From positions 186,001 to 250,000 of the forward strand of contig CANLOV010000004.1 in NCBI GenBank assembly GCA_947492955.1: 64,000 nt of DNA, written 5' to 3'. Each line of letters opens with the position of its first letter. Within the stretch, counting starts at the first letter, position 1. A program made the translations under genes and the position numbers. Of the stretch, positions 1 through 64,000 are shown piece by piece. This DNA is from an uncultured Cellulophaga sp. GTDB lineage: Bacteria; Bacteroidota; Bacteroidia; Flavobacteriales; Flavobacteriaceae. Below the pieces are notes generated by a model. It had not been told where the DNA came from and did not search any database. It saw nothing but the letters and a program-made list of their open reading frames with translations.

Positions 1-606
1 AGTTTCTTTACCTGTTAGTATTGCTATAGAATTTCTGTTTTTTCTAATAATATTAGGCTTTTTACTAAAGTAATGTTCAAAATAACGAGCTGTATTATTA
101 CTTCCGGTAGCTATTACAGCATCAAAATTTTCTAATTTACCCTCTATAAATTCAAAGCTATCTTTTAATAAGGGTTCTATTTCTAGTAATTTGTTAGCAA
201 TTAAAGGAAGTAAAACAGCATCATTAGAAGATAATTTAACCAATGCCTTGTTGCCTACGATAATTGTGGCAAGAAAATCATGAAAACCAACCAAAGGAAT
301 ATTCCCTGCTAGTATTAAAGCAATAGTTTTTTTGTTGTTTTCTTCTGGTATATTGTAAGTAGATAGCCAGTTATTTAATTGCTTTTCTGACAGCAAATCT
401 GACCAGTTTTTAAAACTAAATAAAATATTTTCTTTTGTAAACCAATTGTTTTTTATTTCTGCAAACTTAATTTTTTCATCAAAAAATAAATGTTGTTCGT
501 TTGTATCTATCTTATTTTCAGAAGATTCAATAGCATATTTGCAATATTCTTGAATGTATTCTCCAAGTTTAACAAAAGCTTTTATTCTTTGTTTAAGGTC
601 TGTCAT
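1..606 (-). CDS. acyl-CoA reductase (LuxC-like), 3' end outside window
   Basis: Partial gene: the first 202 codons are inside the window and the reading frame continues past the left edge. The protein starts MTDLKQRIKAFVKLG at an ATG and contains ILAGNIPLVGFHDFLATII and VLIANKLLEIEP-like aldehyde-dehydrogenase-fold segments, then a segment with ATGSNNTARYFE, the usual pattern of LuxC/acyl-CoA reductase family proteins. These reduce activated acyl groups to aldehydes with NADPH; the true substrate in Bacteroidota is not established. It diverges from the ferredoxin gene at 694, an arrangement I recall as common in this group. The intergenic region carries -7-like boxes for both directions. Family assignment is by recognition of the sequence, not by search. 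Confidence 0.75.
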   Translation of the reverse strand, partial: MTDLKQRIKAFVKLGEYIQEYCKYAIESSENKIDTNEQHLFFDEKIKFAEIKNNWFTKENILFSFKNWSDLLSEKQLNNWLSTYNIPEENNKKTIALILAGNIPLVGFHDFLATIIVGNKALVKLSSNDAVLLPLIANKLLEIEPLLKDSFEFIEGKLENFDAVIATGSNNTARYFEHYFSKKPNIIRKNRNSIAILTGKET

Positions 607-610
607 TATA

Positions 611-642
611 TTTGTACAAGATTTTATTAGGCTTTATCTTTG
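611..642 (+). promoter_or_regulatory. promoter of the ferredoxin gene
   Basis: TTTG at 611-614, a 20-base spacer, then TATCTTTG at 635-642. This fits the Bacteroidota housekeeping promoter (TTTG/TTG at -33, TAnnTTTG at -7). The start codon at 694 would give a leader of about 45 bases. Confidence 0.6.
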
Positions 643-644
643 CA

Positions 645-652
645 CAAAAGTA
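645..652 (-). promoter_or_regulatory. -7 box of the acyl-CoA reductase gene
   Basis: TACTTTTG on the minus strand, about 39 bases upstream of the ATG at 606. It matches TAnnTTTG. I did not find a convincing -33 element, so only half the promoter is supported. It lies back to back with the ferredoxin promoter. Confidence 0.4.
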
Positions 653-693
653 GAGATACTGAAATTAATTACGCATAAAAGAAATATAAAATT

Positions 694-1047
694 ATGGCAA
701 TTATAATAACAGACGAGTGTATCAATTGTGGAGCATGTGAGCCAGAATGCCCAAACACTGCAATTTATGAAGGAGCAGATGATTGGCGTTATAGCGATGG
801 TACGTCTTTAGAAGGTACTGTTGTATTACCTAGTGGTAATGAAGTTGATGCAGATGCATCACAAGAGCCAATAAGTGATGAAGTTTATTATATATCCCCA
901 GATAAGTGTACGGAATGTATGGGATTCCATGAAGAACCACAGTGTGCTGCGGTATGTCCTGTAGATTGTTGTATACCAGATGAGGATAATGTAGAAACAG
1001 AAGAAGAGCTTTTAGGAAAGCAAAAATTTATGCATCCAGAGGGATAA
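694..1047 (+). CDS. 4Fe-4S dicluster ferredoxin
   Basis: A 117-residue soluble ferredoxin with two cysteine sets. The first is C9-x2-C12-x2-C15-x3-C19. The second is C72-x2-C75-x8-C84-x3-C88 with an extra CC at 92-93. These are the spacings of bacterial 2[4Fe-4S] ferredoxins with a long insertion between clusters. It should carry low-potential electrons in the cytoplasm; its partner is unknown. It has its own promoter (611-642) and terminator (1071-1102). A near-identical, frameshifted copy follows at 1140. The acidic C-terminal tail ([11 protein letters not shown]) is conserved in both copies. Confidence 0.9.
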
Positions 1048-1070
1048 AGCATAACATAATATTTAAACAA

Positions 1071-1102
1071 AAAATCCTAAGCTCTACAGCTTAGGATTTT
1101 TT
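1071..1102 (+). terminator. intrinsic terminator after ferredoxin gene
   Basis: A 13-bp perfect stem (1071-1083 with 1088-1100), CTAC loop, followed by T residues. The CCTAAGC/GCTTAGG core is shared with the terminator at 1514-1545, which suggests the terminator was duplicated with the gene. Confidence 0.85.
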
Positions 1103-1127
1103 GCTTTTATACCATTTATTAATTTAA

Positions 1128-1492
<365 letters not shown>

Positions 1493-1513
1493 ATTACATA
1501 ATAGAACCTAAAT

Positions 1514-1545
1514 AAAAAACCTAAGCTTTAAGGCTTAGGTTTTTT
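1514..1545. terminator. bidirectional intrinsic terminator
   Basis: A 13-bp stem (1514-1526 with 1533-1545), A-rich on the left and T-rich on the right, between the convergent ferredoxin copy and the TonB-dependent receptor gene. It can serve both strands. Confidence 0.75.
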
Positions 1546-1601
1546 TATATAAACTGTTGGGATAGTCAAACCAACAAGTTTAATAATTTTATATTTAAAA
1601 T

Positions 1602-4600
1602 TTATTTAAGAGTAAAATTTAATTTTGCAAAAGCAAAACGTCCTGTATAACCAAACTGAGACGTTCTTCTAGAAAATACAAATTGGTCTCCAGATGTTCC
1701 TCCAGGTCTGTTTTCGTCTGGGTATACATCAAATAAATTATTAGCTCCAATAGAAATGTTTAAATTATCAGAGCACTTATAAGATACCGTTAAATCGGTT
1801 ACCAATTTACCTCCATATACAGCTTCTGGTAAAACAGAGTGATTACTAACTCTATCGGTACCAGCAAAATCATCTGGATCTTGTACTTCACCAAAATATG
1901 TATTTCTTAATAAGAAATTCCAAGATTTAAATGATAAGTTGTTAGATAAACTAAATTTTGTTCTTGGTTGTGCTAATGTTAAGAATGCCTCTTCTTGAGC
2001 ATCAAAAAAGCTTCCAGTTTGTCCGGCAGATGCTACAAGGCTAGGTATATTTAAAGCATCAATAGTAGTTTCTGTAAAGTTAGCTGCTATATCAGATTTT
2101 AATATTACATCTTCACCAAAGCTAGCTTTGTGACCTATTACAATATCAATTCCCTTTGTTTTTGTATCTATAGCATTTACAAAAAAGCGAGCTGTATTTG
2201 CTCCTGCAGCATTAAATATAGCTTGTACATCGGTATTTGTACCAGGACCAAAACTTCCACTATAAACAATACGATCATCAATGTTAATTAAGTAACCATC
2301 AATCGTAAATGTTAGGTTTAAATCAGGGATTTTACCTGTAATACCAGCACTGAAACTTGCTGAAGTTTCTTCTTTTAATTTATCTATTCCTAACAAAGTG
2401 GCTAACCTACTATCATTTGTAAATGTTCCTTGCTCTTTAGGTACATTATTTTCAAAAACGGTACTTGTTCTACTAAAAAATTGCTGATGTAATGATGGAG
2501 CTCTAAATCCTGTATTAAATGCTGATCTAAGATTTAGGTTTTCAGAAAGTTTGTAACGAGCAGCTATTTTTGTGTTAAATGTTCCTCCAAAATCGGAGAA
2601 GTTCTCATAACGCCCGGCTAAACTCATATAAAAAGCTTCAGAAAAATCTAATTCTAAATCTATATAACTAGCAATACTGTTCCTTGTTTTATTCGTTGCG
2701 TTATTAGGGTCAAATCCTCTAAAAACTTGTGAGCCACCACCTAAAGGAGTTCCAGTAAAATTATTTCTTACTAATAAATTATCTAGGGTAGAAGCTGTTA
2801 CAATATCACCATTAATATCATAACTTGTATAAGATGTTTCTTCTCCTTCTGCTATAGAATAATTTTCAACTTTAAATTCTAATCCCATAGCAACATTAAG
2901 TCCATCAAAAATATCATCATAAAATCTAGAAGCATCTAAATTTGTAATATTCTGAGTAAATTCTATAGTTCCAGCATCAAAAGAACGCTGTGTGCCTGTT
3001 CCTAAAGTTCCGTTACTAGAGTTACCTACTGTGTATTGAAATGTATTTTGTCCGTATGTATTAGAGAAATCAACATTCCAGTATTCGTTTACTATTCCTT
3101 TTATTCCTGCGGATAAAGATTTGTCTACAATATCACTTCCAATGCTTGGTAAAAAACCATTAGGAAAAGCAGGGGTATTAGCTCTACCGTCTCCTTGTGC
3201 TGGTCTTCTGTAGAATCCAGAAGCTAATCCACTTCTGTATGATATTCCTCCAAAAGAATATAATTCTGCGTTTTCGCTTACAGGAATGCTACTGTTAAAA
3301 AAGAATTTACCTTCTCTTAATTTAGAAGTCCCTACCTTAAATCTAAAATCTTCCCTAGTTAATCCTCTTGCTGCTAGTTCTTGTTCATCTGCATCAAAGT
3401 TTAGAAGGCCTCTAAAAGAATCAATATCTGCTTGTTGATTTAAATCTAATCCTGCAATTTGAGCAGTCGTTGCTGGGTCTAAATAAGATAATGAAGCAGC
3501 AGCATTTTGGTAATCAAATAAAGTCATGTCTGCAACATTACCACCACCTGCAGCAAATATTCTTTCAGCACCATGGAATCCTCTAAAAATATCTCCTGCA
3601 TAATCTTTATTTCTAAGTGCAGGTTGTCTTGTAGATAAAGTTCCTGTAAAATTAATGAACCCTCCATCTTCTCCTATTGGTAAACCATAATTAGCATCAA
3701 TTTTAAATTTTTCTCCATCAACACCACCTTCGAAATGATTAGAGTTTTCACTAAAGTTAGCTCCTGTGGTAACAGTTAAATCTAATTTTTTAGTATCCTT
3801 TTTTAATACAATATTAATAACACCAGCAATGGCATCTGATCCATATTGAGCTGCAGCACCATCTCTTAAAACTTCAATTCTTTTAATTGCTGCCGTTGGT
3901 ATAGCGTTCATATCTGTTCCTACACTACCAGCACCTACGGTTCCATTAACATTTATTAAAGCAGATGTATGTCTTCTTTTTCCGTTAATTAAAACTAAAA
4001 CCTGATCTGGACCTAAACCTCTTAAAGAAGCTGGGTCTATATGATCTGTACCATCGGAAACAGTTTGTGTTTGCGAAGTAAATGATGGAGCTACATAATT
4101 TAAAATTTCATTTACTGTGGTTTGTGGTGCTTTTGTGGCCATTTCGGCAACATCAATAACATCAACAGCAACAGCAGTATTTACCGATGTTCTATTGGGG
4201 TTTCTAGAACCAACCAAAACTAATTCATCTAATTGCACTCCTTCCGATAGCGTTATATTAATAGTTGAGCGGTTTTGAACAAGCTCTTCTACAGTATCAA
4301 AACCAATGTAACTATAAACTAGAGTTCCACCTTCATTAACATCAATTGTATAATTACCATCAAAATCTGTTGTAGTACCATTTGTAGTTCCTTTTTCTAC
4401 AATGTTTACCCCCGCTAAAGGTTCACCATTTTGGTCGGTAACAATACCACTCACAGTATTTTGAAGTTCCGAAATAGTACTGATTGGTGTTATTCCTCCT
4501 TGTAAATTAGTTACAGTTTTTAAATTAACCTTTTTCTCTTTCTTGTGGTATACTACATAATACTTATTTCCTAAGTACTCAAAATCGAATCGAGTTTTAC

Positions 4601-4832
4601 GCTCAAGTTTATTAATTATTTTGTTTAGCACATTATAATTATACTCTTCTGGATTTAAATTTTCTCCGGATATTAAAAGTGGATCATAGGTAAAGAAAAC
4701 TTCGTGCTTTTCACTAATTTCGGTAAGAAAATCGGAAAGAGCCATGGCTTTTGATTCTAGTGCATTACTTTTTGTAATGCCTATAAAAAGCAGTGCTAGT
4801 AGCAGTACTTTAATGTTTGTTTTTTCATTCAT
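1602..4832 (-). CDS. TonB-dependent outer-membrane receptor, FecA type with N-terminal signalling domain
   Basis: About 1076 residues. The ATG at 4832 is preferred over an upstream TTG at 4856 because it gives a normal signal peptide (MNEKTNIKVLLLALLF) and a gap after fecR. In order: signal peptide; an STN/secretin-like domain (about 25-90) typical of receptors that signal to FecR; a carboxypeptidase-D regulatory-like domain (about 125-205); a plug with LRGLGPDQVLVLINGKRRH and QYGSDAIAGVINIVLKK; and a long beta-barrel ending in FAFAKLNFTLK. It imports a ligand across the outer membrane with TonB energy; the ligand is not known. It follows the ECF sigma factor and FecR genes, so its own ligand probably induces it. 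No SusD follows, which argues against a SusC/SusD glycan pair. Confidence 0.88.
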   Translation of the reverse strand: MNEKTNIKVLLLALLFIGITKSNALESKAMALSDFLTEISEKHEVFFTYDPLLISGENLNPEEYNYNVLNKIINKLERKTRFDFEYLGNKYYVVYHKKEKKVNLKTVTNLQGGITPISTISELQNTVSGIVTDQNGEPLAGVNIVEKGTTNGTTTDFDGNYTIDVNEGGTLVYSYIGFDTVEELVQNRSTINITLSEGVQLDELVLVGSRNPNRTSVNTAVAVDVIDVAEMATKAPQTTVNEILNYVAPSFTSQTQTVSDGTDHIDPASLRGLGPDQVLVLINGKRRHTSALINVNGTVGAGSVGTDMNAIPTAAIKRIEVLRDGAAAQYGSDAIAGVINIVLKKDTKKLDLTVTTGANFSENSNHFEGGVDGEKFKIDANYGLPIGEDGGFINFTGTLSTRQPALRNKDYAGDIFRGFHGAERIFAAGGGNVADMTLFDYQNAAASLSYLDPATTAQIAGLDLNQQADIDSFRGLLNFDADEQELAARGLTREDFRFKVGTSKLREGKFFFNSSIPVSENAELYSFGGISYRSGLASGFYRRPAQGDGRANTPAFPNGFLPSIGSDIVDKSLSAGIKGIVNEYWNVDFSNTYGQNTFQYTVGNSSNGTLGTGTQRSFDAGTIEFTQNITNLDASRFYDDIFDGLNVAMGLEFKVENYSIAEGEETSYTSYDINGDIVTASTLDNLLVRNNFTGTPLGGGSQVFRGFDPNNATNKTRNSIASYIDLELDFSEAFYMSLAGRYENFSDFGGTFNTKIAARYKLSENLNLRSAFNTGFRAPSLHQQFFSRTSTVFENNVPKEQGTFTNDSRLATLLGIDKLKEETSASFSAGITGKIPDLNLTFTIDGYLINIDDRIVYSGSFGPGTNTDVQAIFNAAGANTARFFVNAIDTKTKGIDIVIGHKASFGEDVILKSDIAANFTETTIDALNIPSLVASAGQTGSFFDAQEEAFLTLAQPRTKFSLSNNLSFKSWNFLLRNTYFGEVQDPDDFAGTDRVSNHSVLPEAVYGGKLVTDLTVSYKCSDNLNISIGANNLFDVYPDENRPGGTSGDQFVFSRRTSQFGYTGRFAFAKLNFTLK

Positions 4833-4845
4833 AGTGTCTGAGTTT

Positions 4846-5853
4846 TTAATTTTCAATTATTATTAGTCTATTATTTTTATGTATAATTTTTATTCCGGTT
4901 GCCTTTTCTATTGCTGCTAGGCATATTTTTAGGTTTTCATTAGGGATACCTCCCGTTATTATTTTAGTTTTTAGATTTTCATTTGTAAACTCTGCAGGTA
5001 AACCATAGGAGTGTTCTATGTTTTTCATGACTTCTTCCAGACTTATATTATTAAAAACATAGGTTCCACTTCTCCATAGGGAGTAATTAGATTCGGTAAC
5101 TACATTCTTGTGCGTTATTACTTTTTTCTCCTTTGAAAAAGAAACGAATTCCCCAGGAACCATTTTTTTAGAAATTTCATTGTTTAATAATAGGCTAATA
5201 GAACCTTCGTCTAAGGTTACATCTGTTTTTTCCTCTCTTGTATTTACATGAAATTGAGTGCCATAAACTTCTATTCTTAAATCTTCCGTAGTAACCCAAA
5301 ATTTTGCTTTAGTTGCAGGGATAGGTTTTACTTTAAAATAAGCTTCTCCTTTTAGCTTTATATCTCTCTCATTTTCTTTAGAATAACTAATTTCAGAATT
5401 ACCATTTAATACTACTTTGGTACCATCTGGTAATGTTAAATCTATAATTTCTCCATATGTTGTTTTATGACTAACTAGGCTATCCTCATCTATATATTTT
5501 TTGTGTATAAAAATCGTTAGTAGTATAGCTATAGCAGCAGCAATACCATATGATGCTTTGAATAAAATTCTCTTTTTATTTTTCTTTGGTTCGATGGTAT
5601 TTGTAGGAGGAGTAATTGTGTTGAGAACTTTTTGTAGTTCATTCTCAATTTTACTTTCAGGAAGTGTTGTTTTTTTAAAAGTAATCCCAATTATTATAGA
5701 TTTGGCAGTATCTACAGTTTCAATTTTAGATTCGTTATTAGCAATCCATCTATTCCAGTAATGAATATCATTTCTATTACTTTGTTTACACCAATTAATA
5801 AAAGATGGGTCGTTTAATAAATTATCTAAAAGTTCTTGATCTATTTTATTCAT
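4846..5853 (-). CDS. FecR-family anti-sigma factor
   Basis: About 335 residues from the ATG at 5853 (MNKIDQELLDNLL); the longer frame begins with TTG at 5889 and is less likely. A cytoplasmic N-terminal region of about 90 residues is followed by one membrane segment (KASYGIAAAIAILLTIFIH), a FecR domain (around TTYGEIIDLTLPDGTKVVLN), and a C-terminal STN-like domain of the DUF4974 kind (NISLEEVMKNIEHSYGL). In this family the N-terminus holds the ECF sigma factor and the periplasmic part reads the state of the TonB-dependent receptor. It sits between the sigma gene and the receptor gene, 13 bases ahead of the receptor start, completing the usual three-part system. Confidence 0.88.
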   Translation of the reverse strand: MNKIDQELLDNLLNDPSFINWCKQSNRNDIHYWNRWIANNESKIETVDTAKSIIIGITFKKTTLPESKIENELQKVLNTITPPTNTIEPKKNKKRILFKASYGIAAAIAILLTIFIHKKYIDEDSLVSHKTTYGEIIDLTLPDGTKVVLNGNSEISYSKENERDIKLKGEAYFKVKPIPATKAKFWVTTEDLRIEVYGTQFHVNTREEKTDVTLDEGSISLLLNNEISKKMVPGEFVSFSKEKKVITHKNVVTESNYSLWRSGTYVFNNISLEEVMKNIEHSYGLPAEFTNENLKTKIITGGIPNENLKICLAAIEKATGIKIIHKNNRLIIIEN

Positions 5854-5947
5854 TATGCTGTCTCTTCTCTTATAAAGAGACAGGTGCAATAAAAATATAC
5901 CCTATTAATTTGTGTTTTTTTATAATACGCGCTAAATTCTATAAAAA

Positions 5948-6523
5948 TTAACCGTTTAGAACTTGATATATGGCTTTGTGTTCAGATTTGTCTCTAAGTT
6001 TTACAAAAGCTTTTTGCAGTGTGTTAGATGCACTTTGATAACTTATATTCATTACCTCTGCAATTTCTTGTGTTTTTAAATTGCTATAGTATTTAAGGTA
6101 TATGGCTTCTTTTTCTCTGGTTGATAAAGAGTTTAATAAGCTAAGGAGTGTAGAAGATTTTATTTTTATGGTTTCCTGTTTGGTTTGTAATTCTAGCATG
6201 GAAAAAACAAAACCATTTTTTAGTGCTATAGCATCATCATAACTAGTAAATTTTTTTTCTTTTTTTAGTTGTATAAGTAAAGCTCTTCTAAAAGAAATGA
6301 ATAGGTATGATTTTACACTTGTTATGTTTTTTATTGTATTTCGTTTGTCGTACAAATAAATAAAAAAGTTATGGAGACAATCTTCTGTTATCATTGCATT
6401 ATTAGAAATTTTTAATCCATAACTATGTAACAAAGGGTAGTATTGTTTATATATGGAAGAGAAAGCAGAAATGTCTCCTTCTAAAAACAAATCCCATAAA
6501 ACTTCCTCTTTGTTGTATAGCAT
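5948..6523 (-). CDS. ECF-type RNA polymerase sigma factor, FecI-like
   Basis: A 191-residue protein with sigma region 2 (about 20-90, with TEDCLHNFFIYLYDKRN and SVKSYLFISFRRALL) and region 4 (about 130-185, LSTREKEAIYLKYYSNLKTQEIAEVMNIS split over a helix-turn-helix). It has no region 3, as usual for ECF sigma factors. It starts with ATG at 6523 and stands first in the sigma - fecR - receptor series, so it most likely drives that operon when released by the FecR protein. The spacing to fecR is about 95 bases. Confidence 0.88.
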   Translation of the reverse strand: MLYNKEEVLWDLFLEGDISAFSSIYKQYYPLLHSYGLKISNNAMITEDCLHNFFIYLYDKRNTIKNITSVKSYLFISFRRALLIQLKKEKKFTSYDDAIALKNGFVFSMLELQTKQETIKIKSSTLLSLLNSLSTREKEAIYLKYYSNLKTQEIAEVMNISYQSASNTLQKAFVKLRDKSEHKAIYQVLNG

Positions 6524-6699
6524 ATAATAGTATTGATTAAACTTAAAAGTAATGTTTTTCTATTGAAAAATTATGAATATCTATGTTTTTTGTTAAATCG
6601 TTGAATTTTAATCATTGATATTGTCTTTTTTGCTTAAAAATAATCTCAAATTATCTAATGTTTAATTTTTTAACTTAAGGAAGTTATAATAGTATAAAC

Positions 6700-6707
6700 T
6701 ATATTTG
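6700..6707 (+). promoter_or_regulatory. -7 box of ychF
   Basis: TATATTTG, a TAnnTTTG match 22 bases before the ATG at 6730. No clear -33 TTTG at the right distance. Confidence 0.45.
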
Positions 6708-6729
6708 CAGCTTCAAAATATTAAAACAC

Positions 6730-7824
6730 ATGAAAGCAGGTATAGTTGGATTGCCAAACGTAGGAAAGTCTACTCTTTTTAATTGTTTATCTAATGCAAA
6801 AGCACAAAGTGCAAATTTTCCATTTTGTACTATTGAGCCTAATATTGGAGTAGTAAATGTTCCAGATACTAGATTAGAAAAATTAGAAGAATTGGTGGTT
6901 CCAGAAAAAGTGATTCCTGCTACCGTAGAAATTGTAGATATCGCAGGTTTGGTTAAAGGAGCTAGTAAAGGAGAAGGTTTAGGAAATCAATTTCTTGGAA
7001 ATATTAGAGAGACCGATGCTATTTTACATGTTTTACGTTGTTTTGATAATGATAATATTGTGCATGTAGATGGTTCTGTAGACCCTATAAGAGATAAGGA
7101 AACTATAGATATGGAGCTACAGTTAAAAGATTTAGAAACTGTAGATAAGAAGCTAGAGAAAGTAAAGCGAAGTGCAAGAACAGGAAATAAAGAGGCACAA
7201 AAGGAAGAAGCTGTACTAGTAGCGTTAAAAGAAGGCTTAGAAGCAGGTACTTCGGTTAGAGCTATAACTATTTCTGAGGAAGACCATTTAGAATATGTAA
7301 AACCATTACAGTTTATAACAGATAAGCCTGTAATGTACGTTTGTAATGTAGATGAAAATGCAGCTACTACTGGTAATGCATATGTAGAAAAGGTAAAAGA
7401 AGTTGTTGCAAAAGAAAATGCAGAAGTTATTTTCTTAGCCGTAGGTACAGAGGCAGATATAACAGAACTAGATTCTTATGAAGAACGACAAATGTTCTTA
7501 GAAGATATAGGTTTAGAAGAGCCAGGTTCTGCTAAACTAATTAGAGGTGCCTATAAGTTATTAGATTTAGAAACGTATTTTACAGCTGGAGTTAAAGAAG
7601 TACGAGCTTGGACTATACCAGTTGGAGCTACTGCACCACAAGCAGCAGGAGTTATACATACAGATTTTGAAAAAGGCTTTATTAGAGCAGAAGTAATAGC
7701 TTATAACGATTATGTGGAGCATGGAAGCGAAGCTAAAGTAAAAGAAGCTGGTAAAATGCGTGTAGAGGGTAAGGAGTATATTGTAAAAGACGGAGATGTA
7801 ATGCATTTTAGGTTTAATGTATAG
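6730..7824 (+). CDS. ychF: redox-regulated ATPase YchF
   Basis: A 364-residue protein of the Obg-related YchF/OLA1 family. Visible are the P-loop GLPNVGKSTLFNCL at the N-terminus, the switch region ANFPFCTIEPN, G3 DIAGLVKGASKGEGLGNQFL, the family's changed specificity loop (CNVDEN, linked to ATP rather than GTP preference), and the C-terminal TGS domain with AYNDYVEHGSEAKVKEAG and GDVMHFRFNV. Members bind ribosomes and take part in translation and stress responses. Full length and monocistronic, with a strong terminator behind it. Confidence 0.95.
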   Translation: MKAGIVGLPNVGKSTLFNCLSNAKAQSANFPFCTIEPNIGVVNVPDTRLEKLEELVVPEKVIPATVEIVDIAGLVKGASKGEGLGNQFLGNIRETDAILHVLRCFDNDNIVHVDGSVDPIRDKETIDMELQLKDLETVDKKLEKVKRSARTGNKEAQKEEAVLVALKEGLEAGTSVRAITISEEDHLEYVKPLQFITDKPVMYVCNVDENAATTGNAYVEKVKEVVAKENAEVIFLAVGTEADITELDSYEERQMFLEDIGLEEPGSAKLIRGAYKLLDLETYFTAGVKEVRAWTIPVGATAPQAAGVIHTDFEKGFIRAEVIAYNDYVEHGSEAKVKEAGKMRVEGKEYIVKDGDVMHFRFNV

Positions 7825-7845
7825 TTATATAAAAAAAATATTTAT

Positions 7846-7884
7846 AAACAAAAGAGGCTACTATTACAGTAGCCTCTTTTGTTT
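7846..7884. terminator. intrinsic terminator after ychF
   Basis: A perfect 17-bp stem (7846-7862 with 7868-7884), five-base loop, A tract on one side and T tract on the other. It can work on both strands. Confidence 0.9.
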
Positions 7885-7947
7885 GAACATCGTATTTTAA
7901 CTTAAAAGAATACTTTAAAACAATTCTCCTCACTTAGTTTTGAGGGT

Positions 7948-8847
7948 ATGGAAAAAAAATCGGCTACTTCTATAGGGGTTTTGTTTGCTATACTAGGTAT
8001 AGTACTATTTTCTGCAAAAGCAGTAATGGTAAAATTAGCTTACGTTTATGGGGTAGATTCTGTTACATTACTCTTGTTCAGAATGGTTTTTGCTTTTCCT
8101 TTTTATATAGCAATTGCATTTTGGAAAAAACCGCATCAGCCAGAAAAAATTAATAAAAAAGATTATGTGTGGCTGTTTTTCTTTGGCTTTTTAGGCTATT
8201 ACATGGCTAGTTTGTTCGATTTTGAAGGGCTTCAATACATAAAAGCAGGTTTAGAGCGTATTATTCTATTTATTTACCCAACTATTGTAGTGTTGTTATC
8301 GTGGGTATTCTTTAAAAAGAAACTTAGTAACGCACAATTTATAGCGATACTAATAACCTATATTGGTGTAGTTATTACTTTTTGGGATGAAATAGGAGTA
8401 AAAGGAGATGCTGTTTATTGGGGCGGGTTTCTTATTTTCTTAAGCGCGCTTACCTATGCTTGTTATTTGGTAGGTAGTGGTTGGTTAATTCCTAAATTTG
8501 GAGCAATTCCATTTACAGCATATGCAATGTTAGTTTCAACTTTTTGTGTATTGGTTAATTATGCTATAGTTGGCGATTTTAATTTGTTTAATTACCCTAA
8601 AGAAGTGTATTTACTTGGATTTGCTATGGCAATATTTTCTACTTTAATCCCTTCTTTTTTAGTTTCAGCTGCTATTCAGCGATTGGGGGCTAGTACATTT
8701 TCTATTTTTGGTAGTTTAGGGCCTATATCTACTATAATATTAGCTTTTTTCTTTTTAGGAGAAAAAATAACCAATTTTCAACTCTTGGGAATGTTAGTAG
8801 TTATAGCCGGGGTAAGCTTTGTTTCAAAGAAAAAGGTGAAATCGTAA
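7948..8847 (+). CDS. EamA/DMT-family transporter
   Basis: A 299-residue integral membrane protein with about ten hydrophobic segments in two repeats, the layout of the drug/metabolite transporter superfamily. The first repeat starts with IGVLFAILGIVLFSAKAVMVKLAY; the second ends near ILAFFFLGEKITNFQLLGMLVVIAGVSFV, where LGE/GxxxIxxG is characteristic of EamA domains. It probably exports a small metabolite; the substrate cannot be read from the sequence. Starts with ATG at 7948; stands alone between ychF and parE. Confidence 0.85.
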   Translation: MEKKSATSIGVLFAILGIVLFSAKAVMVKLAYVYGVDSVTLLLFRMVFAFPFYIAIAFWKKPHQPEKINKKDYVWLFFFGFLGYYMASLFDFEGLQYIKAGLERIILFIYPTIVVLLSWVFFKKKLSNAQFIAILITYIGVVITFWDEIGVKGDAVYWGGFLIFLSALTYACYLVGSGWLIPKFGAIPFTAYAMLVSTFCVLVNYAIVGDFNLFNYPKEVYLLGFAMAIFSTLIPSFLVSAAIQRLGASTFSIFGSLGPISTIILAFFFLGEKITNFQLLGMLVVIAGVSFVSKKKVKS

Positions 8848-8996
8848 AAAAAATATTTTATTTTTCATGATTTAATGCTGATTCTCAATACTATTAACAT
8901 AAGAAGTGTTGTATTGTTAATTACTTTAGGGTGCTTGGTTTTTATCTTTTTAGAAGTGTTCCTATATTAGCAAGCAAACGGCATAGAACCCTATTT

Positions 8997-10853
8997 ATGG
9001 CAGAAAATACTCAATATACAGAAGATAATATTCGCTCATTAGATTGGAAGGAACATATTCGTATGCGTCCTGGAATGTATATTGGTAAGCTTGGCGATGG
9101 TTCATCTGCAGATGATGGTATTTATATTCTCTTAAAAGAGGTTATGGATAACTGTATAGATGAATTTGTAATGGGGGCAGGAAAAACCATTGAAATTTCT
9201 ATTAGAGATAATGTAGTTAGTGTTCGCGATTATGGTCGTGGAATACCACTAGGGAAAGTAGTAGATGTGGTTTCTAAAATGAATACTGGAGGTAAGTATG
9301 ATAGTAAAGCTTTTAAAAAATCTGTTGGACTTAACGGAGTAGGTACAAAGGCGGTAAATGCCTTATCTACCTTTTTTAAAGTAGAATCTTCTAGGGAAGG
9401 AAAGATAAAAACAGCAGAATTTCATCAAGGAAATTTAGTGTCAGAAGATGGCCCTGTAGAAACATCTAAAAGAAAAGGTACAAAAGTTTCTTTTACTCCA
9501 GATGAACTTATCTTTAAAAAATACACTTTTAGGAATGAGTATATAGAACGTATGCTTAAGAATTATGTGTATTTAAATCCAGGATTAACGATTGTTTTTA
9601 ATGGAGAGAAATTTCATTCTAAAAACGGCTTAAAAGACCTATTAGAGGATAATAATAATAAGGAAGATATGTTGTATCCAATTATTCATTTAAAGGGAGA
9701 CGATATAGAAATAGCCTTAACGCACAGTAGAACACAGTATTCCGAAGAATATCATTCTTTTGTAAACGGGCAGCATACAACACAGGGAGGAACGCACCAG
9801 GCAGCTTTTAGAGAGGCTATTGTAAAAACAATTCGAGATTACTACGGAAAACCATACGAGGCGTCAGACATTCGTAAATCTATAATATCTGCTATTGCTA
9901 TTAAAGTAATGGAGCCTGTTTTTGAGAGTCAAACAAAAACAAAGTTAGGTTCTACAGATATGGGAGGAGATTTTCCAACAGTAAGAACCTATATAAACGA
10001 TTTTGTAGGTAAATATTTAGATAATTATTTACACAAGAATACAGAAACGGCAGAGGCTTTACAGCGCAAAATTATACAGGCAGAAAGGGAGCGTAAAGAG
10101 CTTTCTGGTATTCGTAAATTGGCAAAGGATAGAGCTAAAAAAGCAAGTCTGCATAATAAAAAACTTAGAGATTGTCGTATTCACCTCGGAGATACTAAAA
10201 AAGATAGGTGTTTAGAAAGTACTTTGTTTATTACAGAGGGAGATTCTGCTTCTGGATCAATTACAAAATCTAGGGATGTAAATACACAAGCAGTTTTTAG
10301 TTTAAGAGGTAAGCCTTTAAACTCTTACGGTATGTCTAAAAAGATTGTGTATGAGAATGAGGAGTTTAATTTACTACAAGCAGCTCTAAATATAGAGGAA
10401 TCTATGGAAGATTTGCGCTATAATAATATTGTAATTGCTACAGATGCCGATGTAGACGGAATGCATATTCGTTTACTCTTAATTACTTTCTTTTTGCAAT
10501 TTTTTCCAGAATTAATAAAAGAGAATCACTTGTATATATTGCAAACACCTCTTTTTAGAGTGCGTAACAAAAAAGAAACAATTTATTGTTACAGTGAAGA
10601 AGAGCGAAAGGCAGCCATTCATAAATTATCTGGAAAACCAGAAATAACCCGATTTAAAGGATTGGGAGAAATATCGCCAGATGAGTTTAAATTTTTTATC
10701 GGAGAAGATATTAGATTGGAGCCAGTAATGTTAGATAAAACCATGTCTATAGATCAATTACTGCAATTTTATATGGGTAAAAATACGCCAGATCGTCAAA
10801 AATTTATCATAGAAAATCTTAAAGTAGAACTAGACTTAATAGAAGGTAAGTAA
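8997..10853 (+). CDS. parE: DNA topoisomerase IV subunit B (ParE-type)
   Basis: 618 residues from the ATG at 8997 ([17 protein letters not shown]); an in-frame GTG at 8931 would add an unlikely 22-residue leader. The GHKL ATPase shows [33 protein letters not shown] and [14 protein letters not shown]. The Toprim domain shows [11 protein letters not shown] and [13 protein letters not shown], and the C-terminus shows [15 protein letters not shown]. It supplies ATPase and metal-binding halves of the type II topoisomerase that separates replicated chromosomes. The shorter length and pairing with the gene 31 bases downstream favour topoisomerase IV over gyrase B. Confidence 0.93.
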
Positions 10854-10884
10854 TTATTAGTCAAAATAATAGTATATATTATTT

Positions 10885-13530
10885 ATGGAAGAAAATGAAG
10901 AGCTAAACGAAATGCATCACGACAACCAAGAAGAGTCTCAAGATACGCTTACGAAGGTTACCGGGATGTATAAAGATTGGTTTTTAGATTATGCATCTTA
11001 TGTTATTCTAGAGCGTGCCGTGCCAGCTATTGAGGACGGATTTAAGCCTGTGCAGCGTAGAATTATGCATTCTTTAAAAGAGTTAGATGATGGTAGGTAT
11101 AATAAAGTAGCCAATGTAGTAGGGCATACCATGCAATATCACCCACATGGAGATGCTAGTATTGCAGACGCTATGGTACAAATAGGACAGAAAGATTTGT
11201 TAATAGATACACAGGGAAACTGGGGTAATATATTAACAGGAGATAGGGCTGCGGCATCTAGGTACATAGAGGCTAGGTTGTCTAAATTTGCATTAGAAGT
11301 TATTTTTAGCCCTAAAATTACAGAGTGGCAACTGTCTTATGATGGTAGAAAAAAGGAACCTGTAAATTTACCTGTAAAATTTCCGTTATTATTAGCGCAA
11401 GGAGCAGAAGGTATTGCGGTAGGTCTTTCTACTAAAGTACTTCCGCATAACTTTATTGAGCTTATAGATGCATCAATAAAACATTTAAAAGGACAACGAT
11501 TTACTATTTATCCAGACTTTCCAACTTCAGGAATTATAGATGTTACTAATTATAACGATGGTGTTCGTGGAGGAAAAATTAGAGTAAGGGCAAAAATATC
11601 TCAGTTTGATAAAAATACACTGGTTATTAATGAGATACCTTATGGTACTAACACCTCTTCTTTAATAGATTCTATCCTTAAAGCAAATGAAAAAGGAAAG
11701 ATAAAAGTAAAAAAAATAGAAGATAATACGGCTGCTGATGTAGAAATATTGGTGCATTTACCTTCTGGAATATCACCAGATAAAACCATAGATGCGTTAT
11801 ATGCATTTACAGCTTGTGAGTCGTCTATATCGCCGTTAGGGTGTATTATAGAAGACAACAAACCCTTGTTTATAGGTGTTACCGAGATGTTAAAGCGTTC
11901 TACCGATGCAACGGTAGAATTGTTGCGACAAGAATTGGAAATTCAGTTAAATGAGCTGGAAGAACAATGGCATTTTTCTTCTTTGGAGCGTATTTTTATA
12001 GAGAATAGAATCTATAGAGATATAGAAGAAGAGGAAACTTGGGATGGTGTAATTAGTGCAATAGACAAAGGATTAAAGCCGCATATTAAGCATTTAAAGA
12101 GAGCTGTAACTACAGAAGATATTACTAGGTTAACAGAAATACGAATAAAACGTATTTCAAAATTTGATTTAGGTAAGGCGCAACAACTTATTGATAGTCT
12201 GGAAGATAAAATAGATGAAGTAAAAAATAATTTAGCTCATATAATAGATTTTACAATAGCGTACTTTAAAAATCTTAAAGCTACATATGGAGAGGATAGA
12301 GGACGTAAATCTGAAATAAGAGTATTTGATGATATAGAGGCTACTAAGGTTGTTATTCGTAACACAAAGCTGTATGTAAATAGAGAAGAAGGTTTTATAG
12401 GGACTTCGTTACGAAGAGATGAGTATGTTACGGATTGTAGTGATATTGATGATATTATTGTAATTACCAAAGAAGGTAAAATGATGGTTTCAAAAGTAGG
12501 AACCAAAACTTTTGTAGGTAAAAACATTATTCATGTAGCTGTATTTAAGAAAAAAGACAGTAGAACTATTTATAATTTAATTTATAAAGATGGTAAAGCA
12601 GGCCCCAGTTACATAAAGCGTTTTAATGTAACAAGTATTACTCGGGATCGTATATATGAGCTTACTAATGGAGGTAAACCAGGTTCAGAAGTACTTCATT
12701 TTTCTGCAAACCCTAATGGAGAGGCAGAGGTTGTAACTGTTCTGTTAAGACAGGTAGCTAGTATAAAAAAGCTAAAGTGGGATATTAATTTTGCTGATGT
12801 TTTAATAAAAGGGAGGGCATCTAAGGGTAATATTGTAACTAAATACAATGTAAAACGTGTAGAGTTTAAAGAAAAAGGAGTTTCTACCTTAAAACCTCGT
12901 AAAATATGGTTTGATGACGTAGTAAGGCGTTTAAATGTTGATGGAAGAGGAGAGTTGCTTGGGGAATTTAGAGGAGAAGACTTATTATTGGTGGTTACTC
13001 AGAAAGGAGTTGTTAAAACATTAGTACCAGAATTATCGACTCATTTTGAGGAAGATATGATTGTTTTAGAAAAATGGAACCCTAAAAAGCCACTTTCTGC
13101 AATTTATTACGATGGAGAAAAAGAGCGTTACTACATAAAGCGTTTTTTAATTGAAGTTGAAAACAGGGAAGATATGTTTATATCTGAGCATCCAAAATCT
13201 GTATTAGAATTAATTTCTACAGATTGGAGGCCAGTGATAGAAGTAGAGTTTTATAAGGTTAGAGGAAAAGAGCAAAAAGAACCTCAAACAGTTGATTTAG
13301 AATCTTTTATATCTATAAAAGGAATAAAAGCTTTAGGTAATCAGTTTACGGCAGATAAGATTAAAAACGTAAATCATTTAGAGTCATTACCTTATGAAGA
13401 GCCAGAACCTGTTGCGGTAACTGATATTGAGGTTGTGGCAGATGAAGATTCTAATTCGGTTCAGAAAAAAGATGATGAGCAAGGAGGAAACCTATCAAAT
13501 TTAGATGGGGAACAGCCTACTTTGTTTTAG
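10885..13530 (+). CDS. parC: DNA topoisomerase IV subunit A (ParC-type)
   Basis: 881 residues with the breakage-reunion domain first: AVPAIEDGFKPVQRRIMHSL, YHPHGDASIADAMV, and the active-site tyrosine Y127 in AAASRYIEARLSKFA. A long coiled region and a C-terminal beta-pinwheel with degenerate repeats follow. In the quinolone-determining stretch the residues after GD are A91-S92 rather than the Ser-Ala of E. coli gyrase. The last 40 residues are acidic and end in QPTLF, which resembles the pentapeptide that binds the DNA sliding clamp (see findings). Transcribed with parE. Confidence 0.93.
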   Translation: MEENEELNEMHHDNQEESQDTLTKVTGMYKDWFLDYASYVILERAVPAIEDGFKPVQRRIMHSLKELDDGRYNKVANVVGHTMQYHPHGDASIADAMVQIGQKDLLIDTQGNWGNILTGDRAAASRYIEARLSKFALEVIFSPKITEWQLSYDGRKKEPVNLPVKFPLLLAQGAEGIAVGLSTKVLPHNFIELIDASIKHLKGQRFTIYPDFPTSGIIDVTNYNDGVRGGKIRVRAKISQFDKNTLVINEIPYGTNTSSLIDSILKANEKGKIKVKKIEDNTAADVEILVHLPSGISPDKTIDALYAFTACESSISPLGCIIEDNKPLFIGVTEMLKRSTDATVELLRQELEIQLNELEEQWHFSSLERIFIENRIYRDIEEEETWDGVISAIDKGLKPHIKHLKRAVTTEDITRLTEIRIKRISKFDLGKAQQLIDSLEDKIDEVKNNLAHIIDFTIAYFKNLKATYGEDRGRKSEIRVFDDIEATKVVIRNTKLYVNREEGFIGTSLRRDEYVTDCSDIDDIIVITKEGKMMVSKVGTKTFVGKNIIHVAVFKKKDSRTIYNLIYKDGKAGPSYIKRFNVTSITRDRIYELTNGGKPGSEVLHFSANPNGEAEVVTVLLRQVASIKKLKWDINFADVLIKGRASKGNIVTKYNVKRVEFKEKGVSTLKPRKIWFDDVVRRLNVDGRGELLGEFRGEDLLLVVTQKGVVKTLVPELSTHFEEDMIVLEKWNPKKPLSAIYYDGEKERYYIKRFLIEVENREDMFISEHPKSVLELISTDWRPVIEVEFYKVRGKEQKEPQTVDLESFISIKGIKALGNQFTADKIKNVNHLESLPYEEPEPVAVTDIEVVADEDSNSVQKKDDEQGGNLSNLDGEQPTLF

Positions 13531-13700
13531 TGCTTATGGAACTATAAGAAAATCATATCAACTTTATAAAATAAAGAATAGGCAAATTAGATAGATTTGT
13601 CTAATGAAAATGAAATGTGTGTTGATATTAGTGTTTAAATATTAAACAAGTTATTTTTTAACATTGAATAGCAGTACATTTGAAAAAAAATTGAGAATAT

Positions 13701-14660
13701 ATGGATTTTACCAACCCTCTTGTATATGGAGGACCTTGCTTTATTATTTTTATTTTATTAGAATTAACCTACAGCAAAAACCACGAAGAGCATCACGATT
13801 TATATGACTGGAACGACCTTTTAGCCAGTGGCTTTATGGGAGTAGGTTCGGCTATATTAGCAGCTTTATTAAAAGTAGTATCTGCAATTGTAATTTTTAC
13901 TTATGTGTACGAGGTTTTTAACCCAGAGGTTAATGGTATACGAACAAATATAATGGGTTATGAGTCTTTTGGTTATGCTTGGTATGTATGGCTTTTGTGT
14001 CAATTAGCAGATGATTTTACGTATTATTGGTTTCATAGAGCAAATCATGAGATTCGTATTTTATGGGCAGCACATATTGTACATCATTCATCAGATAATT
14101 TTAATTTAGGAACAGCGGTTCGTAATGGTTGGTTTACACTTTTGTATAAGCCTCTGTTTTATATGTGGATGCCAGCAATTGGCTTTTCTCCAGAGATGGT
14201 AGTATTTTGTTTAGGGATAGAAGCCTTGTGGCAATTTCAATTACACACAGTTTTGCTTCCAAAGCTTGGTTTTTTCGAAAGGTTTATGAATACACATACT
14301 ATGCATCAGGTGCACCATGCGCAAAACGTAGAGTATTTAGATAAAAATCACGGCGGATTTTTAAATACTTTCGATAAAATATTTGGTACATGGTTGCCTT
14401 TAGACGATTCTATAGATGTTAAATACGGTGTTATACACGCGCCAAATTCTAATAACCCAATAGTTATTTTAACACATGAGTTTAAGGATATTTGGAATGA
14501 TATGAAAAAGTCTCCAAAATTATACCATAAATTTATGTACGTATTTGGTCCTCCAGGTTGGAGTCATGATGGTAGTACTATGACGGTTAAGCAACAGCAA
14601 CGACTTTTTAAAGAGCAAAAAGATAAAAACCCTAAAGTAGCTTTTAGCAGGCCTAATTAA
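13701..14660 (+). CDS. sterol desaturase / fatty acid hydroxylase family membrane protein
   Basis: 319 residues with several hydrophobic helices and the three histidine clusters of the di-iron membrane hydroxylases: H112-x3-H116 (HRANHE), H125-x2-H128-H129 (HIVHHSS) and H199-x2-H202-x2-H205-H206. The last cluster is followed by NKNHGG-like residues, as usual. Such enzymes insert oxygen or a double bond into lipids in the inner membrane; in bacteria the substrate may be a carotenoid, hopanoid or fatty acyl chain, and the sequence does not decide. Starts with ATG at 13701; monocistronic with a strong terminator. Confidence 0.85.
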   Translation: MDFTNPLVYGGPCFIIFILLELTYSKNHEEHHDLYDWNDLLASGFMGVGSAILAALLKVVSAIVIFTYVYEVFNPEVNGIRTNIMGYESFGYAWYVWLLCQLADDFTYYWFHRANHEIRILWAAHIVHHSSDNFNLGTAVRNGWFTLLYKPLFYMWMPAIGFSPEMVVFCLGIEALWQFQLHTVLLPKLGFFERFMNTHTMHQVHHAQNVEYLDKNHGGFLNTFDKIFGTWLPLDDSIDVKYGVIHAPNSNNPIVILTHEFKDIWNDMKKSPKLYHKFMYVFGPPGWSHDGSTMTVKQQQRLFKEQKDKNPKVAFSRPN

Positions 14661-14682
14661 GAGCTGTAAGCTATTAGAGGAT

Positions 14683-14726
14683 AAAAAAGCACACTAGTTA
14701 CTCGTAAGCTACTAGTGTGCTTTTTT
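14683..14726. terminator. bidirectional terminator
   Basis: A 16-bp stem (14683-14698 with 14711-14726), A6 on the left and T6 on the right, 12-base loop, between the convergent hydroxylase and receptor genes. Confidence 0.9.
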
Positions 14727-14729
14727 AGT

Positions 14730-17033
14730 TTACTTAATTCTATAAGATAAATTTAGACCTGTGTAGTAGTTTATAGGGTTTCCAGGGTAATAATACCTAG
14801 GAGCACTACCGCCAAAACTAGAAGCATTTATTAAAATTTGTGAAGCGTAGCTTTCATCAAAAACATTATTTAGTCCTAAAAACAAATTTAGCTTCCATTT
14901 TTTATCAATGTTTTTTGCTAAACCAAGTTTTAGGTTGGTTAGTTTGTAGCTATCAGAGAATAAACTGTTACTATCTGTAATTGGTATGCTGCCGACAGAC
15001 TGGAAATTAATATTACCATAAAACCCTAATTGAGTGCTAATGTCTATCCCTGCATTAAATACAGCTGAGGGAACTCCAGTTAAATCATTACCAGAAAAAT
15101 TATCTTCCTCATCTATAAACTCTTTAAATTTAAAATTATTAAGCGTGTAATTGGCAAAAGAGTTAATTGTTATAGCATCCTTTTTTAACCAATTGTAATT
15201 TGCAGCTATTTCTAAGCCGTTATGCTGAGTGCTACCAGCATTAACACCAATAAATTGATCTTCAGCTGTTCTTCTGGCAACCAAAAGGTTCTTTATATTA
15301 AGTCTGTATAGAGAGGTGTTAAATTGTAGTCTTTTATTAAAGCTGTTAGCTCGTAAGCCAATTTCGTAGTTCCATCCAGTTTCTGGTTTTAAATCGGTAT
15401 TTATTTGTCCGTCGGGCAATAGGGTTTCTTCAAGGGAAATAGGAGAGAAGCCATGGCTTATACTGCTAAAAATACTTATGTTTTTAGAAAAAGCATGAGA
15501 TATTCCAAATTTAGGCGAAACAATATTTTTAAATTTAAAATCTCCAGATTGGTCTGGATTGGTTTCTGAAACTATAAATTTATCTTTTAATTTATAGGAG
15601 GTTTCGTTAAAGTTTAAGCCAAGACTAATTAAAGTGTTTTTTGATAACTGGTAGTTAGTTTCAAAGAAAACATTGTAATAACTTCTTTTTTCTTCAAAAT
15701 CGGATAATTGACTGTCTTTTACGCTTCCTGTACCGCTTGGAAAATCACGATATAAATTTCTAAAGGTTTTATACTTGTGATTATCGTTAAAAAATTCACC
15801 TCCAAATGTCCAGTCAAGTTTTTTTGAAAACAAATTAGTGTTTCCTAAAAAACGGGTTCTAATGCCACTCGCTAGTGTGTTTTCTTCTAAAATATTAAAC
15901 GGTCTAGGTTCATAAGCGTTTCTAAATGAAGTAAAAACACTAGTAACTTGTTTTGTTTTTGTACTAAAATTATGGTTCCATGACAAACCAAAAACACCGC
16001 GTTTAGCATCTTCGAAACCTTGTGCTTCTTTCCATGTAAAAGCTGCTGATTTTGGGTTGTTTATATAAGTTTCTTCATTTAAGGAACTAGGGATAAAAGC
16101 TTTTAAATCAACATAACTAGCTAAAAAAGAAATATCGTTTTTGTTGTTTATGTAATGATTGGAGGTAATGGTAAGTGTTTGCCTGTCGTATTCATTATTT
16201 TCTCTGTAGCCATCACTATGCGTGTTGCTGTAAATTGCATGTATGCCATTTTTGCTATCTCCATAGTTTAGTTTAGTAGTGTTTTTTATAAAACCAAAAG
16301 AACCAAACGATAATTCTGTATCTATGTTAGATTCGTTTAAATAAGCATTTAGGGGTAATATATTAATAACCCCACCTAATCCTGCTCCGTAGGTGCTAGA
16401 TGAAGCTCCTTTTGTGATTTCAAAACGAGAAATACTCGATAATTCAAAATCTTCAATAGTGGTTTCTCCACTACCATTTGTTAATGGGATATCATTAAAG
16501 TAAGCTCTAATTTTAGATGTTCCAAATAAATTCCTAGCGCCAATACCTCTTATGGTGATGCGGTTAGTATTAAGAGCGCCATTTTGCATAAAAACACCAG
16601 GTACTTTATTTAATATAGGAGCAAAGTCTGTACTATTATGTTGTTTTATGTTTTTAGAGCTAATAATAGCTATAGATGCAGTTGCATTGCTTATTTTTTT
16701 TGGAATGTGATGAGCAGTTACAATAATTTCATTTAGTTCAGCAATATTTGCTTTTAGCTGAATAATATAGCTTTTGTTGCTTTTTAAATTTAGTGTTTTG
16801 TTGTAGTATCCTGTTTTTTTAAATGTATAAATTCCAGGTGTGTTTATTTTGAAAAATCCATTTTTGTCAGATATTGTAATTGTTTGATTTTCATTGTTTT
16901 TAATTAAAACATTTGAAAGTAAAGCTTTATTATCTAAATCAACCGTTTTTCCGCTTATTTTGGTTTGTCCATAGCTATATATAGCAATGTTTAAGAGAAG
17001 AAAGATAAGCATCTTCTGTTTTGTTGAAATCAT
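14730..17033 (-). CDS. TonB-dependent outer-membrane receptor
   Basis: 767 residues: signal peptide ending near IAIYSYGQ, a carboxypeptidase-like domain (about 25-95), a plug (about 105-230) with ITIRGIGARNLFGTSKI and GAGLGGVINILPL, then a barrel ending in YYTGLNLSYRIK. It has no N-terminal STN domain and no FecR/sigma pair, so it is a plain importer. The length and plug motifs resemble siderophore or cofactor receptors more than SusC. It diverges from the sorbosone/PQQ-type dehydrogenase gene at 17198, so a link to that enzyme's cofactor or a metal is possible but unproven. Confidence 0.88.
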   Translation of the reverse strand: MISTKQKMLIFLLLNIAIYSYGQTKISGKTVDLDNKALLSNVLIKNNENQTITISDKNGFFKINTPGIYTFKKTGYYNKTLNLKSNKSYIIQLKANIAELNEIIVTAHHIPKKISNATASIAIISSKNIKQHNSTDFAPILNKVPGVFMQNGALNTNRITIRGIGARNLFGTSKIRAYFNDIPLTNGSGETTIEDFELSSISRFEITKGASSSTYGAGLGGVINILPLNAYLNESNIDTELSFGSFGFIKNTTKLNYGDSKNGIHAIYSNTHSDGYRENNEYDRQTLTITSNHYINNKNDISFLASYVDLKAFIPSSLNEETYINNPKSAAFTWKEAQGFEDAKRGVFGLSWNHNFSTKTKQVTSVFTSFRNAYEPRPFNILEENTLASGIRTRFLGNTNLFSKKLDWTFGGEFFNDNHKYKTFRNLYRDFPSGTGSVKDSQLSDFEEKRSYYNVFFETNYQLSKNTLISLGLNFNETSYKLKDKFIVSETNPDQSGDFKFKNIVSPKFGISHAFSKNISIFSSISHGFSPISLEETLLPDGQINTDLKPETGWNYEIGLRANSFNKRLQFNTSLYRLNIKNLLVARRTAEDQFIGVNAGSTQHNGLEIAANYNWLKKDAITINSFANYTLNNFKFKEFIDEEDNFSGNDLTGVPSAVFNAGIDISTQLGFYGNINFQSVGSIPITDSNSLFSDSYKLTNLKLGLAKNIDKKWKLNLFLGLNNVFDESYASQILINASSFGGSAPRYYYPGNPINYYTGLNLSYRIK

Positions 17034-17197
17034 TCGAAGTAATTTGAATTTTTTTTCAAATGTATTGAATTATACACTTTTATAACTCAAAAACATGTAT
17101 ATACTAAATACATTCATGTACATTTTATATATTTATAACCTCTTTATTTTATGCTGTAAAAAGCATTAGTATCATAAAATAATAACTAAACAACAAA

Positions 17198-18892
17198 ATG
17201 AAAAAAAAACTAATTTCTAACACATTGTTATTGTTTGCGTTATGTGCAGCAATTTCTTGTAAGGATAAAGAAGAAGTAGCTGTGGCTAGCTTACCAAATC
17301 CCGATGTTAATAATGGCGATATATCATTACCTAAAGATTTTGGAGCTGTAGTAGTTCATGAGGGTATTGGTAAAATGGCTAGGCATATCGTTGTTAGAGA
17401 TAATGGTGATATTTATCTAAAAATGTTAAAGTTAGTAGATGGTAACGGTATAATAGCTTTAAGAGATACAACCGGAGATGGTAAGTACAATATACAGAAA
17501 GGGTTCGGCAGCTATATTGGTACAGGAATGGATATTAATGATGGATATTTATACGCATCTTCTACAACAGAAGTATATAGATATAAATTAAATGAAAAAG
17601 AGTTACTTCCTAGTACCAAAGAAGAATTAGTTATTTCTGGTTTCCCTAAGCAAAACGACCATTCTTCTAAGCCATTTACTTTTGATGGAGAAGGAAATAT
17701 TTATGTTACTGTTGGTTCACCATCTAATGCATGTCAAGAAATTGCACGAAGTCCTGGTATGAAAGGTATGGAGCCTTGTCCGCATTTAGATTTACAAGCA
17801 GGGATATGGAGTTTTAAAACAAATAAGATTAACCAAGTACATGGCAAAGATGGTTTTAAATATGCAACAGGAATAAGAAATGCTATGGGGCTCGATTGGA
17901 ATTTTGCTACAAATAGTTTGTACGCTACACAACATGGTAGAGATCAATTGCATCAGTTATGGCCAGATTTATATACTAAAGAGCAAAATGCACAGTTACC
18001 TGCGGAAGAATTTTTGCAAATAGATAAAGGAGACGATTTTGGATGGCCTTACTGTTATTATGATCAACATAAAAAGCAAAAAATGTTAGCTCCAGAATAT
18101 GGAGGTAATGGAGCAACACAAGGTAAATGTGAAGGTATTAAGAACCCAATAATGGCTTTCCCTGGTCATATGGCGCCTAATGATTTATTGTTTTATACTG
18201 GGGACCAATTTCCCGAGCGATATAAAAACGGAGCATTTGTAGTGTTTCATGGCTCTTGGAATAGATCTCCACTGCCACAAAAAGGCTTTTTTGTAGCTTT
18301 TATACCAATGAAAGATGGAAAACCATCTGGAGATTGGGAAATATTTGCGGATAATTTTGCTGGTATGAAAGAGGTTACAAACCCTGCTGATGCTAAGAAT
18401 AGACCTATGGGAATTGCTCAAGGGCCAGATGGTTCTCTATATATTACATCTTCTGCAACGGGGAAAATATGGAGAGTTATGTATTATGGAGAAAATTCTA
18501 ATGTAAAACAAACGGTAATAACTTACGAAGAAGAAGCAAAGGAAGTAGCTAAAGAGGTTAATAATCTTGGCGGAAAAAAAGTGTATGATACATTTTGTCT
18601 TGCTTGTCACCAAGCTAACGGAAAAGGGGTTGCAGGCTTAAATCCGCCATTAAATAATACAGATTGGGTTAAAGGCGATAAAACAGCACTAATAGGAGTT
18701 TTACTTAACGGTATGGCAGGAGAAAAAGTAGATGGTGAAATTTACAGTAATGTAATGGCTTCCCATAAATTTTTAAAAGATCAAGAGATTGCTGATGTTT
18801 TAACATATGTACGTTCTAATTTTGGTAATAATTATGAAGCCATTTCTGCTAATGAAGTAAAAGATGCTAGAGAAAATAACAAAAAAGAATAA
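17198..18892 (+). CDS. lipoprotein sorbosone-dehydrogenase-type beta-propeller fused to cytochrome c
   Basis: 564 residues. The signal peptide has a lipobox ending at C21 (CAAISC), so the protein should be an outer- or inner-membrane lipoprotein facing the periplasm. Residues about 45-435 form a six-bladed propeller like soluble glucose/sorbosone dehydrogenases that use PQQ (GIRNAMGLDWN, DKGDDFGWPYCYYD, FHGSWNRSPLPQKGF). Residues about 455-540 form a class I cytochrome c with C467-L-A-C470-H471 and a likely distal ligand M520. Such fusions oxidise a sugar or polyol and pass electrons to the respiratory chain. No PQQ synthesis genes are in the window. The substrate is unknown. Confidence 0.85.
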   Translation: MKKKLISNTLLLFALCAAISCKDKEEVAVASLPNPDVNNGDISLPKDFGAVVVHEGIGKMARHIVVRDNGDIYLKMLKLVDGNGIIALRDTTGDGKYNIQKGFGSYIGTGMDINDGYLYASSTTEVYRYKLNEKELLPSTKEELVISGFPKQNDHSSKPFTFDGEGNIYVTVGSPSNACQEIARSPGMKGMEPCPHLDLQAGIWSFKTNKINQVHGKDGFKYATGIRNAMGLDWNFATNSLYATQHGRDQLHQLWPDLYTKEQNAQLPAEEFLQIDKGDDFGWPYCYYDQHKKQKMLAPEYGGNGATQGKCEGIKNPIMAFPGHMAPNDLLFYTGDQFPERYKNGAFVVFHGSWNRSPLPQKGFFVAFIPMKDGKPSGDWEIFADNFAGMKEVTNPADAKNRPMGIAQGPDGSLYITSSATGKIWRVMYYGENSNVKQTVITYEEEAKEVAKEVNNLGGKKVYDTFCLACHQANGKGVAGLNPPLNNTDWVKGDKTALIGVLLNGMAGEKVDGEIYSNVMASHKFLKDQEIADVLTYVRSNFGNNYEAISANEVKDARENNKKE

Positions 18893-18913
18893 TTTTTTTA
18901 TCCATATATAAAG

Positions 18914-18945
18914 CGCCTTTGTTTAGTAAACAAAGGCGTTTTTTT
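18914..18945. terminator. intrinsic terminator
   Basis: An 11-bp stem (18914-18924 with 18928-18938) followed by a T run, between the convergent dehydrogenase gene and the gene ending at 18944. Confidence 0.8.
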
Positions 18946-19759
18946 ATTCATTCTCATCTTCAAAAAAAGTATCTGCATAACGAGTGTTACCGTATTTTAA
19001 GTTCCAATCTGCAGCTGTTTTTAGTAGTAGTTCTTTTTGTTTCGCTATTTGTTTTCTAAGTATTGCTATTTGTGTGCTGTCTTGTCTTTTTTTAGGATTG
19101 CTATAGTTTAATGATTTAGATAAACTTTTATTCCATTTTACATAAATAGATTTTTTATTAAAATCATTTTTAAACGTAGATAGGTATATAGAAAGCTTTT
19201 CATAGCTTAGGTAAGAATATATGCGTTGTTCTGTTACTTTTTCAGTAGTCTTAAACTGTTTAATGTCTTTTTTAATCGTGTGTAGTATATGATTAACAAT
19301 TAAAGCGTAATCTTCTTTTTTTATTTTATATAGAGTAGCAAAATCTTTAAACTTTAATAATTTATAGAGGATTTCATTAGTTTTTTTAGTTACTAGTTCT
19401 TGCTTAATGGGGTAATCTGCTAAAAGAGCTTTTAGGTTGTTGTATTCTTCACTAATAACATCATCTTCAAAAGTTACAAAAGTAAAATTATCGTTTATGT
19501 AATTATAAATAGGTTTAATTTTGCGGTAAATAGCAGCAGAAGTTTCTACATTTAACCTTTGTTCTTCTATAGAGTTAGCTGCTTTAATATTTTCTAAATA
19601 CGCAATACAGGTATTTATATCTACTTGTAATTGTTCATTAAATGTAGACTTGCCAAGGTGCACATGTTTTTTTTGCGCACCTGCACTAGTGCTGTATAAT
19701 GCAATAAAGCATATGCAACATAAGAGAAATATGTGGTTGTTTTTTAATAAAGAAAACAT
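18944..19759 (-). CDS. exported hypothetical protein
   Basis: 271 residues starting MFSLLKNNHIFLLCC, with a signal peptide likely cut after STSAGA. The mature part is rich in lysine and predicted helix, with no cysteine pairs, repeats or motif I recognise. It starts with ATG at 19759 and stands alone between convergent and co-directional neighbours. It is probably periplasmic. Function unknown. Confidence 0.6.
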   Translation of the reverse strand: MFSLLKNNHIFLLCCICFIALYSTSAGAQKKHVHLGKSTFNEQLQVDINTCIAYLENIKAANSIEEQRLNVETSAAIYRKIKPIYNYINDNFTFVTFEDDVISEEYNNLKALLADYPIKQELVTKKTNEILYKLLKFKDFATLYKIKKEDYALIVNHILHTIKKDIKQFKTTEKVTEQRIYSYLSYEKLSIYLSTFKNDFNKKSIYVKWNKSLSKSLNYSNPKKRQDSTQIAILRKQIAKQKELLLKTAADWNLKYGNTRYADTFFEDENE

Positions 19760-19832
19760 AAAATCACCTCTGTTAAAAAAGAAGTCTTTTTCTTACTTTT
19801 TAATATAACGAAGTAGTTAGTGTTTTATTTTA

Positions 19833-19865
19833 AAAACAAAAAAGGATCGCTGTATAGGCGATCCT
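19833..19865 (-). terminator. terminator of the terC transcript
   Basis: An 8-bp stem AGGATCGC/GCGATCCT (19843-19850 with 19858-19865). Read on the minus strand it is followed by a T-rich run, so it ends transcription from the terC gene. Confidence 0.7.
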
Positions 19866-19891
19866 CTTGTATATTAATATTTTAGCTTTTG

Positions 19892-20686
19892 TTAATTTAT
19901 CTTTTTGTTTTTCTTCATACGTAAGTCAAAAAATTCTACCATTAAAGAAAAAGCAATGGTAAAGTATAAGTAGCCTTTTGGTATAGTTCCTACTTCATTT
20001 CCAAATATGGACAGGTGAGATAGGTGAGCAGCTTCCGCAACAAGCATAAAACCAATAAGTATTAAAAAAGATAAACCTAATATTTGTACAGATGGGTGTC
20101 TGTTAACAAATTCACCAACAGGATTTGCAAACAACATCATTATTACCACAGATATAATTACAGCAACAATCATAATAATTAATGCATCATTTGGGTTTGG
20201 AGATATACCATTTGTCATTCCTATGGCAGTAAGTATAGAATCAAAAGAAAAAACAATATTTATAACTGTTATTTGTATAATAGCATTTTTTAAAGTGTTA
20301 GATCTAGCTTTAGTAACTTCTCTTTCATCATGCCCTCTGTCTTCAACTTTTTCATGAATCTACTTAGTACTCTTGTAAAGTAAAAAAAGACCACCAGCAA
20401 AAAGAATTAGTGCCTGCCCGCTAATACCACCATGAATCCAATCATTCTCTATAATCCAAAAAGGCTTTTTCATGGATGTAAGTAATGATATTCCAAATAA
20501 TAATACAATACGAAAAACCATGGCTAGTATTAAGCCAATATTGGTAGCTTTTTTACGAGCACTTTTCTCTAGCTTACCTGCGGCAATAGAAATGAATATA
20601 ATATTATCTATACCTAAAACAATTTCTAGAAAAGTTAATGTTAATAATGCTATCCATGCATCTGGATTAGTAAAAATTTCAAACAT
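19892..20686 (-). pseudogene. terC-family membrane protein gene with an in-frame amber codon
   Basis: One continuous 264-codon TerC-family frame except for TAG at codon 109 (20360-20362). The first part has the family's DAWIALLTLTFLEIVLGIDN signature and ends LYKSTK; after the TAG the frame continues IHEKVEDRG and later FSFDSILTAIGMTNGIS, the second conserved TerC aspartate motif. Related proteins usually have KSTKEIH here, so a GAG to TAG change is the simplest explanation. TerC proteins are linked to tellurite resistance and metal export during protein secretion. It lies 2 bases downstream of a small lipoprotein gene and has its own terminator. Either a recent pseudogene or a base-call error. 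Confidence 0.85.
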
Positions 20687-20688
20687 AA

Positions 20689-21063
20689 TTATTCTATTTT
20701 TATAGCTGTTCCTTTAGACTTTTTACTGTCTCCAACAACGTTGTACTCAAATGTATATGATTTTTTTGAAGTTGTCAATATTTTTATATGAATAGACTTT
20801 TCTTCAGCTTTATTCTTTGGCTTTAATTTTTTTATAATGTATTCACAATCATTAATCCAACGAACAGAAGAAGTATCGCTTTTGCCGTTAAAATAATCAA
20901 TTTCATTTTTACCATTACGAATAAATATCGTTGTTTCTTCTTTTCCATTTATAGTAGATGAAAACGAAAATTTACCGTTTTTAAAGTCTTTACAATTTCT
21001 TTCTGGCTGATAGCACGAAAAAAACAATAGTAATGAAAAAGATAAGAGTATATTTTTTATCAT
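20689..21063 (-). CDS. small hypothetical lipoprotein
   Basis: 124 residues with an N-terminal signal and lipobox ending FFSC (about residue 17), so it is probably membrane anchored and periplasmic. The mature part contains KFSFSSTINGKEETTIFIRN and alternating strand-like segments, suggesting a small beta-rich fold. The gene ends 2 bases before the terC start and is probably transcribed with it. I do not recognise a functional family. Confidence 0.65.
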   Translation of the reverse strand: MIKNILLSFSLLLFFSCYQPERNCKDFKNGKFSFSSTINGKEETTIFIRNGKNEIDYFNGKSDTSSVRWINDCEYIIKKLKPKNKAEEKSIHIKILTTSKKSYTFEYNVVGDSKKSKGTAIKIE

Positions 21064-21137
21064 AACTACAAAGAAAAGAAATAAGTTTTAGTTGTTATTA
21101 CAAAGCAACATTAAAATGGGGAACAAAAAAATAGGGG

Positions 21138-21572
21138 CTAGCTATCCAAATTAGTTTCATAAGCCTTAAAACTACCATCTGTGTAGAAAATAATAATTTT
21201 CTGAATAGATTTATCATTATTGGTAGTAGGTGCTATTTTAACTGATGCAGGCGTATTTATTTCTTCTTTAGGAAAAGGTATCGTCTGTTTATCTAAAATA
21301 TTTTTTTCTTTAGAAATAGGAGGAGGTATGCTTTCTGTTTTGCTAGTAGCAGGAAAAGTTCCTTTACCATTTAATAACCAATAAAGGTTTACATCCGGAA
21401 AATTAGATATTACTTTCATAACAAATTCTAAACTTGGTTTGTTACGACCAGATAAAATGTGTGATATACTAGAGCGTTGTACGCCAATTTTATCTGAAAA
21501 AGCAGAAGCAGATAATCCATAATATTGGATAATTTTTTCTAATCTATTTATGAAGTCTTCTGTGTTTACCAT
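21138..21572 (-). CDS. XRE-family transcriptional regulator
   Basis: 144 residues from the ATG at 21572; a TTG-initiated extension to 21611 would add a hydrophobic leader and is rejected. A Cro/C1-type helix-turn-helix fills residues about 5-65 (YGLSASAFSDKIGVQRSS, ISHILSGRNKPSLEFV). A variable proline-rich linker follows, and a short conserved tail (KIIIFYTDGSFKAYE). It probably represses its own gene: a symmetric GTTTAC/GTATAC/GTAAAC array covers its start codon (21563-21590). It diverges from the M14 peptidase gene. Confidence 0.8.
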   Translation of the reverse strand: MVNTEDFINRLEKIIQYYGLSASAFSDKIGVQRSSISHILSGRNKPSLEFVMKVISNFPDVNLYWLLNGKGTFPATSKTESIPPPISKEKNILDKQTIPFPKEEINTPASVKIAPTTNNDKSIQKIIIFYTDGSFKAYETNLDS

Positions 21573-21590
21573 TGTATACAAAAGTAAACA
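21563..21590. promoter_or_regulatory. symmetric operator-like sequence over the XRE start codon
   Basis: TGTTTAC at 21563-21569, TTGTATACAA at 21572-21581 and GTAAACA at 21584-21590 form a dyad centred between 21576 and 21577, with exact 10-base spacing between hexamer starts. Related hexamers recur at 21721, 21754, 21777, 21799 and 21833 in the same intergenic region. The most likely reader is the XRE protein itself. Confidence 0.6.
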
Positions 21591-21825
21591 AAAAAACAAT
21601 AGCCATATCAAAAAAGAGAATAATTTACATAGAAAACATAAACTTTTAGTTTATATAGTAATGCATAATCATCTAGTTTATATAACTTTAACTATGTTTA
21701 TTTGCATATACGTGTGTTTTGTATACATTTTTGCTAGTTAACAACAATTACCTGTTTACAAAAATCAATTTATTACGTATACAATTGTAAATTCAACTGT
21801 TTACAAATGTTATCTTTAATGATGT

Positions 21826-21833
21826 TACTTTTG
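21826..21833 (+). promoter_or_regulatory. -7 box of the M14 peptidase gene
   Basis: TACTTTTG, 24 bases before the ATG at 21858. Its last base begins a GTAAAC hexamer (21833-21838), so the putative XRE site would overlap the promoter. Confidence 0.45.
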
Positions 21834-21857
21834 TAAACTTTAAAATAAGCCTAATAT

Positions 21858-22973
21858 ATGTCAGAGTTAAAAACCGATTACAATCAGATAAAAGAAAAAG
21901 CTGTTACAGGAAGGTATGTAACTAATAAAGACGTCTTTCCTTTTTTAAATAAAGTAGCAAAAGATTTTCCTGTAGAAAAAATTGGAACTTCGGTTTTAAG
22001 TAAGGATATTAAAATAATTACATTAGGAACTGGTAAAAAGAAAGTTTTAATGTGGTCTCAGATGCATGGTAATGAATCTACAACTACAAAAGCTGTATTG
22101 GATTTTATAAATCTTTTAAATAGTTCAGATGAGCTTGCTTCCTTTATAAAGGATAATTGTACTATAAAAATAATTCCTATTTTAAATCCAGATGGAGCCG
22201 AGGCATATACAAGAGTAAATGCTAATGCTATAGATTTAAATAGAGATGCCCAAGACAGGAGTCAGCCAGAAAGTATTGTTTTAAGAAGTGTTTATGATAG
22301 TTTTAAGCCAGATTATTGCTTTAACCTACACGATCAGCGAACTATCTTTAATACGGCAGCTATAGCCAAACCTGCAACAGTATCTTTTTTAGCGCCTGCA
22401 CATGATCAAGAACGTAATATTTCTGCTACTAGAGCTATTAGTATGCAAATTATTGTAGCTATGAATAGTATGTTGCAAAAACACATACCAGGTCAAGTGG
22501 GTAGGTATGATGATGGTTTTAATAGTAATTGTGTTGGTGATGCTTTTCAGATGTTAAACACACCTACGATTCTTTTTGAGTCTGGACATTATCCTGAAGA
22601 TTATAAAAGAGAGAAAACAAGAGAGTATATTTATAATTCTATAGTAAAAGGAGTAGAAGTTATTGCTAAAAATACGATTAAGGAGTATAGTATAGATGAT
22701 TACACAGCTATTCCAGAGAATAATAAGTTATTTTACGATATTTTAATAACCAATGCAGACGAGTTAGATACTGCTTTGCCAAAAAACACAAGCATTGGTA
22801 TTCTTTTTAAGGAAACTTTAGAGGGTAATGAGATTAAATTTATCCCTAATATTGAAAAAAAGGGAGATTTAACAGGTTTTTATGGTCATAAAGTTTATAA
22901 TTGTTTAAATAGTAATGATCTAGAAACCTTAAAAAAGCAGAAAGAAGTAATTAAATTATTAAAAAAAGGTTAA
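21858..22973 (+). CDS. M14-family zinc carboxypeptidase-like protein
   Basis: 371 residues, no signal peptide. Zinc-ligand candidates are H70 and E73 in MHGNES and H158 in NLHDQR; NPDGAEAYTR and DLNRDAQDRSQPES supply substrate-binding arginines as in M14 enzymes, and ILFESGHYPEDY supplies a possible catalytic glutamate. Because it is cytoplasmic it may process peptidoglycan peptides or modified amino acids (succinylglutamate desuccinylase-like relatives exist); the substrate is unclear. The C-terminal 90 residues are unlike the catalytic part. Divergent from the XRE regulator and possibly under its control. Confidence 0.75.
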   Translation: MSELKTDYNQIKEKAVTGRYVTNKDVFPFLNKVAKDFPVEKIGTSVLSKDIKIITLGTGKKKVLMWSQMHGNESTTTKAVLDFINLLNSSDELASFIKDNCTIKIIPILNPDGAEAYTRVNANAIDLNRDAQDRSQPESIVLRSVYDSFKPDYCFNLHDQRTIFNTAAIAKPATVSFLAPAHDQERNISATRAISMQIIVAMNSMLQKHIPGQVGRYDDGFNSNCVGDAFQMLNTPTILFESGHYPEDYKREKTREYIYNSIVKGVEVIAKNTIKEYSIDDYTAIPENNKLFYDILITNADELDTALPKNTSIGILFKETLEGNEIKFIPNIEKKGDLTGFYGHKVYNCLNSNDLETLKKQKEVIKLLKKG

Positions 22974-23026
22974 ACAAAATTATAGTTAAACTTAATTTTT
23001 TGCATTTTCATCAAAAAAACACAATA

Positions 23027-23061
23027 TTTGTTACATTTAATTTGATAAATTGTTATTTTTG
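23027..23061 (+). promoter_or_regulatory. promoter of the Lrp-type regulator gene
   Basis: TTTG at 23027-23030, 23-base spacer, TATTTTTG at 23054-23061; ATG at 23082. Both elements fit the Bacteroidota consensus. Confidence 0.5.
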
Positions 23062-23081
23062 ACTAAAATTTGAATAATAAA

Positions 23082-23561
23082 ATGGGTAAAGTAAAATTAG
23101 ACGAGATAGATCATCAGATTCTGGATATGTTAATAGACAACACCAGAACACCATTTACAGATATCGCTAAAAAGCTTTTAATTTCTGCGGGTACTGTGCA
23201 TGTAAGAGTTAAGAAAATGGAAGAAAGCGGAATCATTAAAGGTTCTTCTTTAACTTTAGATTATGTTAAATTGGGCTATGCATTTATTGCGTATGTTGGT
23301 ATTTTTCTAGAAAAAACACATCAAACAAAGTTTGTTTTAGAGCGCCTTAATCAAATTCCTTTTGTAACAGTAGCACATATAACTACAGGAAAATTTAATA
23401 TTTTCTGTAAAATTAGAGCAAAAGATACAAACCATGCTAAAAATATTATCTTTAAAGTAGATGATATAGATGGTATTAGTAGAACAGAAACAATGATTTC
23501 TTTAGAAGAAAGCATAAACGATAAAAAGCGTTTAATGCATACAATTTTTAATGAGTTGTAA
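23082..23561 (+). CDS. Lrp/AsnC-family transcriptional regulator
   Basis: 159 residues from the ATG at 23082 (MGKVKLDEIDHQILDML); an upstream TTG at 23070 is not needed. Residues 1-60 form the winged helix-turn-helix (DNTRTPFTDIAKKLLISAGTV split at the recognition helix). Residues about 70-150 form the RAM effector-binding domain (FIAYVGIFLEK, VTVAHITTGKFNIFCKI). The family senses amino acids and forms dimers to octamers. Targets are unknown; alanine and proline catabolic genes lie a few kilobases downstream, which is only suggestive. Confidence 0.9.
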   Translation: MGKVKLDEIDHQILDMLIDNTRTPFTDIAKKLLISAGTVHVRVKKMEESGIIKGSSLTLDYVKLGYAFIAYVGIFLEKTHQTKFVLERLNQIPFVTVAHITTGKFNIFCKIRAKDTNHAKNIIFKVDDIDGISRTETMISLEESINDKKRLMHTIFNEL

Positions 23562-23590
23562 TTAAGAATCATAAGTTTTAATAAAACCTT

Positions 23591-23626
23591 AATCCTAATT
23601 AGATGTTTTTCTAATTAGGATTTTTT
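23591..23626 (+). terminator. intrinsic terminator
   Basis: A 12-bp stem AATCCTAATTAG/CTAATTAGGATT with an eight-base loop, followed by T6. Confidence 0.85.
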
Positions 23627-23661
23627 AATTTCACACTTTAAGGAAATAAAGCTTTTTAATT

Positions 23662-24177
23662 ATGAAAACCTCGGAACTTAAGGATACCGAATACAATTCT
23701 TATTATAAAACCTATATTTTGGCTTTAGAAGAAGTAGAATTGAATGAAGAATTGCAAAACGGAATGGATGATTTTGTGACTTTATTGCATAAAATCCCTG
23801 AAAGTAGATTTTCTTATGCTTATGAAGAGGGTAAATGGACAATTGCCGAAGTGCTTTTACACATTATAGACACAGAAAGGGTTTTTCAATACAGAGCATT
23901 GTGTTTTTCTAGAAATGATAAAACAAATTTACCTGGTTTTGAGCAAAACGACTATGCATTAGAAAGTAATGCTAAAAATAGGAGTAAGGCGAGTTTAATT
24001 AATGAGTATATGGCTGTACGTAAATCTACAATTGCGCTATATAACTCGTTTAGTAAAGAAATTCTAAAACGCACGGGTAATGCTAATGATGCTGTAACAA
24101 GTGTAGCCGGGCAAGGCTTTATATTAGCAGGCCACCAAGCACATCATAAAAAAATTATAGAAGAAAGATATTTGTAA
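23662..24177 (+). CDS. DinB/YfiT-like four-helix-bundle protein
   Basis: 171 residues. The pattern of a DinB-like metal-binding bundle is visible: WTIAEVLLHIIDTERVFQYR supplies the first histidine and GHQAHHKKIIEERYL near the C-terminus supplies the other two. Such proteins include thiol-transferases with bacillithiol or related cofactors and metal-dependent hydrolases; the activity here is unknown. Its stop lies 1 base before the stop of the convergent gene at 24179, and I see no terminator between them. Confidence 0.8.
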   Translation: MKTSELKDTEYNSYYKTYILALEEVELNEELQNGMDDFVTLLHKIPESRFSYAYEEGKWTIAEVLLHIIDTERVFQYRALCFSRNDKTNLPGFEQNDYALESNAKNRSKASLINEYMAVRKSTIALYNSFSKEILKRTGNANDAVTSVAGQGFILAGHQAHHKKIIEERYL

Positions 24178-24178
24178 A

Positions 24179-24490
24179 TTAATCTAACATAGATTTACTA
24201 TCATCTGTATCTTCATCCATTGGTTTTTCTAATTCAAATAACGACTTTTTAGAAGCTAATTCTTTTTCTATAGACTCATCGAAGTTTGAAAAGAAATCGG
24301 ATAAACTCTTACTTATTTTTACTAAATAAATAATGTCATCTGTTTTTACTTCTACGGCTTCTATAATTTCTCCTTTTAAATTTTTAAAAGAAATAATATC
24401 GCTGTCTCCGTACCCATGTGGGTAAGATTCTATTAGTAAGTTGGCTACTTCGTGGCTTAGTTTTTTGTAATCTACAAGTTTTCGTAACAT
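24179..24490 (-). CDS. conserved hypothetical protein
   Basis: 103 residues starting MLRKLVDYKKLSHEVANLL, cytoplasmic, acidic C-terminus (EKPMDEDTDDSKSMLD). It has mixed strand and helix character and no motif I can link to a function. I recall similar short proteins as widespread in Flavobacteriaceae. Convergent with the DinB-like gene with 1 base between stop codons; it precedes aroB on the same strand from 100 bases away in transcript terms. Confidence 0.65.
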   Translation of the reverse strand: MLRKLVDYKKLSHEVANLLIESYPHGYGDSDIISFKNLKGEIIEAVEVKTDDIIYLVKISKSLSDFFSNFDESIEKELASKKSLFELEKPMDEDTDDSKSMLD

Positions 24491-24590
24491 AATAGTTTGG
24501 TTGTATGTGAGTAATACTACTAAACTATATATTTTTTAAATTGAAATTTGTAAAGAGTTGTAAAACAGCCTTTTTTAGTAGGTGTAACTC

Positions 24591-25652
24591 TTATTCTTTG
24601 TAGTAAGCAAAAGCATCTATAAATAAATCATTAGGAACTTTAATATCTATCGCTGGTTCTCCAATAGCATTTAACAATACAAAGTTAATATTGCCATGAG
24701 AATTTTTCTTATCAAACTTTAATAGTGATAATATATTTTCAATATCATTACTAGAAAAATCTACTTTTTTATATCTCTTTAAAAAGGTTGTTTTTATATC
24801 TTCTAAGGTATCTTTAGATAAACCTGTTAGTTTGTAAGAAAGGTAGCCTTCTAAAATCATTCCAACAGCAATTGCTTCACCATGCAATAGTAAATCATGG
24901 TCTTCACTTTCTAAAAAGTAAGACTCTACAGCATGCCCTAACGTATGTCCGTAATTTAATATTTTACGTATGTTTTGTTCAGTAGGGTCTTGTAAAACAA
25001 CTTTATTTTTTATAAGAACAGAAGTATATATAAATTTTTCTGCTTCTGTGTAATTAGCAACAGCTTTTAAATCTTTCCAATACGCTGCATCTTGTATTAA
25101 ACCATGTTTTAACATTTCTGCAAAACCACTGTTTAATTGTCTTTCTTCTAATGTTTTTAGAAAATCTGGAATTATCATTACCATTTCTGGCTGATTAATA
25201 ACACCTACTTGGTTTTTTAATGCGCCTAAATCTACACCAGTTTTTCCTCCAACGGAAGCATCTACCATAGCTAATAATGTAGTTGGCACATTTATAAAAT
25301 TAATACCTCTTTTAAAAGTAGAAGCTACAAAACCACCTAAATCTGTTAGCACGCCACCACCAACATTAATCATTATACTTTTTCTATCAGCATCTAATTC
25401 TGATAATACTTCCCAAACTTGTGTGCACGTTTGTATGTTTTTATTAATCTCTCCAGACTCAATTTCGATAATTTCAAATGCATAGTCACCTACAATTTCT
25501 GCCATAAATTGTGGTAAGCAATTTTCATGTGTATTTTCATCAACTAAAATAAAAACCTTAGAATAATTAGATTTTGCAAGATGATTATTTAATGCAGCAT
25601 AAGCATTTGCGTTAAAATGTACATCGTATGTAGAAGTAGTGATAGATTCCAT
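24591..25652 (-). CDS. aroB: 3-dehydroquinate synthase
   Basis: 353 residues from the ATG at 25652 (MESITTSTYDVHFN); a TTG at 25676 would only add eight residues. Visible are the NAD-binding SIMINVGGGVLTDLGGFVAS, the family block PTTLLAMVDASVGGKTGVDL, and metal ligands in GFAEMLKHGLI and NYGHTLGHAVES. It converts DAHP to 3-dehydroquinate, second step of the shikimate pathway. It diverges from the proline dehydrogenase gene. Confidence 0.95.
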   Translation of the reverse strand: MESITTSTYDVHFNANAYAALNNHLAKSNYSKVFILVDENTHENCLPQFMAEIVGDYAFEIIEIESGEINKNIQTCTQVWEVLSELDADRKSIMINVGGGVLTDLGGFVASTFKRGINFINVPTTLLAMVDASVGGKTGVDLGALKNQVGVINQPEMVMIIPDFLKTLEERQLNSGFAEMLKHGLIQDAAYWKDLKAVANYTEAEKFIYTSVLIKNKVVLQDPTEQNIRKILNYGHTLGHAVESYFLESEDHDLLLHGEAIAVGMILEGYLSYKLTGLSKDTLEDIKTTFLKRYKKVDFSSNDIENILSLLKFDKKNSHGNINFVLLNAIGEPAIDIKVPNDLFIDAFAYYKE

Positions 25653-25717
25653 TATGTTGTCTTTAATAAGCTGCAAAATAAAGGTTATTTTTAATTATAA
25701 AATAGTGTTTCAATAGT

Positions 25718-25725
25718 TATATTTG
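25718..25725 (+). promoter_or_regulatory. -7 box of the proline dehydrogenase gene
   Basis: TATATTTG, 23 bases before the ATG at 25749. No clear -33 element. Confidence 0.4.
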
Positions 25726-25748
25726 GTTGAAGGTTAAATTTATTGCCG

Positions 25749-26915
25749 ATGAATACAATTTTTGAAGATACTAGCACTGCTTTTGCCTTAAAAACTGACT
25801 CGGAATTAGAGCGTGCATACTTTTTATTTAAAATGATAGCTAATGAGCCTTTGGTGAGAATAGGCACAGCGGTAACTAATTTTGCTATAAAAGCGCATTT
25901 ACCGGTAGAGGGATTAATACGCGCTAGTGTTTTTGACCATTTCTGTGGTGGAGTAAGCGAAAATGATTGCTTACCCATAATAGATAAGATGTACCAGAAA
26001 AAAGTATGTGCTGTTTTAGATTATTCGGTAGAAGGTAAAGAAGATGAAGTTTATTTTGATGCAACTCTAGATAAAATTATTCATATTTTAAATTTTGTAA
26101 AGGAAAAAGAGGCGATACCATTTGCTGTTTTTAAACCTAGTGGTTTTGGTCGTTTTCAGTTATTTGAAAAAATAAGTGCAGGAAAAAAACTTTTGGAGAA
26201 CGAGCAAGAAGAATGGGAGCGCGTTAAAGCACGTTTTCATACTGTTTGTAAAAAAGCTTATGAGTTAGATGTTGCTTTATTAATAGATGCTGAAGAAAGC
26301 TGGATGCAATCTGCTGCAGATGATTTGGTATTACAAATGATGCGCACCTATAATAAGAAAAAAGCGGTAGTTTTTAATACTTTGCAAACGTATAGATGGA
26401 ACCGGTTAGATTATTTAAAGTTAATGCACAATGAAGCTTTAAAAGATGGATTTAAAATTGGAATAAAAATAGTACGTGGTGCATATTTAGAAAAAGAAAA
26501 TACTAGGGCAGAGGAGCTTAAATACCCTACGCCTATATGTGCATCTAAAAAAGCAACAGACGATAATTTTAATAAAGTGTTATTGTATATGATAGCTAAT
26601 ATTAATGTTATTTCAACTTTTGCAGGTACCCATAACGAAGATAGTTGTTATAAATTAGTACAGTTGTTAGAAAAAAACAATATTAAAGTAAATGATAATC
26701 GCATATGGTTTGGGCAGTTGTATGGAATGAGTGATCATATTTCTTACAACCTTTCGGCTAAAGGATATAATGTTGCTAAATATTTACCTTTTGGCCCTGT
26801 AAAAGATGTTATGCCTTATTTAATTCGTAGGGCAGAAGAAAACACTTCGGTTGCTGGGCAAACAAATAGGGAGTTAGAATTGCTTAGAAAAGAAAGAAAA
26901 CGGAGAAACCTTTAA
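25749..26915 (+). CDS. proline dehydrogenase
   Basis: 388 residues from the ATG at 25749. This is a stand-alone PRODH barrel, not the PutA fusion. FAD- and proline-binding motifs are visible: VFKPSGFGRFQLFEKIS, LLIDAEESWMQ, GAYLEKENTRAEELKYPT, GQLYGMSDHISYNL and YLPFGPVKDVMPYLIRRAEEN. It oxidises proline to pyrroline-5-carboxylate and feeds electrons to quinone. The stop overlaps that of the convergent gene by 4 bases. The dehydrogenase partner (P5C) is not in the window. Confidence 0.92.
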   Translation: MNTIFEDTSTAFALKTDSELERAYFLFKMIANEPLVRIGTAVTNFAIKAHLPVEGLIRASVFDHFCGGVSENDCLPIIDKMYQKKVCAVLDYSVEGKEDEVYFDATLDKIIHILNFVKEKEAIPFAVFKPSGFGRFQLFEKISAGKKLLENEQEEWERVKARFHTVCKKAYELDVALLIDAEESWMQSAADDLVLQMMRTYNKKKAVVFNTLQTYRWNRLDYLKLMHNEALKDGFKIGIKIVRGAYLEKENTRAEELKYPTPICASKKATDDNFNKVLLYMIANINVISTFAGTHNEDSCYKLVQLLEKNNIKVNDNRIWFGQLYGMSDHISYNLSAKGYNVAKYLPFGPVKDVMPYLIRRAEENTSVAGQTNRELELLRKERKRRNL

Positions 26916-27289
26916 TTAAGCGCTTCAATAAGTATTTTGTTATTACAGCTTTTTATTTTTAGAGTCGCAGTCTTGTTATTTAAATCATTTTCTATAAAAT
27001 AAGTTTTGCAAGGCTTAGATTCGGTATCACTTTTTCCAAAATCTACATCGCCATCTAATAAAAACTGATTTATTTGCAGGGAATCAATTTGTTTTTCTTT
27101 TATAGCATTTTGTATATCATTTGAATAGGATATTTTTTTAGAGCGTAAATCTTTTAAAACTCTGCAATTAGGTAAGTAACAGAAGGATACACCTGTTTCT
27201 TCGGACTTTTTCTTTAAGAAAATAGAAAGGAAAATTAAACCAATTGCTAAACCAAAAAGGTAAAAGCCAAGTCGCTTTACAAAAGCCAT
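26912..27289 (-). CDS. DUF4258-like membrane-anchored hypothetical protein
   Basis: 125 residues: one N-terminal membrane helix (LGFYLFGLAIGLIFLSIFL), then a basic stretch and a domain with CYLPNCRVLKDLRSKKISYS and a paired-cysteine segment ending ATLKIKSCNNKI. This layout resembles a flavobacterial protein I recall as DUF4258; that name is from memory. Three bases separate it from the end of the alanine dehydrogenase gene upstream on the same strand, so the two are probably co-transcribed. Confidence 0.65.
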   Translation of the reverse strand: MAFVKRLGFYLFGLAIGLIFLSIFLKKKSEETGVSFCYLPNCRVLKDLRSKKISYSNDIQNAIKEKQIDSLQINQFLLDGDVDFGKSDTESKPCKTYFIENDLNNKTATLKIKSCNNKILIEALN

Positions 27290-27292
27290 AAA

Positions 27293-28492
27293 TTAAAAAA
27301 TAAGAAAGTTAATATCGTTATAAGAAAGGTCGAACCATTCTCCAACAGATTTGTTTGTAAGTATACCGTGGTACATATATAGCCCGTTTCTAAGACCTTT
27401 ATCAAAACGTAATGAATTTTCTAGTCCGCCATCTTCCCCAATTTTTAGGAGATAAGGAGTAAAAATATTACTAATAGATACCGATGCTGTTTTTGGGTAT
27501 CTAGAAGGTATATTGGGTACCGCATAGTGAATAACCCCATACTTTTCTATAGTAGGTTTGTCATGGCTAGTGACTTCACTAGTTTCAAAACATCCACCCA
27601 TATCTATACTAACATCTATAATTACGGCACCTTTTTTCATATGTTCTACCATAGTGCTCGACACTATTACAGGTGCTCTATCTTTACCTCTTGTGGCACC
27701 AATAGCAACATCGCACCTTTTTAGCGCTTTTAATAAGTTTTTTGGCTGTATGGTAGATGTGTATACTGTTTGCTTAAGGTTGGTTTGTATGTTACGTAAT
27801 TTTGTAATAGAATTATCAAATATTTTAACATTAGCCCCAAGTCCTATAGCAGAACGAGCTGCAAATTCGCCAACGGTTCCTGCTCCAATAATTACAACTT
27901 CTACAGGTGGTACACCACTAATGTTGCCAAACATTAACCCGTTTCCATTATTAGTAGCCGCCATTAATTCAGAAGCTATAAGAACAGAAGATATACCAGC
28001 AATTTCACTTAAAGAACGTACCGCAGGGTATTTTCCGTCGTCATCTAAAATATATTCAAAAGCAACTGCGGTAATTCGCTTTTTTGCTAATTCTTCAAAA
28101 TATTTTTTAGACTGTGTCTTTAACTGTAAGGCAGAAATAATTGTTGTTTGCGGGTTTAGCAATTCAATTTCAGAAAATGTTGGTGGTTCTACTTTTAAGA
28201 GTAGAGGGCAAGAAAATACTTTTTTGGTATCTCTTGTTATTTCTCCGCCAGCAGTAATATAATCTGCATCAGAAAAATTAGCACCTTCTCCAGCGCCAGC
28301 TTCAATTAAAACTCTATGACCATGTGCTGTAATAGCGTTTACAGCATCTGGAGTTAAGCAAATACGTTTTTCTTTTTGCTGATTTTCTTTAGGAATACCA
28401 ATAAATAGTTCGCCTTTTTGTTTTAATACTTCGAGTGTTTCTTCTTGTGGAATTAATTGCTGCTTGCTAAATGGTGAAGTATGTTGACTCAT
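27293..28492 (-). CDS. ald: alanine dehydrogenase
   Basis: 399 residues. N-terminal AlaDH/PNT domain with IGIPKENQQKEKRICLTPDAV (the K and R that bind pyruvate) and LLKVEPPT; Rossmann NAD site VVIIGAGTVGEFAARSAIGLG; later IDVSIDMGGCFETS and YAVPNIPSRYPKTAS. It interconverts alanine and pyruvate plus ammonia. The N-terminal 25 residues are a flavobacterial extension. ATG start at 28492. Confidence 0.92.
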   Translation of the reverse strand: MSQHTSPFSKQQLIPQEETLEVLKQKGELFIGIPKENQQKEKRICLTPDAVNAITAHGHRVLIEAGAGEGANFSDADYITAGGEITRDTKKVFSCPLLLKVEPPTFSEIELLNPQTTIISALQLKTQSKKYFEELAKKRITAVAFEYILDDDGKYPAVRSLSEIAGISSVLIASELMAATNNGNGLMFGNISGVPPVEVVIIGAGTVGEFAARSAIGLGANVKIFDNSITKLRNIQTNLKQTVYTSTIQPKNLLKALKRCDVAIGATRGKDRAPVIVSSTMVEHMKKGAVIIDVSIDMGGCFETSEVTSHDKPTIEKYGVIHYAVPNIPSRYPKTASVSISNIFTPYLLKIGEDGGLENSLRFDKGLRNGLYMYHGILTNKSVGEWFDLSYNDINFLIF

Positions 28493-28530
28493 AAATGTAC
28501 CGCTATTGTAGCATAATAAATTGCTGAAAT

Positions 28531-28538
28531 CAAAAGTA
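28531..28538 (-). promoter_or_regulatory. -7 box of the alanine dehydrogenase gene
   Basis: TACTTTTG on the minus strand, 38 bases upstream of the ATG at 28492. No matching -33 element seen. Confidence 0.4.
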
Positions 28539-28636
28539 CAATTTTTTTAGTAGCTGCTAAAAATAATTAGCAATTTAGTAGTGTGGGAAATTTAAGTAAG
28601 AATTATGTTTACGACTTTAATTTAAAAAAAGATATG

Positions 28637-29152
28637 CTAGTTATTTTCTTTCCTTAATTTTTCTTTTTCCTTTAAAGCCTTTAATTCTTCATCCATAGCA
28701 TCTAAATCTATCCCATGTACATATTTATCATAGATTTTAACACGTATAAAATACACAAAGGGGATAACCACCATACATACAGGAAGTATCCATAGTATGT
28801 TTTTAGTATCTACATGCGGATTTTCTGAATAATATACTTCAAAAAGTTGAAAAGCATACATGGTTATGGGTATGAGTATAATATGATACCACCAATCTTT
28901 AGAACTTAAAAACCATAGAATTAATAAATACATGGGTATAAATTTCCCTAATAAAAACCAAACATGCGTGGCTACATCTCTAAAACCATTATTACCGATG
29001 GTTAACCCTAAAAGAGAAATAGTTGCGTCTGAATCTTCCGGCAGATAATCGGGTATTTTAAATAAAAAAGGAGGAATTACAATAAAAAAGACAAAAAGAG
29101 ATTCTAAGACTATTCTTTTTTTTGCTTTTTTTCCTTTAAAATTTTCACGCAT
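28637..29152 (-). CDS. hypothetical integral membrane protein
   Basis: 171 residues from the ATG at 29152 (MRENFKGKKAKKR); a TTG-started version to 29215 runs into the hairpin of the upstream gene and is rejected. Four hydrophobic segments can be seen: ESLFVFFIVIPPFLF, THVWFLLGKFIPMYLLILWF, HIILIPITMYAFQLFEVYY and ILWILPVCMVVIPFVYF. The C-terminus is a charged coil (EELKALKEKEKLRKENN), probably cytoplasmic. No recognised family. Confidence 0.65.
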   Translation of the reverse strand: MRENFKGKKAKKRIVLESLFVFFIVIPPFLFKIPDYLPEDSDATISLLGLTIGNNGFRDVATHVWFLLGKFIPMYLLILWFLSSKDWWYHIILIPITMYAFQLFEVYYSENPHVDTKNILWILPVCMVVIPFVYFIRVKIYDKYVHGIDLDAMDEELKALKEKEKLRKENN

Positions 29153-29208
29153 TTTAAATATACTGTTTAGTATTTCTAACGAATCTAAATAAAATAAAGT
29201 ATAAAAAA

Positions 29209-29232
29209 AAGGCAATTTTTTAAAATTGCCTT
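29209..29232 (-). terminator. terminator of the 44-aa lipoprotein gene
   Basis: AAGGCAATTTT and its complement form a 10-11 bp stem. On the minus strand it is followed by a T8 run. Confidence 0.7.
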
Positions 29233-29260
29233 ATCTCTTTAATTTAAACTGTAAATCTTG

Positions 29261-29395
29261 TTATTTTCTAACAGAATCTCTTCTTACAGATTGTTCATAT
29301 AATCCATCGTCTTCACTTGCACTGTCATTTGTACAAGACGCTAACATTAATACGGCACAAGCCAACATTCCAAATAATACTCTTTTAGTGTTCAT
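29261..29395 (-). CDS. 44-residue small lipoprotein
   Basis: A short gene read directly from the sequence: MNTKRVLFGMLACAVLMLASC followed by 23 hydrophilic residues (TNDSASEDDG, LYEQSVRRDSVRK). The signal peptide has a lipobox LASC, so the mature lipid-anchored peptide is only about 24 residues. It has an ATG at 29395, a TAA at 29261-29263 and its own terminator immediately downstream (29209-29232), which together support a real gene. Role unknown; similar tiny lipoproteins occur in this family of bacteria. Confidence 0.7.
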   Translation of the reverse strand: MNTKRVLFGMLACAVLMLASCTNDSASEDDGLYEQSVRRDSVRK

Positions 29396-29581
29396 AAAAA
29401 ATAATTTTTAGTTAGGGAAATCTTTCATTTTCATCTACAAAAGTAGGAAAAATATCACTAATTCGGTTAATAATACTTGAAATATAGTGTCTTTTAACGA
29501 TAAATAAAAGCATTTCATCGAAAAATATGTATTTCATCGAAATTTATACAATAAAATAATATTCCGTTAATAAGCAGTTTA

Positions 29582-29998
29582 CTATTTCGTAATAATGGAA
29601 ATTTCTCTATTATTACTTGCTAAAACTTCTAAGTATATATTGGTGGTTTCTTGTGGTAGGTAGGCTTCTATTTTGTTAGGCCATTCTATAAATGTCCATA
29701 CATTTGAATATAAATAATCTTCTAATCCAATATCTAAAGCTTCTGTTTCGTCATTAAGCCTATAAAAATCAAAATGATAAGCCATTAAATCTCCAGAATT
29801 AGAAAAATACTCGTTTACAATACTAAAAGTAGGGCTGCTTGTGGTGCTAGAAACTCCTAATTCTTTAACAAGCGCTTTTATAAGTGTTGTTTTACCAGCT
29901 CCCATTTCGCCATGGAAACATAATGTTTTAAAAGTTGCAGTTTTAAGTATTTTTTTTGCAACTTCTTCTACTTGCTTTTCGTTAAATGTAATTTTCAT
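29582..29998 (-). CDS. tsaE: tRNA threonylcarbamoyladenosine biosynthesis ATPase TsaE
   Basis: 138 residues from the ATG at 29998; the GTG at 30016 would overlap porX. Walker A GEMGAGKTTLIKALV and the family block SSPTFSIVNEYFS, with HFDFYRLNDETEALDIGLEDYL and FIEWPNKIEAYLP. With TsaB and TsaD it installs t6A37 on ANN-decoding tRNAs. It follows porX by 14 bases and is probably in the same transcript. Confidence 0.93.
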   Translation of the reverse strand: MKITFNEKQVEEVAKKILKTATFKTLCFHGEMGAGKTTLIKALVKELGVSSTTSSPTFSIVNEYFSNSGDLMAYHFDFYRLNDETEALDIGLEDYLYSNVWTFIEWPNKIEAYLPQETTNIYLEVLASNNREISIITK

Positions 29999-30012
29999 TA
30001 ATGTAATAATAT

Positions 30013-31557
30013 TCACCTTGGTTCTAAAACCACAAACGGAATAATCATTTCTTCTAATGAAACTCCTCCATGTTGGTAGGTGTTTCTGTAATAACTTACA
30101 TAATGATTATAGTTGTTTGGGTACGCAAAAAATAAATCGTTTTTTGCAAAAATAAAAGAACTGCTCATATTAATAGAAGGTAAGCTTATTTCTTTTGGGT
30201 TTTTAGCGGCAAAAACTTCTTTGTTCTCATAAGTAAGGCTTTTACCTGTTTTATAACGCAAGTTAAGGCTAGTGTCTTTATCGCCAATTACTTTGGATGG
30301 GTTCTTAACATTTATAGTACCATGGTCTGTGGTTATAATAAGTTTTAATCCTAAGTTTTGTGCTTGCTGAATAATATCTAATAAAGGAGAATTTTTAAAC
30401 CAGCTTTTTGTTAAAGATCTATATGCTTTATCGTTAGAAGCTAACTCTTTTATTACTTCCATTTCTGTTTTAGAGTGCGAAAGCATGTCTACAAAATTAT
30501 AAACAATAACTGTTAAATCGTTTTCCTTTTGCGAGTTAAAATTTTGTGCTAAGTTTTTTCCTTGTTTTAAGCTGCTTATTTTATGGTATTCCCATTTAAT
30601 ATCTAACCCTAGTCTTTTTATTTGTTCGCCTAAAAATTCTGCTTCATATAAATTTTTACCACCATCATCAGTATCATTTTTCCACCATTGCGGGTATTTT
30701 TTTTCCATATCTAATGGTGTTAAACCAGAGAATATAGCATTTCTAGCATATTGTGTGGCAGTTGGTAAGATACCGTAATAGGGTGTTTCTTTTGTTTTTT
30801 TATAGGGTGTATTTACAATTTCTTCAAAAGCCAGCCATTGATCGTATCGTAAATTATCTACCACCACCATTAAGGTAGGGGTGTTTTTAATTTCTGGAAC
30901 TACTAATTTTTTAAACATGGTGTGCGATAAAACAGGACTATCTTCACCATTAAACCAATCGTTATAATTTTTATCTATGAACTTACAAAATTGGTTATTT
31001 GCTTCTGTCTTTTGAGATTCTAAAATCTCGAACATGCTAGAATCTTCTATTTCTTCTAATTGTAAATCCCAGAAAATAAGCTTCTTGTATAATTCTGCCC
31101 AACCTTCATAAGAGTTAACCATAGACATTTCCATAGCAATTTTTCTAAATTCTTGTTGGTAATTAGATGTTGTTTTTTCGGAAACTAATCTAGAATGGTC
31201 TAGATTCTTTTTTAAGGATAATAGTATTTGGTTAGGGTTTACAGGTTTTATAAGGTAATCGGCAATTTTAGAACCTATTGCCTCTTCCATAATGTATTCT
31301 TCTTCGCTCTTTGTTATCATTACAACAGGGATAGCGGAATTAATACTCTTTATTTCTGTAAGTGTTTCTAAACCAGATAATCCAGGCATGTTTTCATCTA
31401 AAAAAACAATATCAATATTGGTATTCGGAATTTCTTCTAAAGCTTCTTGCCCACTTTTACATGTAATAACTGTATAGTTTTTATTTTCTAGAAAAAGAAT
31501 ATGAGGTTTCAACATATCAATTTCATCATCTACCCAAAGTATTGTTATGTTGTTCAT
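30013..31557 (-). CDS. porX: PorX-type response regulator with PglZ domain
   Basis: 514 residues. Receiver domain at 1-120: acidic pair D10-D11, phospho-acceptor D54 in VFLDENMPGLSG, K104 in YLIKPVNP. A helical linker (about 120-200) leads to an alkaline-phosphatase-fold PglZ domain (about 205-514) with PTLMVVVDNLRYDQW and TTDHGTINVKNPSKV carrying metal-ligand residues. PorX acts with the PorY kinase and an ECF sigma factor to control the type IX secretion system, and its PglZ domain is a phosphodiesterase. PorY is not in the window. The gene diverges from the HD phosphohydrolase gene. Confidence 0.92.
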   Translation of the reverse strand: MNNITILWVDDEIDMLKPHILFLENKNYTVITCKSGQEALEEIPNTNIDIVFLDENMPGLSGLETLTEIKSINSAIPVVMITKSEEEYIMEEAIGSKIADYLIKPVNPNQILLSLKKNLDHSRLVSEKTTSNYQQEFRKIAMEMSMVNSYEGWAELYKKLIFWDLQLEEIEDSSMFEILESQKTEANNQFCKFIDKNYNDWFNGEDSPVLSHTMFKKLVVPEIKNTPTLMVVVDNLRYDQWLAFEEIVNTPYKKTKETPYYGILPTATQYARNAIFSGLTPLDMEKKYPQWWKNDTDDGGKNLYEAEFLGEQIKRLGLDIKWEYHKISSLKQGKNLAQNFNSQKENDLTVIVYNFVDMLSHSKTEMEVIKELASNDKAYRSLTKSWFKNSPLLDIIQQAQNLGLKLIITTDHGTINVKNPSKVIGDKDTSLNLRYKTGKSLTYENKEVFAAKNPKEISLPSINMSSSFIFAKNDLFFAYPNNYNHYVSYYRNTYQHGGVSLEEMIIPFVVLEPR

Positions 31558-31573
31558 TTAGTGTCTATATTTG
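31542..31573 (+). promoter_or_regulatory. promoter of the HD phosphohydrolase gene
   Basis: TTG at 31542-31544, 21-base spacer, TATATTTG at 31566-31573. Transcription would begin near 31580, which supports the start at 31597 and excludes upstream start codons. The promoter lies over the porX start. Confidence 0.55.
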
Positions 31574-31596
31574 TATGTATAAAAAGATTAACGATT

Positions 31597-32826
31597 TTGA
31601 TAAAATCAAACAAACTTAAAATATTTAATGATCCAATTTACGGATTTATTACAATACCAAATGGTCTTATTTTTGACCTTATAGCAAATCCGTATTTTCA
31701 ACGTTTGCGTAGAATTTCTCAGATGGGGCTCTCTTATATGGTGTATCCTGGAGCACACCATACTAGATTTCATCATGCGTTAGGTTGTATGCATTTAATG
31801 CAAAAAGCAATACAAGTACTTAGTTTTAAAGGGGTTGAAATTACTGAGGATGAAAAACAAGGGTTGCTATGCGCAATTTTATTACACGATATGGGGCATG
31901 GACCATTTTCACATGCTATGGAACATAGTATTGTAGAAGGTGTAAGTCATGAGTATATTTCGTTGCTTTTTATGCAGGATTTAAATAAAAAGTTTAACGG
32001 AAGTTTAACTACTGCTATAGAAATTTTTAAGGGAGAGCATCCAAAAAAGTTTTTAAACCAATTAGTATCTAGTCAGTTAGATATGGATAGGGCAGATTAT
32101 TTAAAGCGAGATAGCTTTTACACCGGAGTAGCAGAAGGTAATGTAAATTCTGAACGTTTAATTACCATGTTAAATGTTGTAAATGGTGAATTGGTAATAG
32201 AAGAAAAAGGGATATATTCTGTAGAAAAGTTTTTAATAGCAAGGCGTTTTATGTATTGGCAAGTATACTTGCATAAAACAGGTTTAGTGGCGGAAAGTAT
32301 TTTAATACATATTTTAAAAAGAGCAAAAGAGTTACTAGACAAAGGGGAACAATTTAATTGCAGTAAACCCTTATTATTTTTTATGGAGAATAAGATATCT
32401 AAAGATAATTTTAATTCCAATACGCTCGATTTGTTTTCTCAATTAGATGACATAGATATTTTATCTGCTATTAAATTATGGCAAGGTCATTCGGATTTTG
32501 TGCTTTCTAAGTTGTGTAAGATGTTAATTAATAGAGAATTATTAACGATAAAAGTTAAAAAGAACCCTATTAGTACAGAAAAATTTAAAAAACATTTTCA
32601 AAAATTTAAAAAAGAGCATCAATTAACAGATCAAGAAACATCTTATTTTGTTTTTTCTGGAAGTGTTAAAAACCAGGCATATAATGTAGATAATCAGAAT
32701 ATTAATATTTTAAGAAAGAATGGTAAAATTACTGACGTAGCTAAGGCTTCGGATCAATTAAATATTAAAGCACTTTCTATGACAGTAACAAAATATTATA
32801 TCTGTTATCCGAAAGATTCTGTTTAA
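31597..32826 (+). CDS. HD-domain phosphohydrolase
   Basis: 409 residues from a TTG at 31597 (IKSNKLKIFNDPIYGF follows). An in-frame ATG at 31501 lies inside porX and before the promoter, so I reject it. The HD domain is at about 40-170: HHTRFHHALGCMHLM, LLHDMGHGPFSHAMEH and VSHEYISLLF supply the metal ligands, and QLDMDRADYLKRDS is a conserved later block. Members related to SamHD1 and dGTPases hydrolyse nucleotides; the substrate here is unknown. It lies 23 bases ahead of lpxD, which has its own -7 box. Confidence 0.85.
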   Translation: MIKSNKLKIFNDPIYGFITIPNGLIFDLIANPYFQRLRRISQMGLSYMVYPGAHHTRFHHALGCMHLMQKAIQVLSFKGVEITEDEKQGLLCAILLHDMGHGPFSHAMEHSIVEGVSHEYISLLFMQDLNKKFNGSLTTAIEIFKGEHPKKFLNQLVSSQLDMDRADYLKRDSFYTGVAEGNVNSERLITMLNVVNGELVIEEKGIYSVEKFLIARRFMYWQVYLHKTGLVAESILIHILKRAKELLDKGEQFNCSKPLLFFMENKISKDNFNSNTLDLFSQLDDIDILSAIKLWQGHSDFVLSKLCKMLINRELLTIKVKKNPISTEKFKKHFQKFKKEHQLTDQETSYFVFSGSVKNQAYNVDNQNINILRKNGKITDVAKASDQLNIKALSMTVTKYYICYPKDSV

Positions 32827-32836
32827 CAATTTTTCT

Positions 32837-32844
32837 TACTTTTG
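32837..32844 (+). promoter_or_regulatory. -7 box immediately before lpxD
   Basis: TACTTTTG ends only 5 bases before the lpxD ATG at 32850. If used, the mRNA would begin at or next to the start codon. No good -33 element. Confidence 0.35.
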
Positions 32845-32849
32845 TGTTC

Positions 32850-33875
32850 ATGAAATTTACAGCTAGTCAAATTGCAGGTATTTTAGAAGGGGAGGTTGAT
32901 GGAAATCCAGAGATAGCGGTACATAAATTAGCAAAAATAGAAGAGGGAGATAATGGGTCTTTAACTTTTCTTGCTAATCCAAAGTATACTTCACATATAT
33001 ATACAACAAAGGCATCTGTTACCATTGTAAATAAAGATTTTATACCAGAGCAACCTTTGGAAACAACTTTAATAAAGGTTGATGATGCTTATGATTCTTT
33101 TTCAAAACTATTAGAATATTATAATCAGGTTAAGAATAATAAAAAGGGAATTGAAAATCCTGTTTATATATCTGATACAGCCAAATATGGAGAAGACTTT
33201 TATCTTGGTGCGTTTACTTATCTAGGAGAAAATGTTGTTATTGGTAATAATGTAAAAATATATCCTAATGCATATATAGGAGATAATGTTACTATAGGAG
33301 ATAATGTAATAGTTTTTGCAGGAGCAAAAATATATTCAGAATCTATTATTGGTAATAATTGTAGTATTCATAGTGGTGCTATAATAGGAGCGGATGGTTT
33401 TGGATATGCTCCAAACGATAATGGTGAGTATAAAAAAGTTCCACAAACAGGGAATGTAATTTTAGAAGATAATGTAGATGTAGGAGCAGGTACTACAATA
33501 GATAGAGCAACATTAGGGTCTACTGTCTTAAAAAAAGGAGTAAAGCTAGATAACCAAATACAGATAGCCCATAACGTAGAAATAGGAGAACACACCGTAA
33601 TTGCAGCCCAAACAGGTATTGCTGGATCCACAAAAATTGGAAAGCATTGCTTAATAGGTGGACAAGTGGGTATTGTTGGTCATATTACTATAGGGGATAG
33701 AGTAAAAATACAGGCACAATCTGGTATAGGAAGAAATATTAAAGATGATGAAGTGCTACAAGGTTCACCAGCTTTAAATTATGGAGATTACAACAAATCT
33801 TACGTACACTTTAAAAATTTACCTAAGATAATTAATAGAATTAACGAATTAGAAAAAAAGATTAAAGGTGAGTAA
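32850..33875 (+). CDS. lpxD: UDP-3-O-(3-hydroxymyristoyl)glucosamine N-acyltransferase
   Basis: 341 residues from the ATG at 32850; a GTG at 32844 is unlikely. The N-terminal domain (about 1-100, FLANPKYTSHIYTTKAS) is typical of LpxD. Left-handed beta-helix hexapeptide repeats follow (about 105-300: IGNNVKIYPNAYIGDNVTIG), with the catalytic-histidine region IQIAHNVEIGEHTVIAAQ. It adds the second acyl chain in lipid A synthesis. First of the lpxD - lpxC/fabZ - lpxA run; its stop overlaps the lpxC start by 8 bases. Confidence 0.93.
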   Translation: MKFTASQIAGILEGEVDGNPEIAVHKLAKIEEGDNGSLTFLANPKYTSHIYTTKASVTIVNKDFIPEQPLETTLIKVDDAYDSFSKLLEYYNQVKNNKKGIENPVYISDTAKYGEDFYLGAFTYLGENVVIGNNVKIYPNAYIGDNVTIGDNVIVFAGAKIYSESIIGNNCSIHSGAIIGADGFGYAPNDNGEYKKVPQTGNVILEDNVDVGAGTTIDRATLGSTVLKKGVKLDNQIQIAHNVEIGEHTVIAAQTGIAGSTKIGKHCLIGGQVGIVGHITIGDRVKIQAQSGIGRNIKDDEVLQGSPALNYGDYNKSYVHFKNLPKIINRINELEKKIKGE

Positions 33876-35265
33876 CACTAATACATTACAAAGAACTATA
33901 GAAAAAGAGGTAACTCTTACTGGAGTAGGTTTACACACTGGACAAGATGTTACAATGAAATTTGTACCAGCTCCAGAAAACCATGGTTACGTTTTTAAAA
34001 GAGTAGATTTAGAAGGAGCACCAATTATAGCAGCAGATGCTAATTATGTTGTAGCAACACAAAGAGGTACTAATTTAGAAAAGAACGGAATAGAAATTCG
34101 TACTTCTGAGCATGTCTTAGCAGCTTTAGTAGGGCTAGAAATAGATAATGTTTTAATAGAGTTAAATGCTCCTGAACCTCCAATTATGGATGGTTCGTCT
34201 AAGTTTTTTGTAGAGGCTTTAGAAAAAGCTGGTGTAGTAACTCAAGAAAAAGAAAGAGAAGAATACATTGTAAAAGAGGTTATTAGTTATAAAGATGAAG
34301 AATCTGGTAGTGAAATAACTATTATACCTTCAGAAGAATATCAAATAGCTACAATGGTAGATTTTGGAACCAAAGTTTTGGGAACTCAAAATGCTACTTT
34401 AGACCATATATCTGATTTCAAAAAAGAAATTTCTGAAGCAAGAACTTTTAGTTTTTTACATGAAATAGAAATGTTATTAGACCATGGTTTAATAAAAGGA
34501 GGCGATTTAAATAATGCTATTGTTTATGTAGATAAGGAAATTTCGGAATCTACAATGAATAAGTTAAGGAAAGCCTTTAACAAAACAGATATATCTGTAA
34601 AACCAAACGGTATATTAGATAATTTAACATTGCATCAGCCTAATGAAGCTGCTCGTCATAAATTATTAGATGTAATTGGAGATTTAGCTTTAGCAGGAAC
34701 AAGAATACGAGGTAAGGTTATAGCTAATAAGCCAGGGCATTATGTAAATACACAGTTTGCAAAGAAACTTTCTAAAATAATTAAATTAGAAAAGAGAAAT
34801 AAGGTTCCTGTATACGATTTAAATCAGCCACCTTTGATGGATATTCATCAAATTATGGCAATGTTACCTCATAGACCACCATTCTTATTAATTGATAGGA
34901 TACTAGAGTTGTCTGATAGTCATGTAGTTGGAATGAAAAATGTAACAATGAACGAACCGTTTTTTGTAGGGCATTTTCCAGATGCACCAGTAATGCCGGG
35001 AGTATTACAGGTAGAAGCTATGGCGCAAACAGGAGGGATACTAGTATTAAGTACGGTACCAGACCCAGAAAATTATCTTACATTTTTTATGAAAATAGAT
35101 AATGTAAAATTTAAACAAAAAGTATTACCTGGAGATACATTAACATTTCATTGTAGCTTAATTACACCTATAAGAAGGGGTATTTGTCATATGAAAGCTT
35201 ATGCCTATGCAAATGGTAAATTAGTTAGTGAAGCAGAATTAATGGCACAAATAGCAAAAAAATAA
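33868..35265 (+). CDS. lpxC-fabZ: bifunctional LpxC deacetylase / FabZ dehydratase
   Basis: 465 residues from a GTG that overlaps the lpxD stop by 8 bases; no closer ATG exists and the N-terminus matches LpxC (TLQRTIEKEVTLTGVGLHTG). LpxC zinc deacetylase occupies about 1-310, with SEHVLAALVGLEIDN and the late HKLLDVIGDLALAG ligand block. FabZ occupies about 320-465 (MLPHRPPFLLIDRI, VGHFPDAPVMPGVLQVEAMAQ). The fusion, usual in Bacteroidota, couples the committed step of lipid A synthesis to fatty acid elongation. Confidence 0.95.
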   Translation: MSNTNTLQRTIEKEVTLTGVGLHTGQDVTMKFVPAPENHGYVFKRVDLEGAPIIAADANYVVATQRGTNLEKNGIEIRTSEHVLAALVGLEIDNVLIELNAPEPPIMDGSSKFFVEALEKAGVVTQEKEREEYIVKEVISYKDEESGSEITIIPSEEYQIATMVDFGTKVLGTQNATLDHISDFKKEISEARTFSFLHEIEMLLDHGLIKGGDLNNAIVYVDKEISESTMNKLRKAFNKTDISVKPNGILDNLTLHQPNEAARHKLLDVIGDLALAGTRIRGKVIANKPGHYVNTQFAKKLSKIIKLEKRNKVPVYDLNQPPLMDIHQIMAMLPHRPPFLLIDRILELSDSHVVGMKNVTMNEPFFVGHFPDAPVMPGVLQVEAMAQTGGILVLSTVPDPENYLTFFMKIDNVKFKQKVLPGDTLTFHCSLITPIRRGICHMKAYAYANGKLVSEAELMAQIAKK

Positions 35266-35269
35266 ATAT

Positions 35270-36055
35270 ATGAATCAACCATTGGCCTATATCCATCCTG
35301 GAGCCAAAATCGCAAAAAATGTTGTAGTAGAACCTTTTACTACCATACATAATAATGTTAAAATTGGAGAAGGTACTTGGATAGGATCTAATGTTACCAT
35401 AATGGAAGGTGCTAGAATTGGTAAAAATTGTAATATCTTTCCAGGTGCAGTAATTTCTGCTACACCACAAGATTTAAAATATAAAGGAGAAGAAACAACT
35501 GTTGAAATTGGCGATAATACTACTATTAGAGAATGTGCAACCATAAATAAAGGTACTTCTGATAGAATGAAAACGGTTATTGGTAAAAATTGTTTAATTA
35601 TGGCTTATTGCCATGTTGCTCATGATTGTTTTATTGGCGACAATTGCATTTTTTCTAATAATTCAACCCTAGCTGGCCATGTAACTATCGGAGATAATGT
35701 AATATTAGCAGGTTTAGTAGCTGTACATCAATTTGTATCGGTAGGGAGCCATGCATTTGTTACTGGAGGTTCTTTAGTTCGTAAAGATGTACCACCTTAT
35801 GTAAAAGCTGCAAGGGAGCCATTATCTTATGTAGGTATTAATTCTGTAGGCTTAAGAAGAAGAGGGTTTGAATCTGAAAAAATTAGAGAGGTTCAAAATA
35901 TTTATAGAATTTTATATCAAAAAAACTATAATAATACTCAAGCTGTTCAGATTATTGAAGCTGAAATGGTAGCTACTCCAGAACGCGATGAAATTTTGCA
36001 ATTCATTAGAGACTCTCAAAGAGGTATAATGAAAGGTTATTTTAGTAATAACTAG
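35270..36055 (+). CDS. lpxA: UDP-N-acetylglucosamine acyltransferase
   Basis: 261 residues, starting 4 bases after lpxC-fabZ. Hexapeptide repeats form the beta-helix (AYIHPGAKIAKNVVVEPF, IGDNCIFSNNSTLAGHVTIG); the catalytic histidine lies in IMAYCHVAHDCFIG; the C-terminal helical domain begins near GLRRRGFESEKIREV. It performs the first acylation of lipid A synthesis in the cytoplasm. Confidence 0.95.
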   Translation: MNQPLAYIHPGAKIAKNVVVEPFTTIHNNVKIGEGTWIGSNVTIMEGARIGKNCNIFPGAVISATPQDLKYKGEETTVEIGDNTTIRECATINKGTSDRMKTVIGKNCLIMAYCHVAHDCFIGDNCIFSNNSTLAGHVTIGDNVILAGLVAVHQFVSVGSHAFVTGGSLVRKDVPPYVKAAREPLSYVGINSVGLRRRGFESEKIREVQNIYRILYQKNYNNTQAVQIIEAEMVATPERDEILQFIRDSQRGIMKGYFSNN

Positions 36056-36130
36056 TATTAATATAAAATAATAAGTAGAAAAAATAGTATCACTTCTACT
36101 ATAGTAATAAATAATAATAAACCATAAATT

Positions 36131-36697
36131 ATGGCATCTACATCAGATATTAGAAAAGGATTGTGTATTAGATATAGCAACGATATATATAAGATAATAG
36201 AGTTTTTACACGTAAAACCAGGAAAAGGCCCTGCTTTTGTTAGAACTAAATTAAAAAGTGTTACCTCTGGGAAAGTTGTAGATAATACATTTTCTGCTGG
36301 TCATAAAATAGATGATGTTAGAGTAGAAACACGTTCTTATCAGTATTTATATCCAGAAGGAGATACATACCATTTTATGAATACAGATGATTACAACCAA
36401 ATTACACTTCCTGAAAGTTCTTTAGATGCACCAGGTCTTTTAAAAGAAGGAGCTGTTGTAAAAATTATGTTTAATACAGAAGATAGTATGCCTTTATCTG
36501 TAGAAATGCCTGCTAGTGTTATATTAGAAGTAACATACACAGAGCCTGGAGTAAAAGGAAATACAGCAACTAATGCAACAAAGCCAGCAAAAGTAGAAAC
36601 AGGAGCAGAAGTAAACGTACCATTATTTATTAATGAAGGAGATAAAATAAAAGTAGACACTGAAAAAGGTGCTTACATGGAACGTGTAAAAGAATAG
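36131..36697 (+). CDS. efp: translation elongation factor P
   Basis: 188 residues: N-terminal KOW-like domain, then two OB folds. The tip loop is HVKPGKGPAFVR with K32, the position modified in some bacteria. EF-P relieves ribosome stalling at proline runs. It sits inside the lipid A gene run, 75 bases after lpxA and 41 before the second lpxD-like gene. Confidence 0.95.
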   Translation: MASTSDIRKGLCIRYSNDIYKIIEFLHVKPGKGPAFVRTKLKSVTSGKVVDNTFSAGHKIDDVRVETRSYQYLYPEGDTYHFMNTDDYNQITLPESSLDAPGLLKEGAVVKIMFNTEDSMPLSVEMPASVILEVTYTEPGVKGNTATNATKPAKVETGAEVNVPLFINEGDKIKVDTEKGAYMERVKE

Positions 36698-36738
36698 CAT
36701 TAGCTTAGCGTATTAAAAATAATAACTACTAATTGTAA

Positions 36739-37674
36739 ATGAAGTTTCCAGTAAGTTATACTTTAAAACAAATAGCAACAATTATAGGGGCGGAGTTCGT
36801 TGGAGCTGATGATTTCCCTGTTTTTGGAATGAACGAAATACATGTAGTTGAATCTGGTGATATTGTTTTTGTAGATCATCCAAAATATTACGATAAAGCA
36901 TTAGAATCTAAGGCAACAATTGTATTAATTAATAAAAAAGTAGCATGTCCAGAAGGAAAAGCACTTTTAATTTCGGAAGACCCTTTTAGAGATTTTAATA
37001 CACTAACTAATTTTTTTAAGCCTTTTAAAAAATCAGAGTCTTCTATAGCTAAATCAGCTCAGATAGGTAAAAATACAGTAATACAGCCAAACACATTTAT
37101 TGGGAATAATGTAGTTGTAGGTAATAATTGTACAATACATTCTAATGTAGCTATATATGATTATGCTGTAATAGGAGATAATGTAACCATACATGCTGGT
37201 ACAGTTTTAGGAGGAGATGCATTTTATTACAAAAATAGACCGGAAGGATTTGATAAATTAATTTCGGGAGGAAGAGTTGTAATAGAAGACCATGTAGATA
37301 TAGGAGCTTTGTGTACTATTGATAAAGGAGTTACCGGAGATACTACTATAAAAGCTGGTACAAAAATAGATAATCAAGTTCATATTGGTCATGATACTGT
37401 AATAGGTAAAAAGTGTTTAATAGCTGCTCAAACTGGTATAGCAGGTTGTGTAATTATTGAAGATGAAGTAACCTTATGGGGGCAAGTTGGTGTTACTAGT
37501 GGAATTACAATAGGAGAAAAAGCAGTGGTATTAGCACAGACTGGAGTATCTAAATCTATTAGTGGCGGAAAAAGTTATTTTGGTTCTCCAATAGAGGAAA
37601 CTAGAGAAAAATTAAAACAATTAGCTCATATCAAGAAAATTCCAACAATTTTAAGGAAATTAGAGAATAAATAA
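36739..37674 (+). CDS. second LpxD-like acyltransferase
   Basis: 311 residues, hexapeptide beta-helix protein clearly related to the lpxD product at 32850. It has a shorter N-terminal domain (KQIATIIGAEFVGADDFPVF) and a beta-helix with QVHIGHDTVIGKKCLIAAQ including the histidine. Whether it acylates lipid A precursors or another sugar nucleotide is unknown; a second LpxD-like gene here is usual in Flavobacteriia as I remember. Probably co-transcribed with efp. Confidence 0.8.
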   Translation: MKFPVSYTLKQIATIIGAEFVGADDFPVFGMNEIHVVESGDIVFVDHPKYYDKALESKATIVLINKKVACPEGKALLISEDPFRDFNTLTNFFKPFKKSESSIAKSAQIGKNTVIQPNTFIGNNVVVGNNCTIHSNVAIYDYAVIGDNVTIHAGTVLGGDAFYYKNRPEGFDKLISGGRVVIEDHVDIGALCTIDKGVTGDTTIKAGTKIDNQVHIGHDTVIGKKCLIAAQTGIAGCVIIEDEVTLWGQVGVTSGITIGEKAVVLAQTGVSKSISGGKSYFGSPIEETREKLKQLAHIKKIPTILRKLENK

Positions 37675-37709
37675 GCATCATATTACTTTAAAAATATAAG
37701 GTAATGGTA

Positions 37710-37717
37710 TATTTTTG
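37710..37717 (+). promoter_or_regulatory. -7 box of sucD
   Basis: TATTTTTG, 31 bases before the ATG at 37749. No good -33 element seen. Confidence 0.4.
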
Positions 37718-37748
37718 TAAAGCTTATAAAAAATAAATCAGGAAAATA

Positions 37749-38621
37749 ATGAGTGTTCTAGTTAATAAAGATTCTAAAATAATTGTACAAGGTTTTACAG
37801 GTAGTGAAGGTACTTTTCATGCCGAACAAATGATTGAATATGGTACCAACATTGTTGGTGGTGTTACTCCAGGTAAAGGAGGTCAAGAGCATTTAGGAAA
37901 ACCAGTATTTAACACAGTTATAGAAGCAGTAGAAAAAGCAGGCGCAGATACTACTATTATATTTGTACCACCAGCTTTTGCAGCGGATGCTATAATGGAG
38001 GCAGCAGATGCAGGAATAAAAGTTATTATTACTATTACAGAAGGTATTCCTGTTGCAGATATGGTAAAAGCATCTAATTATATTAAAAGTTTTGACTGTA
38101 GACTAATTGGTCCTAACTGCCCAGGTGTTATAACTCCAGGTGAAGCTAAGGTTGGAATTATGCCAGGATTTGTTTTTGAAAAAGGAAATGTAGGTATTGT
38201 ATCTAAATCTGGTACACTTACTTATGAAGCAGCAGATCAGGTTGTACGTCAAGGATTAGGTATTACAACAGCTATTGGTATTGGTGGTGACCCAATTATA
38301 GGTACAACTACAAAAGAAGCGGTTGAATTATTAATTAATGACCCAGAAACTAGTTGTGTAGTTATGATTGGTGAAATAGGAGGTCAGTTAGAAGCAGATG
38401 CTGCTAAATGGTATAAAGAAAGTGGAAGTAAAAAACCAGTTGTTGGTTTTATTGCTGGTGAAACAGCACCTGCAGGAAGAACAATGGGGCATGCTGGAGC
38501 AATTGTTGGAGGTAGTGATGATACTGCACAAGCAAAGAAAGCTATTATGAGAGAATGTGGTATACACGTAGTAGATTCTCCTGCAGAAATAGGAGTAAAG
38601 GTAAAAGAAGTACTAGGATAA
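37749..38621 (+). CDS. sucD: succinate-CoA ligase alpha subunit
   Basis: 290 residues: CoA-binding Rossmann domain ([20 protein letters not shown]), ligase domain with [11 protein letters not shown] and the phospho-histidine region [16 protein letters not shown]. It converts succinyl-CoA to succinate with nucleotide formation in the TCA cycle. The beta subunit (sucC) is not adjacent. Followed by an unusual long hairpin at 38650-38705. Confidence 0.95.
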
Positions 38622-38649
38622 TTTTAGTATTTATTACAAAAATATAGTT

Positions 38650-38705
38650 AAATCCTATTTATTCTGTACTGATCACATCAGTTAAACTCAGGATAAATAG
38701 GATTT
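38650..38705 (+). ncRNA. structured intergenic element between sucD and fabG
   Basis: A 17-bp stem (38650-38666 with 38689-38705, one G-U pair) closes a 22-base region holding a second stem ACTGAT/ATCAGT (38668-38673 with 38677-38682). There is only a weak T tract after it, so a simple terminator explains it poorly. It ends 30 bases before fabG. Class unknown. Confidence 0.45.
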
Positions 38706-38735
38706 TAAGTTTTAAGAAATATTAAAAAATAGAAA

Positions 38736-39485
38736 ATGAAACTTTTAGAAGGAAAAAACGTTATAATCACTGGTGCTAGTAGAGGTATAGGTAAAGGAAT
38801 AGCAGAGATATTTGCTAATTACGGAGCTAATGTTGCTTTTACATACAGTTCTAGTGAAGCACCTGCTTTAGCATTAGAAAAAGAATTAACAGCAAAAGGG
38901 GTTAAAGCAAAAGCATACAAAAGTAATGCTGCAAATTTTGAAGAAGCAGAAGCTTTGATTTCTAGTGTTTTAGAAGATTTTGATGGTGGTATAGATGTAC
39001 TAATTAATAATGCAGGGATTACAAAAGACAATCTTTTAATGCGTATGTCTGAGTCTGATTTTGATGCAGTTATAGAAGTTAATTTAAAGTCTGTTTTTAA
39101 TATGACCAAAGCAGTACAACGTACTATGCTTAAACAACGAAAAGGTTCTATAATTAATATGAGTAGTGTTGTTGGTGTAAAAGGAAATGCAGGACAAGCA
39201 AATTATGCAGCATCTAAGGCAGGAATGATTGGTTTTACAAAATCTATAGCAGCTGAACTTGGTTCTAGAAATATTAGATGTAATGCTATTGCACCTGGGT
39301 TTATAGAAACCGAAATGACAGATAAATTAGATGAAAAAGTAGTGCAAGGTTGGAGAGATGGTATTCCTTTAAAAAGAGGAGGTACAACCGAAGATATAGC
39401 TAATGCATGTTTGTTTTTAGCTTCAGATTTATCTAGTTACGTAACAGGAGAAGTTTTAAATGTAAACGGAGGAATGTTAATGTAA
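38736..39485 (+). CDS. fabG: 3-oxoacyl-ACP reductase-like short-chain dehydrogenase
   Basis: 249 residues: cofactor motif GASRGIGKGIAEIF, NNAGITKDN, and catalytic S-Y-K in SSVVGVKGNAGQANYAASKAG; C-terminal YVTGEVLNVNGGM. Full length for FabG. It probably reduces 3-oxoacyl-ACP in fatty acid synthesis, although other SDR substrates cannot be excluded. Ends at a strong terminator. Confidence 0.88.
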   Translation: MKLLEGKNVIITGASRGIGKGIAEIFANYGANVAFTYSSSEAPALALEKELTAKGVKAKAYKSNAANFEEAEALISSVLEDFDGGIDVLINNAGITKDNLLMRMSESDFDAVIEVNLKSVFNMTKAVQRTMLKQRKGSIINMSSVVGVKGNAGQANYAASKAGMIGFTKSIAAELGSRNIRCNAIAPGFIETEMTDKLDEKVVQGWRDGIPLKRGGTTEDIANACLFLASDLSSYVTGEVLNVNGGMLM

Positions 39486-39505
39486 TTTAAATATTTAAGT
39501 AAATT

Positions 39506-39542
39506 AAAAAAATGCTCCAATTGTAATTGGAGCATTTTTTTT
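39506..39542. terminator. bidirectional terminator after fabG
   Basis: A 15-bp stem (AAAAATGCTCCAATT with its complement) and T8 run, between fabG and the convergent gene ending at 39547. Confidence 0.85.
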
Positions 39543-39546
39543 GTTT

Positions 39547-40011
39547 TTATAATTGATATTCTTCAAATACATAAGCTCCAATTTTTTCTTTTCTGTATAT
39601 AAAAGTTAATACTGTAAGAATTAATAGAAAAACAAAAAGAGCAATCATTACAATACCTACAGGAGTAAATGTTGTTGGTATTTCGTAATTAATAAAATCT
39701 GCTTTACTAGACAGAATTCCTATAATAGAAGATAATTTATAACTATAAACTAAGAAAATAGCATATAAAGAATATTCTAAATTACGCATTGTAGGGTCTG
39801 GATGCTCGTCTTCTCTAATTTTAAATGAAATTACATATAAGTATACAAAATGAGCAATAGTTAGTATAGGAAAGATATAATTGTCAATTTTAAAGAAATA
39901 AAATTTATTTGTGTAAAGGTTATAAAAATTTAAAAATAATAAAGCTACTAATATAATTACAGAAAGTCTTAGAAGAACTTTCCAGGAAAGATTACTTGCA
40001 ATAATTTTCAT
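39547..40011 (-). CDS. small integral membrane protein, paralogue 1
   Basis: 154 residues, about four transmembrane segments. It shares NKFYFFKIDNYIFPILTI and the NLEY...F..Y.YK segment with the next gene upstream, so they are tandem paralogues. A polar loop between helices 2 and 3 (IREDEHPDPTMRN) is probably cytoplasmic. Family not recognised and no role visible from context. ATG at 40011. Confidence 0.65.
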   Translation of the reverse strand: MKIIASNLSWKVLLRLSVIILVALLFLNFYNLYTNKFYFFKIDNYIFPILTIAHFVYLYVISFKIREDEHPDPTMRNLEYSLYAIFLVYSYKLSSIIGILSSKADFINYEIPTTFTPVGIVMIALFVFLLILTVLTFIYRKEKIGAYVFEEYQL

Positions 40012-40186
40012 ATAGTTTTGGTTTTAGGGGAAACCCAGTTTAGTTTAACAAAGAACTAAACAATACAGTAATCGATTAAAAAAAATCGATAAAGAGATAA
40101 AATGGTAGTTGTACTTTAAGTATGTTATTATAAAATTCTTTTTTTCTAAAAAACAAGAATTTTAAAAATCGACAAAAGTATAATTA

Positions 40187-40645
40187 TTAACGTTTTAGGT
40201 TGTTAATGCTTCCTATGAGCTGTTTACGGAGTTCAAATAATAATAAAGTACTAATGATTAAAAGTAGGTATAAGATTAAGATTAAAAAACCAATAGGTAA
40301 AAATGTTTTCGGAATCAAAGAATTGTCAATTGTATTAAAGCTAAATAAGGTATAAATGGTTTCAAAAAATTTATATAAATAAATTAAGAAGACAAAATAC
40401 ATTGCGTATTCTAAGTTTTGCGTTTGCAAATCTGTTCTTTTACGCAGCTTAATTTTTAAACGAACCCTATACATGTATAATATGTGTATTATGGTAAGTA
40501 TAGGAAATATATAATTGTCAATTTTAAAAAAATAAAATTTGTTAGAATAGATGCCGTAAAAACTTAGAATATCTAAAAAAAAGATAAGTATAAGCGATAT
40601 TATAAAGACTCTATTAAATGTAGCAATTTTTAAAAAAAATGTCAT
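40187..40645 (-). CDS. small integral membrane protein, paralogue 2
   Basis: 152 residues from the ATG at 40645; an extension to a TTG at 40684 is rejected. About four transmembrane segments. SNKFYFFKIDNYIFPILTI is nearly identical to the same stretch of the protein encoded at 39547-40011, while the ends differ, so the duplication is old. 175 bases separate the pair. Function unknown. Confidence 0.65.
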   Translation of the reverse strand: MTFFLKIATFNRVFIISLILIFFLDILSFYGIYSNKFYFFKIDNYIFPILTIIHILYMYRVRLKIKLRKRTDLQTQNLEYAMYFVFLIYLYKFFETIYTLFSFNTIDNSLIPKTFLPIGFLILILYLLLIISTLLLFELRKQLIGSINNLKR

Positions 40646-40845
40646 AATGTAGGTTTCATAGCTTTGGGAACTACGAGTTAACAAAAAACGGACCTGTTTT
40701 TTATTTATTTTAAAATATTCGATGAAGTGTTTTTTATGTTGAGTATTACCTAAAAAGTGTTGTGAATAATATAAAACAAACGCCTTTTTAGTTCCATAAA
40801 ACTTATAATGAGCTAAGTTTAAAGTAAAATTATTTTTTGTTTAAG

Positions 40846-40853
40846 TACTTTTG
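40846..40853 (+). promoter_or_regulatory. -7 box of the truA homologue
   Basis: TACTTTTG, 16 bases before the ATG at 40870. No -33 element at the right distance. Confidence 0.4.
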
Positions 40854-40869
40854 CTAAACATATAATACA

Positions 40870-41661
40870 ATGCAAAGAAAAAAGTACTACTACCTAATTA
40901 AAGTCCAGTTTTTAGGATTTAGATATAGCGGATGGCAAAAGCAACCTGGTCAAAAAACCATAGAAGGAATGCTTTTAAAAACGTTAAAATTTATATTGCC
41001 AGATAGGAAGTATAAAATTTTAGGGGCGGGAAGAACAGATGCAAAAGTATCAGCTTTAGATGCTGCTTTTGAATTATTTTTAGAAGAAGAACCTATAAGT
41101 AATCATGAAGAATTCTTAACGCTGTTTAATAGAAATTTACCTCCAGATATTAGAATTCTAAGTATTGATAGGGCAGAAGGGAAGTTTAATATAATACAGC
41201 ATAGTAAGTCAAAAGAATATGTATATCTGTTTTCGTACGGGCAAAAAAACCATCCTTTTTCTGCTCCATATTTAGCAAATATTATTGATGATTTAGATAT
41301 TGAATTAATGCAAAGAGGAGCAAAACTTTTTGAAGGCACTCACAATTTTATATCCTATACAGCAAGACCTCAGGGTAATATAAAATCGGTTAGAACTATT
41401 ACATCATGTAAGTTAATAGTTAATGAAATTTTAAAAGCTAATTTTTTTCCAGAAATAAGTTATGCTTTGCATGTAGAAGGAGCCGGATTTATGAGATACC
41501 AAGTTAGAATGATAATGGGAGCATTAATTCAGTTAGGTAAAGGGGAATTATTTTTAGAAAATATAGAAGCATCTCTTAAAGAAAATAATAATGTAAAAAT
41601 ATCTTTTGTAGCTCCTGGTTCTGGACTGCTACTTAATAATTTAGAGTTTAACCCGTCTTAG
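40870..41661 (+). CDS. TruA-family tRNA pseudouridine synthase
   Basis: 263 residues. The fold markers of TruA are present: YLIKVQFLGFRYSGWQKQPG, the catalytic aspartate D56 in GAGRTDAKVSALDAAF, NFISYTA, and FMRYQVRMIMGALIQLGKG. The usual GRTDAGVHA reads GRTDAKVSA, so the family's glycine and histidine are replaced while the aspartate stays. It may be a second, divergent TruA with a different target. The stop codon is inside the loop of the terminator. Confidence 0.8.
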   Translation: MQRKKYYYLIKVQFLGFRYSGWQKQPGQKTIEGMLLKTLKFILPDRKYKILGAGRTDAKVSALDAAFELFLEEEPISNHEEFLTLFNRNLPPDIRILSIDRAEGKFNIIQHSKSKEYVYLFSYGQKNHPFSAPYLANIIDDLDIELMQRGAKLFEGTHNFISYTARPQGNIKSVRTITSCKLIVNEILKANFFPEISYALHVEGAGFMRYQVRMIMGALIQLGKGELFLENIEASLKENNNVKISFVAPGSGLLLNNLEFNPS

Positions 41662-41684
41662 GCAGGTTAAACTCTAAATTTTAT
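41638..41684. terminator. terminator overlapping the truA-homologue stop codon
   Basis: A 16-bp perfect stem (41638-41653 with 41665-41680) with an 11-base loop containing the TAG; short T tract after it. It lies between convergent genes. Confidence 0.75.
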
Positions 41685-41689
41685 ACCAT

Positions 41690-43264
41690 TTAAGGCTTGT
41701 TGATATAGCTATCCCAAAAGCTATATTCTTCTCCCAAAGTGTTGTTTTCTTTATCTTTTAATTCAATAGCTTTCTCTATCATTTCTTTTTTCATTTTAGA
41801 AACAAGGTCTTTGTATTCTGGTAAAAACGATAAGTTTGTGGTCTCCCATGGATCTTTTTTAAAATTAAAAAGTTGGGTAACATGTGAACCCGCATTATAT
41901 TTTCCGTTTTTCCAATGCTTACCATTATTATTTACATATTCAATTAATTTGTAATCGCCTTTTCGGTAGGCTCGCTGAAATTGTTTGTAAGCATGGTATG
42001 TATTATCTCTAACTTGCTTTGTTTCATTTTTAATTACAGGAACCAAACTTTTTCCGTTTACAGATGCTGGTTTAGGTATATGTATTAAATCGCATATGGT
42101 TGGGTATATGTCATGAATATAACTATAAGCACCTAATCTAAGTCCTTTGTTTTTTATATAACCACCAGACAAAACAAAAGGGACATGAATACCATCTTCA
42201 TCGTATACACTTTGTTTTCCTAGTAAACCGTGGTTTCCAACGGCAAGGCCGCTATCACCAGCAAAAACAATAAGCGTATTATCATATTGTCCACTTTTTT
42301 TAAGTGCACTTATTACTTTTCCTATTTGTGCATCTAAATGCGTAATAATAGCATAATAGCTTGCTAAATGTTCTTGGGCAACATCTTTTGTTCTTGGCCA
42401 TGGTCCTAGAGCTTCATCTCTTAAAGTCATATCCCCATTATCAAAAGGATGTTGCTCCATGTATGATGGAGTTAAATTAACTTTTTTGTTTTTGTATTGT
42501 TTTCTATATTTTTTCGGTGCTTGTCTAGGATCGTGCGGAGCATGAAAAGCAACATACATAAAAAAAGGTTGTTCCTTTTTGTAACTAGTAATAAAATTAG
42601 ATGCGTGTTTTGCAAAAACTTCTGAAGTATGTGGGGCTAGTTCTTCTGTACCAGTAGGACCTTTTTTGTCATTTTTTGTAATAGCCCTTTTAGTAATATT
42701 TTTATTTTTATCATACTCTAATAAATAAGCGTCTTTTTTGTCAAATTTTCCAGATGCATCCCAATCCCAAAAAGGCATTCTATAATGATCGGTTAAATAC
42801 AAGCCAACACCCATGATTTTATCTCCAGAATTAAAAGACCGTACCATTGATTGTTTATCTTGGTGCCATTTACCAACAATATGCGAGTAGTAGCCTTCTT
42901 TTTTTAGTGTTTCTCCAAGTGTTGTGTGTGTTTCGGGTATTGTATGACCCTTGCCCTCTAATGTAAATAATTGCCTTCCAGATAATAGCATAGCTCTACT
43001 GGGCATACAAGTAGCACCAGAAAAAGCTCCCATTAGATACGTATTTGTAAAAACAACACCTTCTTTAGCTAGATAGTCTAAATTAGGGGTTTTTACAGGC
43101 ATTCCGCCCAATTCATGAACACCAGTATACCTGTGGTCATCAGTGTAAATAACAACAACGTTTGGCTTTTCTTTTTTTTGAGCTATACTATTTGTAATAG
43201 AAAAGAAACATAGCATAAAGAAGAAAAAAGAATGTGTTTTTTTTATTTTGAATATCGATTTCAT
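41690..43264 (-). CDS. family S1 sulfatase
   Basis: 524 residues, signal peptide ending near ITNSIAQ, so exported. The formylglycine signature is C86-M-P-S-R90 with AMLLSGR after it; calcium ligands D42-D43 lie in YTDDHRYTG and the late site is VFAGDSGLAVGNHG. C86 must be oxidised by a maturase not in the window. It is the last gene of the GH2 - GH28 - GH28 - sulfatase series, 8 bases after the second GH28, so it probably removes sulfate from the same polysaccharide. Substrate unknown; CxPSR sulfatases act on many algal glycans. Confidence 0.9.
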   Translation of the reverse strand: MKSIFKIKKTHSFFFFMLCFFSITNSIAQKKEKPNVVVIYTDDHRYTGVHELGGMPVKTPNLDYLAKEGVVFTNTYLMGAFSGATCMPSRAMLLSGRQLFTLEGKGHTIPETHTTLGETLKKEGYYSHIVGKWHQDKQSMVRSFNSGDKIMGVGLYLTDHYRMPFWDWDASGKFDKKDAYLLEYDKNKNITKRAITKNDKKGPTGTEELAPHTSEVFAKHASNFITSYKKEQPFFMYVAFHAPHDPRQAPKKYRKQYKNKKVNLTPSYMEQHPFDNGDMTLRDEALGPWPRTKDVAQEHLASYYAIITHLDAQIGKVISALKKSGQYDNTLIVFAGDSGLAVGNHGLLGKQSVYDEDGIHVPFVLSGGYIKNKGLRLGAYSYIHDIYPTICDLIHIPKPASVNGKSLVPVIKNETKQVRDNTYHAYKQFQRAYRKGDYKLIEYVNNNGKHWKNGKYNAGSHVTQLFNFKKDPWETTNLSFLPEYKDLVSKMKKEMIEKAIELKDKENNTLGEEYSFWDSYINKP

Positions 43265-43272
43265 TCTTTTTA

Positions 43273-44730
43273 TTATTTAGTAGTGAATGATTTTTTTGTT
43301 TTCCAATTCCAACTGATTGATTTCTTGTATCGCGTTGTGGTTGTTTCGTCTAAAGTGTAATTTGTAACATCATCAAAAATAACAGGTTTACGAATATCTT
43401 CTGTTTGTAATACAAATTCGATATCGTTTATTATTATATCGTCAATATGCCTAGCAAACAAGCCATAAGCCGGTAGTGCTTTAAAATGTATAAACTCGGG
43501 ATAATTTTTTTCTAATTCTTCAACATTATCTACAATAGTTTTCCCCCCACCAGGAAGTTCAACTTTAATATTTTCTATATTAATTTTTCCTATTTTATGA
43601 TTTGGAGTTCCTGTTATTAAAATACCAGAAGGTGGTTGTATTCTAGATTCTTCTGTAGTTCTTGTAGTTGCATTTATGTTTTTAATGGTAATATTATTAA
43701 TGGATCCTACAGATTGCTGCGGAGCATCTCTATACGTTCTTAGGCGTTCTCCTAAACGAATAAAAAGCGGCATATCTACATTGTTCATTTTTATGTTACT
43801 GATGTTAATATCATGAATATTAGCACCATCTACGCTTAACATTTTAATGCCACCTCCTTTAGTGTTGTATATATTGCAATTTTTTACATTTATATTGTAG
43901 AAATCTCCCATGGATTCTGTTCCAAATTTAAGAGCACCCCAATCACTTTTTAATTTGCAATTACTTACATTAATATTATAAGTAGGTAAGGGGCTCGTTG
44001 TTTTAAAACAAATAGCATCGTCTTCTGTATTAATATCGCAATTAGTAATAGTAGCATTATAACTAGAATCTAAATCTATTCCATCATTATTTCTATGAGC
44101 GTGGCTGTAAATACTTATATTATTTACTGTTATATCGTTAGATTGATAAAAATGACAGGTCCATGCTGCTGGCTGTCTTAAATTAATATCTTTAAGTGTA
44201 ATTTGCGATGATTTCACAAATCTTAATAAGAAGGGTCTGTTGTTTCCAAATCCTTTTTTTTGCTCAGGGCTTAGTTTTAGCTCTTTTATTTTTAAACTAA
44301 GGTTTTTTCTTAGAAAAGAAGTTCCGTTACCATCAATAGTACCTTTACCTGTAATACCTATATTTTTTGCATTTTTTGAGCCTATTAAACAATTTCCTCT
44401 TTCTTGTCCAGTAGCATCAACAAATGTGTCTATACTTTTATAATCTAATGGGTTAGAGCTCCCTATTAATTTAGCATTTTCATTAATATGTAATGTTACG
44501 TTATCTTTTAGTAAAATAGTACCACTTATATAATTTCCGTCAGAAATAAAAACAGTGCCGCCTCCATTTTTATAGCATGTATCAATAGCATCTTGTATGT
44601 ATGTTGTATTAACGGTAACCCCATCTCCTTTAGCACCATACTCCTCTATATTATATGATTTTGTTTTATTAGAACAGCTAATTTGTATACTTATTAAAGC
44701 AATTATTGCTATTATTTTTTTTGTGCTCAT
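43273..44730 (-). CDS. GH28-family glycoside hydrolase lipoprotein
   Basis: 485 residues with a lipobox ending IQISC near residue 19, so membrane anchored and exported. Pectate-lyase-type parallel beta-helix starting YNIEEYGAKGDGVTVNT. Catalytic acid regions are NNDGIDLDSS (NxD motif) and TEDDAICFKTT (DD motif). Where classic GH28 enzymes have GHG, this one has SDWGALKFGTES, and the RIK motif reads GGIKML. It probably cuts galacturonic-acid-like or related linkages. 6 bases after the other GH28. Confidence 0.85.
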   Translation of the reverse strand: MSTKKIIAIIALISIQISCSNKTKSYNIEEYGAKGDGVTVNTTYIQDAIDTCYKNGGGTVFISDGNYISGTILLKDNVTLHINENAKLIGSSNPLDYKSIDTFVDATGQERGNCLIGSKNAKNIGITGKGTIDGNGTSFLRKNLSLKIKELKLSPEQKKGFGNNRPFLLRFVKSSQITLKDINLRQPAAWTCHFYQSNDITVNNISIYSHAHRNNDGIDLDSSYNATITNCDINTEDDAICFKTTSPLPTYNINVSNCKLKSDWGALKFGTESMGDFYNINVKNCNIYNTKGGGIKMLSVDGANIHDINISNIKMNNVDMPLFIRLGERLRTYRDAPQQSVGSINNITIKNINATTRTTEESRIQPPSGILITGTPNHKIGKINIENIKVELPGGGKTIVDNVEELEKNYPEFIHFKALPAYGLFARHIDDIIINDIEFVLQTEDIRKPVIFDDVTNYTLDETTTTRYKKSISWNWKTKKSFTTK

Positions 44731-44736
44731 TTTAGA

Positions 44737-46116
44737 CTATTCTGTTAATTTAAATATTTTGTTGTTAGCGTATATGTTACTTATTCTACTATTGATTACA
44801 TCGTTAAAAATAATGGGCTCTCTATTATCTTTTTCTACTGTAGTTACTTGGAAATTATTAATATATAAACCATTTACATGTCTAGCGTATATACCATAAG
44901 CGGGCAATGTACCTACTAAACTAAATTCTGGCCACCATCCTTTTAATGTCTCTAATGTATATTCTTTTAAATCCGTTTTTTTGGCATCTTTTTTAGTGCC
45001 TTTCCCGGAAACCATAAATTGAATATTACTTAGCTGAATATCTGTAATATAATGATTTGGCATACCAGTAATAAAAAAGGCAGAATTCTTGTCTAATTCG
45101 GAATTATCTGCAATAATGCCATTAAATATAAAATGATGCATTGCTTTCATACGGTACATTTCCTCTGGTGCATCTACACATGCTTTTTGTTGCGCAAATG
45201 TCATAAATACAGGTCGTGGTACATTCTTCATAACAAGATTAGAGAAAGTCATATTTTTCATTTCTCCGCCTTCATTTAATTGAATTTTTAGTCCAGAATC
45301 TTGTATATCGTGAAACGTGCAATTGTTTACCGTAACAGATTCTATATTTCCTCTAGACAATAATCCAATGCGCATACCAGCCCATTTGCTTGTAAACACA
45401 CAATTAGTAACTACAATATCTTTACAAGGTTTGTTGGGTAATGATGCTTGTAAACAAATAGAATCATCACTAGTATCAAAAGAGCTATTAGAAACTCTAA
45501 CGTTAGTACAGCCATCAAAATCTAAACCATCTCCATTACCATTTACTCTACTATGTATCTTAATACCATCAACAGCAATATTATTACAATACAACCATGC
45601 AGAAGTCCATGCGGCTGGGTTTTTAATAGTAACATTGTTTATATGTATATTATTACAGTTTAAAAAACGAATAAGCATAGGACGACCAGTTTCATGGCTA
45701 AAGTTTTTTCTGTATCCGTTACCATCAATAGTTCCATGCCCCTCAATAGCGAACGAAGTACTGTTTTTAGCAAATATGAGGCAACGATCCATATGAGGCT
45801 CATTTTTATACATATTTTTATGCGTATCAGTAGTGTAATCTTTTATATCTGGACTCCCCAAAAGAGTTGCGCCATTTTCTATATAAAGCGTTACATGATC
45901 TTTTAAGTAAATAGTTCCGATAAGTATTGTTTTTCCACTAGGTATAATTACACGCCCACCACCATTTTTAGTGCAAGTATCAATAGCAGTTTGTACTGCT
46001 TTTGTGTCTTTTACAATACCATCACCTATGGCTCCATAGGCTAAAACATTATAGTCTTTAGAAAAAGCCTGAAGGTTAAATAGGATTAGTATAAGAAAGA
46101 ATATTTTTTGTTTCAT
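44737..46116 (-). CDS. GH28-family glycoside hydrolase, secreted
   Basis: 459 residues with signal peptide MKQKIFFLILILFNLQAFS and no lipobox cysteine, so probably free in the periplasm. Beta-helix starts NVLAYGAIGDGIVKDTKAV. NGDGLDFDGC (NxD) and TSDDSICLQAS (DD) carry the catalytic aspartates; GHG is replaced by SKWAGMRIGLLS and the late motif reads SGLKIQ. It is about as related to the next GH28 as two family members, not a fresh duplicate. Preceded by a hairpin at 46155-46189. Confidence 0.85.
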   Translation of the reverse strand: MKQKIFFLILILFNLQAFSKDYNVLAYGAIGDGIVKDTKAVQTAIDTCTKNGGGRVIIPSGKTILIGTIYLKDHVTLYIENGATLLGSPDIKDYTTDTHKNMYKNEPHMDRCLIFAKNSTSFAIEGHGTIDGNGYRKNFSHETGRPMLIRFLNCNNIHINNVTIKNPAAWTSAWLYCNNIAVDGIKIHSRVNGNGDGLDFDGCTNVRVSNSSFDTSDDSICLQASLPNKPCKDIVVTNCVFTSKWAGMRIGLLSRGNIESVTVNNCTFHDIQDSGLKIQLNEGGEMKNMTFSNLVMKNVPRPVFMTFAQQKACVDAPEEMYRMKAMHHFIFNGIIADNSELDKNSAFFITGMPNHYITDIQLSNIQFMVSGKGTKKDAKKTDLKEYTLETLKGWWPEFSLVGTLPAYGIYARHVNGLYINNFQVTTVEKDNREPIIFNDVINSRISNIYANNKIFKLTE

Positions 46117-46154
46117 GTTGCAAATTCTTAAAGGAATTTAAATAGCTAAAATAA

Positions 46155-46189
46155 TTGTGGTTACAAAAAATATTAATTTGTAACCACAA
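46155..46189 (-). terminator. hairpin between the GH2 and GH28 genes
   Basis: A 13-bp perfect stem (46155-46167 with 46177-46189), 9-base AT-rich loop, T-rich after it on the minus strand. It may partly end transcription after GH2 or stabilise an mRNA end. Confidence 0.6.
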
Positions 46190-46209
46190 CTCTTGGTAGT
46201 AACTAAAAC

Positions 46210-48705
46210 TTATTTAGTTGTTATTGCTAGTATCTCAGATTCTAAATTGTCTGAACTAGCTGTTATTTTAATAGTACCTGCTTTTTCTGTAGATTTTACA
46301 ATTACTAAGCATTGCCCACTAAATGCTTTTCTATGATTTGCTTTGTGCTCTTCTAAAGAAGCTTGGTCTCCATTACCAACGGCTTCTATAATACCTTCTC
46401 CTTCGATGTTAAAATTAACCAAATTAGAAGCTCTAGGACATAAATTACCATTAGCATCTTCAATTCTTACTGTAATGAAAGAAAGGTCTACACCAGAAGC
46501 ATCAATTGTATTTCTGTCTGCTATTAATTTTACTTTAGCTGGTTTTCCTGCAGTTTTAATTGTTTTGGTTGCAGCTATTTTTCCCTTTTTATAGCCAACA
46601 ACTTTTATTTCACCTGCTTTGTAAGGAACATTCCATGAAAGTCTGTACTTAGATTTATACATTCCTTTTTTAAATCCATTATATTCCGCATGAATCATAG
46701 TATAATCTTTTCCTTTTATTTTTTTACCAAAAGATTTTCCGTTTACAAATAATTCTACTTCATCACAATTTGTATAGGAGTATACAGGGATTGTTTCTCC
46801 TTCTTTACCTTCCCAATTCCAGTGAGGAAGTACATGTACCATAGGTTCTTTTGTCCATTGACTTTGGTATAAATAGAATCTATCCTTAGGGAAACCACAC
46901 ATATCTACAGGAGCAAAATAAGAAGATTTAGAAGGCCAATCGTCGTTCCAATATCCGTTTGTTGAGTTGTCTCTACCACCATAGGGGGTAGGCTCTCCTA
47001 AATAATCGAAACCAGTCCATATAAATTCACCTAAAGAAGTTGGAGATTTTGCTTGCGCATCGAACTCTACATCAGGAGGGTAAGCCCATGCAGGCCCAAC
47101 TGTTTCATCGTGACTAGAAACATGGTTTGTTTCTCTTTTGTGTTTGTATTCTAATGGTAAGTGGTATACACCTCTACTGCTTGTTTGCGAAGATGTTTCT
47201 GAACCATAAAAAATCATATCAGGATTTTGAGCTACAATTTCTGGGTAGTGCGATGGTTTGTAATTAACACCAACAATATCTATCTGGTAAGCTAATTTAT
47301 TTACAAAAGATGCTGGGTAGTAATTAAAACCAGCTGTTGTTGGTCTTGTAATATCTTCATCATGGCAAATATCATTTAATCTTTTAGCTAATTTCCATCC
47401 ATCTTTTTCACTCTGTTCAAGAATTTCGTTACCTATACTCCACATAATTACAGAGGGGTGGTTACGGTCTCTTTTAATCATGTCTCTTAAATCTTTCTCG
47501 TGCCATTGATCAAAGTATTTATGGTAACCATTTGGTACTTTTGCTTTTTTCCATTCATCAAAAGCTTCAGCAATAACAACAATACCTAAACGATCACATA
47601 CTTGCAGCATTTCTGGAGAAGGAGGGTTATGACTTGTTCTTAAGGCATTAACTCCCATACTTTTCATAATTTGCATTTGCCTTTCTTTTGCTCTGTAGTT
47701 AATAGCTGCACCTAAAGGACCCAAATCATGATGCATACAAACTCCATTAAACTCAACAGGCTTGTCGTTTAATAAAAAACCTTTTTTAGCACTAAAATCA
47801 ATAGTTCTAACTCCAAATTCGGTAATGTATTCATCTATTATAACATCTTTTTCGAAAATTTGACTTGTTACAGTGTATAAATGCGGGTTATCTATATCCC
47901 AACGTATAGGGTTTAATATTTCAATTTCCTGAGTTTTTTCAATTTCAGATAATTTATTTATGGCTATTTCTTTAGACTGAAAAGCTATAGTGTTTCCGCT
48001 AGCATCTTTAATAATTGTTTTTAGGGTTTTGTTAGAGTTTGTATTCCCTGTGTTTTTAACTGTAGTTTTTATGTTAACTATAGCTTTATCATTGCTAACA
48101 AATGGAGTTGTAATATAAGTTCCCCATTGTGGTATATGAGTAGAGTTATTGATTTTTAATCGTACATTTCTATAAATTCCTGCTCCTGGATACCATCTTT
48201 CGGATAATAATTCTGGTGCTAATTGTACGGCTATTACATTTTCTTCGCCAAATTTAATATGCTTTGTAAGATCAAACTCAAAACCTATGTATCCATAATG
48301 CCTATCTCCAACATAATTTCCATTTATCCATACTTTAGCATTATCCATAACACCATCAAACTCAATAGATATTTGTTTGTTAATCATTTTTTTATCTACT
48401 GTAAAATGCTTTCTATACCAAGCATGCCCATCTATAGGTAAGCCACCATTTCTTGCATTATTTCTACTATTAAAAGGCAATTCTATGGCCCAATCGTGTG
48501 GTAAATCTAATTTTCTCCATGTGCTATCGTCATAGCTAATAGTTTCTGCATTGGCTAGCGTATCTTTTTTAAAAAGCCAATTTTTATTAAAATTTTCATC
48601 ATCTACATTTGTAATTGATGTTTCGTTAGATTTACAAGAAACAAAAAGAGCAACAGCACAAAGTAATGCTGCCAAAGAAAGTTTCAGTTTGGTGTAATTG
48701 TTCAT
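46210..48705 (-). CDS. GH2-family beta-glycosidase lipoprotein
   Basis: 831 residues; lipobox VSC with C24. Domains in order: GH2 sugar-binding (about 40-185), immunoglobulin-like (about 190-300), TIM barrel (about 305-620), then DUF4982-like and a C-terminal Ig-like domain (about 640-830). Acid/base E427 in MWSIGNEILE and nucleophile E503 in GSETSS. Beta-galactosidase-like, but GH2 also holds mannosidases and glucuronidases, so the sugar is open. First gene of the polysaccharide operon; no SusC/SusD pair or regulator lies nearby. Confidence 0.9.
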   Translation of the reverse strand: MNNYTKLKLSLAALLCAVALFVSCKSNETSITNVDDENFNKNWLFKKDTLANAETISYDDSTWRKLDLPHDWAIELPFNSRNNARNGGLPIDGHAWYRKHFTVDKKMINKQISIEFDGVMDNAKVWINGNYVGDRHYGYIGFEFDLTKHIKFGEENVIAVQLAPELLSERWYPGAGIYRNVRLKINNSTHIPQWGTYITTPFVSNDKAIVNIKTTVKNTGNTNSNKTLKTIIKDASGNTIAFQSKEIAINKLSEIEKTQEIEILNPIRWDIDNPHLYTVTSQIFEKDVIIDEYITEFGVRTIDFSAKKGFLLNDKPVEFNGVCMHHDLGPLGAAINYRAKERQMQIMKSMGVNALRTSHNPPSPEMLQVCDRLGIVVIAEAFDEWKKAKVPNGYHKYFDQWHEKDLRDMIKRDRNHPSVIMWSIGNEILEQSEKDGWKLAKRLNDICHDEDITRPTTAGFNYYPASFVNKLAYQIDIVGVNYKPSHYPEIVAQNPDMIFYGSETSSQTSSRGVYHLPLEYKHKRETNHVSSHDETVGPAWAYPPDVEFDAQAKSPTSLGEFIWTGFDYLGEPTPYGGRDNSTNGYWNDDWPSKSSYFAPVDMCGFPKDRFYLYQSQWTKEPMVHVLPHWNWEGKEGETIPVYSYTNCDEVELFVNGKSFGKKIKGKDYTMIHAEYNGFKKGMYKSKYRLSWNVPYKAGEIKVVGYKKGKIAATKTIKTAGKPAKVKLIADRNTIDASGVDLSFITVRIEDANGNLCPRASNLVNFNIEGEGIIEAVGNGDQASLEEHKANHRKAFSGQCLVIVKSTEKAGTIKITASSDNLESEILAITTK

Positions 48706-49051
48706 GTTAGAATTTGATTGTTGCTGAATTATTTTTATTTATAATTTAATTGTATTACAAGTACTAAAGATATTTAATTATAAATAGTAGTGAAGTTATA
48801 AATAGACAGAATACTAACACATATGTCTCATTTATGGATAAATATTGTTCATTATATAATTAAAGCTGTTCAAATGGACTGAAATTACATATAAATTCTA
48901 CATTAATAGTTTTAATGATAAAATTAGATGTACTGCTATATAGCTAAAATTTTAATGATAGCCAGATATAGATATCATGTAATATTATTAAAGTGTTGAT
49001 TTAATAATATCTGTTTAAGTATTTAAAAATAAAATTATTAACTATTTATTT
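48706..49051. other. intergenic region without a recognisable gene
   Basis: 346 bases, very AT-rich, upstream of the GH2 gene and downstream of cysM. I see no open frame with a start and likely product, no long hairpin and no TAnnTTTG with a matching -33 element. It presumably holds the GH2 operon promoter. Confidence 0.5.
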
Positions 49052-49936
49052 TTAATCAAATAAGTTTGAAGACAAATAGCGATCTCCACGATCACAAACA
49101 ATAGATACTATAACACCGCTTTTTAAAGTAGCAGCAAGTTTTAGAGCAGCAGCTGCAGCTCCACCGCTACTCATACCAGAAAAAATCCCTTCTTTTTTTG
49201 CTAATTCCTTAGCCATATTAACGGCTTCTTGTTGGGTTACCTCTAAAACACTATCTACCTTAGAGGCATCAAATATCTTTGGTAAGTATTCTTTGGGCCA
49301 TTTACGAATTCCGGGTATTTTGGCACCATCTGTAGGTTGTACTCCTACAATTTGTATATTAGAATTTTGCTCTTTTAAATAGGTAGATGTTCCCATAACA
49401 GTGCCTGTTGTACCCATAGAGGATACAAAATGTGTAACTTCTCCCTTAGTATCTTTCCATATTTCTGGACCAGTAGATTTATAGTGTGCTTTCCAATTAT
49501 CATTATTAGCAAATTGGTTAAGCATAATATAACCTTCGTTTGTTACTTTAGCTTCTGCATAGTCTCTAGCGCCTTCTATACCTATATCTGCAGCAGTTAA
49601 TGTAACTTTAGCCCCATAAGCACGCATTGTTTGCACTCTTTCTTTGGTAGAGTTTTCTGGCATTACTAACTCAATATTTAAACCATAAATACCTGCAATC
49701 ATTGCTAATGCAATGCCTGTATTACCACTAGTAGCTTCTATAAGTTTAGAGTTTGTGTTTATAGCACCAGATTCTAAGCCGCTCTTAATCATATTATATG
49801 CGGCTCTATCTTTAACGCTACCTCCAGGATTATGTCCTTCTAGCTTAAAAAATAATTTTACGTTAGAATTTTTATTTAACACCTTTGATTCTACCAATGG
49901 GGTATTTCCTATTAAATCTAATATGCTATGAGACAT
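49052..49936 (-). CDS. cysM: cysteine synthase (CysM/CysK-type)
   Basis: 294 residues. PLP lysine K42 in NPGGSVKDRAAY; ATSGNTGIALAMIAG; phosphate-binding SSMGTTGTVMGTS; SGMSSGGAAAAALKLA. It makes cysteine from O-acetylserine and sulfide or thiosulfate. The short length and motifs fit CysM, but CysK cannot be excluded. Its start overlaps the cysE stop by 11 bases, so the two are translationally coupled. Confidence 0.9.
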   Translation of the reverse strand: MSHSILDLIGNTPLVESKVLNKNSNVKLFFKLEGHNPGGSVKDRAAYNMIKSGLESGAINTNSKLIEATSGNTGIALAMIAGIYGLNIELVMPENSTKERVQTMRAYGAKVTLTAADIGIEGARDYAEAKVTNEGYIMLNQFANNDNWKAHYKSTGPEIWKDTKGEVTHFVSSMGTTGTVMGTSTYLKEQNSNIQIVGVQPTDGAKIPGIRKWPKEYLPKIFDASKVDSVLEVTQQEAVNMAKELAKKEGIFSGMSSGGAAAAALKLAATLKSGVIVSIVCDRGDRYLSSNLFD

Positions 49937-50720
49937 TTGAAGCTGTTTTTATTTTTATTTCTGGGGTATGATATACTGTTGAATTTGGAGCTATAGAGGC
50001 TGTTATCCAAGCATTACCTCCTATAGTAGAGTTTTCTCCTATAATTGTTTCTCCTCCTAGTATAGTTGCATTTGCATATATGGTTACATTATTTTCTATA
50101 GTAGGATGACGTTTTGTTTCTTTTAAGTCTTTAGCAACGTACAAACCACCTAAGGTTACCCCTTGATATATTTTTACATTATTTTTTATAATAGCAGTTT
50201 CTCCAATAACAATACCTGTTCCATGGTCTATATGAAAAGATTGCCCAATACTAGCGCCAGGGTTAATATCTACACCAGTTTGTCTATGAGCGTACTCCGT
50301 CATTAACCTAGGAACTAATGGAAACCTTTTATTATATAGTTCATGTGCTAATCTATAAATTGCAATAGCATAAAACCCAGGATATGCCATATAAACTTCT
50401 TCTACAGAAAGAGACGCTGGGTCACAATTCACAGTAGCTTCTGCATCTAAATTTAATTTCTCTAATATTTCAGGGAGTGCATTTACGTAATTTTCCCATA
50501 TTTTTTTGCAAGGCTTATCAATATTCCAGCATGCTAATGCAACAATTTCTTCAAATTTAGTTTCTAAAACATCTAAATTCTCTTCTACAGGTGTTTCAAT
50601 ATCAAACAGCGTATAGAATAGTGTATTCGTAAAATCTTCTACTTCTCGCTTTAATCTATATCTTAGATTTGGTTGCTTTTTATGAAGATTTATCTTTTTT
50701 ATGATAGAAGCCTTATCCAT
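49926..50720 (-). CDS. cysE: serine O-acetyltransferase
   Basis: 264 residues: an N-terminal helical domain, then a hexapeptide beta-helix with IDHGTGIVIGETAIIKNN and IYQGVTLGGLY, as in EpsC-type SATs. It supplies O-acetylserine to the cysM product, whose gene it overlaps. ATG at 50720. Confidence 0.92.
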   Translation of the reverse strand: MDKASIIKKINLHKKQPNLRYRLKREVEDFTNTLFYTLFDIETPVEENLDVLETKFEEIVALACWNIDKPCKKIWENYVNALPEILEKLNLDAEATVNCDPASLSVEEVYMAYPGFYAIAIYRLAHELYNKRFPLVPRLMTEYAHRQTGVDINPGASIGQSFHIDHGTGIVIGETAIIKNNVKIYQGVTLGGLYVAKDLKETKRHPTIENNVTIYANATILGGETIIGENSTIGGNAWITASIAPNSTVYHTPEIKIKTASNVS

Positions 50721-50757
50721 ATATAATCTATTGTAATATCAAAATTAACTATTATTT

Positions 50758-50765
50758 CAAAAGTA
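50758..50765 (-). promoter_or_regulatory. -7 box of cysE
   Basis: TACTTTTG on the minus strand, 37 bases before the cysE ATG. No -33 element found. Confidence 0.4.
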
Positions 50766-50813
50766 AGTTGATTAAAATATAATTAACTTTAAACTTTAGT
50801 TAAAATAAGTCGT

Positions 50814-51494
50814 ATGCAACAGCCAATAATTACTAAGAATACACTCTCCTTTTTAAAGGAATTAAAAAAGAATAATACTAGAGAATGGTTTGCTGAGAAT
50901 AAAAAGGAATTTAAAGCTATAGAAGCAGAAGTAAAGGTTTATTATGCTCATATATCAGATGCTTTGAAAATACATGACGAAATAGAAAAAATAAAAATGT
51001 TTCGCATTTATAGAGATGTTCGTTTTTCTAAAGACAAAACACCATACCAGCCGCACTTTGCAGGTTCTTTTTCTAGAGCAGGAGCAAGACTTCGTGGAGG
51101 CTATTATTTACGTATAAGACCTGGAGAAAGTTTTATTGCTACTGGTTTTTGGCAACCTAATAAAGAAGATATTTTACGTATTAGAAAAGAGTTAGAGTTG
51201 GATAGTACTGAGTTTAGAGAAATTATAAACGAAAAGTCTTTTAAAACTACTTGGGGAGCATTACAAGGAGAAGAATTAAAAACGGCACCTAAAGGTTTTA
51301 GTAAAGAAGACCCAAACATAGATTTAATACGTAAAAAGCAGTTTATTTTTACCAGACAATTTACGGATAAGGAAGTGTTATCTCCTGAATTTTTTAATAC
51401 AGTAAGCAACTCATTTAAGGCAATAAGACCTTATTTTGATTTAATGAGTGATATACTTACAACAGATTTAAATGGAGAATCTTTGTTAGACTAG
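50814..51494 (+). CDS. DUF2461 family protein
   Basis: 226 residues with the family's N-terminal LSFLKELKKNNTREWFAENK, RIYRDVRFSKDKTPYQPHF and GGYYLRIRPGESFIATGFW. Members are conserved, cytoplasmic and of unknown function. The end overlaps the convergent gene by 9 bases. Confidence 0.85.
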   Translation: MQQPIITKNTLSFLKELKKNNTREWFAENKKEFKAIEAEVKVYYAHISDALKIHDEIEKIKMFRIYRDVRFSKDKTPYQPHFAGSFSRAGARLRGGYYLRIRPGESFIATGFWQPNKEDILRIRKELELDSTEFREIINEKSFKTTWGALQGEELKTAPKGFSKEDPNIDLIRKKQFIFTRQFTDKEVLSPEFFNTVSNSFKAIRPYFDLMSDILTTDLNGESLLD

Positions 51495-51896
51495 TACTAC
51501 AGGGGACTCAAAAAGTTGTATTTGGTCTTTAAGGCGAACAATTACCATATTCATCATACGTTTGTTTAGTCTAGAAGAATTTTTAATATAAATTTCATAT
51601 TCTTCAACAGTAAACTGACCAATAATAATCCCTTTTAAAGAGTTTCTAAATTTAATATCTTTTTGCAAAGCATTTTCTATATACTGTAATCTTTTCTCTA
51701 AAGTTAGCGAGTAAAAAGTATTTTTGTGTTTGGTAATATAATTTCTAAATACTGCAATTAATAAATTATTTTGGAGCTTTAATATTGGACGTAAAGTCTT
51801 GTTTTGGAAGTGTTCATCCTCACTCATATTATTTGTTACTTTAGCAGAAGATACTTCTGGTCTAATACCTAAAATATTATAAAATCTATCTGTCAT
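51486..51896 (-). CDS. conserved hypothetical protein
   Basis: 136 residues starting MTDRFYNILGIRPEVSS, cytoplasmic, mainly helical with basic patches (NSSRLNKRMMNMVIVRLKDQ). No motif I can interpret. Convergent and overlapping by 9 bases with the DUF2461 gene. Confidence 0.6.
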   Translation of the reverse strand: MTDRFYNILGIRPEVSSAKVTNNMSEDEHFQNKTLRPILKLQNNLLIAVFRNYITKHKNTFYSLTLEKRLQYIENALQKDIKFRNSLKGIIIGQFTVEEYEIYIKNSSRLNKRMMNMVIVRLKDQIQLFESPVVLV

Positions 51897-52021
51897 GGTG
51901 TTTAGTTTTAATAAAGATAGCTATTAAAAAGATTGTTATTTTTTGCGGAACAACTAGTTTTTAACGAGGTTATGAACAATATAAATAGTAACTTAGTTTA
52001 AGAAATAGTAAATAATGAAAA

Positions 52022-52918
52022 ATGAAATTTGGTAAAGTAGAACGTCCTGAATTAATAGATTTTTCAATACCAAAGGATCATATAGATACTGCTAAAATTC
52101 TATCTAAGAATAAGAAAGAAGAGCCATTAAATATTTATGTTGGCTGCGCTAAATGGAATAGGCAAGATTTAAAGGGCTTTTATCCAAGAGGTACTAAAGA
52201 TGAATTGGTTTATTATTCTTCACAGTTTAATTCTATTGAACTAAATGCAACATTTTACCGTATTTTCCCTGTGGAGCAATATCAAAAATGGTATGATAAA
52301 ACACCAGATAACTTTAAGTTTTTCCCTAAAATAACCCAAGATGTAAGCCATTTAAGAAGATTAAACGAGCAAGTGTACCCCATAGTAGACCACTATTTAG
52401 ATGTAAGCTCTTATCTTAAAGATAAATTGGGAACTATATTTTTACAAATGCATACCAATTTTGCTCCTAAAAATTGGGATAGAGTAGTACGCTTTGTAGA
52501 AAGTTGGCCTAAAGAATTTTCATTAGCCATGGAGTTTAGACATACAGATTGGTTTAACGATACGGTTGTGGCACAGGAGCTATATGAGTTGTTAGAAAAG
52601 AACAATATTACTAATATCCTTGTTGATACTGCTGGTAGAAGAGATATTATGCATATGCGATTAACTAATAACGAAGCTTTTATACGTTATGTTGGTGCTA
52701 ACCACAAGAGTGATTATAAAAGACTGGACGATTGGGTAGATAAATTAGTAGATTGGAAGGAGAAAGGCTTAAAAAACATTCATTTTTTTGTACATCAAAA
52801 CATGGAATTAGAGTCTCCGTTATTATCAGCTTATTTTATTACCAAGTTGAATAAAAAAATGGGGTATAATTTACATATTCCAAAAACAACAAATGAATCT
52901 AATCTTACGTTATTTTAA
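52022..52918 (+). CDS. DUF72 family protein (TIM-barrel, YecE-like)
   Basis: 298 residues: IYVGCAKWNRQDLKGFYPRG, YSSQFNSIELNATFYRIFP, LGTIFLQMHTNFAPK, SLAMEFRHTDWFND and FFVHQNMELESPLLSAYF are the conserved DUF72 blocks. The barrel is related to UV-endonuclease-like folds, but no activity is established. ATG at 52022. Confidence 0.88.
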   Translation: MKFGKVERPELIDFSIPKDHIDTAKILSKNKKEEPLNIYVGCAKWNRQDLKGFYPRGTKDELVYYSSQFNSIELNATFYRIFPVEQYQKWYDKTPDNFKFFPKITQDVSHLRRLNEQVYPIVDHYLDVSSYLKDKLGTIFLQMHTNFAPKNWDRVVRFVESWPKEFSLAMEFRHTDWFNDTVVAQELYELLEKNNITNILVDTAGRRDIMHMRLTNNEAFIRYVGANHKSDYKRLDDWVDKLVDWKEKGLKNIHFFVHQNMELESPLLSAYFITKLNKKMGYNLHIPKTTNESNLTLF

Positions 52919-52933
52919 TATTAAAACATCAAT

Positions 52934-52941
52934 TACCTTTG
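52934..52941 (+). promoter_or_regulatory. -7 box of the thioesterase gene
   Basis: TACCTTTG, 21 bases before the ATG at 52963. No -33 element found. Confidence 0.4.
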
Positions 52942-52962
52942 CGGTGATTTTAAATAAACTCT

Positions 52963-53367
52963 ATGAGATTTCATACTAGAAAGTGGGTTAAACCAGAAGA
53001 TTTAAATGCTAACGAAACATTGTTTGGAGGTACGTTATTAGCTTGGATAGATGAAGAAGCAGCTTTGTACAGTATAATTCAGTTAGAAAGCAAAAAAGTA
53101 GTTACTAAATATATGTCCGAAATTAATTTCATGAGTACTGCTGTTAAAGGCGATATTATTGAAATTGGTATCGAAGTTGTTAAGTTTGGAATGACCTCGT
53201 TAAACCTTAATTGTGAAGTTCGTAATAAAATGACACGAGAAACTATTGTAACGGTAGATAATATTATTATGGTAAACCTGGGAGCCAATGGTAAACCAGC
53301 TGCTCATGGTAAAACTAAGGTTGAATATGTAAAAGATAGATTAGCGGCAGACGCCCAAAAAAATTAA
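52963..53367 (+). CDS. acyl-CoA thioesterase, hotdog fold
   Basis: 134 residues with the YciA/BFIT-type block NETLFGGTLLAWIDEEAA (catalytic aspartate and following helix) and KYMSEINFMSTAVKGDIIEIGI. It should hydrolyse acyl-CoAs in the cytoplasm. ATG at 52963, strong terminator after it. Confidence 0.85.
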   Translation: MRFHTRKWVKPEDLNANETLFGGTLLAWIDEEAALYSIIQLESKKVVTKYMSEINFMSTAVKGDIIEIGIEVVKFGMTSLNLNCEVRNKMTRETIVTVDNIIMVNLGANGKPAAHGKTKVEYVKDRLAADAQKN

Positions 53368-53384
53368 TATTATAATTAAATATT

Positions 53385-53424
53385 AAAAAAAAAAGAGATA
53401 CTAATATTAGTATCTCTTTTTTTG
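53385..53424. terminator. intrinsic terminator
   Basis: Long A/T-tailed stem around the ACTAATATTAGT centre (AAAAAGAGATACTAA and its complement), T7 after it. Confidence 0.85.
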
Positions 53425-53673
53425 TTTTTAACTTATTGTTTTTTAGGTGATTATAGTGTTGTGTGTTAAGTTTTTTGTTAATCGAAATTAAAGAGTAAAA
53501 ACATCCTTAAAAGAAGTTTAAATCTTACAAAGTTGTTGTGTGTTATTTTTCAATCATCAAATAACTACTGTTTTACAACATATTAGAGTACTTAGATAAC
53601 ATTTATTTGCAGTAGCATTAGTAATTAGAGAAATTGGTCTATATAACCAAAAACCCTAAAATCTAATTTACCA
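53425..53673. other. leader region before the phosphorelay/glycan gene cluster
   Basis: About 250 bases with no recognisable gene. It must contain the promoter of the six-gene cluster. I see TTTATTTG near 53605 but no clean TAnnTTTG plus -33 pair. Confidence 0.4.
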
Positions 53674-55407
53674 TTGAAATCTAAAGATTTATTTTCTCAT
53701 TTATCCAATTTAGAAGCTCAACTAAGTAGTTTTTCATTTGAAGAATTAACAGCAAAAGAGGCATCTAAACTTAAAAAGTCATTTCAGTCTTTTAAAAACA
53801 GTTTAGATGAAAAAGTTCTAGAAAAATCAATACCAAATAACCAGAAAAAGGTAGTTAAGGTAAAGCAGACGAGCGAAGAAATGCTTATCGCCAATGTAAG
53901 TCACGAAATTAGAACACCGTTAAATGGTATTATTGGTTTTACAGATCTTTTGTTAGAAAGTAAGTTGTCAAAAAATCAATTAGAACACGTAAATGCTATT
54001 CAATCTGCCTCTTCTAATTTGTTAGATATCATTAATGAACTTTTAGAATATTCTAAACTTTCTAGTGGATTAGAGCATTTTGAGTTTACAGATTTTAATT
54101 TTTATAGTATTATAAGAGATGTTATGTTTTTATGTAACACACTTATTTTAGATAAAGATGTAAAGTTAGAAGTAGATATGGATACTAATATACCAGAGGT
54201 ATTAATTGGTGATCCATCTAAATTGTCTCAGATTTTATTAAATCTTATAGGAAATGCTATAAAGTTTGTAGAAAAAGGAGATATACATCTTAGAATAGCT
54301 CTTAAAGAAGAAAAAGAAGGAAATGTTTTATTGGAGTTTGATGTTGTAGATACAGGAATCGGAATCTCAGAAGAAAATTTAAAACATATATTCAAAACTT
54401 TTAATCAAGGAGAACAAAACACCTATATAAAATATGGTGGTTCTGGTTTAGGATTAAGTATTGTAAAGCAGATTGTAGAAACTTTAAAAGGAGAAATATC
54501 TGCCTCTAGTACTTTAGGCGTAGGCACTACATTTAAATTTATTTTGCCTTATAAAAAAGGAAGTAAAGCTAATCTTGTTAAAATAGAGAATCCTCCAAAA
54601 GACCTAAATCAAAAACTAGATGTAGTAAAAAACATGAATATTTTAATTTTTGAAGATAACCCTTTAAATCAAAGGCTTATAGAGCAAAGATTAAAAGTTT
54701 GGGGCTGTAAAACATACGTCTCTGAAAGTGGTGTACATGGTTTAAATATATTAGAAAATAATAAAATAGACCTTGTTTTAATGGATTTAAGAATGCCAGA
54801 TATGGATGGTTTTCAGGTAACCCAAAAAATCCGTAATAATAAAAATATTTACATAAGAAAAATTCCAATTATAGCATTAACAGCAGATTTTTCTATTAAA
54901 GATAAAGAACAATGCCAAAAATATGGTATAAATGACTATGTATTAAAGCCTTATAGTCCAGATGAATTATTGTTAAAACTTACAAAGAACAAAAAAGATA
55001 TGGAGATACATATAGTAGAATCAAAGAAAATAAATCCAGAAAATATGGTAGGTAGTCCTACCGATATTAACCTAGATGAAATCTTAGAAGAATGTTTAGG
55101 AGAAGTAGATTTATTACAAGAGTTAGTTGGTTTATATAAACAAAATGTATTAGAGTTTATAGGAAATATTAAAGTAGAGCTAAAAACCAAAAATTTTAAG
55201 GCGTTAGAATTTGCCTCTCATAAAATAAAACCAGGTTTAGCAATGATGAAAACTTTTAGTTTACACGCAATTGCAGAGGAAATGCATGGAGTATGTAAAA
55301 CCAATAAAGATTTAAAGTATATGGAATTTTTATACAACTGTTTTTTAGATGAGTACCCTGTTGTAGAAAAAGCTATTGATAATGAAGTTAAACGATTAAG
55401 GAATTAG
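53674..55407 (+). CDS. soluble hybrid histidine kinase with receiver and HPt domains
   Basis: 577 residues from a TTG at 53674; the next in-frame ATG would remove the N-terminus just before the H box. Residues 1-70 are a charged helical region with no PAS, GAF or membrane segment. HisKA follows with H77 in NVSHEIRTPLNG; HATPase has N194 in LIGNAIKFV, DTGIGIS and GGSGLGLSIVK; receiver at about 320-435 with D371 in MDLRMPDMDG and K425; HPt at about 465-577 with H516 in FASHKIKPG. The layout is a full phosphorelay (H-D-H) ending, most simply, at the response regulator encoded next. Confidence 0.85.
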   Translation: MKSKDLFSHLSNLEAQLSSFSFEELTAKEASKLKKSFQSFKNSLDEKVLEKSIPNNQKKVVKVKQTSEEMLIANVSHEIRTPLNGIIGFTDLLLESKLSKNQLEHVNAIQSASSNLLDIINELLEYSKLSSGLEHFEFTDFNFYSIIRDVMFLCNTLILDKDVKLEVDMDTNIPEVLIGDPSKLSQILLNLIGNAIKFVEKGDIHLRIALKEEKEGNVLLEFDVVDTGIGISEENLKHIFKTFNQGEQNTYIKYGGSGLGLSIVKQIVETLKGEISASSTLGVGTTFKFILPYKKGSKANLVKIENPPKDLNQKLDVVKNMNILIFEDNPLNQRLIEQRLKVWGCKTYVSESGVHGLNILENNKIDLVLMDLRMPDMDGFQVTQKIRNNKNIYIRKIPIIALTADFSIKDKEQCQKYGINDYVLKPYSPDELLLKLTKNKKDMEIHIVESKKINPENMVGSPTDINLDEILEECLGEVDLLQELVGLYKQNVLEFIGNIKVELKTKNFKALEFASHKIKPGLAMMKTFSLHAIAEEMHGVCKTNKDLKYMEFLYNCFLDEYPVVEKAIDNEVKRLRN

Positions 55408-55453
55408 TATAAAACAGACGATTAAAAGCCCAAATCCCCCAAATTCCCCTTAA

Positions 55454-55825
55454 ATGAATAACCTACAACTGTTACTAGCAGAGGATGATAACCTCTTAGC
55501 TTCACTTTTAAATTATCGTTTAAAAAAAGAAGGCTATAATGTTTCTATAGCCGCTAACGGAAAAGAAGTAAAAGAATACTTAAGCACTAATATTCCAGAT
55601 ATTATTGTTAGCGATATTATGATGCCTTATTTATCTGGCTTAGAATTAATAGATTTTGTTCGTAAAGATTTAAAATATAATACTCCAATAATTATAATTT
55701 CTTCTGCAGGAAATGAAGAAAATGTATTAAGTGCTTTTGAGTTAGGTGCTAATGATTTTATAGCAAAACCAGTAAATCCATCAGAATTAATAGTGCGTGT
55801 AGCACGAGAATTAAATAAAGTATAG
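55454..55825 (+). CDS. single-domain response regulator
   Basis: 123 residues: receiver domain only. D11-D12, D54 in IVSDIMMPYLSG, a serine in IIISSAGNEEN and K105 in DFIAKPVNP. No output domain, so it must act by protein contact. It follows the hybrid kinase by 46 bases and its TAG overlaps the GTG of the HEAT protein gene by one base, suggesting it receives the phosphate and passes the signal to that protein. Confidence 0.88.
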   Translation: MNNLQLLLAEDDNLLASLLNYRLKKEGYNVSIAANGKEVKEYLSTNIPDIIVSDIMMPYLSGLELIDFVRKDLKYNTPIIIISSAGNEENVLSAFELGANDFIAKPVNPSELIVRVARELNKV

Positions 55826-58350
55826 TGAAAATTATAAGTTTTACATACTATAATATAGCATTAATAAATGCGCCTAAAATCCACACAAATTTATTGTGGG
55901 ATTTAACCATACTATTTGCTGTAATTGGAGTTATATACTTTACCACAATTTTCTTTTTTAGAAATAAAATAGGGGCTAATTCTAAAAAAGTAGTGCAAAT
56001 AAAAAAAGAGCTAAGCCCAATGATTAGCGAATTTTTATTTTACGAAGGAGAAGAAGGAACAAAAGAAGAAAGAAGAACTTATGTTAACTTAAAAATAGAA
56101 GTAAGAGAGTTAATAAAAGACCAATTTCACAGGAAAATATTATCAGAAATTTTATTAGATCTACAGAAAGATGTTTCTGGTACTACCAAAAAAAGACTTT
56201 TTAAATTATATAAAGATTTAGGCTTACATCAAGATGCTTTTAATAAACTAAAGAGTTGGCGTTGGGAGGTAGTTTCAAAAGGAATTTTAGAACTAACAAA
56301 AATGCATGTAGACGAAGCTTATAGTTTTATTACTAAACATATAAACGATAGAAGAAGTGTAGTTCGTAAACAAGCAGAAATTGCAATAGTTACTTTAAGA
56401 AAAGAAGGTATTAACTATTTTTTAGATAATACACGAAACAAGGTGTCGCAATGGCAGCAGCTAAAATTATTAGATGTTATTAGAAATACTGAGGATTATA
56501 AGCCACCACGTTTTAAAGCTTGGTTAACATCTAAAAATAAGGACGTTGTGTTATTTTCTTTACGATTAATAAAACATTATAACCAAAGTGATGCTAGAAC
56601 TTCTATTGTTGAACTTGTAAAGCATAAAAACAAGCAAATAAAAGAAGAAGCAATAGATTGTATTAAAAAATTTAATATAACAGAAGCAATAGATGTTTTA
56701 AAAACAGTTTTTAGAAAAAACGATGTGCACATTAAGTTATTAATACTAGATGCAATTGGTAGTTTAGGCTCTGAGAATGATATTGAATTCCTTAAAAAAA
56801 TCCATAAAAAAGAATCCAATTTTAATATTAAAAGTAAAGCATTAGGTGTTATTAATACAATTATGCCAGATACTATATTACCTACAGAGGGCATAGAGGA
56901 GTTTGCAAATAAATTAGACGAATTAGAAAAAAATACTGTAACAGAAGATTATTGGAAACAGAAAGAAATTAATGTTGACAATAGCCTTATTAATGAAAAT
57001 GATATTAAGGTTGATGAATCTGAAGATGAGATTTTTAATAAAGAAGATGTAGATACATTAGAAGAAGTTAAAGATTTAATGATTGAGGATACGTTTGAAA
57101 CAGATGAAATTGTTGAAGATTTTATCCCAGAGCAAGTAGATCATACTAAAATAGATGTAACAGAAGAAGAGGCTTTAAATCAAATTTTAAATGATACAGA
57201 TATAGAAGTATTAGAACTAGAAGATGAAGTTTATGTCCCTGTTTTTAGTGACGATGATATAGAAGCAACAGCTTTCTTGCCCGTAGTTACAGCCTATGAT
57301 ACAATATCAGAAGAAATAGATGAAGTGTCTAATGATGTTATAGAAGAAAATGAATCTCTAGAACAAGAAGATAACATAGAAAATATAATACCGGAAGAAG
57401 ATTTCTTGCAGATAGATTTTATTTTAAAAGATCAGGAAGAAGATATCGAAAGTAATCCTATAAATGAAACTATTGATATAAAGAGTTATGAAAATATAAA
57501 TCATTATTCTTCATTTTTTGAGAAAGACGATTATAATAAAACATTATTATTAGATACTATTGAAGATGCTAAAGACGAGAAAGATATACCCTTATTAAAA
57601 GAGATTCTTGAGCAAGAAAGCAATAAACTAATACGTGGTAGAGCATGGGAGATATTAAAAGATATTTCTAACGAAGAAATAGAATATTACAGAGTTGATA
57701 CGCCTAATGAAGAAAACGTTGATTTACAAAATGCAGCAATGAATAGTATTTTTTATCAGCTTTTTCAAGTAAGCGATCACGAGTGTAAATTAATGTTATT
57801 AGATGAAATACTAGAAATAGGAGATGCTAAAGAAGTTGTTTTCTTAAAATCATTATTAGATGATAGTAATAAAGAAATAAGAATAAAAGCATCAACTATA
57901 ATTAAAGAAATACAAAAACGTAATAACAATTTAGAAGAAGAAGAGGTATCTGTAGAAGAAGATATTGATAGTATTTTAAATAAGGAATTAAAGCCATTAA
58001 AAGCGGTTAATTTAGATACTGAAGAAGACTTAAACTATGCTAAAGAAGTAGTTTTTGTTCCTAAAGAAGATGTAAAAGAAGAAGATGTTACATTTAATAT
58101 AAAAGATTCTAAAGATTTATTACCATTAGAGTTTTGTTTTGTATTAGACAGCTTAGATATTGAGTTGCCAAAGCCTTTTAGTGTTTTTGATATTGATTTT
58201 GAGCTAAACGAAAGAAAAGCAGAAAAAAAGGAAAACGAACAAGAAAATACCGAGGAAACACCGCAGCCAGAAGAAAGTAAAAAAGAACAATCTTTTATAG
58301 ATCAGATTATTTCTTTATCATCAAGAATTAGAGGTAAATCTAATGGATAG
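55825..58350 (+). CDS. membrane-anchored HEAT-repeat protein with acidic middle
   Basis: 841 residues, start GTG overlapping the previous stop. One membrane helix at about 24-45 (LTILFAVIGVIYFTTIFFF), so the large part is cytoplasmic. HEAT-like helical repeats at about 150-345 (RRSVVRKQAEIAIVTLRKEG, SKNKDVVLFSLRLIKHY) and again about 565-700 (NKEIRIKASTIIKEIQK). Between them, about 355-560, lies a strongly acidic, low-complexity stretch. It is probably a scaffold between the response regulator and the synthase that follows (8-base overlap). No catalytic motif seen. Confidence 0.7.
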   Translation: MKIISFTYYNIALINAPKIHTNLLWDLTILFAVIGVIYFTTIFFFRNKIGANSKKVVQIKKELSPMISEFLFYEGEEGTKEERRTYVNLKIEVRELIKDQFHRKILSEILLDLQKDVSGTTKKRLFKLYKDLGLHQDAFNKLKSWRWEVVSKGILELTKMHVDEAYSFITKHINDRRSVVRKQAEIAIVTLRKEGINYFLDNTRNKVSQWQQLKLLDVIRNTEDYKPPRFKAWLTSKNKDVVLFSLRLIKHYNQSDARTSIVELVKHKNKQIKEEAIDCIKKFNITEAIDVLKTVFRKNDVHIKLLILDAIGSLGSENDIEFLKKIHKKESNFNIKSKALGVINTIMPDTILPTEGIEEFANKLDELEKNTVTEDYWKQKEINVDNSLINENDIKVDESEDEIFNKEDVDTLEEVKDLMIEDTFETDEIVEDFIPEQVDHTKIDVTEEEALNQILNDTDIEVLELEDEVYVPVFSDDDIEATAFLPVVTAYDTISEEIDEVSNDVIEENESLEQEDNIENIIPEEDFLQIDFILKDQEEDIESNPINETIDIKSYENINHYSSFFEKDDYNKTLLLDTIEDAKDEKDIPLLKEILEQESNKLIRGRAWEILKDISNEEIEYYRVDTPNEENVDLQNAAMNSIFYQLFQVSDHECKLMLLDEILEIGDAKEVVFLKSLLDDSNKEIRIKASTIIKEIQKRNNNLEEEEVSVEEDIDSILNKELKPLKAVNLDTEEDLNYAKEVVFVPKEDVKEEDVTFNIKDSKDLLPLEFCFVLDSLDIELPKPFSVFDIDFELNERKAEKKENEQENTEETPQPEESKKEQSFIDQIISLSSRIRGKSNG

Positions 58351-59773
58351 TGGCTTCTTAAATATTTTTTTAGAATACATAAACATTACTTTTTTAGTGT
58401 TTACAATAGTACTGTTTTCTATGTTTACTATTATGGGGTATTTATCTACAAGAAACTCTATTCACTATAAAAATAAAAATAGTTTTGGCGATTTATCTAA
58501 GGTAATGGCATCTCCATTGGCACCTAGTATTACAATTATAGCACCAGCCTATAATGAAGGATTAACTATTGTAGAAAATATACGATCATTAATGTCTTTA
58601 CAATATGTAAACTACGAAGTAATGGTGGTTAACGATGGTAGTAAAGACGATACGCTTCAAAAAATGATTGATGCTTATGATCTTATAAAAATAGAGCAAG
58701 AAATAGACCCAAATTGGAAATCTAAACCTATTAGAGGTATTTATAAATCTAAACACAAAGCATTTTCTAAATTAACAGTTATAGATAAAGAAAATGGAGG
58801 TAAGTCAGATGCATTAAATACAGGCATGGCACTTTCTACTAATACTTATGTAGGCTGTATAGATGTAGATTGCTTATTATTACCAGAGGCCTTATTGCAT
58901 GTAGTAAAATCGTTTTATCAACGAACAGAGAAAAAAGTTATTGCGGTAGGCGGTGTGATACGTGTGGCAAATTCTTGTATAATAGATGGTGGTGAGTTAG
59001 AAGAAATACGTTTGCCTAAAAGTTGGTTAGCAAAATTTCAGCTATTAGAATATACGCGGTCTTTTATTTTAGGAAGAATGGCATGGGGCAGAATAGATAG
59101 TTTGTTAATCATATCTGGAGCATTTGGTTTTTTTGATAGAGAAATAGCAATGGCTGTTGGGGGTTACGATACTGGTACTGTTGGCGAAGACATGGAAATA
59201 GTGTTTAAAATGAGACGCTATATGCACGATAGAAAAGAGGCATATACTGTAGAATATATTCCAGATTCGTTATGTTGGACAGAGGTGCCAGAAGACCTAA
59301 AAATACTGTTGAACCAAAGAGATAGATGGGCTAGAGGTAATTTAGAAACATTGTTTAAGCATAAGGATATGTTTTTTAATTCAAAATATGGTCGCTTAGG
59401 ATTAGTAAGTTATCCATATTGGTTTTTTTATGAGTGGTTAGCTCCATTACTAGAGTTTTTTGGTTTTTTTACGATTATAATTTTTGGTTATTTAGGAATT
59501 TTAAATTGGAGTTTTTTTATTGCTATAACTGCAGCAGTATATATGTTCTCCATTATGTTTTCTTTTTATGCTATTCTTTGGGATGTATATTCTTATAATG
59601 AATATACAAAGACTAAAGACATATTAATATTAATGTTTTGTGCCATTATAGAACCTATAACTTTTCATCCGATAGTGGTGTATGCTGCTATTAGAGGTAA
59701 TTACAAGAAACTATTTAAAATAAAATCTGGATGGGGTTCACAAGTACGAAAAGGATTTGCAAAAGCATCTTAA
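58343..59773 (+). CDS. processive family 2 glycosyltransferase
   Basis: 476 residues. The catalytic motifs of PgaC/hyaluronan/cellulose-type synthases are present: D98 in VVNDGSKDD, D174-V-D176 in CIDVDCLL, E282-D283 in VGEDMEI, and Q325-R-D-R-W329. One membrane helix at about 15-33 and four or so after 360 form the translocation channel. It should polymerise a beta-linked glycan at the inner membrane and extrude it. PilZ domain absent, so regulation is likely through the neighbouring phosphorelay rather than direct c-di-GMP binding. Confidence 0.9.
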   Translation: MDSGFLNIFLEYINITFLVFTIVLFSMFTIMGYLSTRNSIHYKNKNSFGDLSKVMASPLAPSITIIAPAYNEGLTIVENIRSLMSLQYVNYEVMVVNDGSKDDTLQKMIDAYDLIKIEQEIDPNWKSKPIRGIYKSKHKAFSKLTVIDKENGGKSDALNTGMALSTNTYVGCIDVDCLLLPEALLHVVKSFYQRTEKKVIAVGGVIRVANSCIIDGGELEEIRLPKSWLAKFQLLEYTRSFILGRMAWGRIDSLLIISGAFGFFDREIAMAVGGYDTGTVGEDMEIVFKMRRYMHDRKEAYTVEYIPDSLCWTEVPEDLKILLNQRDRWARGNLETLFKHKDMFFNSKYGRLGLVSYPYWFFYEWLAPLLEFFGFFTIIIFGYLGILNWSFFIAITAAVYMFSIMFSFYAILWDVYSYNEYTKTKDILILMFCAIIEPITFHPIVVYAAIRGNYKKLFKIKSGWGSQVRKGFAKAS

Positions 59774-59782
59774 AATAAAGTA

Positions 59783-62134
59783 ATGAATACAAGTCAAAAA
59801 GATAGATATACCTTAAAGCACTATACAAGATTGATTATTTCTTTCTTTATAAGTTTAGTATTGCTTACTATTTATCAGTATACAACGCTTTATTATAAAG
59901 CGGTTGTAGATGTTATTTTGGGCTCTAGTTTTTTTCTAGCGGTATTGCATCAATTAGGATTTGCATCACTAGTCGGAATTATTTTTTCATTTTCATTTAA
60001 TTTCTGGGAAAAATTAAGGCCAACCTATGGTTTTAACCTTGTTTTTGTAATTCTAATTTTACTATTAATAATAGAGGCAATGCTTATTAGTTATTATTGT
60101 ACAGCGTTAGTTCCTTTAGGGTCAGATTTATTAGGTTATAGTTTTGCTGATATTAAATTAACTATAGCTAACTCTGGAGGAATCTCTATTTCAATGGTAC
60201 TTGGTCTTGTAGGTATAATTGGGGTATTCTTTGGTTTGTACAAAGTAACTTCTAAATATTACCATTACATAAGTAGTATGTATCCTTTTACAATTATTTT
60301 GTTTAGCATGTTTGTAATGACACTCTTTGTGGCAGGAAAACCAATAAACCAAAATAAAACACAATATTTAGTTACAAACATGTACCAAACATCTACAGAA
60401 GATGTTTCTTATAAAGCAGATGTAGAATACCCATTAATTAAAGCACAAAAGGTAGAAAATGTACTTGGTGAGTATTTTGAATTAAAGGAAAAAAAGCCAA
60501 ATGTTGTTTTTATAATGGTAGAGGGCTTAGGAAGAGATTTTGTTGGGGAAGGAGCAGAGTACGGCGGTTTTACTCCTTTTTTAGATGATTTGACAACAAA
60601 ATCGCTGTATTGGGAAAACTGTTTAAGTAATACAGGACGAACTTTTGGTGTATTACCATCATTAATGGGGTCCTTACCATTTGGAAAAAGTGGCTTTATG
60701 GAATTAGAAAAATATCCAAATAAACTTACACTGTATAGTATTTTAAAGAATAACGGTTATCACACATCCTTTTACCAAGGAACCAATAGTTCTTTTGATA
60801 ATGTAGATCGTTTTTTATTAAGCGAAAATGTAGATTTTGTTTTAGATAAATCTGGTTTTGGTAATAAATATAAATTGCAAGAAGAAGATGCGGCGGGCTC
60901 TTCTTGGGGTTATCCAGATAAAGAATTATTTAAAAAGAGTATGAGTTTGCCTAGAGCTGCAGAACAGCCTAGAATGGAGGTATATATGACTATTAGTACA
61001 CACGAACCTTTTTTGCCTCCAAAGCAAGATTTTTATGAAGACAAAGTAAAACAGTTACTTACTAAAAGTTCTCATGATAGTAGAGTTAAGAAAATAATTA
61101 AAAAGAATGATAATGTTTTTGCAACATTATTATATACAGATGATGCTTTAAAATATGTTTTTGAAGAATATAAAAAACAACCTAATTATGATAATACAAT
61201 ATTTATTGTTACCGGTGATCATAGATTAATACCAATACCGCAAAGAAATAACATAAGTCGTTTTCATGTGCCATTAATTATGTACAGTCCTATGCTTAAG
61301 ACTACAAGAAAGATGAGCGCTGTAAACTCACATTTTGATGTTACTCCAACTTTATTAGCATTATTAGAAAGTAAGTACGAGCTTAAAATGCCTAAGAAAG
61401 TAGCATGGATGGGTAATGCATTGGATATGAATAAAGAGTTTAGATGTACAAAAGATATTCCTTTAATGCGTAATAAGAACGAGTTAAAAGAGTTTATTAC
61501 AGGAGAAAAAGTATTCTCGGATGGTAATACTTATGAGATTGATGAGAATATGGATTTAGGTTCTTCATTTGGAGGTTCTAAAGGAGAAGCCAAGTTAAAA
61601 GCCTTTAAATCTATGAACGCTTATGTAACTACTAATGATAAAATTATACCAGATAGTTTAGCTATTTTTTCTGTTCAGAAAGAATTATTTACAGATACAG
61701 AAACCATATGGATTAATAGCGTATACAATGGTCAAGATTCGGATAAAGGTTACTTTATTGCTCGTGATTTAGCGTTTAACAAAAAATTTGATAAGGCATT
61801 ATTACTGTGTAAATATATTTTATCGAATGTTCCTAGCCATATAGATACTAAAATACTAACAGGTAGAGTTAATGTCTGGAAAGGTAATTATAAAATATCT
61901 ACAGAAATATTAAAAGAATGTATTAAAATGAATCCTAATTATATAGATTCTTACTCTGCATTGTTTGATGTTTATTTCTGGTCGGGAAAACATAGAGATG
62001 CCTTAGAATTAATAGAATTAGCAGAACAAAATAGTTCTAGTGTTAACGATATAGCCGATAAAATAGCAAGAGCTAGGAGAGAAGCTAAAAAAAGAGGAGT
62101 AACAATCCAAACCAACCATACCCATAACCATTAA
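59783..62134 (+). CDS. LtaS-like membrane phosphotransferase with C-terminal TPRs
   Basis: 783 residues. Five membrane helices up to about 185, then an alkaline-phosphatase-fold domain (about 235-560) with E247 (IMVEGLGRD), likely nucleophile T287 (NTGRTFG), H407 (STHEPF), D479-H480 (VTGDHR) and H495, matching the metal and nucleophile sites of LtaS-type phosphoglycerol and phosphoethanolamine transferases. Residues about 655-770 form TPR-like helices, not usual for LtaS. It faces the periplasm and probably decorates the glycan. Lies 9 bases after the GT2 gene. Confidence 0.85.
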   Translation: MNTSQKDRYTLKHYTRLIISFFISLVLLTIYQYTTLYYKAVVDVILGSSFFLAVLHQLGFASLVGIIFSFSFNFWEKLRPTYGFNLVFVILILLLIIEAMLISYYCTALVPLGSDLLGYSFADIKLTIANSGGISISMVLGLVGIIGVFFGLYKVTSKYYHYISSMYPFTIILFSMFVMTLFVAGKPINQNKTQYLVTNMYQTSTEDVSYKADVEYPLIKAQKVENVLGEYFELKEKKPNVVFIMVEGLGRDFVGEGAEYGGFTPFLDDLTTKSLYWENCLSNTGRTFGVLPSLMGSLPFGKSGFMELEKYPNKLTLYSILKNNGYHTSFYQGTNSSFDNVDRFLLSENVDFVLDKSGFGNKYKLQEEDAAGSSWGYPDKELFKKSMSLPRAAEQPRMEVYMTISTHEPFLPPKQDFYEDKVKQLLTKSSHDSRVKKIIKKNDNVFATLLYTDDALKYVFEEYKKQPNYDNTIFIVTGDHRLIPIPQRNNISRFHVPLIMYSPMLKTTRKMSAVNSHFDVTPTLLALLESKYELKMPKKVAWMGNALDMNKEFRCTKDIPLMRNKNELKEFITGEKVFSDGNTYEIDENMDLGSSFGGSKGEAKLKAFKSMNAYVTTNDKIIPDSLAIFSVQKELFTDTETIWINSVYNGQDSDKGYFIARDLAFNKKFDKALLLCKYILSNVPSHIDTKILTGRVNVWKGNYKISTEILKECIKMNPNYIDSYSALFDVYFWSGKHRDALELIELAEQNSSSVNDIADKIARARREAKKRGVTIQTNHTHNH

Positions 62135-62141
62135 TTAGATA

Positions 62142-63464
62142 ATGCATACCAAATACCTATATAGTATTTTATTTTTCGGATTTATCTGCTTTTACTGTAA
62201 TAGTCAAGATACATCCAATAATGTATCATACACCAAAGCATATAATTTAGCTTATGAAGGCAAGCATAGAGAAGCTAAAGATATCTTAGTACAAATTGTA
62301 GCCAAAAACCCAACAGATACAAAAGCACGTTCTTTATTAGCTAGTACGTATAGTTGGAGTAGACAATATAATAAGGCTAGAAATGAATTTAATAAGCTTA
62401 TTTCAAAAAATAAAAATAACAGAAGAGTATGGATCGCTGCAATAAAAAATGAGTTGTATGCAAAAGAAGATGCTATAGCATTAGGAATTGCAAACAAAGC
62501 CTTAATGTATGTGCAAAACGATAAAGAAATAGAAAGGTTAAAAGAGATTACTTTAAAAAGAATTACATCTAAAAAATATCCAAAATTAGGATGGTATAAT
62601 AAAGAAAGTAGCGTGCAATCTATAAAAGATTCAAAAAAAAAGTCTAAAGAAAAACCTTTAGAGAAAGAAAGTTTAGCTACTAAAACAATAGATACTTTAG
62701 ATGTTAAAACACCAACTTATAAAGACCCTCTTAATAATAGATTTTCTATTAGAAACTTAGTTACAGTTTTTAATGATCGGTACGACCCAATGTTTTATTC
62801 TAGTATATCTTATAAAAGGCAGACTTTGGCGGGGAGTATTATTCCTAGAATAAATTATAGTCATCGCTTGGGTAAAGATGGAGTGCAGTACGAATTAGAT
62901 TTTTACCCTAAGTTTTCTAAGCGCTTTTATGCGTATTTAAATTATGGTTTTTCTAATGCTTCTATATACCCTAACCATAAGTTTGCAGGAGATTTATATA
63001 CCAATTTACCAGGAGCATTTGAGTTTTCTGCTGGTGGACGCTATATAGGTTTTAAAACAAGAAATGTGGTCTCTATTACCAATTCTTTTGGCCATTATAG
63101 AGGGAACTATTATTTTTCTTTACGCTCGTATATTACACCTAGACCCAATAACTTAACTAGAGTATCTGGTAATCTTTTAGTACGTAAATACTTAAAGGAT
63201 GCAGACAATTACTGGGGAGTTAATTTTGGTATGGGAGTTTCTCCAGAGTTACGACAAATAATTTCTGGTGATGTTGTATTAGCAGAAACACAGTTGTTTA
63301 TAGAATCGCAACGTTTAAGCTTAGAATATCAATTTACAGGAAAAAAGAAAAAATCTAATATCTATAAAGCAAATATTGCGGTTAGGAGGCAAGAACAAAT
63401 TATAAACTCTAAAAACTTTTTATGGGCTGTATCTGCAGGAATAACTTATAATGTTAAGTTTTAG
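62142..63464 (+). CDS. TPR plus outer-membrane beta-barrel protein (YaiO-like)
   Basis: 440 residues with a signal peptide ending near CFYCNS. TPR repeats about 28-145 (KAYNLAYEGKHREAKDIL, ARSLLASTYSWSRQYNKAR), a basic linker (about 155-195), then a beta-barrel about 200-440 with alternating strands (SAGGRYIGFKTRNVVS, LEYQFTGKKKKSNIYKANIAV). It resembles a small PgaA, which combines periplasmic TPR and a porin to export polysaccharide. It lies 7 bases after the LtaS-like gene and closes the cluster. YaiO assignment is from recognition. Confidence 0.75.
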   Translation: MHTKYLYSILFFGFICFYCNSQDTSNNVSYTKAYNLAYEGKHREAKDILVQIVAKNPTDTKARSLLASTYSWSRQYNKARNEFNKLISKNKNNRRVWIAAIKNELYAKEDAIALGIANKALMYVQNDKEIERLKEITLKRITSKKYPKLGWYNKESSVQSIKDSKKKSKEKPLEKESLATKTIDTLDVKTPTYKDPLNNRFSIRNLVTVFNDRYDPMFYSSISYKRQTLAGSIIPRINYSHRLGKDGVQYELDFYPKFSKRFYAYLNYGFSNASIYPNHKFAGDLYTNLPGAFEFSAGGRYIGFKTRNVVSITNSFGHYRGNYYFSLRSYITPRPNNLTRVSGNLLVRKYLKDADNYWGVNFGMGVSPELRQIISGDVVLAETQLFIESQRLSLEYQFTGKKKKSNIYKANIAVRRQEQIINSKNFLWAVSAGITYNVKF

Positions 63465-63496
63465 ACTCTTGGTTGTTAATTTAGAAAAATTAACTT

Positions 63497-63794
63497 CTAA
63501 ACAGTATACTTTTTAATTTCCGTTAATATCTTTTTTACATTATAATTAAGCTCAGACTCTCCGTTTATTTTTAATACGTTACAAATTAATCTGTTTTATC
63601 CAATTGGTATGAACTTTTATAGTTGTACCATTAAAATTTGGATTATCATACTGATTAGCCCATTCTAAAAACTACTCTGAAGTTTGTTTAGTTTTTTTAT
63701 CAGTTAAAAGTTTTTCTCCGTAGCGTTCGGCTTCAAAATTTGTTTTTCTAAATTTAAGATGACAACTATCAATCCAAAAACCATTTATCTGCAT
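63497..63794 (-). pseudogene. decayed P-loop kinase-like remnant
   Basis: On the minus strand one frame from an ATG at 63794 reads NGFWIDSCHLKFRKTNFEAE, a TAG at 63672-63674, then FLEWANQYDNPNFNGTTIKV and HTNWIKQIN, a TAA, and after one extra base the frame VLKINGESELNYNVKKILTE to a TAG at 63497-63499. This looks like the C-terminal part of a small nucleoside or AAA-type kinase with no Walker A. It is broken by at least two lesions, probably an in-frame TAG and a one-base insertion in a T run near 63582. Family guess only. Confidence 0.5.
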
Positions 63795-64000
63795 ACATTC
63801 CGTATACAAGACCTATTTCATTTTCATGCACATATTTTTCGTCTTTGCCTGGATCAAAATTTACATTATAAACATATACTTTTATACCCTTATCTCTTAG
63901 TTTAAGCATTAATTTAGTTTGGCTGGCTATAATTCTACGAGATAGTGCTACATACTTTATATTATTAACTTCTAAGAAGTTTAACTTATCTCCTTTAAGC
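63769..64000 (-). CDS. 3' end of a glycerophosphodiester-phosphodiesterase-like gene, 5' end outside window
   Basis: 77 codons inside the window in one open frame to a TGA at 63769-63771: EVNNIKYVALSRRIIAS, LKLRDKGIKVYVYNVNF and NEIGLVYGMYADKWFLD. This resembles the C-terminal barrel end of GDPD-family proteins, where GxY.D.. closes the fold. It overlaps the start of the decayed remnant next to it. Family call is tentative. Confidence 0.45.
   Translation of the reverse strand, partial: LKGDKLNFLEVNNIKYVALSRRIIASQTKLMLKLRDKGIKVYVYNVNFDPGKDEKYVHENEIGLVYGMYADKWFLD

Follow-up and report, generated by a model that had tools for sequence, protein, structure and literature searches.

Gene content of the locus

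Within the window, the 64,000-nucleotide stretch of an uncultured Cellulophaga sp. contig analysed here, six genes lie on the + strand between positions 53674 and 63464. Their open reading frame coordinates give junctions of +46, -1, -8, +9 and +7 bases, which bears out the preliminary description of a same-strand run with overlaps and gaps of 46 bases or less. A domain search of the six proteins essentially agreed with its domain assignments. The features are as follows:

53388..53423, no strand assigned: terminator-like AT-rich hairpin between a thioesterase gene and the six-gene run (consensus match only)
53674..55407, + strand: hybrid histidine kinase, 577 aa, TTG start; HisKA 70-132, HATPase 179-294, REC 323-435 and Hpt 483-547 (Hpt below cut-off)
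55454..55825, + strand: single-domain response regulator, 123 aa, phospho-acceptor D54, K105 (domain search)
55825..58350, + strand: HEAT-repeat protein (HEAT_2), 841 aa (domain search and AlphaFold)
58343..59773, + strand: membrane GT2 with processive-type motifs, 476 aa (domain search, motifs, E. coli comparison)
59783..62134, + strand: LtaS-family (alkaline phosphatase superfamily) protein, 783 aa, PF00884 domain 239-528
62142..63464, + strand: TPR and YaiO outer-membrane beta-barrel protein, 440 aa (PF19413, TIGR04390)

Terminator-like hairpin matches were no more frequent than in shuffled sequence, and in scans for sigma-type and Bacteroidetes promoters TANNTTTG was no more frequent than in shuffles.

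The first two genes encode the parts of a His-Asp phosphorelay: HisKA, REC, Hpt and a second REC, with intact phospho-sites. The Hpt domain of the window kinase scored 20.9 bits, below the Pfam cut-off of 24.6, and reached 26.3-27.5 bits in three relatives (L039, L041 and L046). No hydrophobic segment was detected in this kinase at the threshold used, and no sensor domain matched. The Hpt histidine is invariant in 79/79 aligned domains, and the receiver residues D54 and K105 are kept in 97/97 aligned rows, which supports the phosphorelay that had been claimed. Of 79 loci, 77 have an Hpt domain encoded upstream of the receiver, and in 16 of these the kinase core is missing. We found no PilZ, GGDEF or deacetylase match in the six proteins at E 0.01, in line with the reported lack of a PgaB deacetylase and of a PilZ/c-di-GMP link; the receiver gene of one relative, L228, does include a GGDEF domain. 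The HEAT protein has one hydrophobic segment (about 19-47). Its AlphaFold model (mean pLDDT 62.5, pTM 0.38, low confidence outside the solenoids) contains a helical HEAT solenoid at about 80-346 and a second helical solenoid at about 569-720, separated by a low-confidence linker at about 353-560.

The GT2 carries D98, D174xD176, E282-D283 and Q325xxR328W329, and of 122 rows, the 119 that are untruncated all retain these motif residues. Among 11 chosen E. coli proteins, rather than the whole proteome, it is closest to PgaC (29%, 90.4 bits, 2e-29); it is 25% identical to YaiP and scored 22.9 bits against BcsA and 8.4 bits (E 0.19) against OpgH. A Foldseek list includes hyaluronan synthases and the BcsAG3B6 complex. 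The last protein belongs to the YaiO family (TIGR04390, 171 bits, cut-off 32; PF19413, 212.5 bits, cut-off 23.9), and the YaiO profile did not significantly match E. coli YaiO (E 2.2). Sequence searches of HEAT, GT2 and YaiO against solved structures gave no match for YaiO and otherwise nothing beyond short GT2 and designed-repeat matches.

Conservation and comparison with known systems

We ran the test that the preliminary description had set for itself, conservation of the genes together in other genomes, and it was passed: the order receiver-HEAT-GT2-LtaS-like-YaiO is kept in 11/11 family relatives from different genera. A gene of the YaiO type is found close to the LtaS-like gene in 11/11, 71/75 and 34/37 loci of three locus sets. 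GT2 and LtaS-like protein form a single polypeptide in 12 of 37 phylum-wide loci, and this fusion falls on two distant parts of the tree (3 changes). The LtaS-like family occurs in 38 of 395 genomes, and this GT2 clade is found in 38/38 of those. Sampling of named genomes was dense in a few genera, and 5 named loci from the same genomes as family-sample loci were dropped before counting; these features of the sample are what could be said for chance neighbours, or for one operon with unrelated tasks. Against the conserved order across genera, the fusion and the complete co-occurrence, we rejected that explanation as extremely improbable. We conclude that the grouping of the six genes is beyond chance.

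The GT2 clade as such is present in 92 of the 395 sampled genomes of the phylum, its gene context having been examined only in the loci retrieved. Some loci have the receiver-HEAT-GT2 core, frequently together with YaiO, but no LtaS-like gene. All five genes were found together by profiles in only 11 of 37 phylum-sample loci, a count lowered in part by divergent HEAT genes that escape the profiles.

Next, we compared the locus with known systems. With PNAG synthesis (PgaABCD/Ica) it shares the PgaC-like GT2 and a TPR protein with an outer-membrane barrel, but its barrel is of the YaiO type, the GT2 has an LtaS-like partner, and no PgaB-type deacetylase/hydrolase domain was found in the six genes. 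TIGR03937 gave 146.4 bits (cut-off 422.3), and we rejected membership. Passages of two papers describe type II Bcs as a membrane GT2, a head-group transferase docked on the synthase and a TPR outer-membrane barrel (PMC11470070, PMC11379886). The E. coli system of this type (BcsA, BcsG, BcsC; phosphoethanolamine cellulose) thus resembles the predicted make-up of the locus, with a synthase, a head-group transferase and a TPR barrel, whereas the locus has no PilZ match and no BcsB, has a phosphorelay and HEAT protein instead, and has relatives in which the transferase is fused to the synthase. We rejected membership here as well, given 28.7 of 699.1 bits for TIGR03030, no PilZ match, and no match of E. 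coli BcsG to a 12-sequence LtaS-like profile up to E 10 with filters off.

Osmoregulated periplasmic glucan synthesis (OpgH, OpgB) also pairs a GT2 with an OpgB-like transferase, but the window GT2 is not OpgH-like, no OpgG-type domain was found, and an outer-membrane barrel gene is present. The MdoH model scored 21 of 328 bits and the OpgB models 49.6 of 572 and 40.4 of 574, and we rejected this assignment, as we did lipoteichoic acid synthase (NF053595, 64.3 of 970 bits). E. coli yaiO-yaiX-yaiP-yaiS likewise combines a YaiO barrel gene with a nearby GT2 gene, but with an acyltransferase pseudogene and a deacetylase in place of the LtaS-like gene and no annotated receiver or HEAT gene. YejM/PbgA/LapC, a relative that is not known to have transferase activity and that acts in LPS control in enterobacteria, is membrane-anchored and of the same superfamily as the LtaS-like protein, but it matches weakly in sequence and is not linked to a GT2. 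Among the matches listed in the open PMC library, which excludes subscription papers and preprints, no paper described this gene set.

The LtaS-like protein and loss of active-site residues in relatives

The LtaS-like protein has hydrophobic segments within 17-189, and the window copy has E247, T287, H407, D479, H480 and H495 all present. This catalytic E/T/D/H set together with the fold places it in the alkaline phosphatase superfamily. The LtaS-like domain described earlier was thus recovered, while the TPRs assigned to it proved to be a weak TPR-like tail (TPR_19, 17.4 bits, cut-off 25). The model matches the LtaS fold, with YejM/PbgA among the top fold matches of a structural re-alignment whose list was filled by the LtaS-like domain and hardly covered the GT2 half. 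The PbgA match also spans the membrane part, at an rmsd of 15.7. Among the 11 E. coli proteins, OpgB, a phosphoglycerol transferase, is nearest (23%), ahead of BcsG.

The five scored active-site residues are kept in 96 of 121 LtaS-like rows, and scored residues are lost in 25. Therefore, the earlier statement that this protein decorates the glycan cannot, as written, apply to all members of the family. In a degenerate clade of 22, H407 is replaced by K in 18, D479 by S or T in 21, and H495 by R or K in 20. Since the six residues decided which rows entered the "intact" comparison set, their conservation in that set follows from the selection; changes independent of that choice are D339 to N (16/22) and F338 to L (19/22). 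The dN/dS was 0.098-0.175 in five closely related degenerate pairs, of which three come from the same three loci; these ratios stand without a like-for-like comparison, since the sampled intact pairs were saturated. At GT2 identities of 0.88-0.92, LtaS-like identity in the degenerate clade was mostly 0.52-0.61 (0.74-0.78 in three pairs), versus 0.70-0.81 for 12 sampled intact pairs at GT2 identities of 0.86-0.88. Parsimony on a quick tree in which long branches meet gave 4 changes for active-site loss, of which starred branches force at least 3. AU tests did not reject a single origin with the big clade for L097 (p 0.264) and were borderline for L107 (p 0.0507). The losses possibly arose more than once. 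Because residues were lost while the GT2 stayed intact and selection was purifying, we suggest that the LtaS-like protein probably also has a non-catalytic role.

Predicted mechanism and alternatives

These sequence data are best read as a synthase-dependent polysaccharide system that is gated by a phosphorelay and lacks c-di-GMP domains, with the polymer, tag and gating as its predicted elements. We give a probability of roughly 0.5 to the prediction that the six genes synthesise a surface polysaccharide, likely tag it with phosphoethanolamine, and export it under relay control. Phosphate would pass from the kinase through Hpt and the lone receiver to the membrane-anchored HEAT protein, which would gate the GT2 in the place held by c-di-GMP and PilZ in cellulose synthase. 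The GT2 would polymerise a sugar, possibly an N-acetylhexosamine, and thread the chain through the inner membrane. Beside the synthase exit, the LtaS-like protein may transfer the head group of a phospholipid to the chain as it emerges; lineages with a lost active site suggest that its periplasmic domain could also guide the chain without catalysis. The TPR-YaiO barrel would carry the chain across the outer membrane.

The preliminary description had left the tag as phosphoglycerol or phosphoethanolamine. We found the PE route in the host genome (PssA and Psd types), whereas no PgsA was detected in this 99.81% complete assembly (23.4 bits, cut-off 109.1). Of 14 control genomes, only 6 gave a PgsA score above the model's cut-off, though 13 gave some signal, and this model could therefore miss a divergent PgsA. 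The stronger argument against PgsA is that PF01066 has a single match in the host, a PssA-type CDP-alcohol phosphatidyltransferase. In all ten scanned carriers where this gene is single, it is of the PssA type; 17 of 28 genomes carry two or more, and some LtaS-like carriers may thus make PG. Since the PG route was not detected, PE would be the likeliest head-group donor, and the phosphoethanolamine option appears the likelier of the two. The opposing view, that the protein uses phosphatidylglycerol as donor and, like LtaS and OpgB, transfers phosphoglycerol to yield a glycerophosphate-decorated glycan, could draw on the limited PgsA test, on OpgB as nearest E. coli protein, on the LtaS fold, and on LtaS and OpgB types as best curated models, all far below cut-off. 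However, no PgsA supply was detected in the host, and in the alignment the window protein has QGTNSSFDNV where B. subtilis LtaS has HGNTQTFWNR, a stretch that we take to belong to the glycerol-phosphate pocket. We disfavour the LtaS/OpgB phosphoglycerol transferase assignment and consider this view unlikely.

The LtaS-like protein could instead be mainly structural everywhere, docking on the synthase through the membrane part and binding and guiding the chain with the periplasmic domain, with transferase activity secondary or absent even in the window copy. The lost residues beside kept GT2 motifs, the replacements in the clade of 22, the low dN/dS of the close degenerate pairs and the fold match to YejM/PbgA, which is not known to act as a transferase, would all fit. 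Nevertheless, retention of five scored residues in most rows would be odd without catalysis, and divergence was faster after loss, and we regard this alternative as rather improbable. We are still more doubtful that the product is a periplasmic glucan with an OpgB-like modification and that YaiO is no exporter. The GT2 and OpgB-like pairing does recall OpgH/OpgB, and E. coli OPGs bear phosphoglycerol and phosphoethanolamine according to a passage of PMC3818809. Yet the GT2 is far from OpgH and closer to PgaC, an OpgG-type domain was not matched in the six genes, and the YaiO-type gene recurs near the LtaS-like gene in all three locus sets.

Extending the phosphorelay-gated reading, we tentatively propose that receiver-HEAT-GT2 is a class of gated polysaccharide synthases spread across the phylum Bacteroidota and working mostly without c-di-GMP. 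In it, the LtaS-like protein would be both head-group transferase and chain guide. In whole lineages it would have turned, through His-to-Lys, Asp-to-Ser/Thr and His-to-Arg/Lys changes, into a pseudo-transferase without metal, which may bind or steer untagged polymer. Most of the well-studied polysaccharide synthases of this kind are driven by c-di-GMP. If the proposal is true, the conserved Hpt-receiver-HEAT module before the synthase would be another switch for polymer secretion. The synthase-transferase fusion, together with active-looking and inactive-looking transferases, lets relatives of the window system separate tagging from guiding, a question that also arises for BcsG.

The gene run and its conservation

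The run at 53674-63464 (+) consists of six genes, whose junctions measure +46, -1, -8, +9 and +7 bases; all were assigned with Pfam and NCBIfam:

Gene 1 (+): hybrid kinase, HisKA-HATPase-REC-Hpt
Gene 2 (+): receiver, 123 aa
Gene 3 (+): HEAT protein
Gene 4 (+): GT2
Gene 5 (+): PF00884 protein, LtaS type
Gene 6 (+): TPR-YaiO barrel

We rate the run as a variant of synthase-dependent polysaccharide secretion, in which polymer, tag and gating are all predicted. By hydropathy, the HEAT protein has a single N-terminal hydrophobic stretch, the LtaS-like protein has several at its start, and GT2 has one at its start, another of borderline strength at 170-188 and a group of them close to the C-terminus; no such stretch was found in the kinase. 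The host genome is 3.87 Mb (completeness 99.81%). Among the matches listed, the nearest LtaS-like relatives in named records were uncultured Flavobacteriaceae and Maribacter, followed by Zobellia.

The LtaS-like protein was matched in 25 of 60 family genomes (one per genus, the window's own included; E 1e-20). Full-length relatives occurred in 11 genomes besides the window's own, and all 11 had the order receiver-HEAT-GT2-LtaS-YaiO. A named collection gave at least 80 loci; of the 80 listed, 5 from the same genomes as family-sample loci were dropped, leaving 75, 9 of them cut close by. Partners across these 75 were GT2 (74), HEAT (71), YaiO (71) and receiver (68), with all five genes together in 65. 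Of 82 loci measured, 47 share the 8-base HEAT-GT2 overlap. A gene of 287 aa on the opposite strand, which looks sigma-70-like by eye, often directly follows the run in many relatives (e.g. locus L009, 6683-7546); in the genome of the window the two are separated by a 420-aa gene.

A receiver-HEAT-GT2 core and its phosphorelay

Across 395 genomes of the phylum, the GT2 clade was present in 92 (E 1e-90) and the LtaS-like family in 38 (E 1e-60); all 38 fall within the 92, a count uncorrected for kinship. We took 40 of the other GT2 loci, of which 35 belong to genomes lacking the LtaS-like family at that threshold. HEAT lay immediately upstream of GT2 in 38 loci, and the remaining 2 had an unlabelled gene in that position (363 or 383 aa); a 273-aa HEAT-labelled protein in L199 gave no Pfam match. 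Nearby were a receiver (34), YaiO (29), a DUF4838-cluster gene (8) and an LtaS-like gene (1). Because the core is found at GT2 loci without an LtaS-like gene, we interpret the LtaS-like enzyme as one accessory of a wider receiver-HEAT-GT2 platform. The DUF4838-cluster gene comes after YaiO in the LtaS-less loci L211, L213, L214, L223, L224, L230, L231 and L232. Pfam confirmed DUF4838 in the two scanned, L211 and L223, with a weak NAGLU_N match in L223. This protein is possibly a chain-trimming hydrolase, and the DUF4838 link hints at a polymer of N-acetylhexosamine. At L234 (genome G200), a receiver-HEAT-GT2-LtaS-YaiO unit is directly followed by a second HEAT-GT2-YaiO unit, with no LtaS-like gene within the part in view.

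Upstream of the receiver in 79 loci, we scored a hybrid kinase with Hpt in 61, Hpt without a kinase core in 16, and neither Hpt nor hybrid kinase in 2. Pfam confirmed Hpt in the short kinase-less genes of L039, L041 and L046, and that of L042 scored slightly below the cut-off. Since the Hpt histidine is invariant (79/79 aligned domains), as is the receiver aspartate (97/97), and the kinase core is absent in 16 of 79 loci, the conserved element is the Hpt-to-receiver step rather than the kinase. In L228 the receiver gene ahead of the GT2 unit (4633-6195) codes for a GGDEF domain in addition to two REC stretches (Pfam), so some relatives may have a c-di-GMP link. A 541-aa gene of L229 is listed along with the L228 gene; the domain data are those of L228.

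Fusion, decay and head group of the LtaS-like enzyme

The 37 phylum loci counted, from 35 of the 38 LtaS-like genomes, had GT2 (31), YaiO (34), receiver (24) and HEAT (23) near the LtaS-like gene, and all five together in 11; our profiles overlook some divergent HEAT genes, which Pfam recognised in those scanned (L185, L188, L189). Twelve of the 37 loci encode GT2 and the LtaS-like protein as a single polypeptide of 1134-1270 aa with GT2 N-terminal, and a Pfam run on the L180 protein agrees. Used as a query, one such fused protein matched 2089 of 7989 scored proteins at E 1e-60, and both domains were present in all of the best 120 of these 2089. The LtaS tree requires 3 changes between fused and separate forms. 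A 389-395 aa opposite-strand protein adjoins the LtaS-like gene in L176, L177, L180, L181, L182, L183, L185, L190 and L192, with no Pfam match in the three scanned (L176, L180, L185).

After removal of 5 duplicates and 3 short rows from 129, we scored 121 LtaS-like rows for E/D247, T/S287, H407, D479 and H480. Twenty-five failed: a clade of 22 plus L097, L098 and L107. Within the clade, H407 is replaced by K in 18, D479 by S or T in 21 and H495 by R or K in 20, and H480 is retained in 21. GT2 motifs were complete in all 119 untruncated rows (122 in total). We conclude that the degenerate protein is still under selection, because dN/dS was 0.098-0.175 across five close pairs (three among L119, L122 and L124). 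It diverged faster than sampled intact lineages at similar GT2 distance, and the three degenerate family genomes had no second LtaS-like match at 1e-20. More than one origin of the loss is suggested by parsimony, and AU tests leave it unsecured.

The head group could be phosphoethanolamine or phosphoglycerol. The host has one PS decarboxylase and one CDP-alcohol phosphatidyltransferase, whose best model is PssA (100.7 bits, cut-off 107; PgsA, 27.6 bits, cut-off 109.1). A PgsA search of the host genome returned no protein other than this PssA-type one (23.4 bits); control searches gave matches in 13 of 14 genomes, 6 above cut-off. Among 28 genomes sampled from 46 other LtaS carriers, 11 had a single CDP-alcohol phosphatidyltransferase gene and 17 had more. 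Ten of the 11 were scanned, and in all ten PssA was the best model (2 above its cut-off) and the LtaS-like catalytic residues were present. Because the host and these ten hold a PssA-type enzyme, the available donor would be phosphatidylethanolamine (PE), not phosphatidylglycerol (PG), which points to a phosphoethanolamine tag. Sequence kinship of the LtaS-like protein to OpgB runs against this reading. A taxonomy paper gives weak support to PE as donor, describing Bacteroides as mostly PE with little PG, and the large amount of phospholipids in Rhodothermus (DPG, PE, PG, PC) as unusual for aerobic Bacteroidetes (PMC5167729).

Likeness to BcsA-BcsG and other genes of the window

BcsA with BcsG offers the nearest working model. 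As two papers describe it, the BcsG membrane part docks onto the BcsA synthase; their authors propose a possible additional role for the periplasmic domains of BcsG in guiding the chain to the outer-membrane channel (PMC11379886, PMC11470070). In relatives of the present system, GT2-LtaS fusion can stand in for docking, and, as predicted from the genes, a phosphorelay and HEAT adaptor would gate the synthase in place of c-di-GMP. The variant has an unusual front end for regulation and a naturally occurring series of pseudo-transferases.

Elsewhere in the window, 30013-31557 (-) encodes a receiver and a PglZ domain in one protein, a make-up shared with PorX. Consecutive genes at 41690-48705 (-), for a sulfatase (SGSH_C type), two GH28 proteins and a GH2 protein, look like a degradation cluster for pectin or a sulfated glycan.
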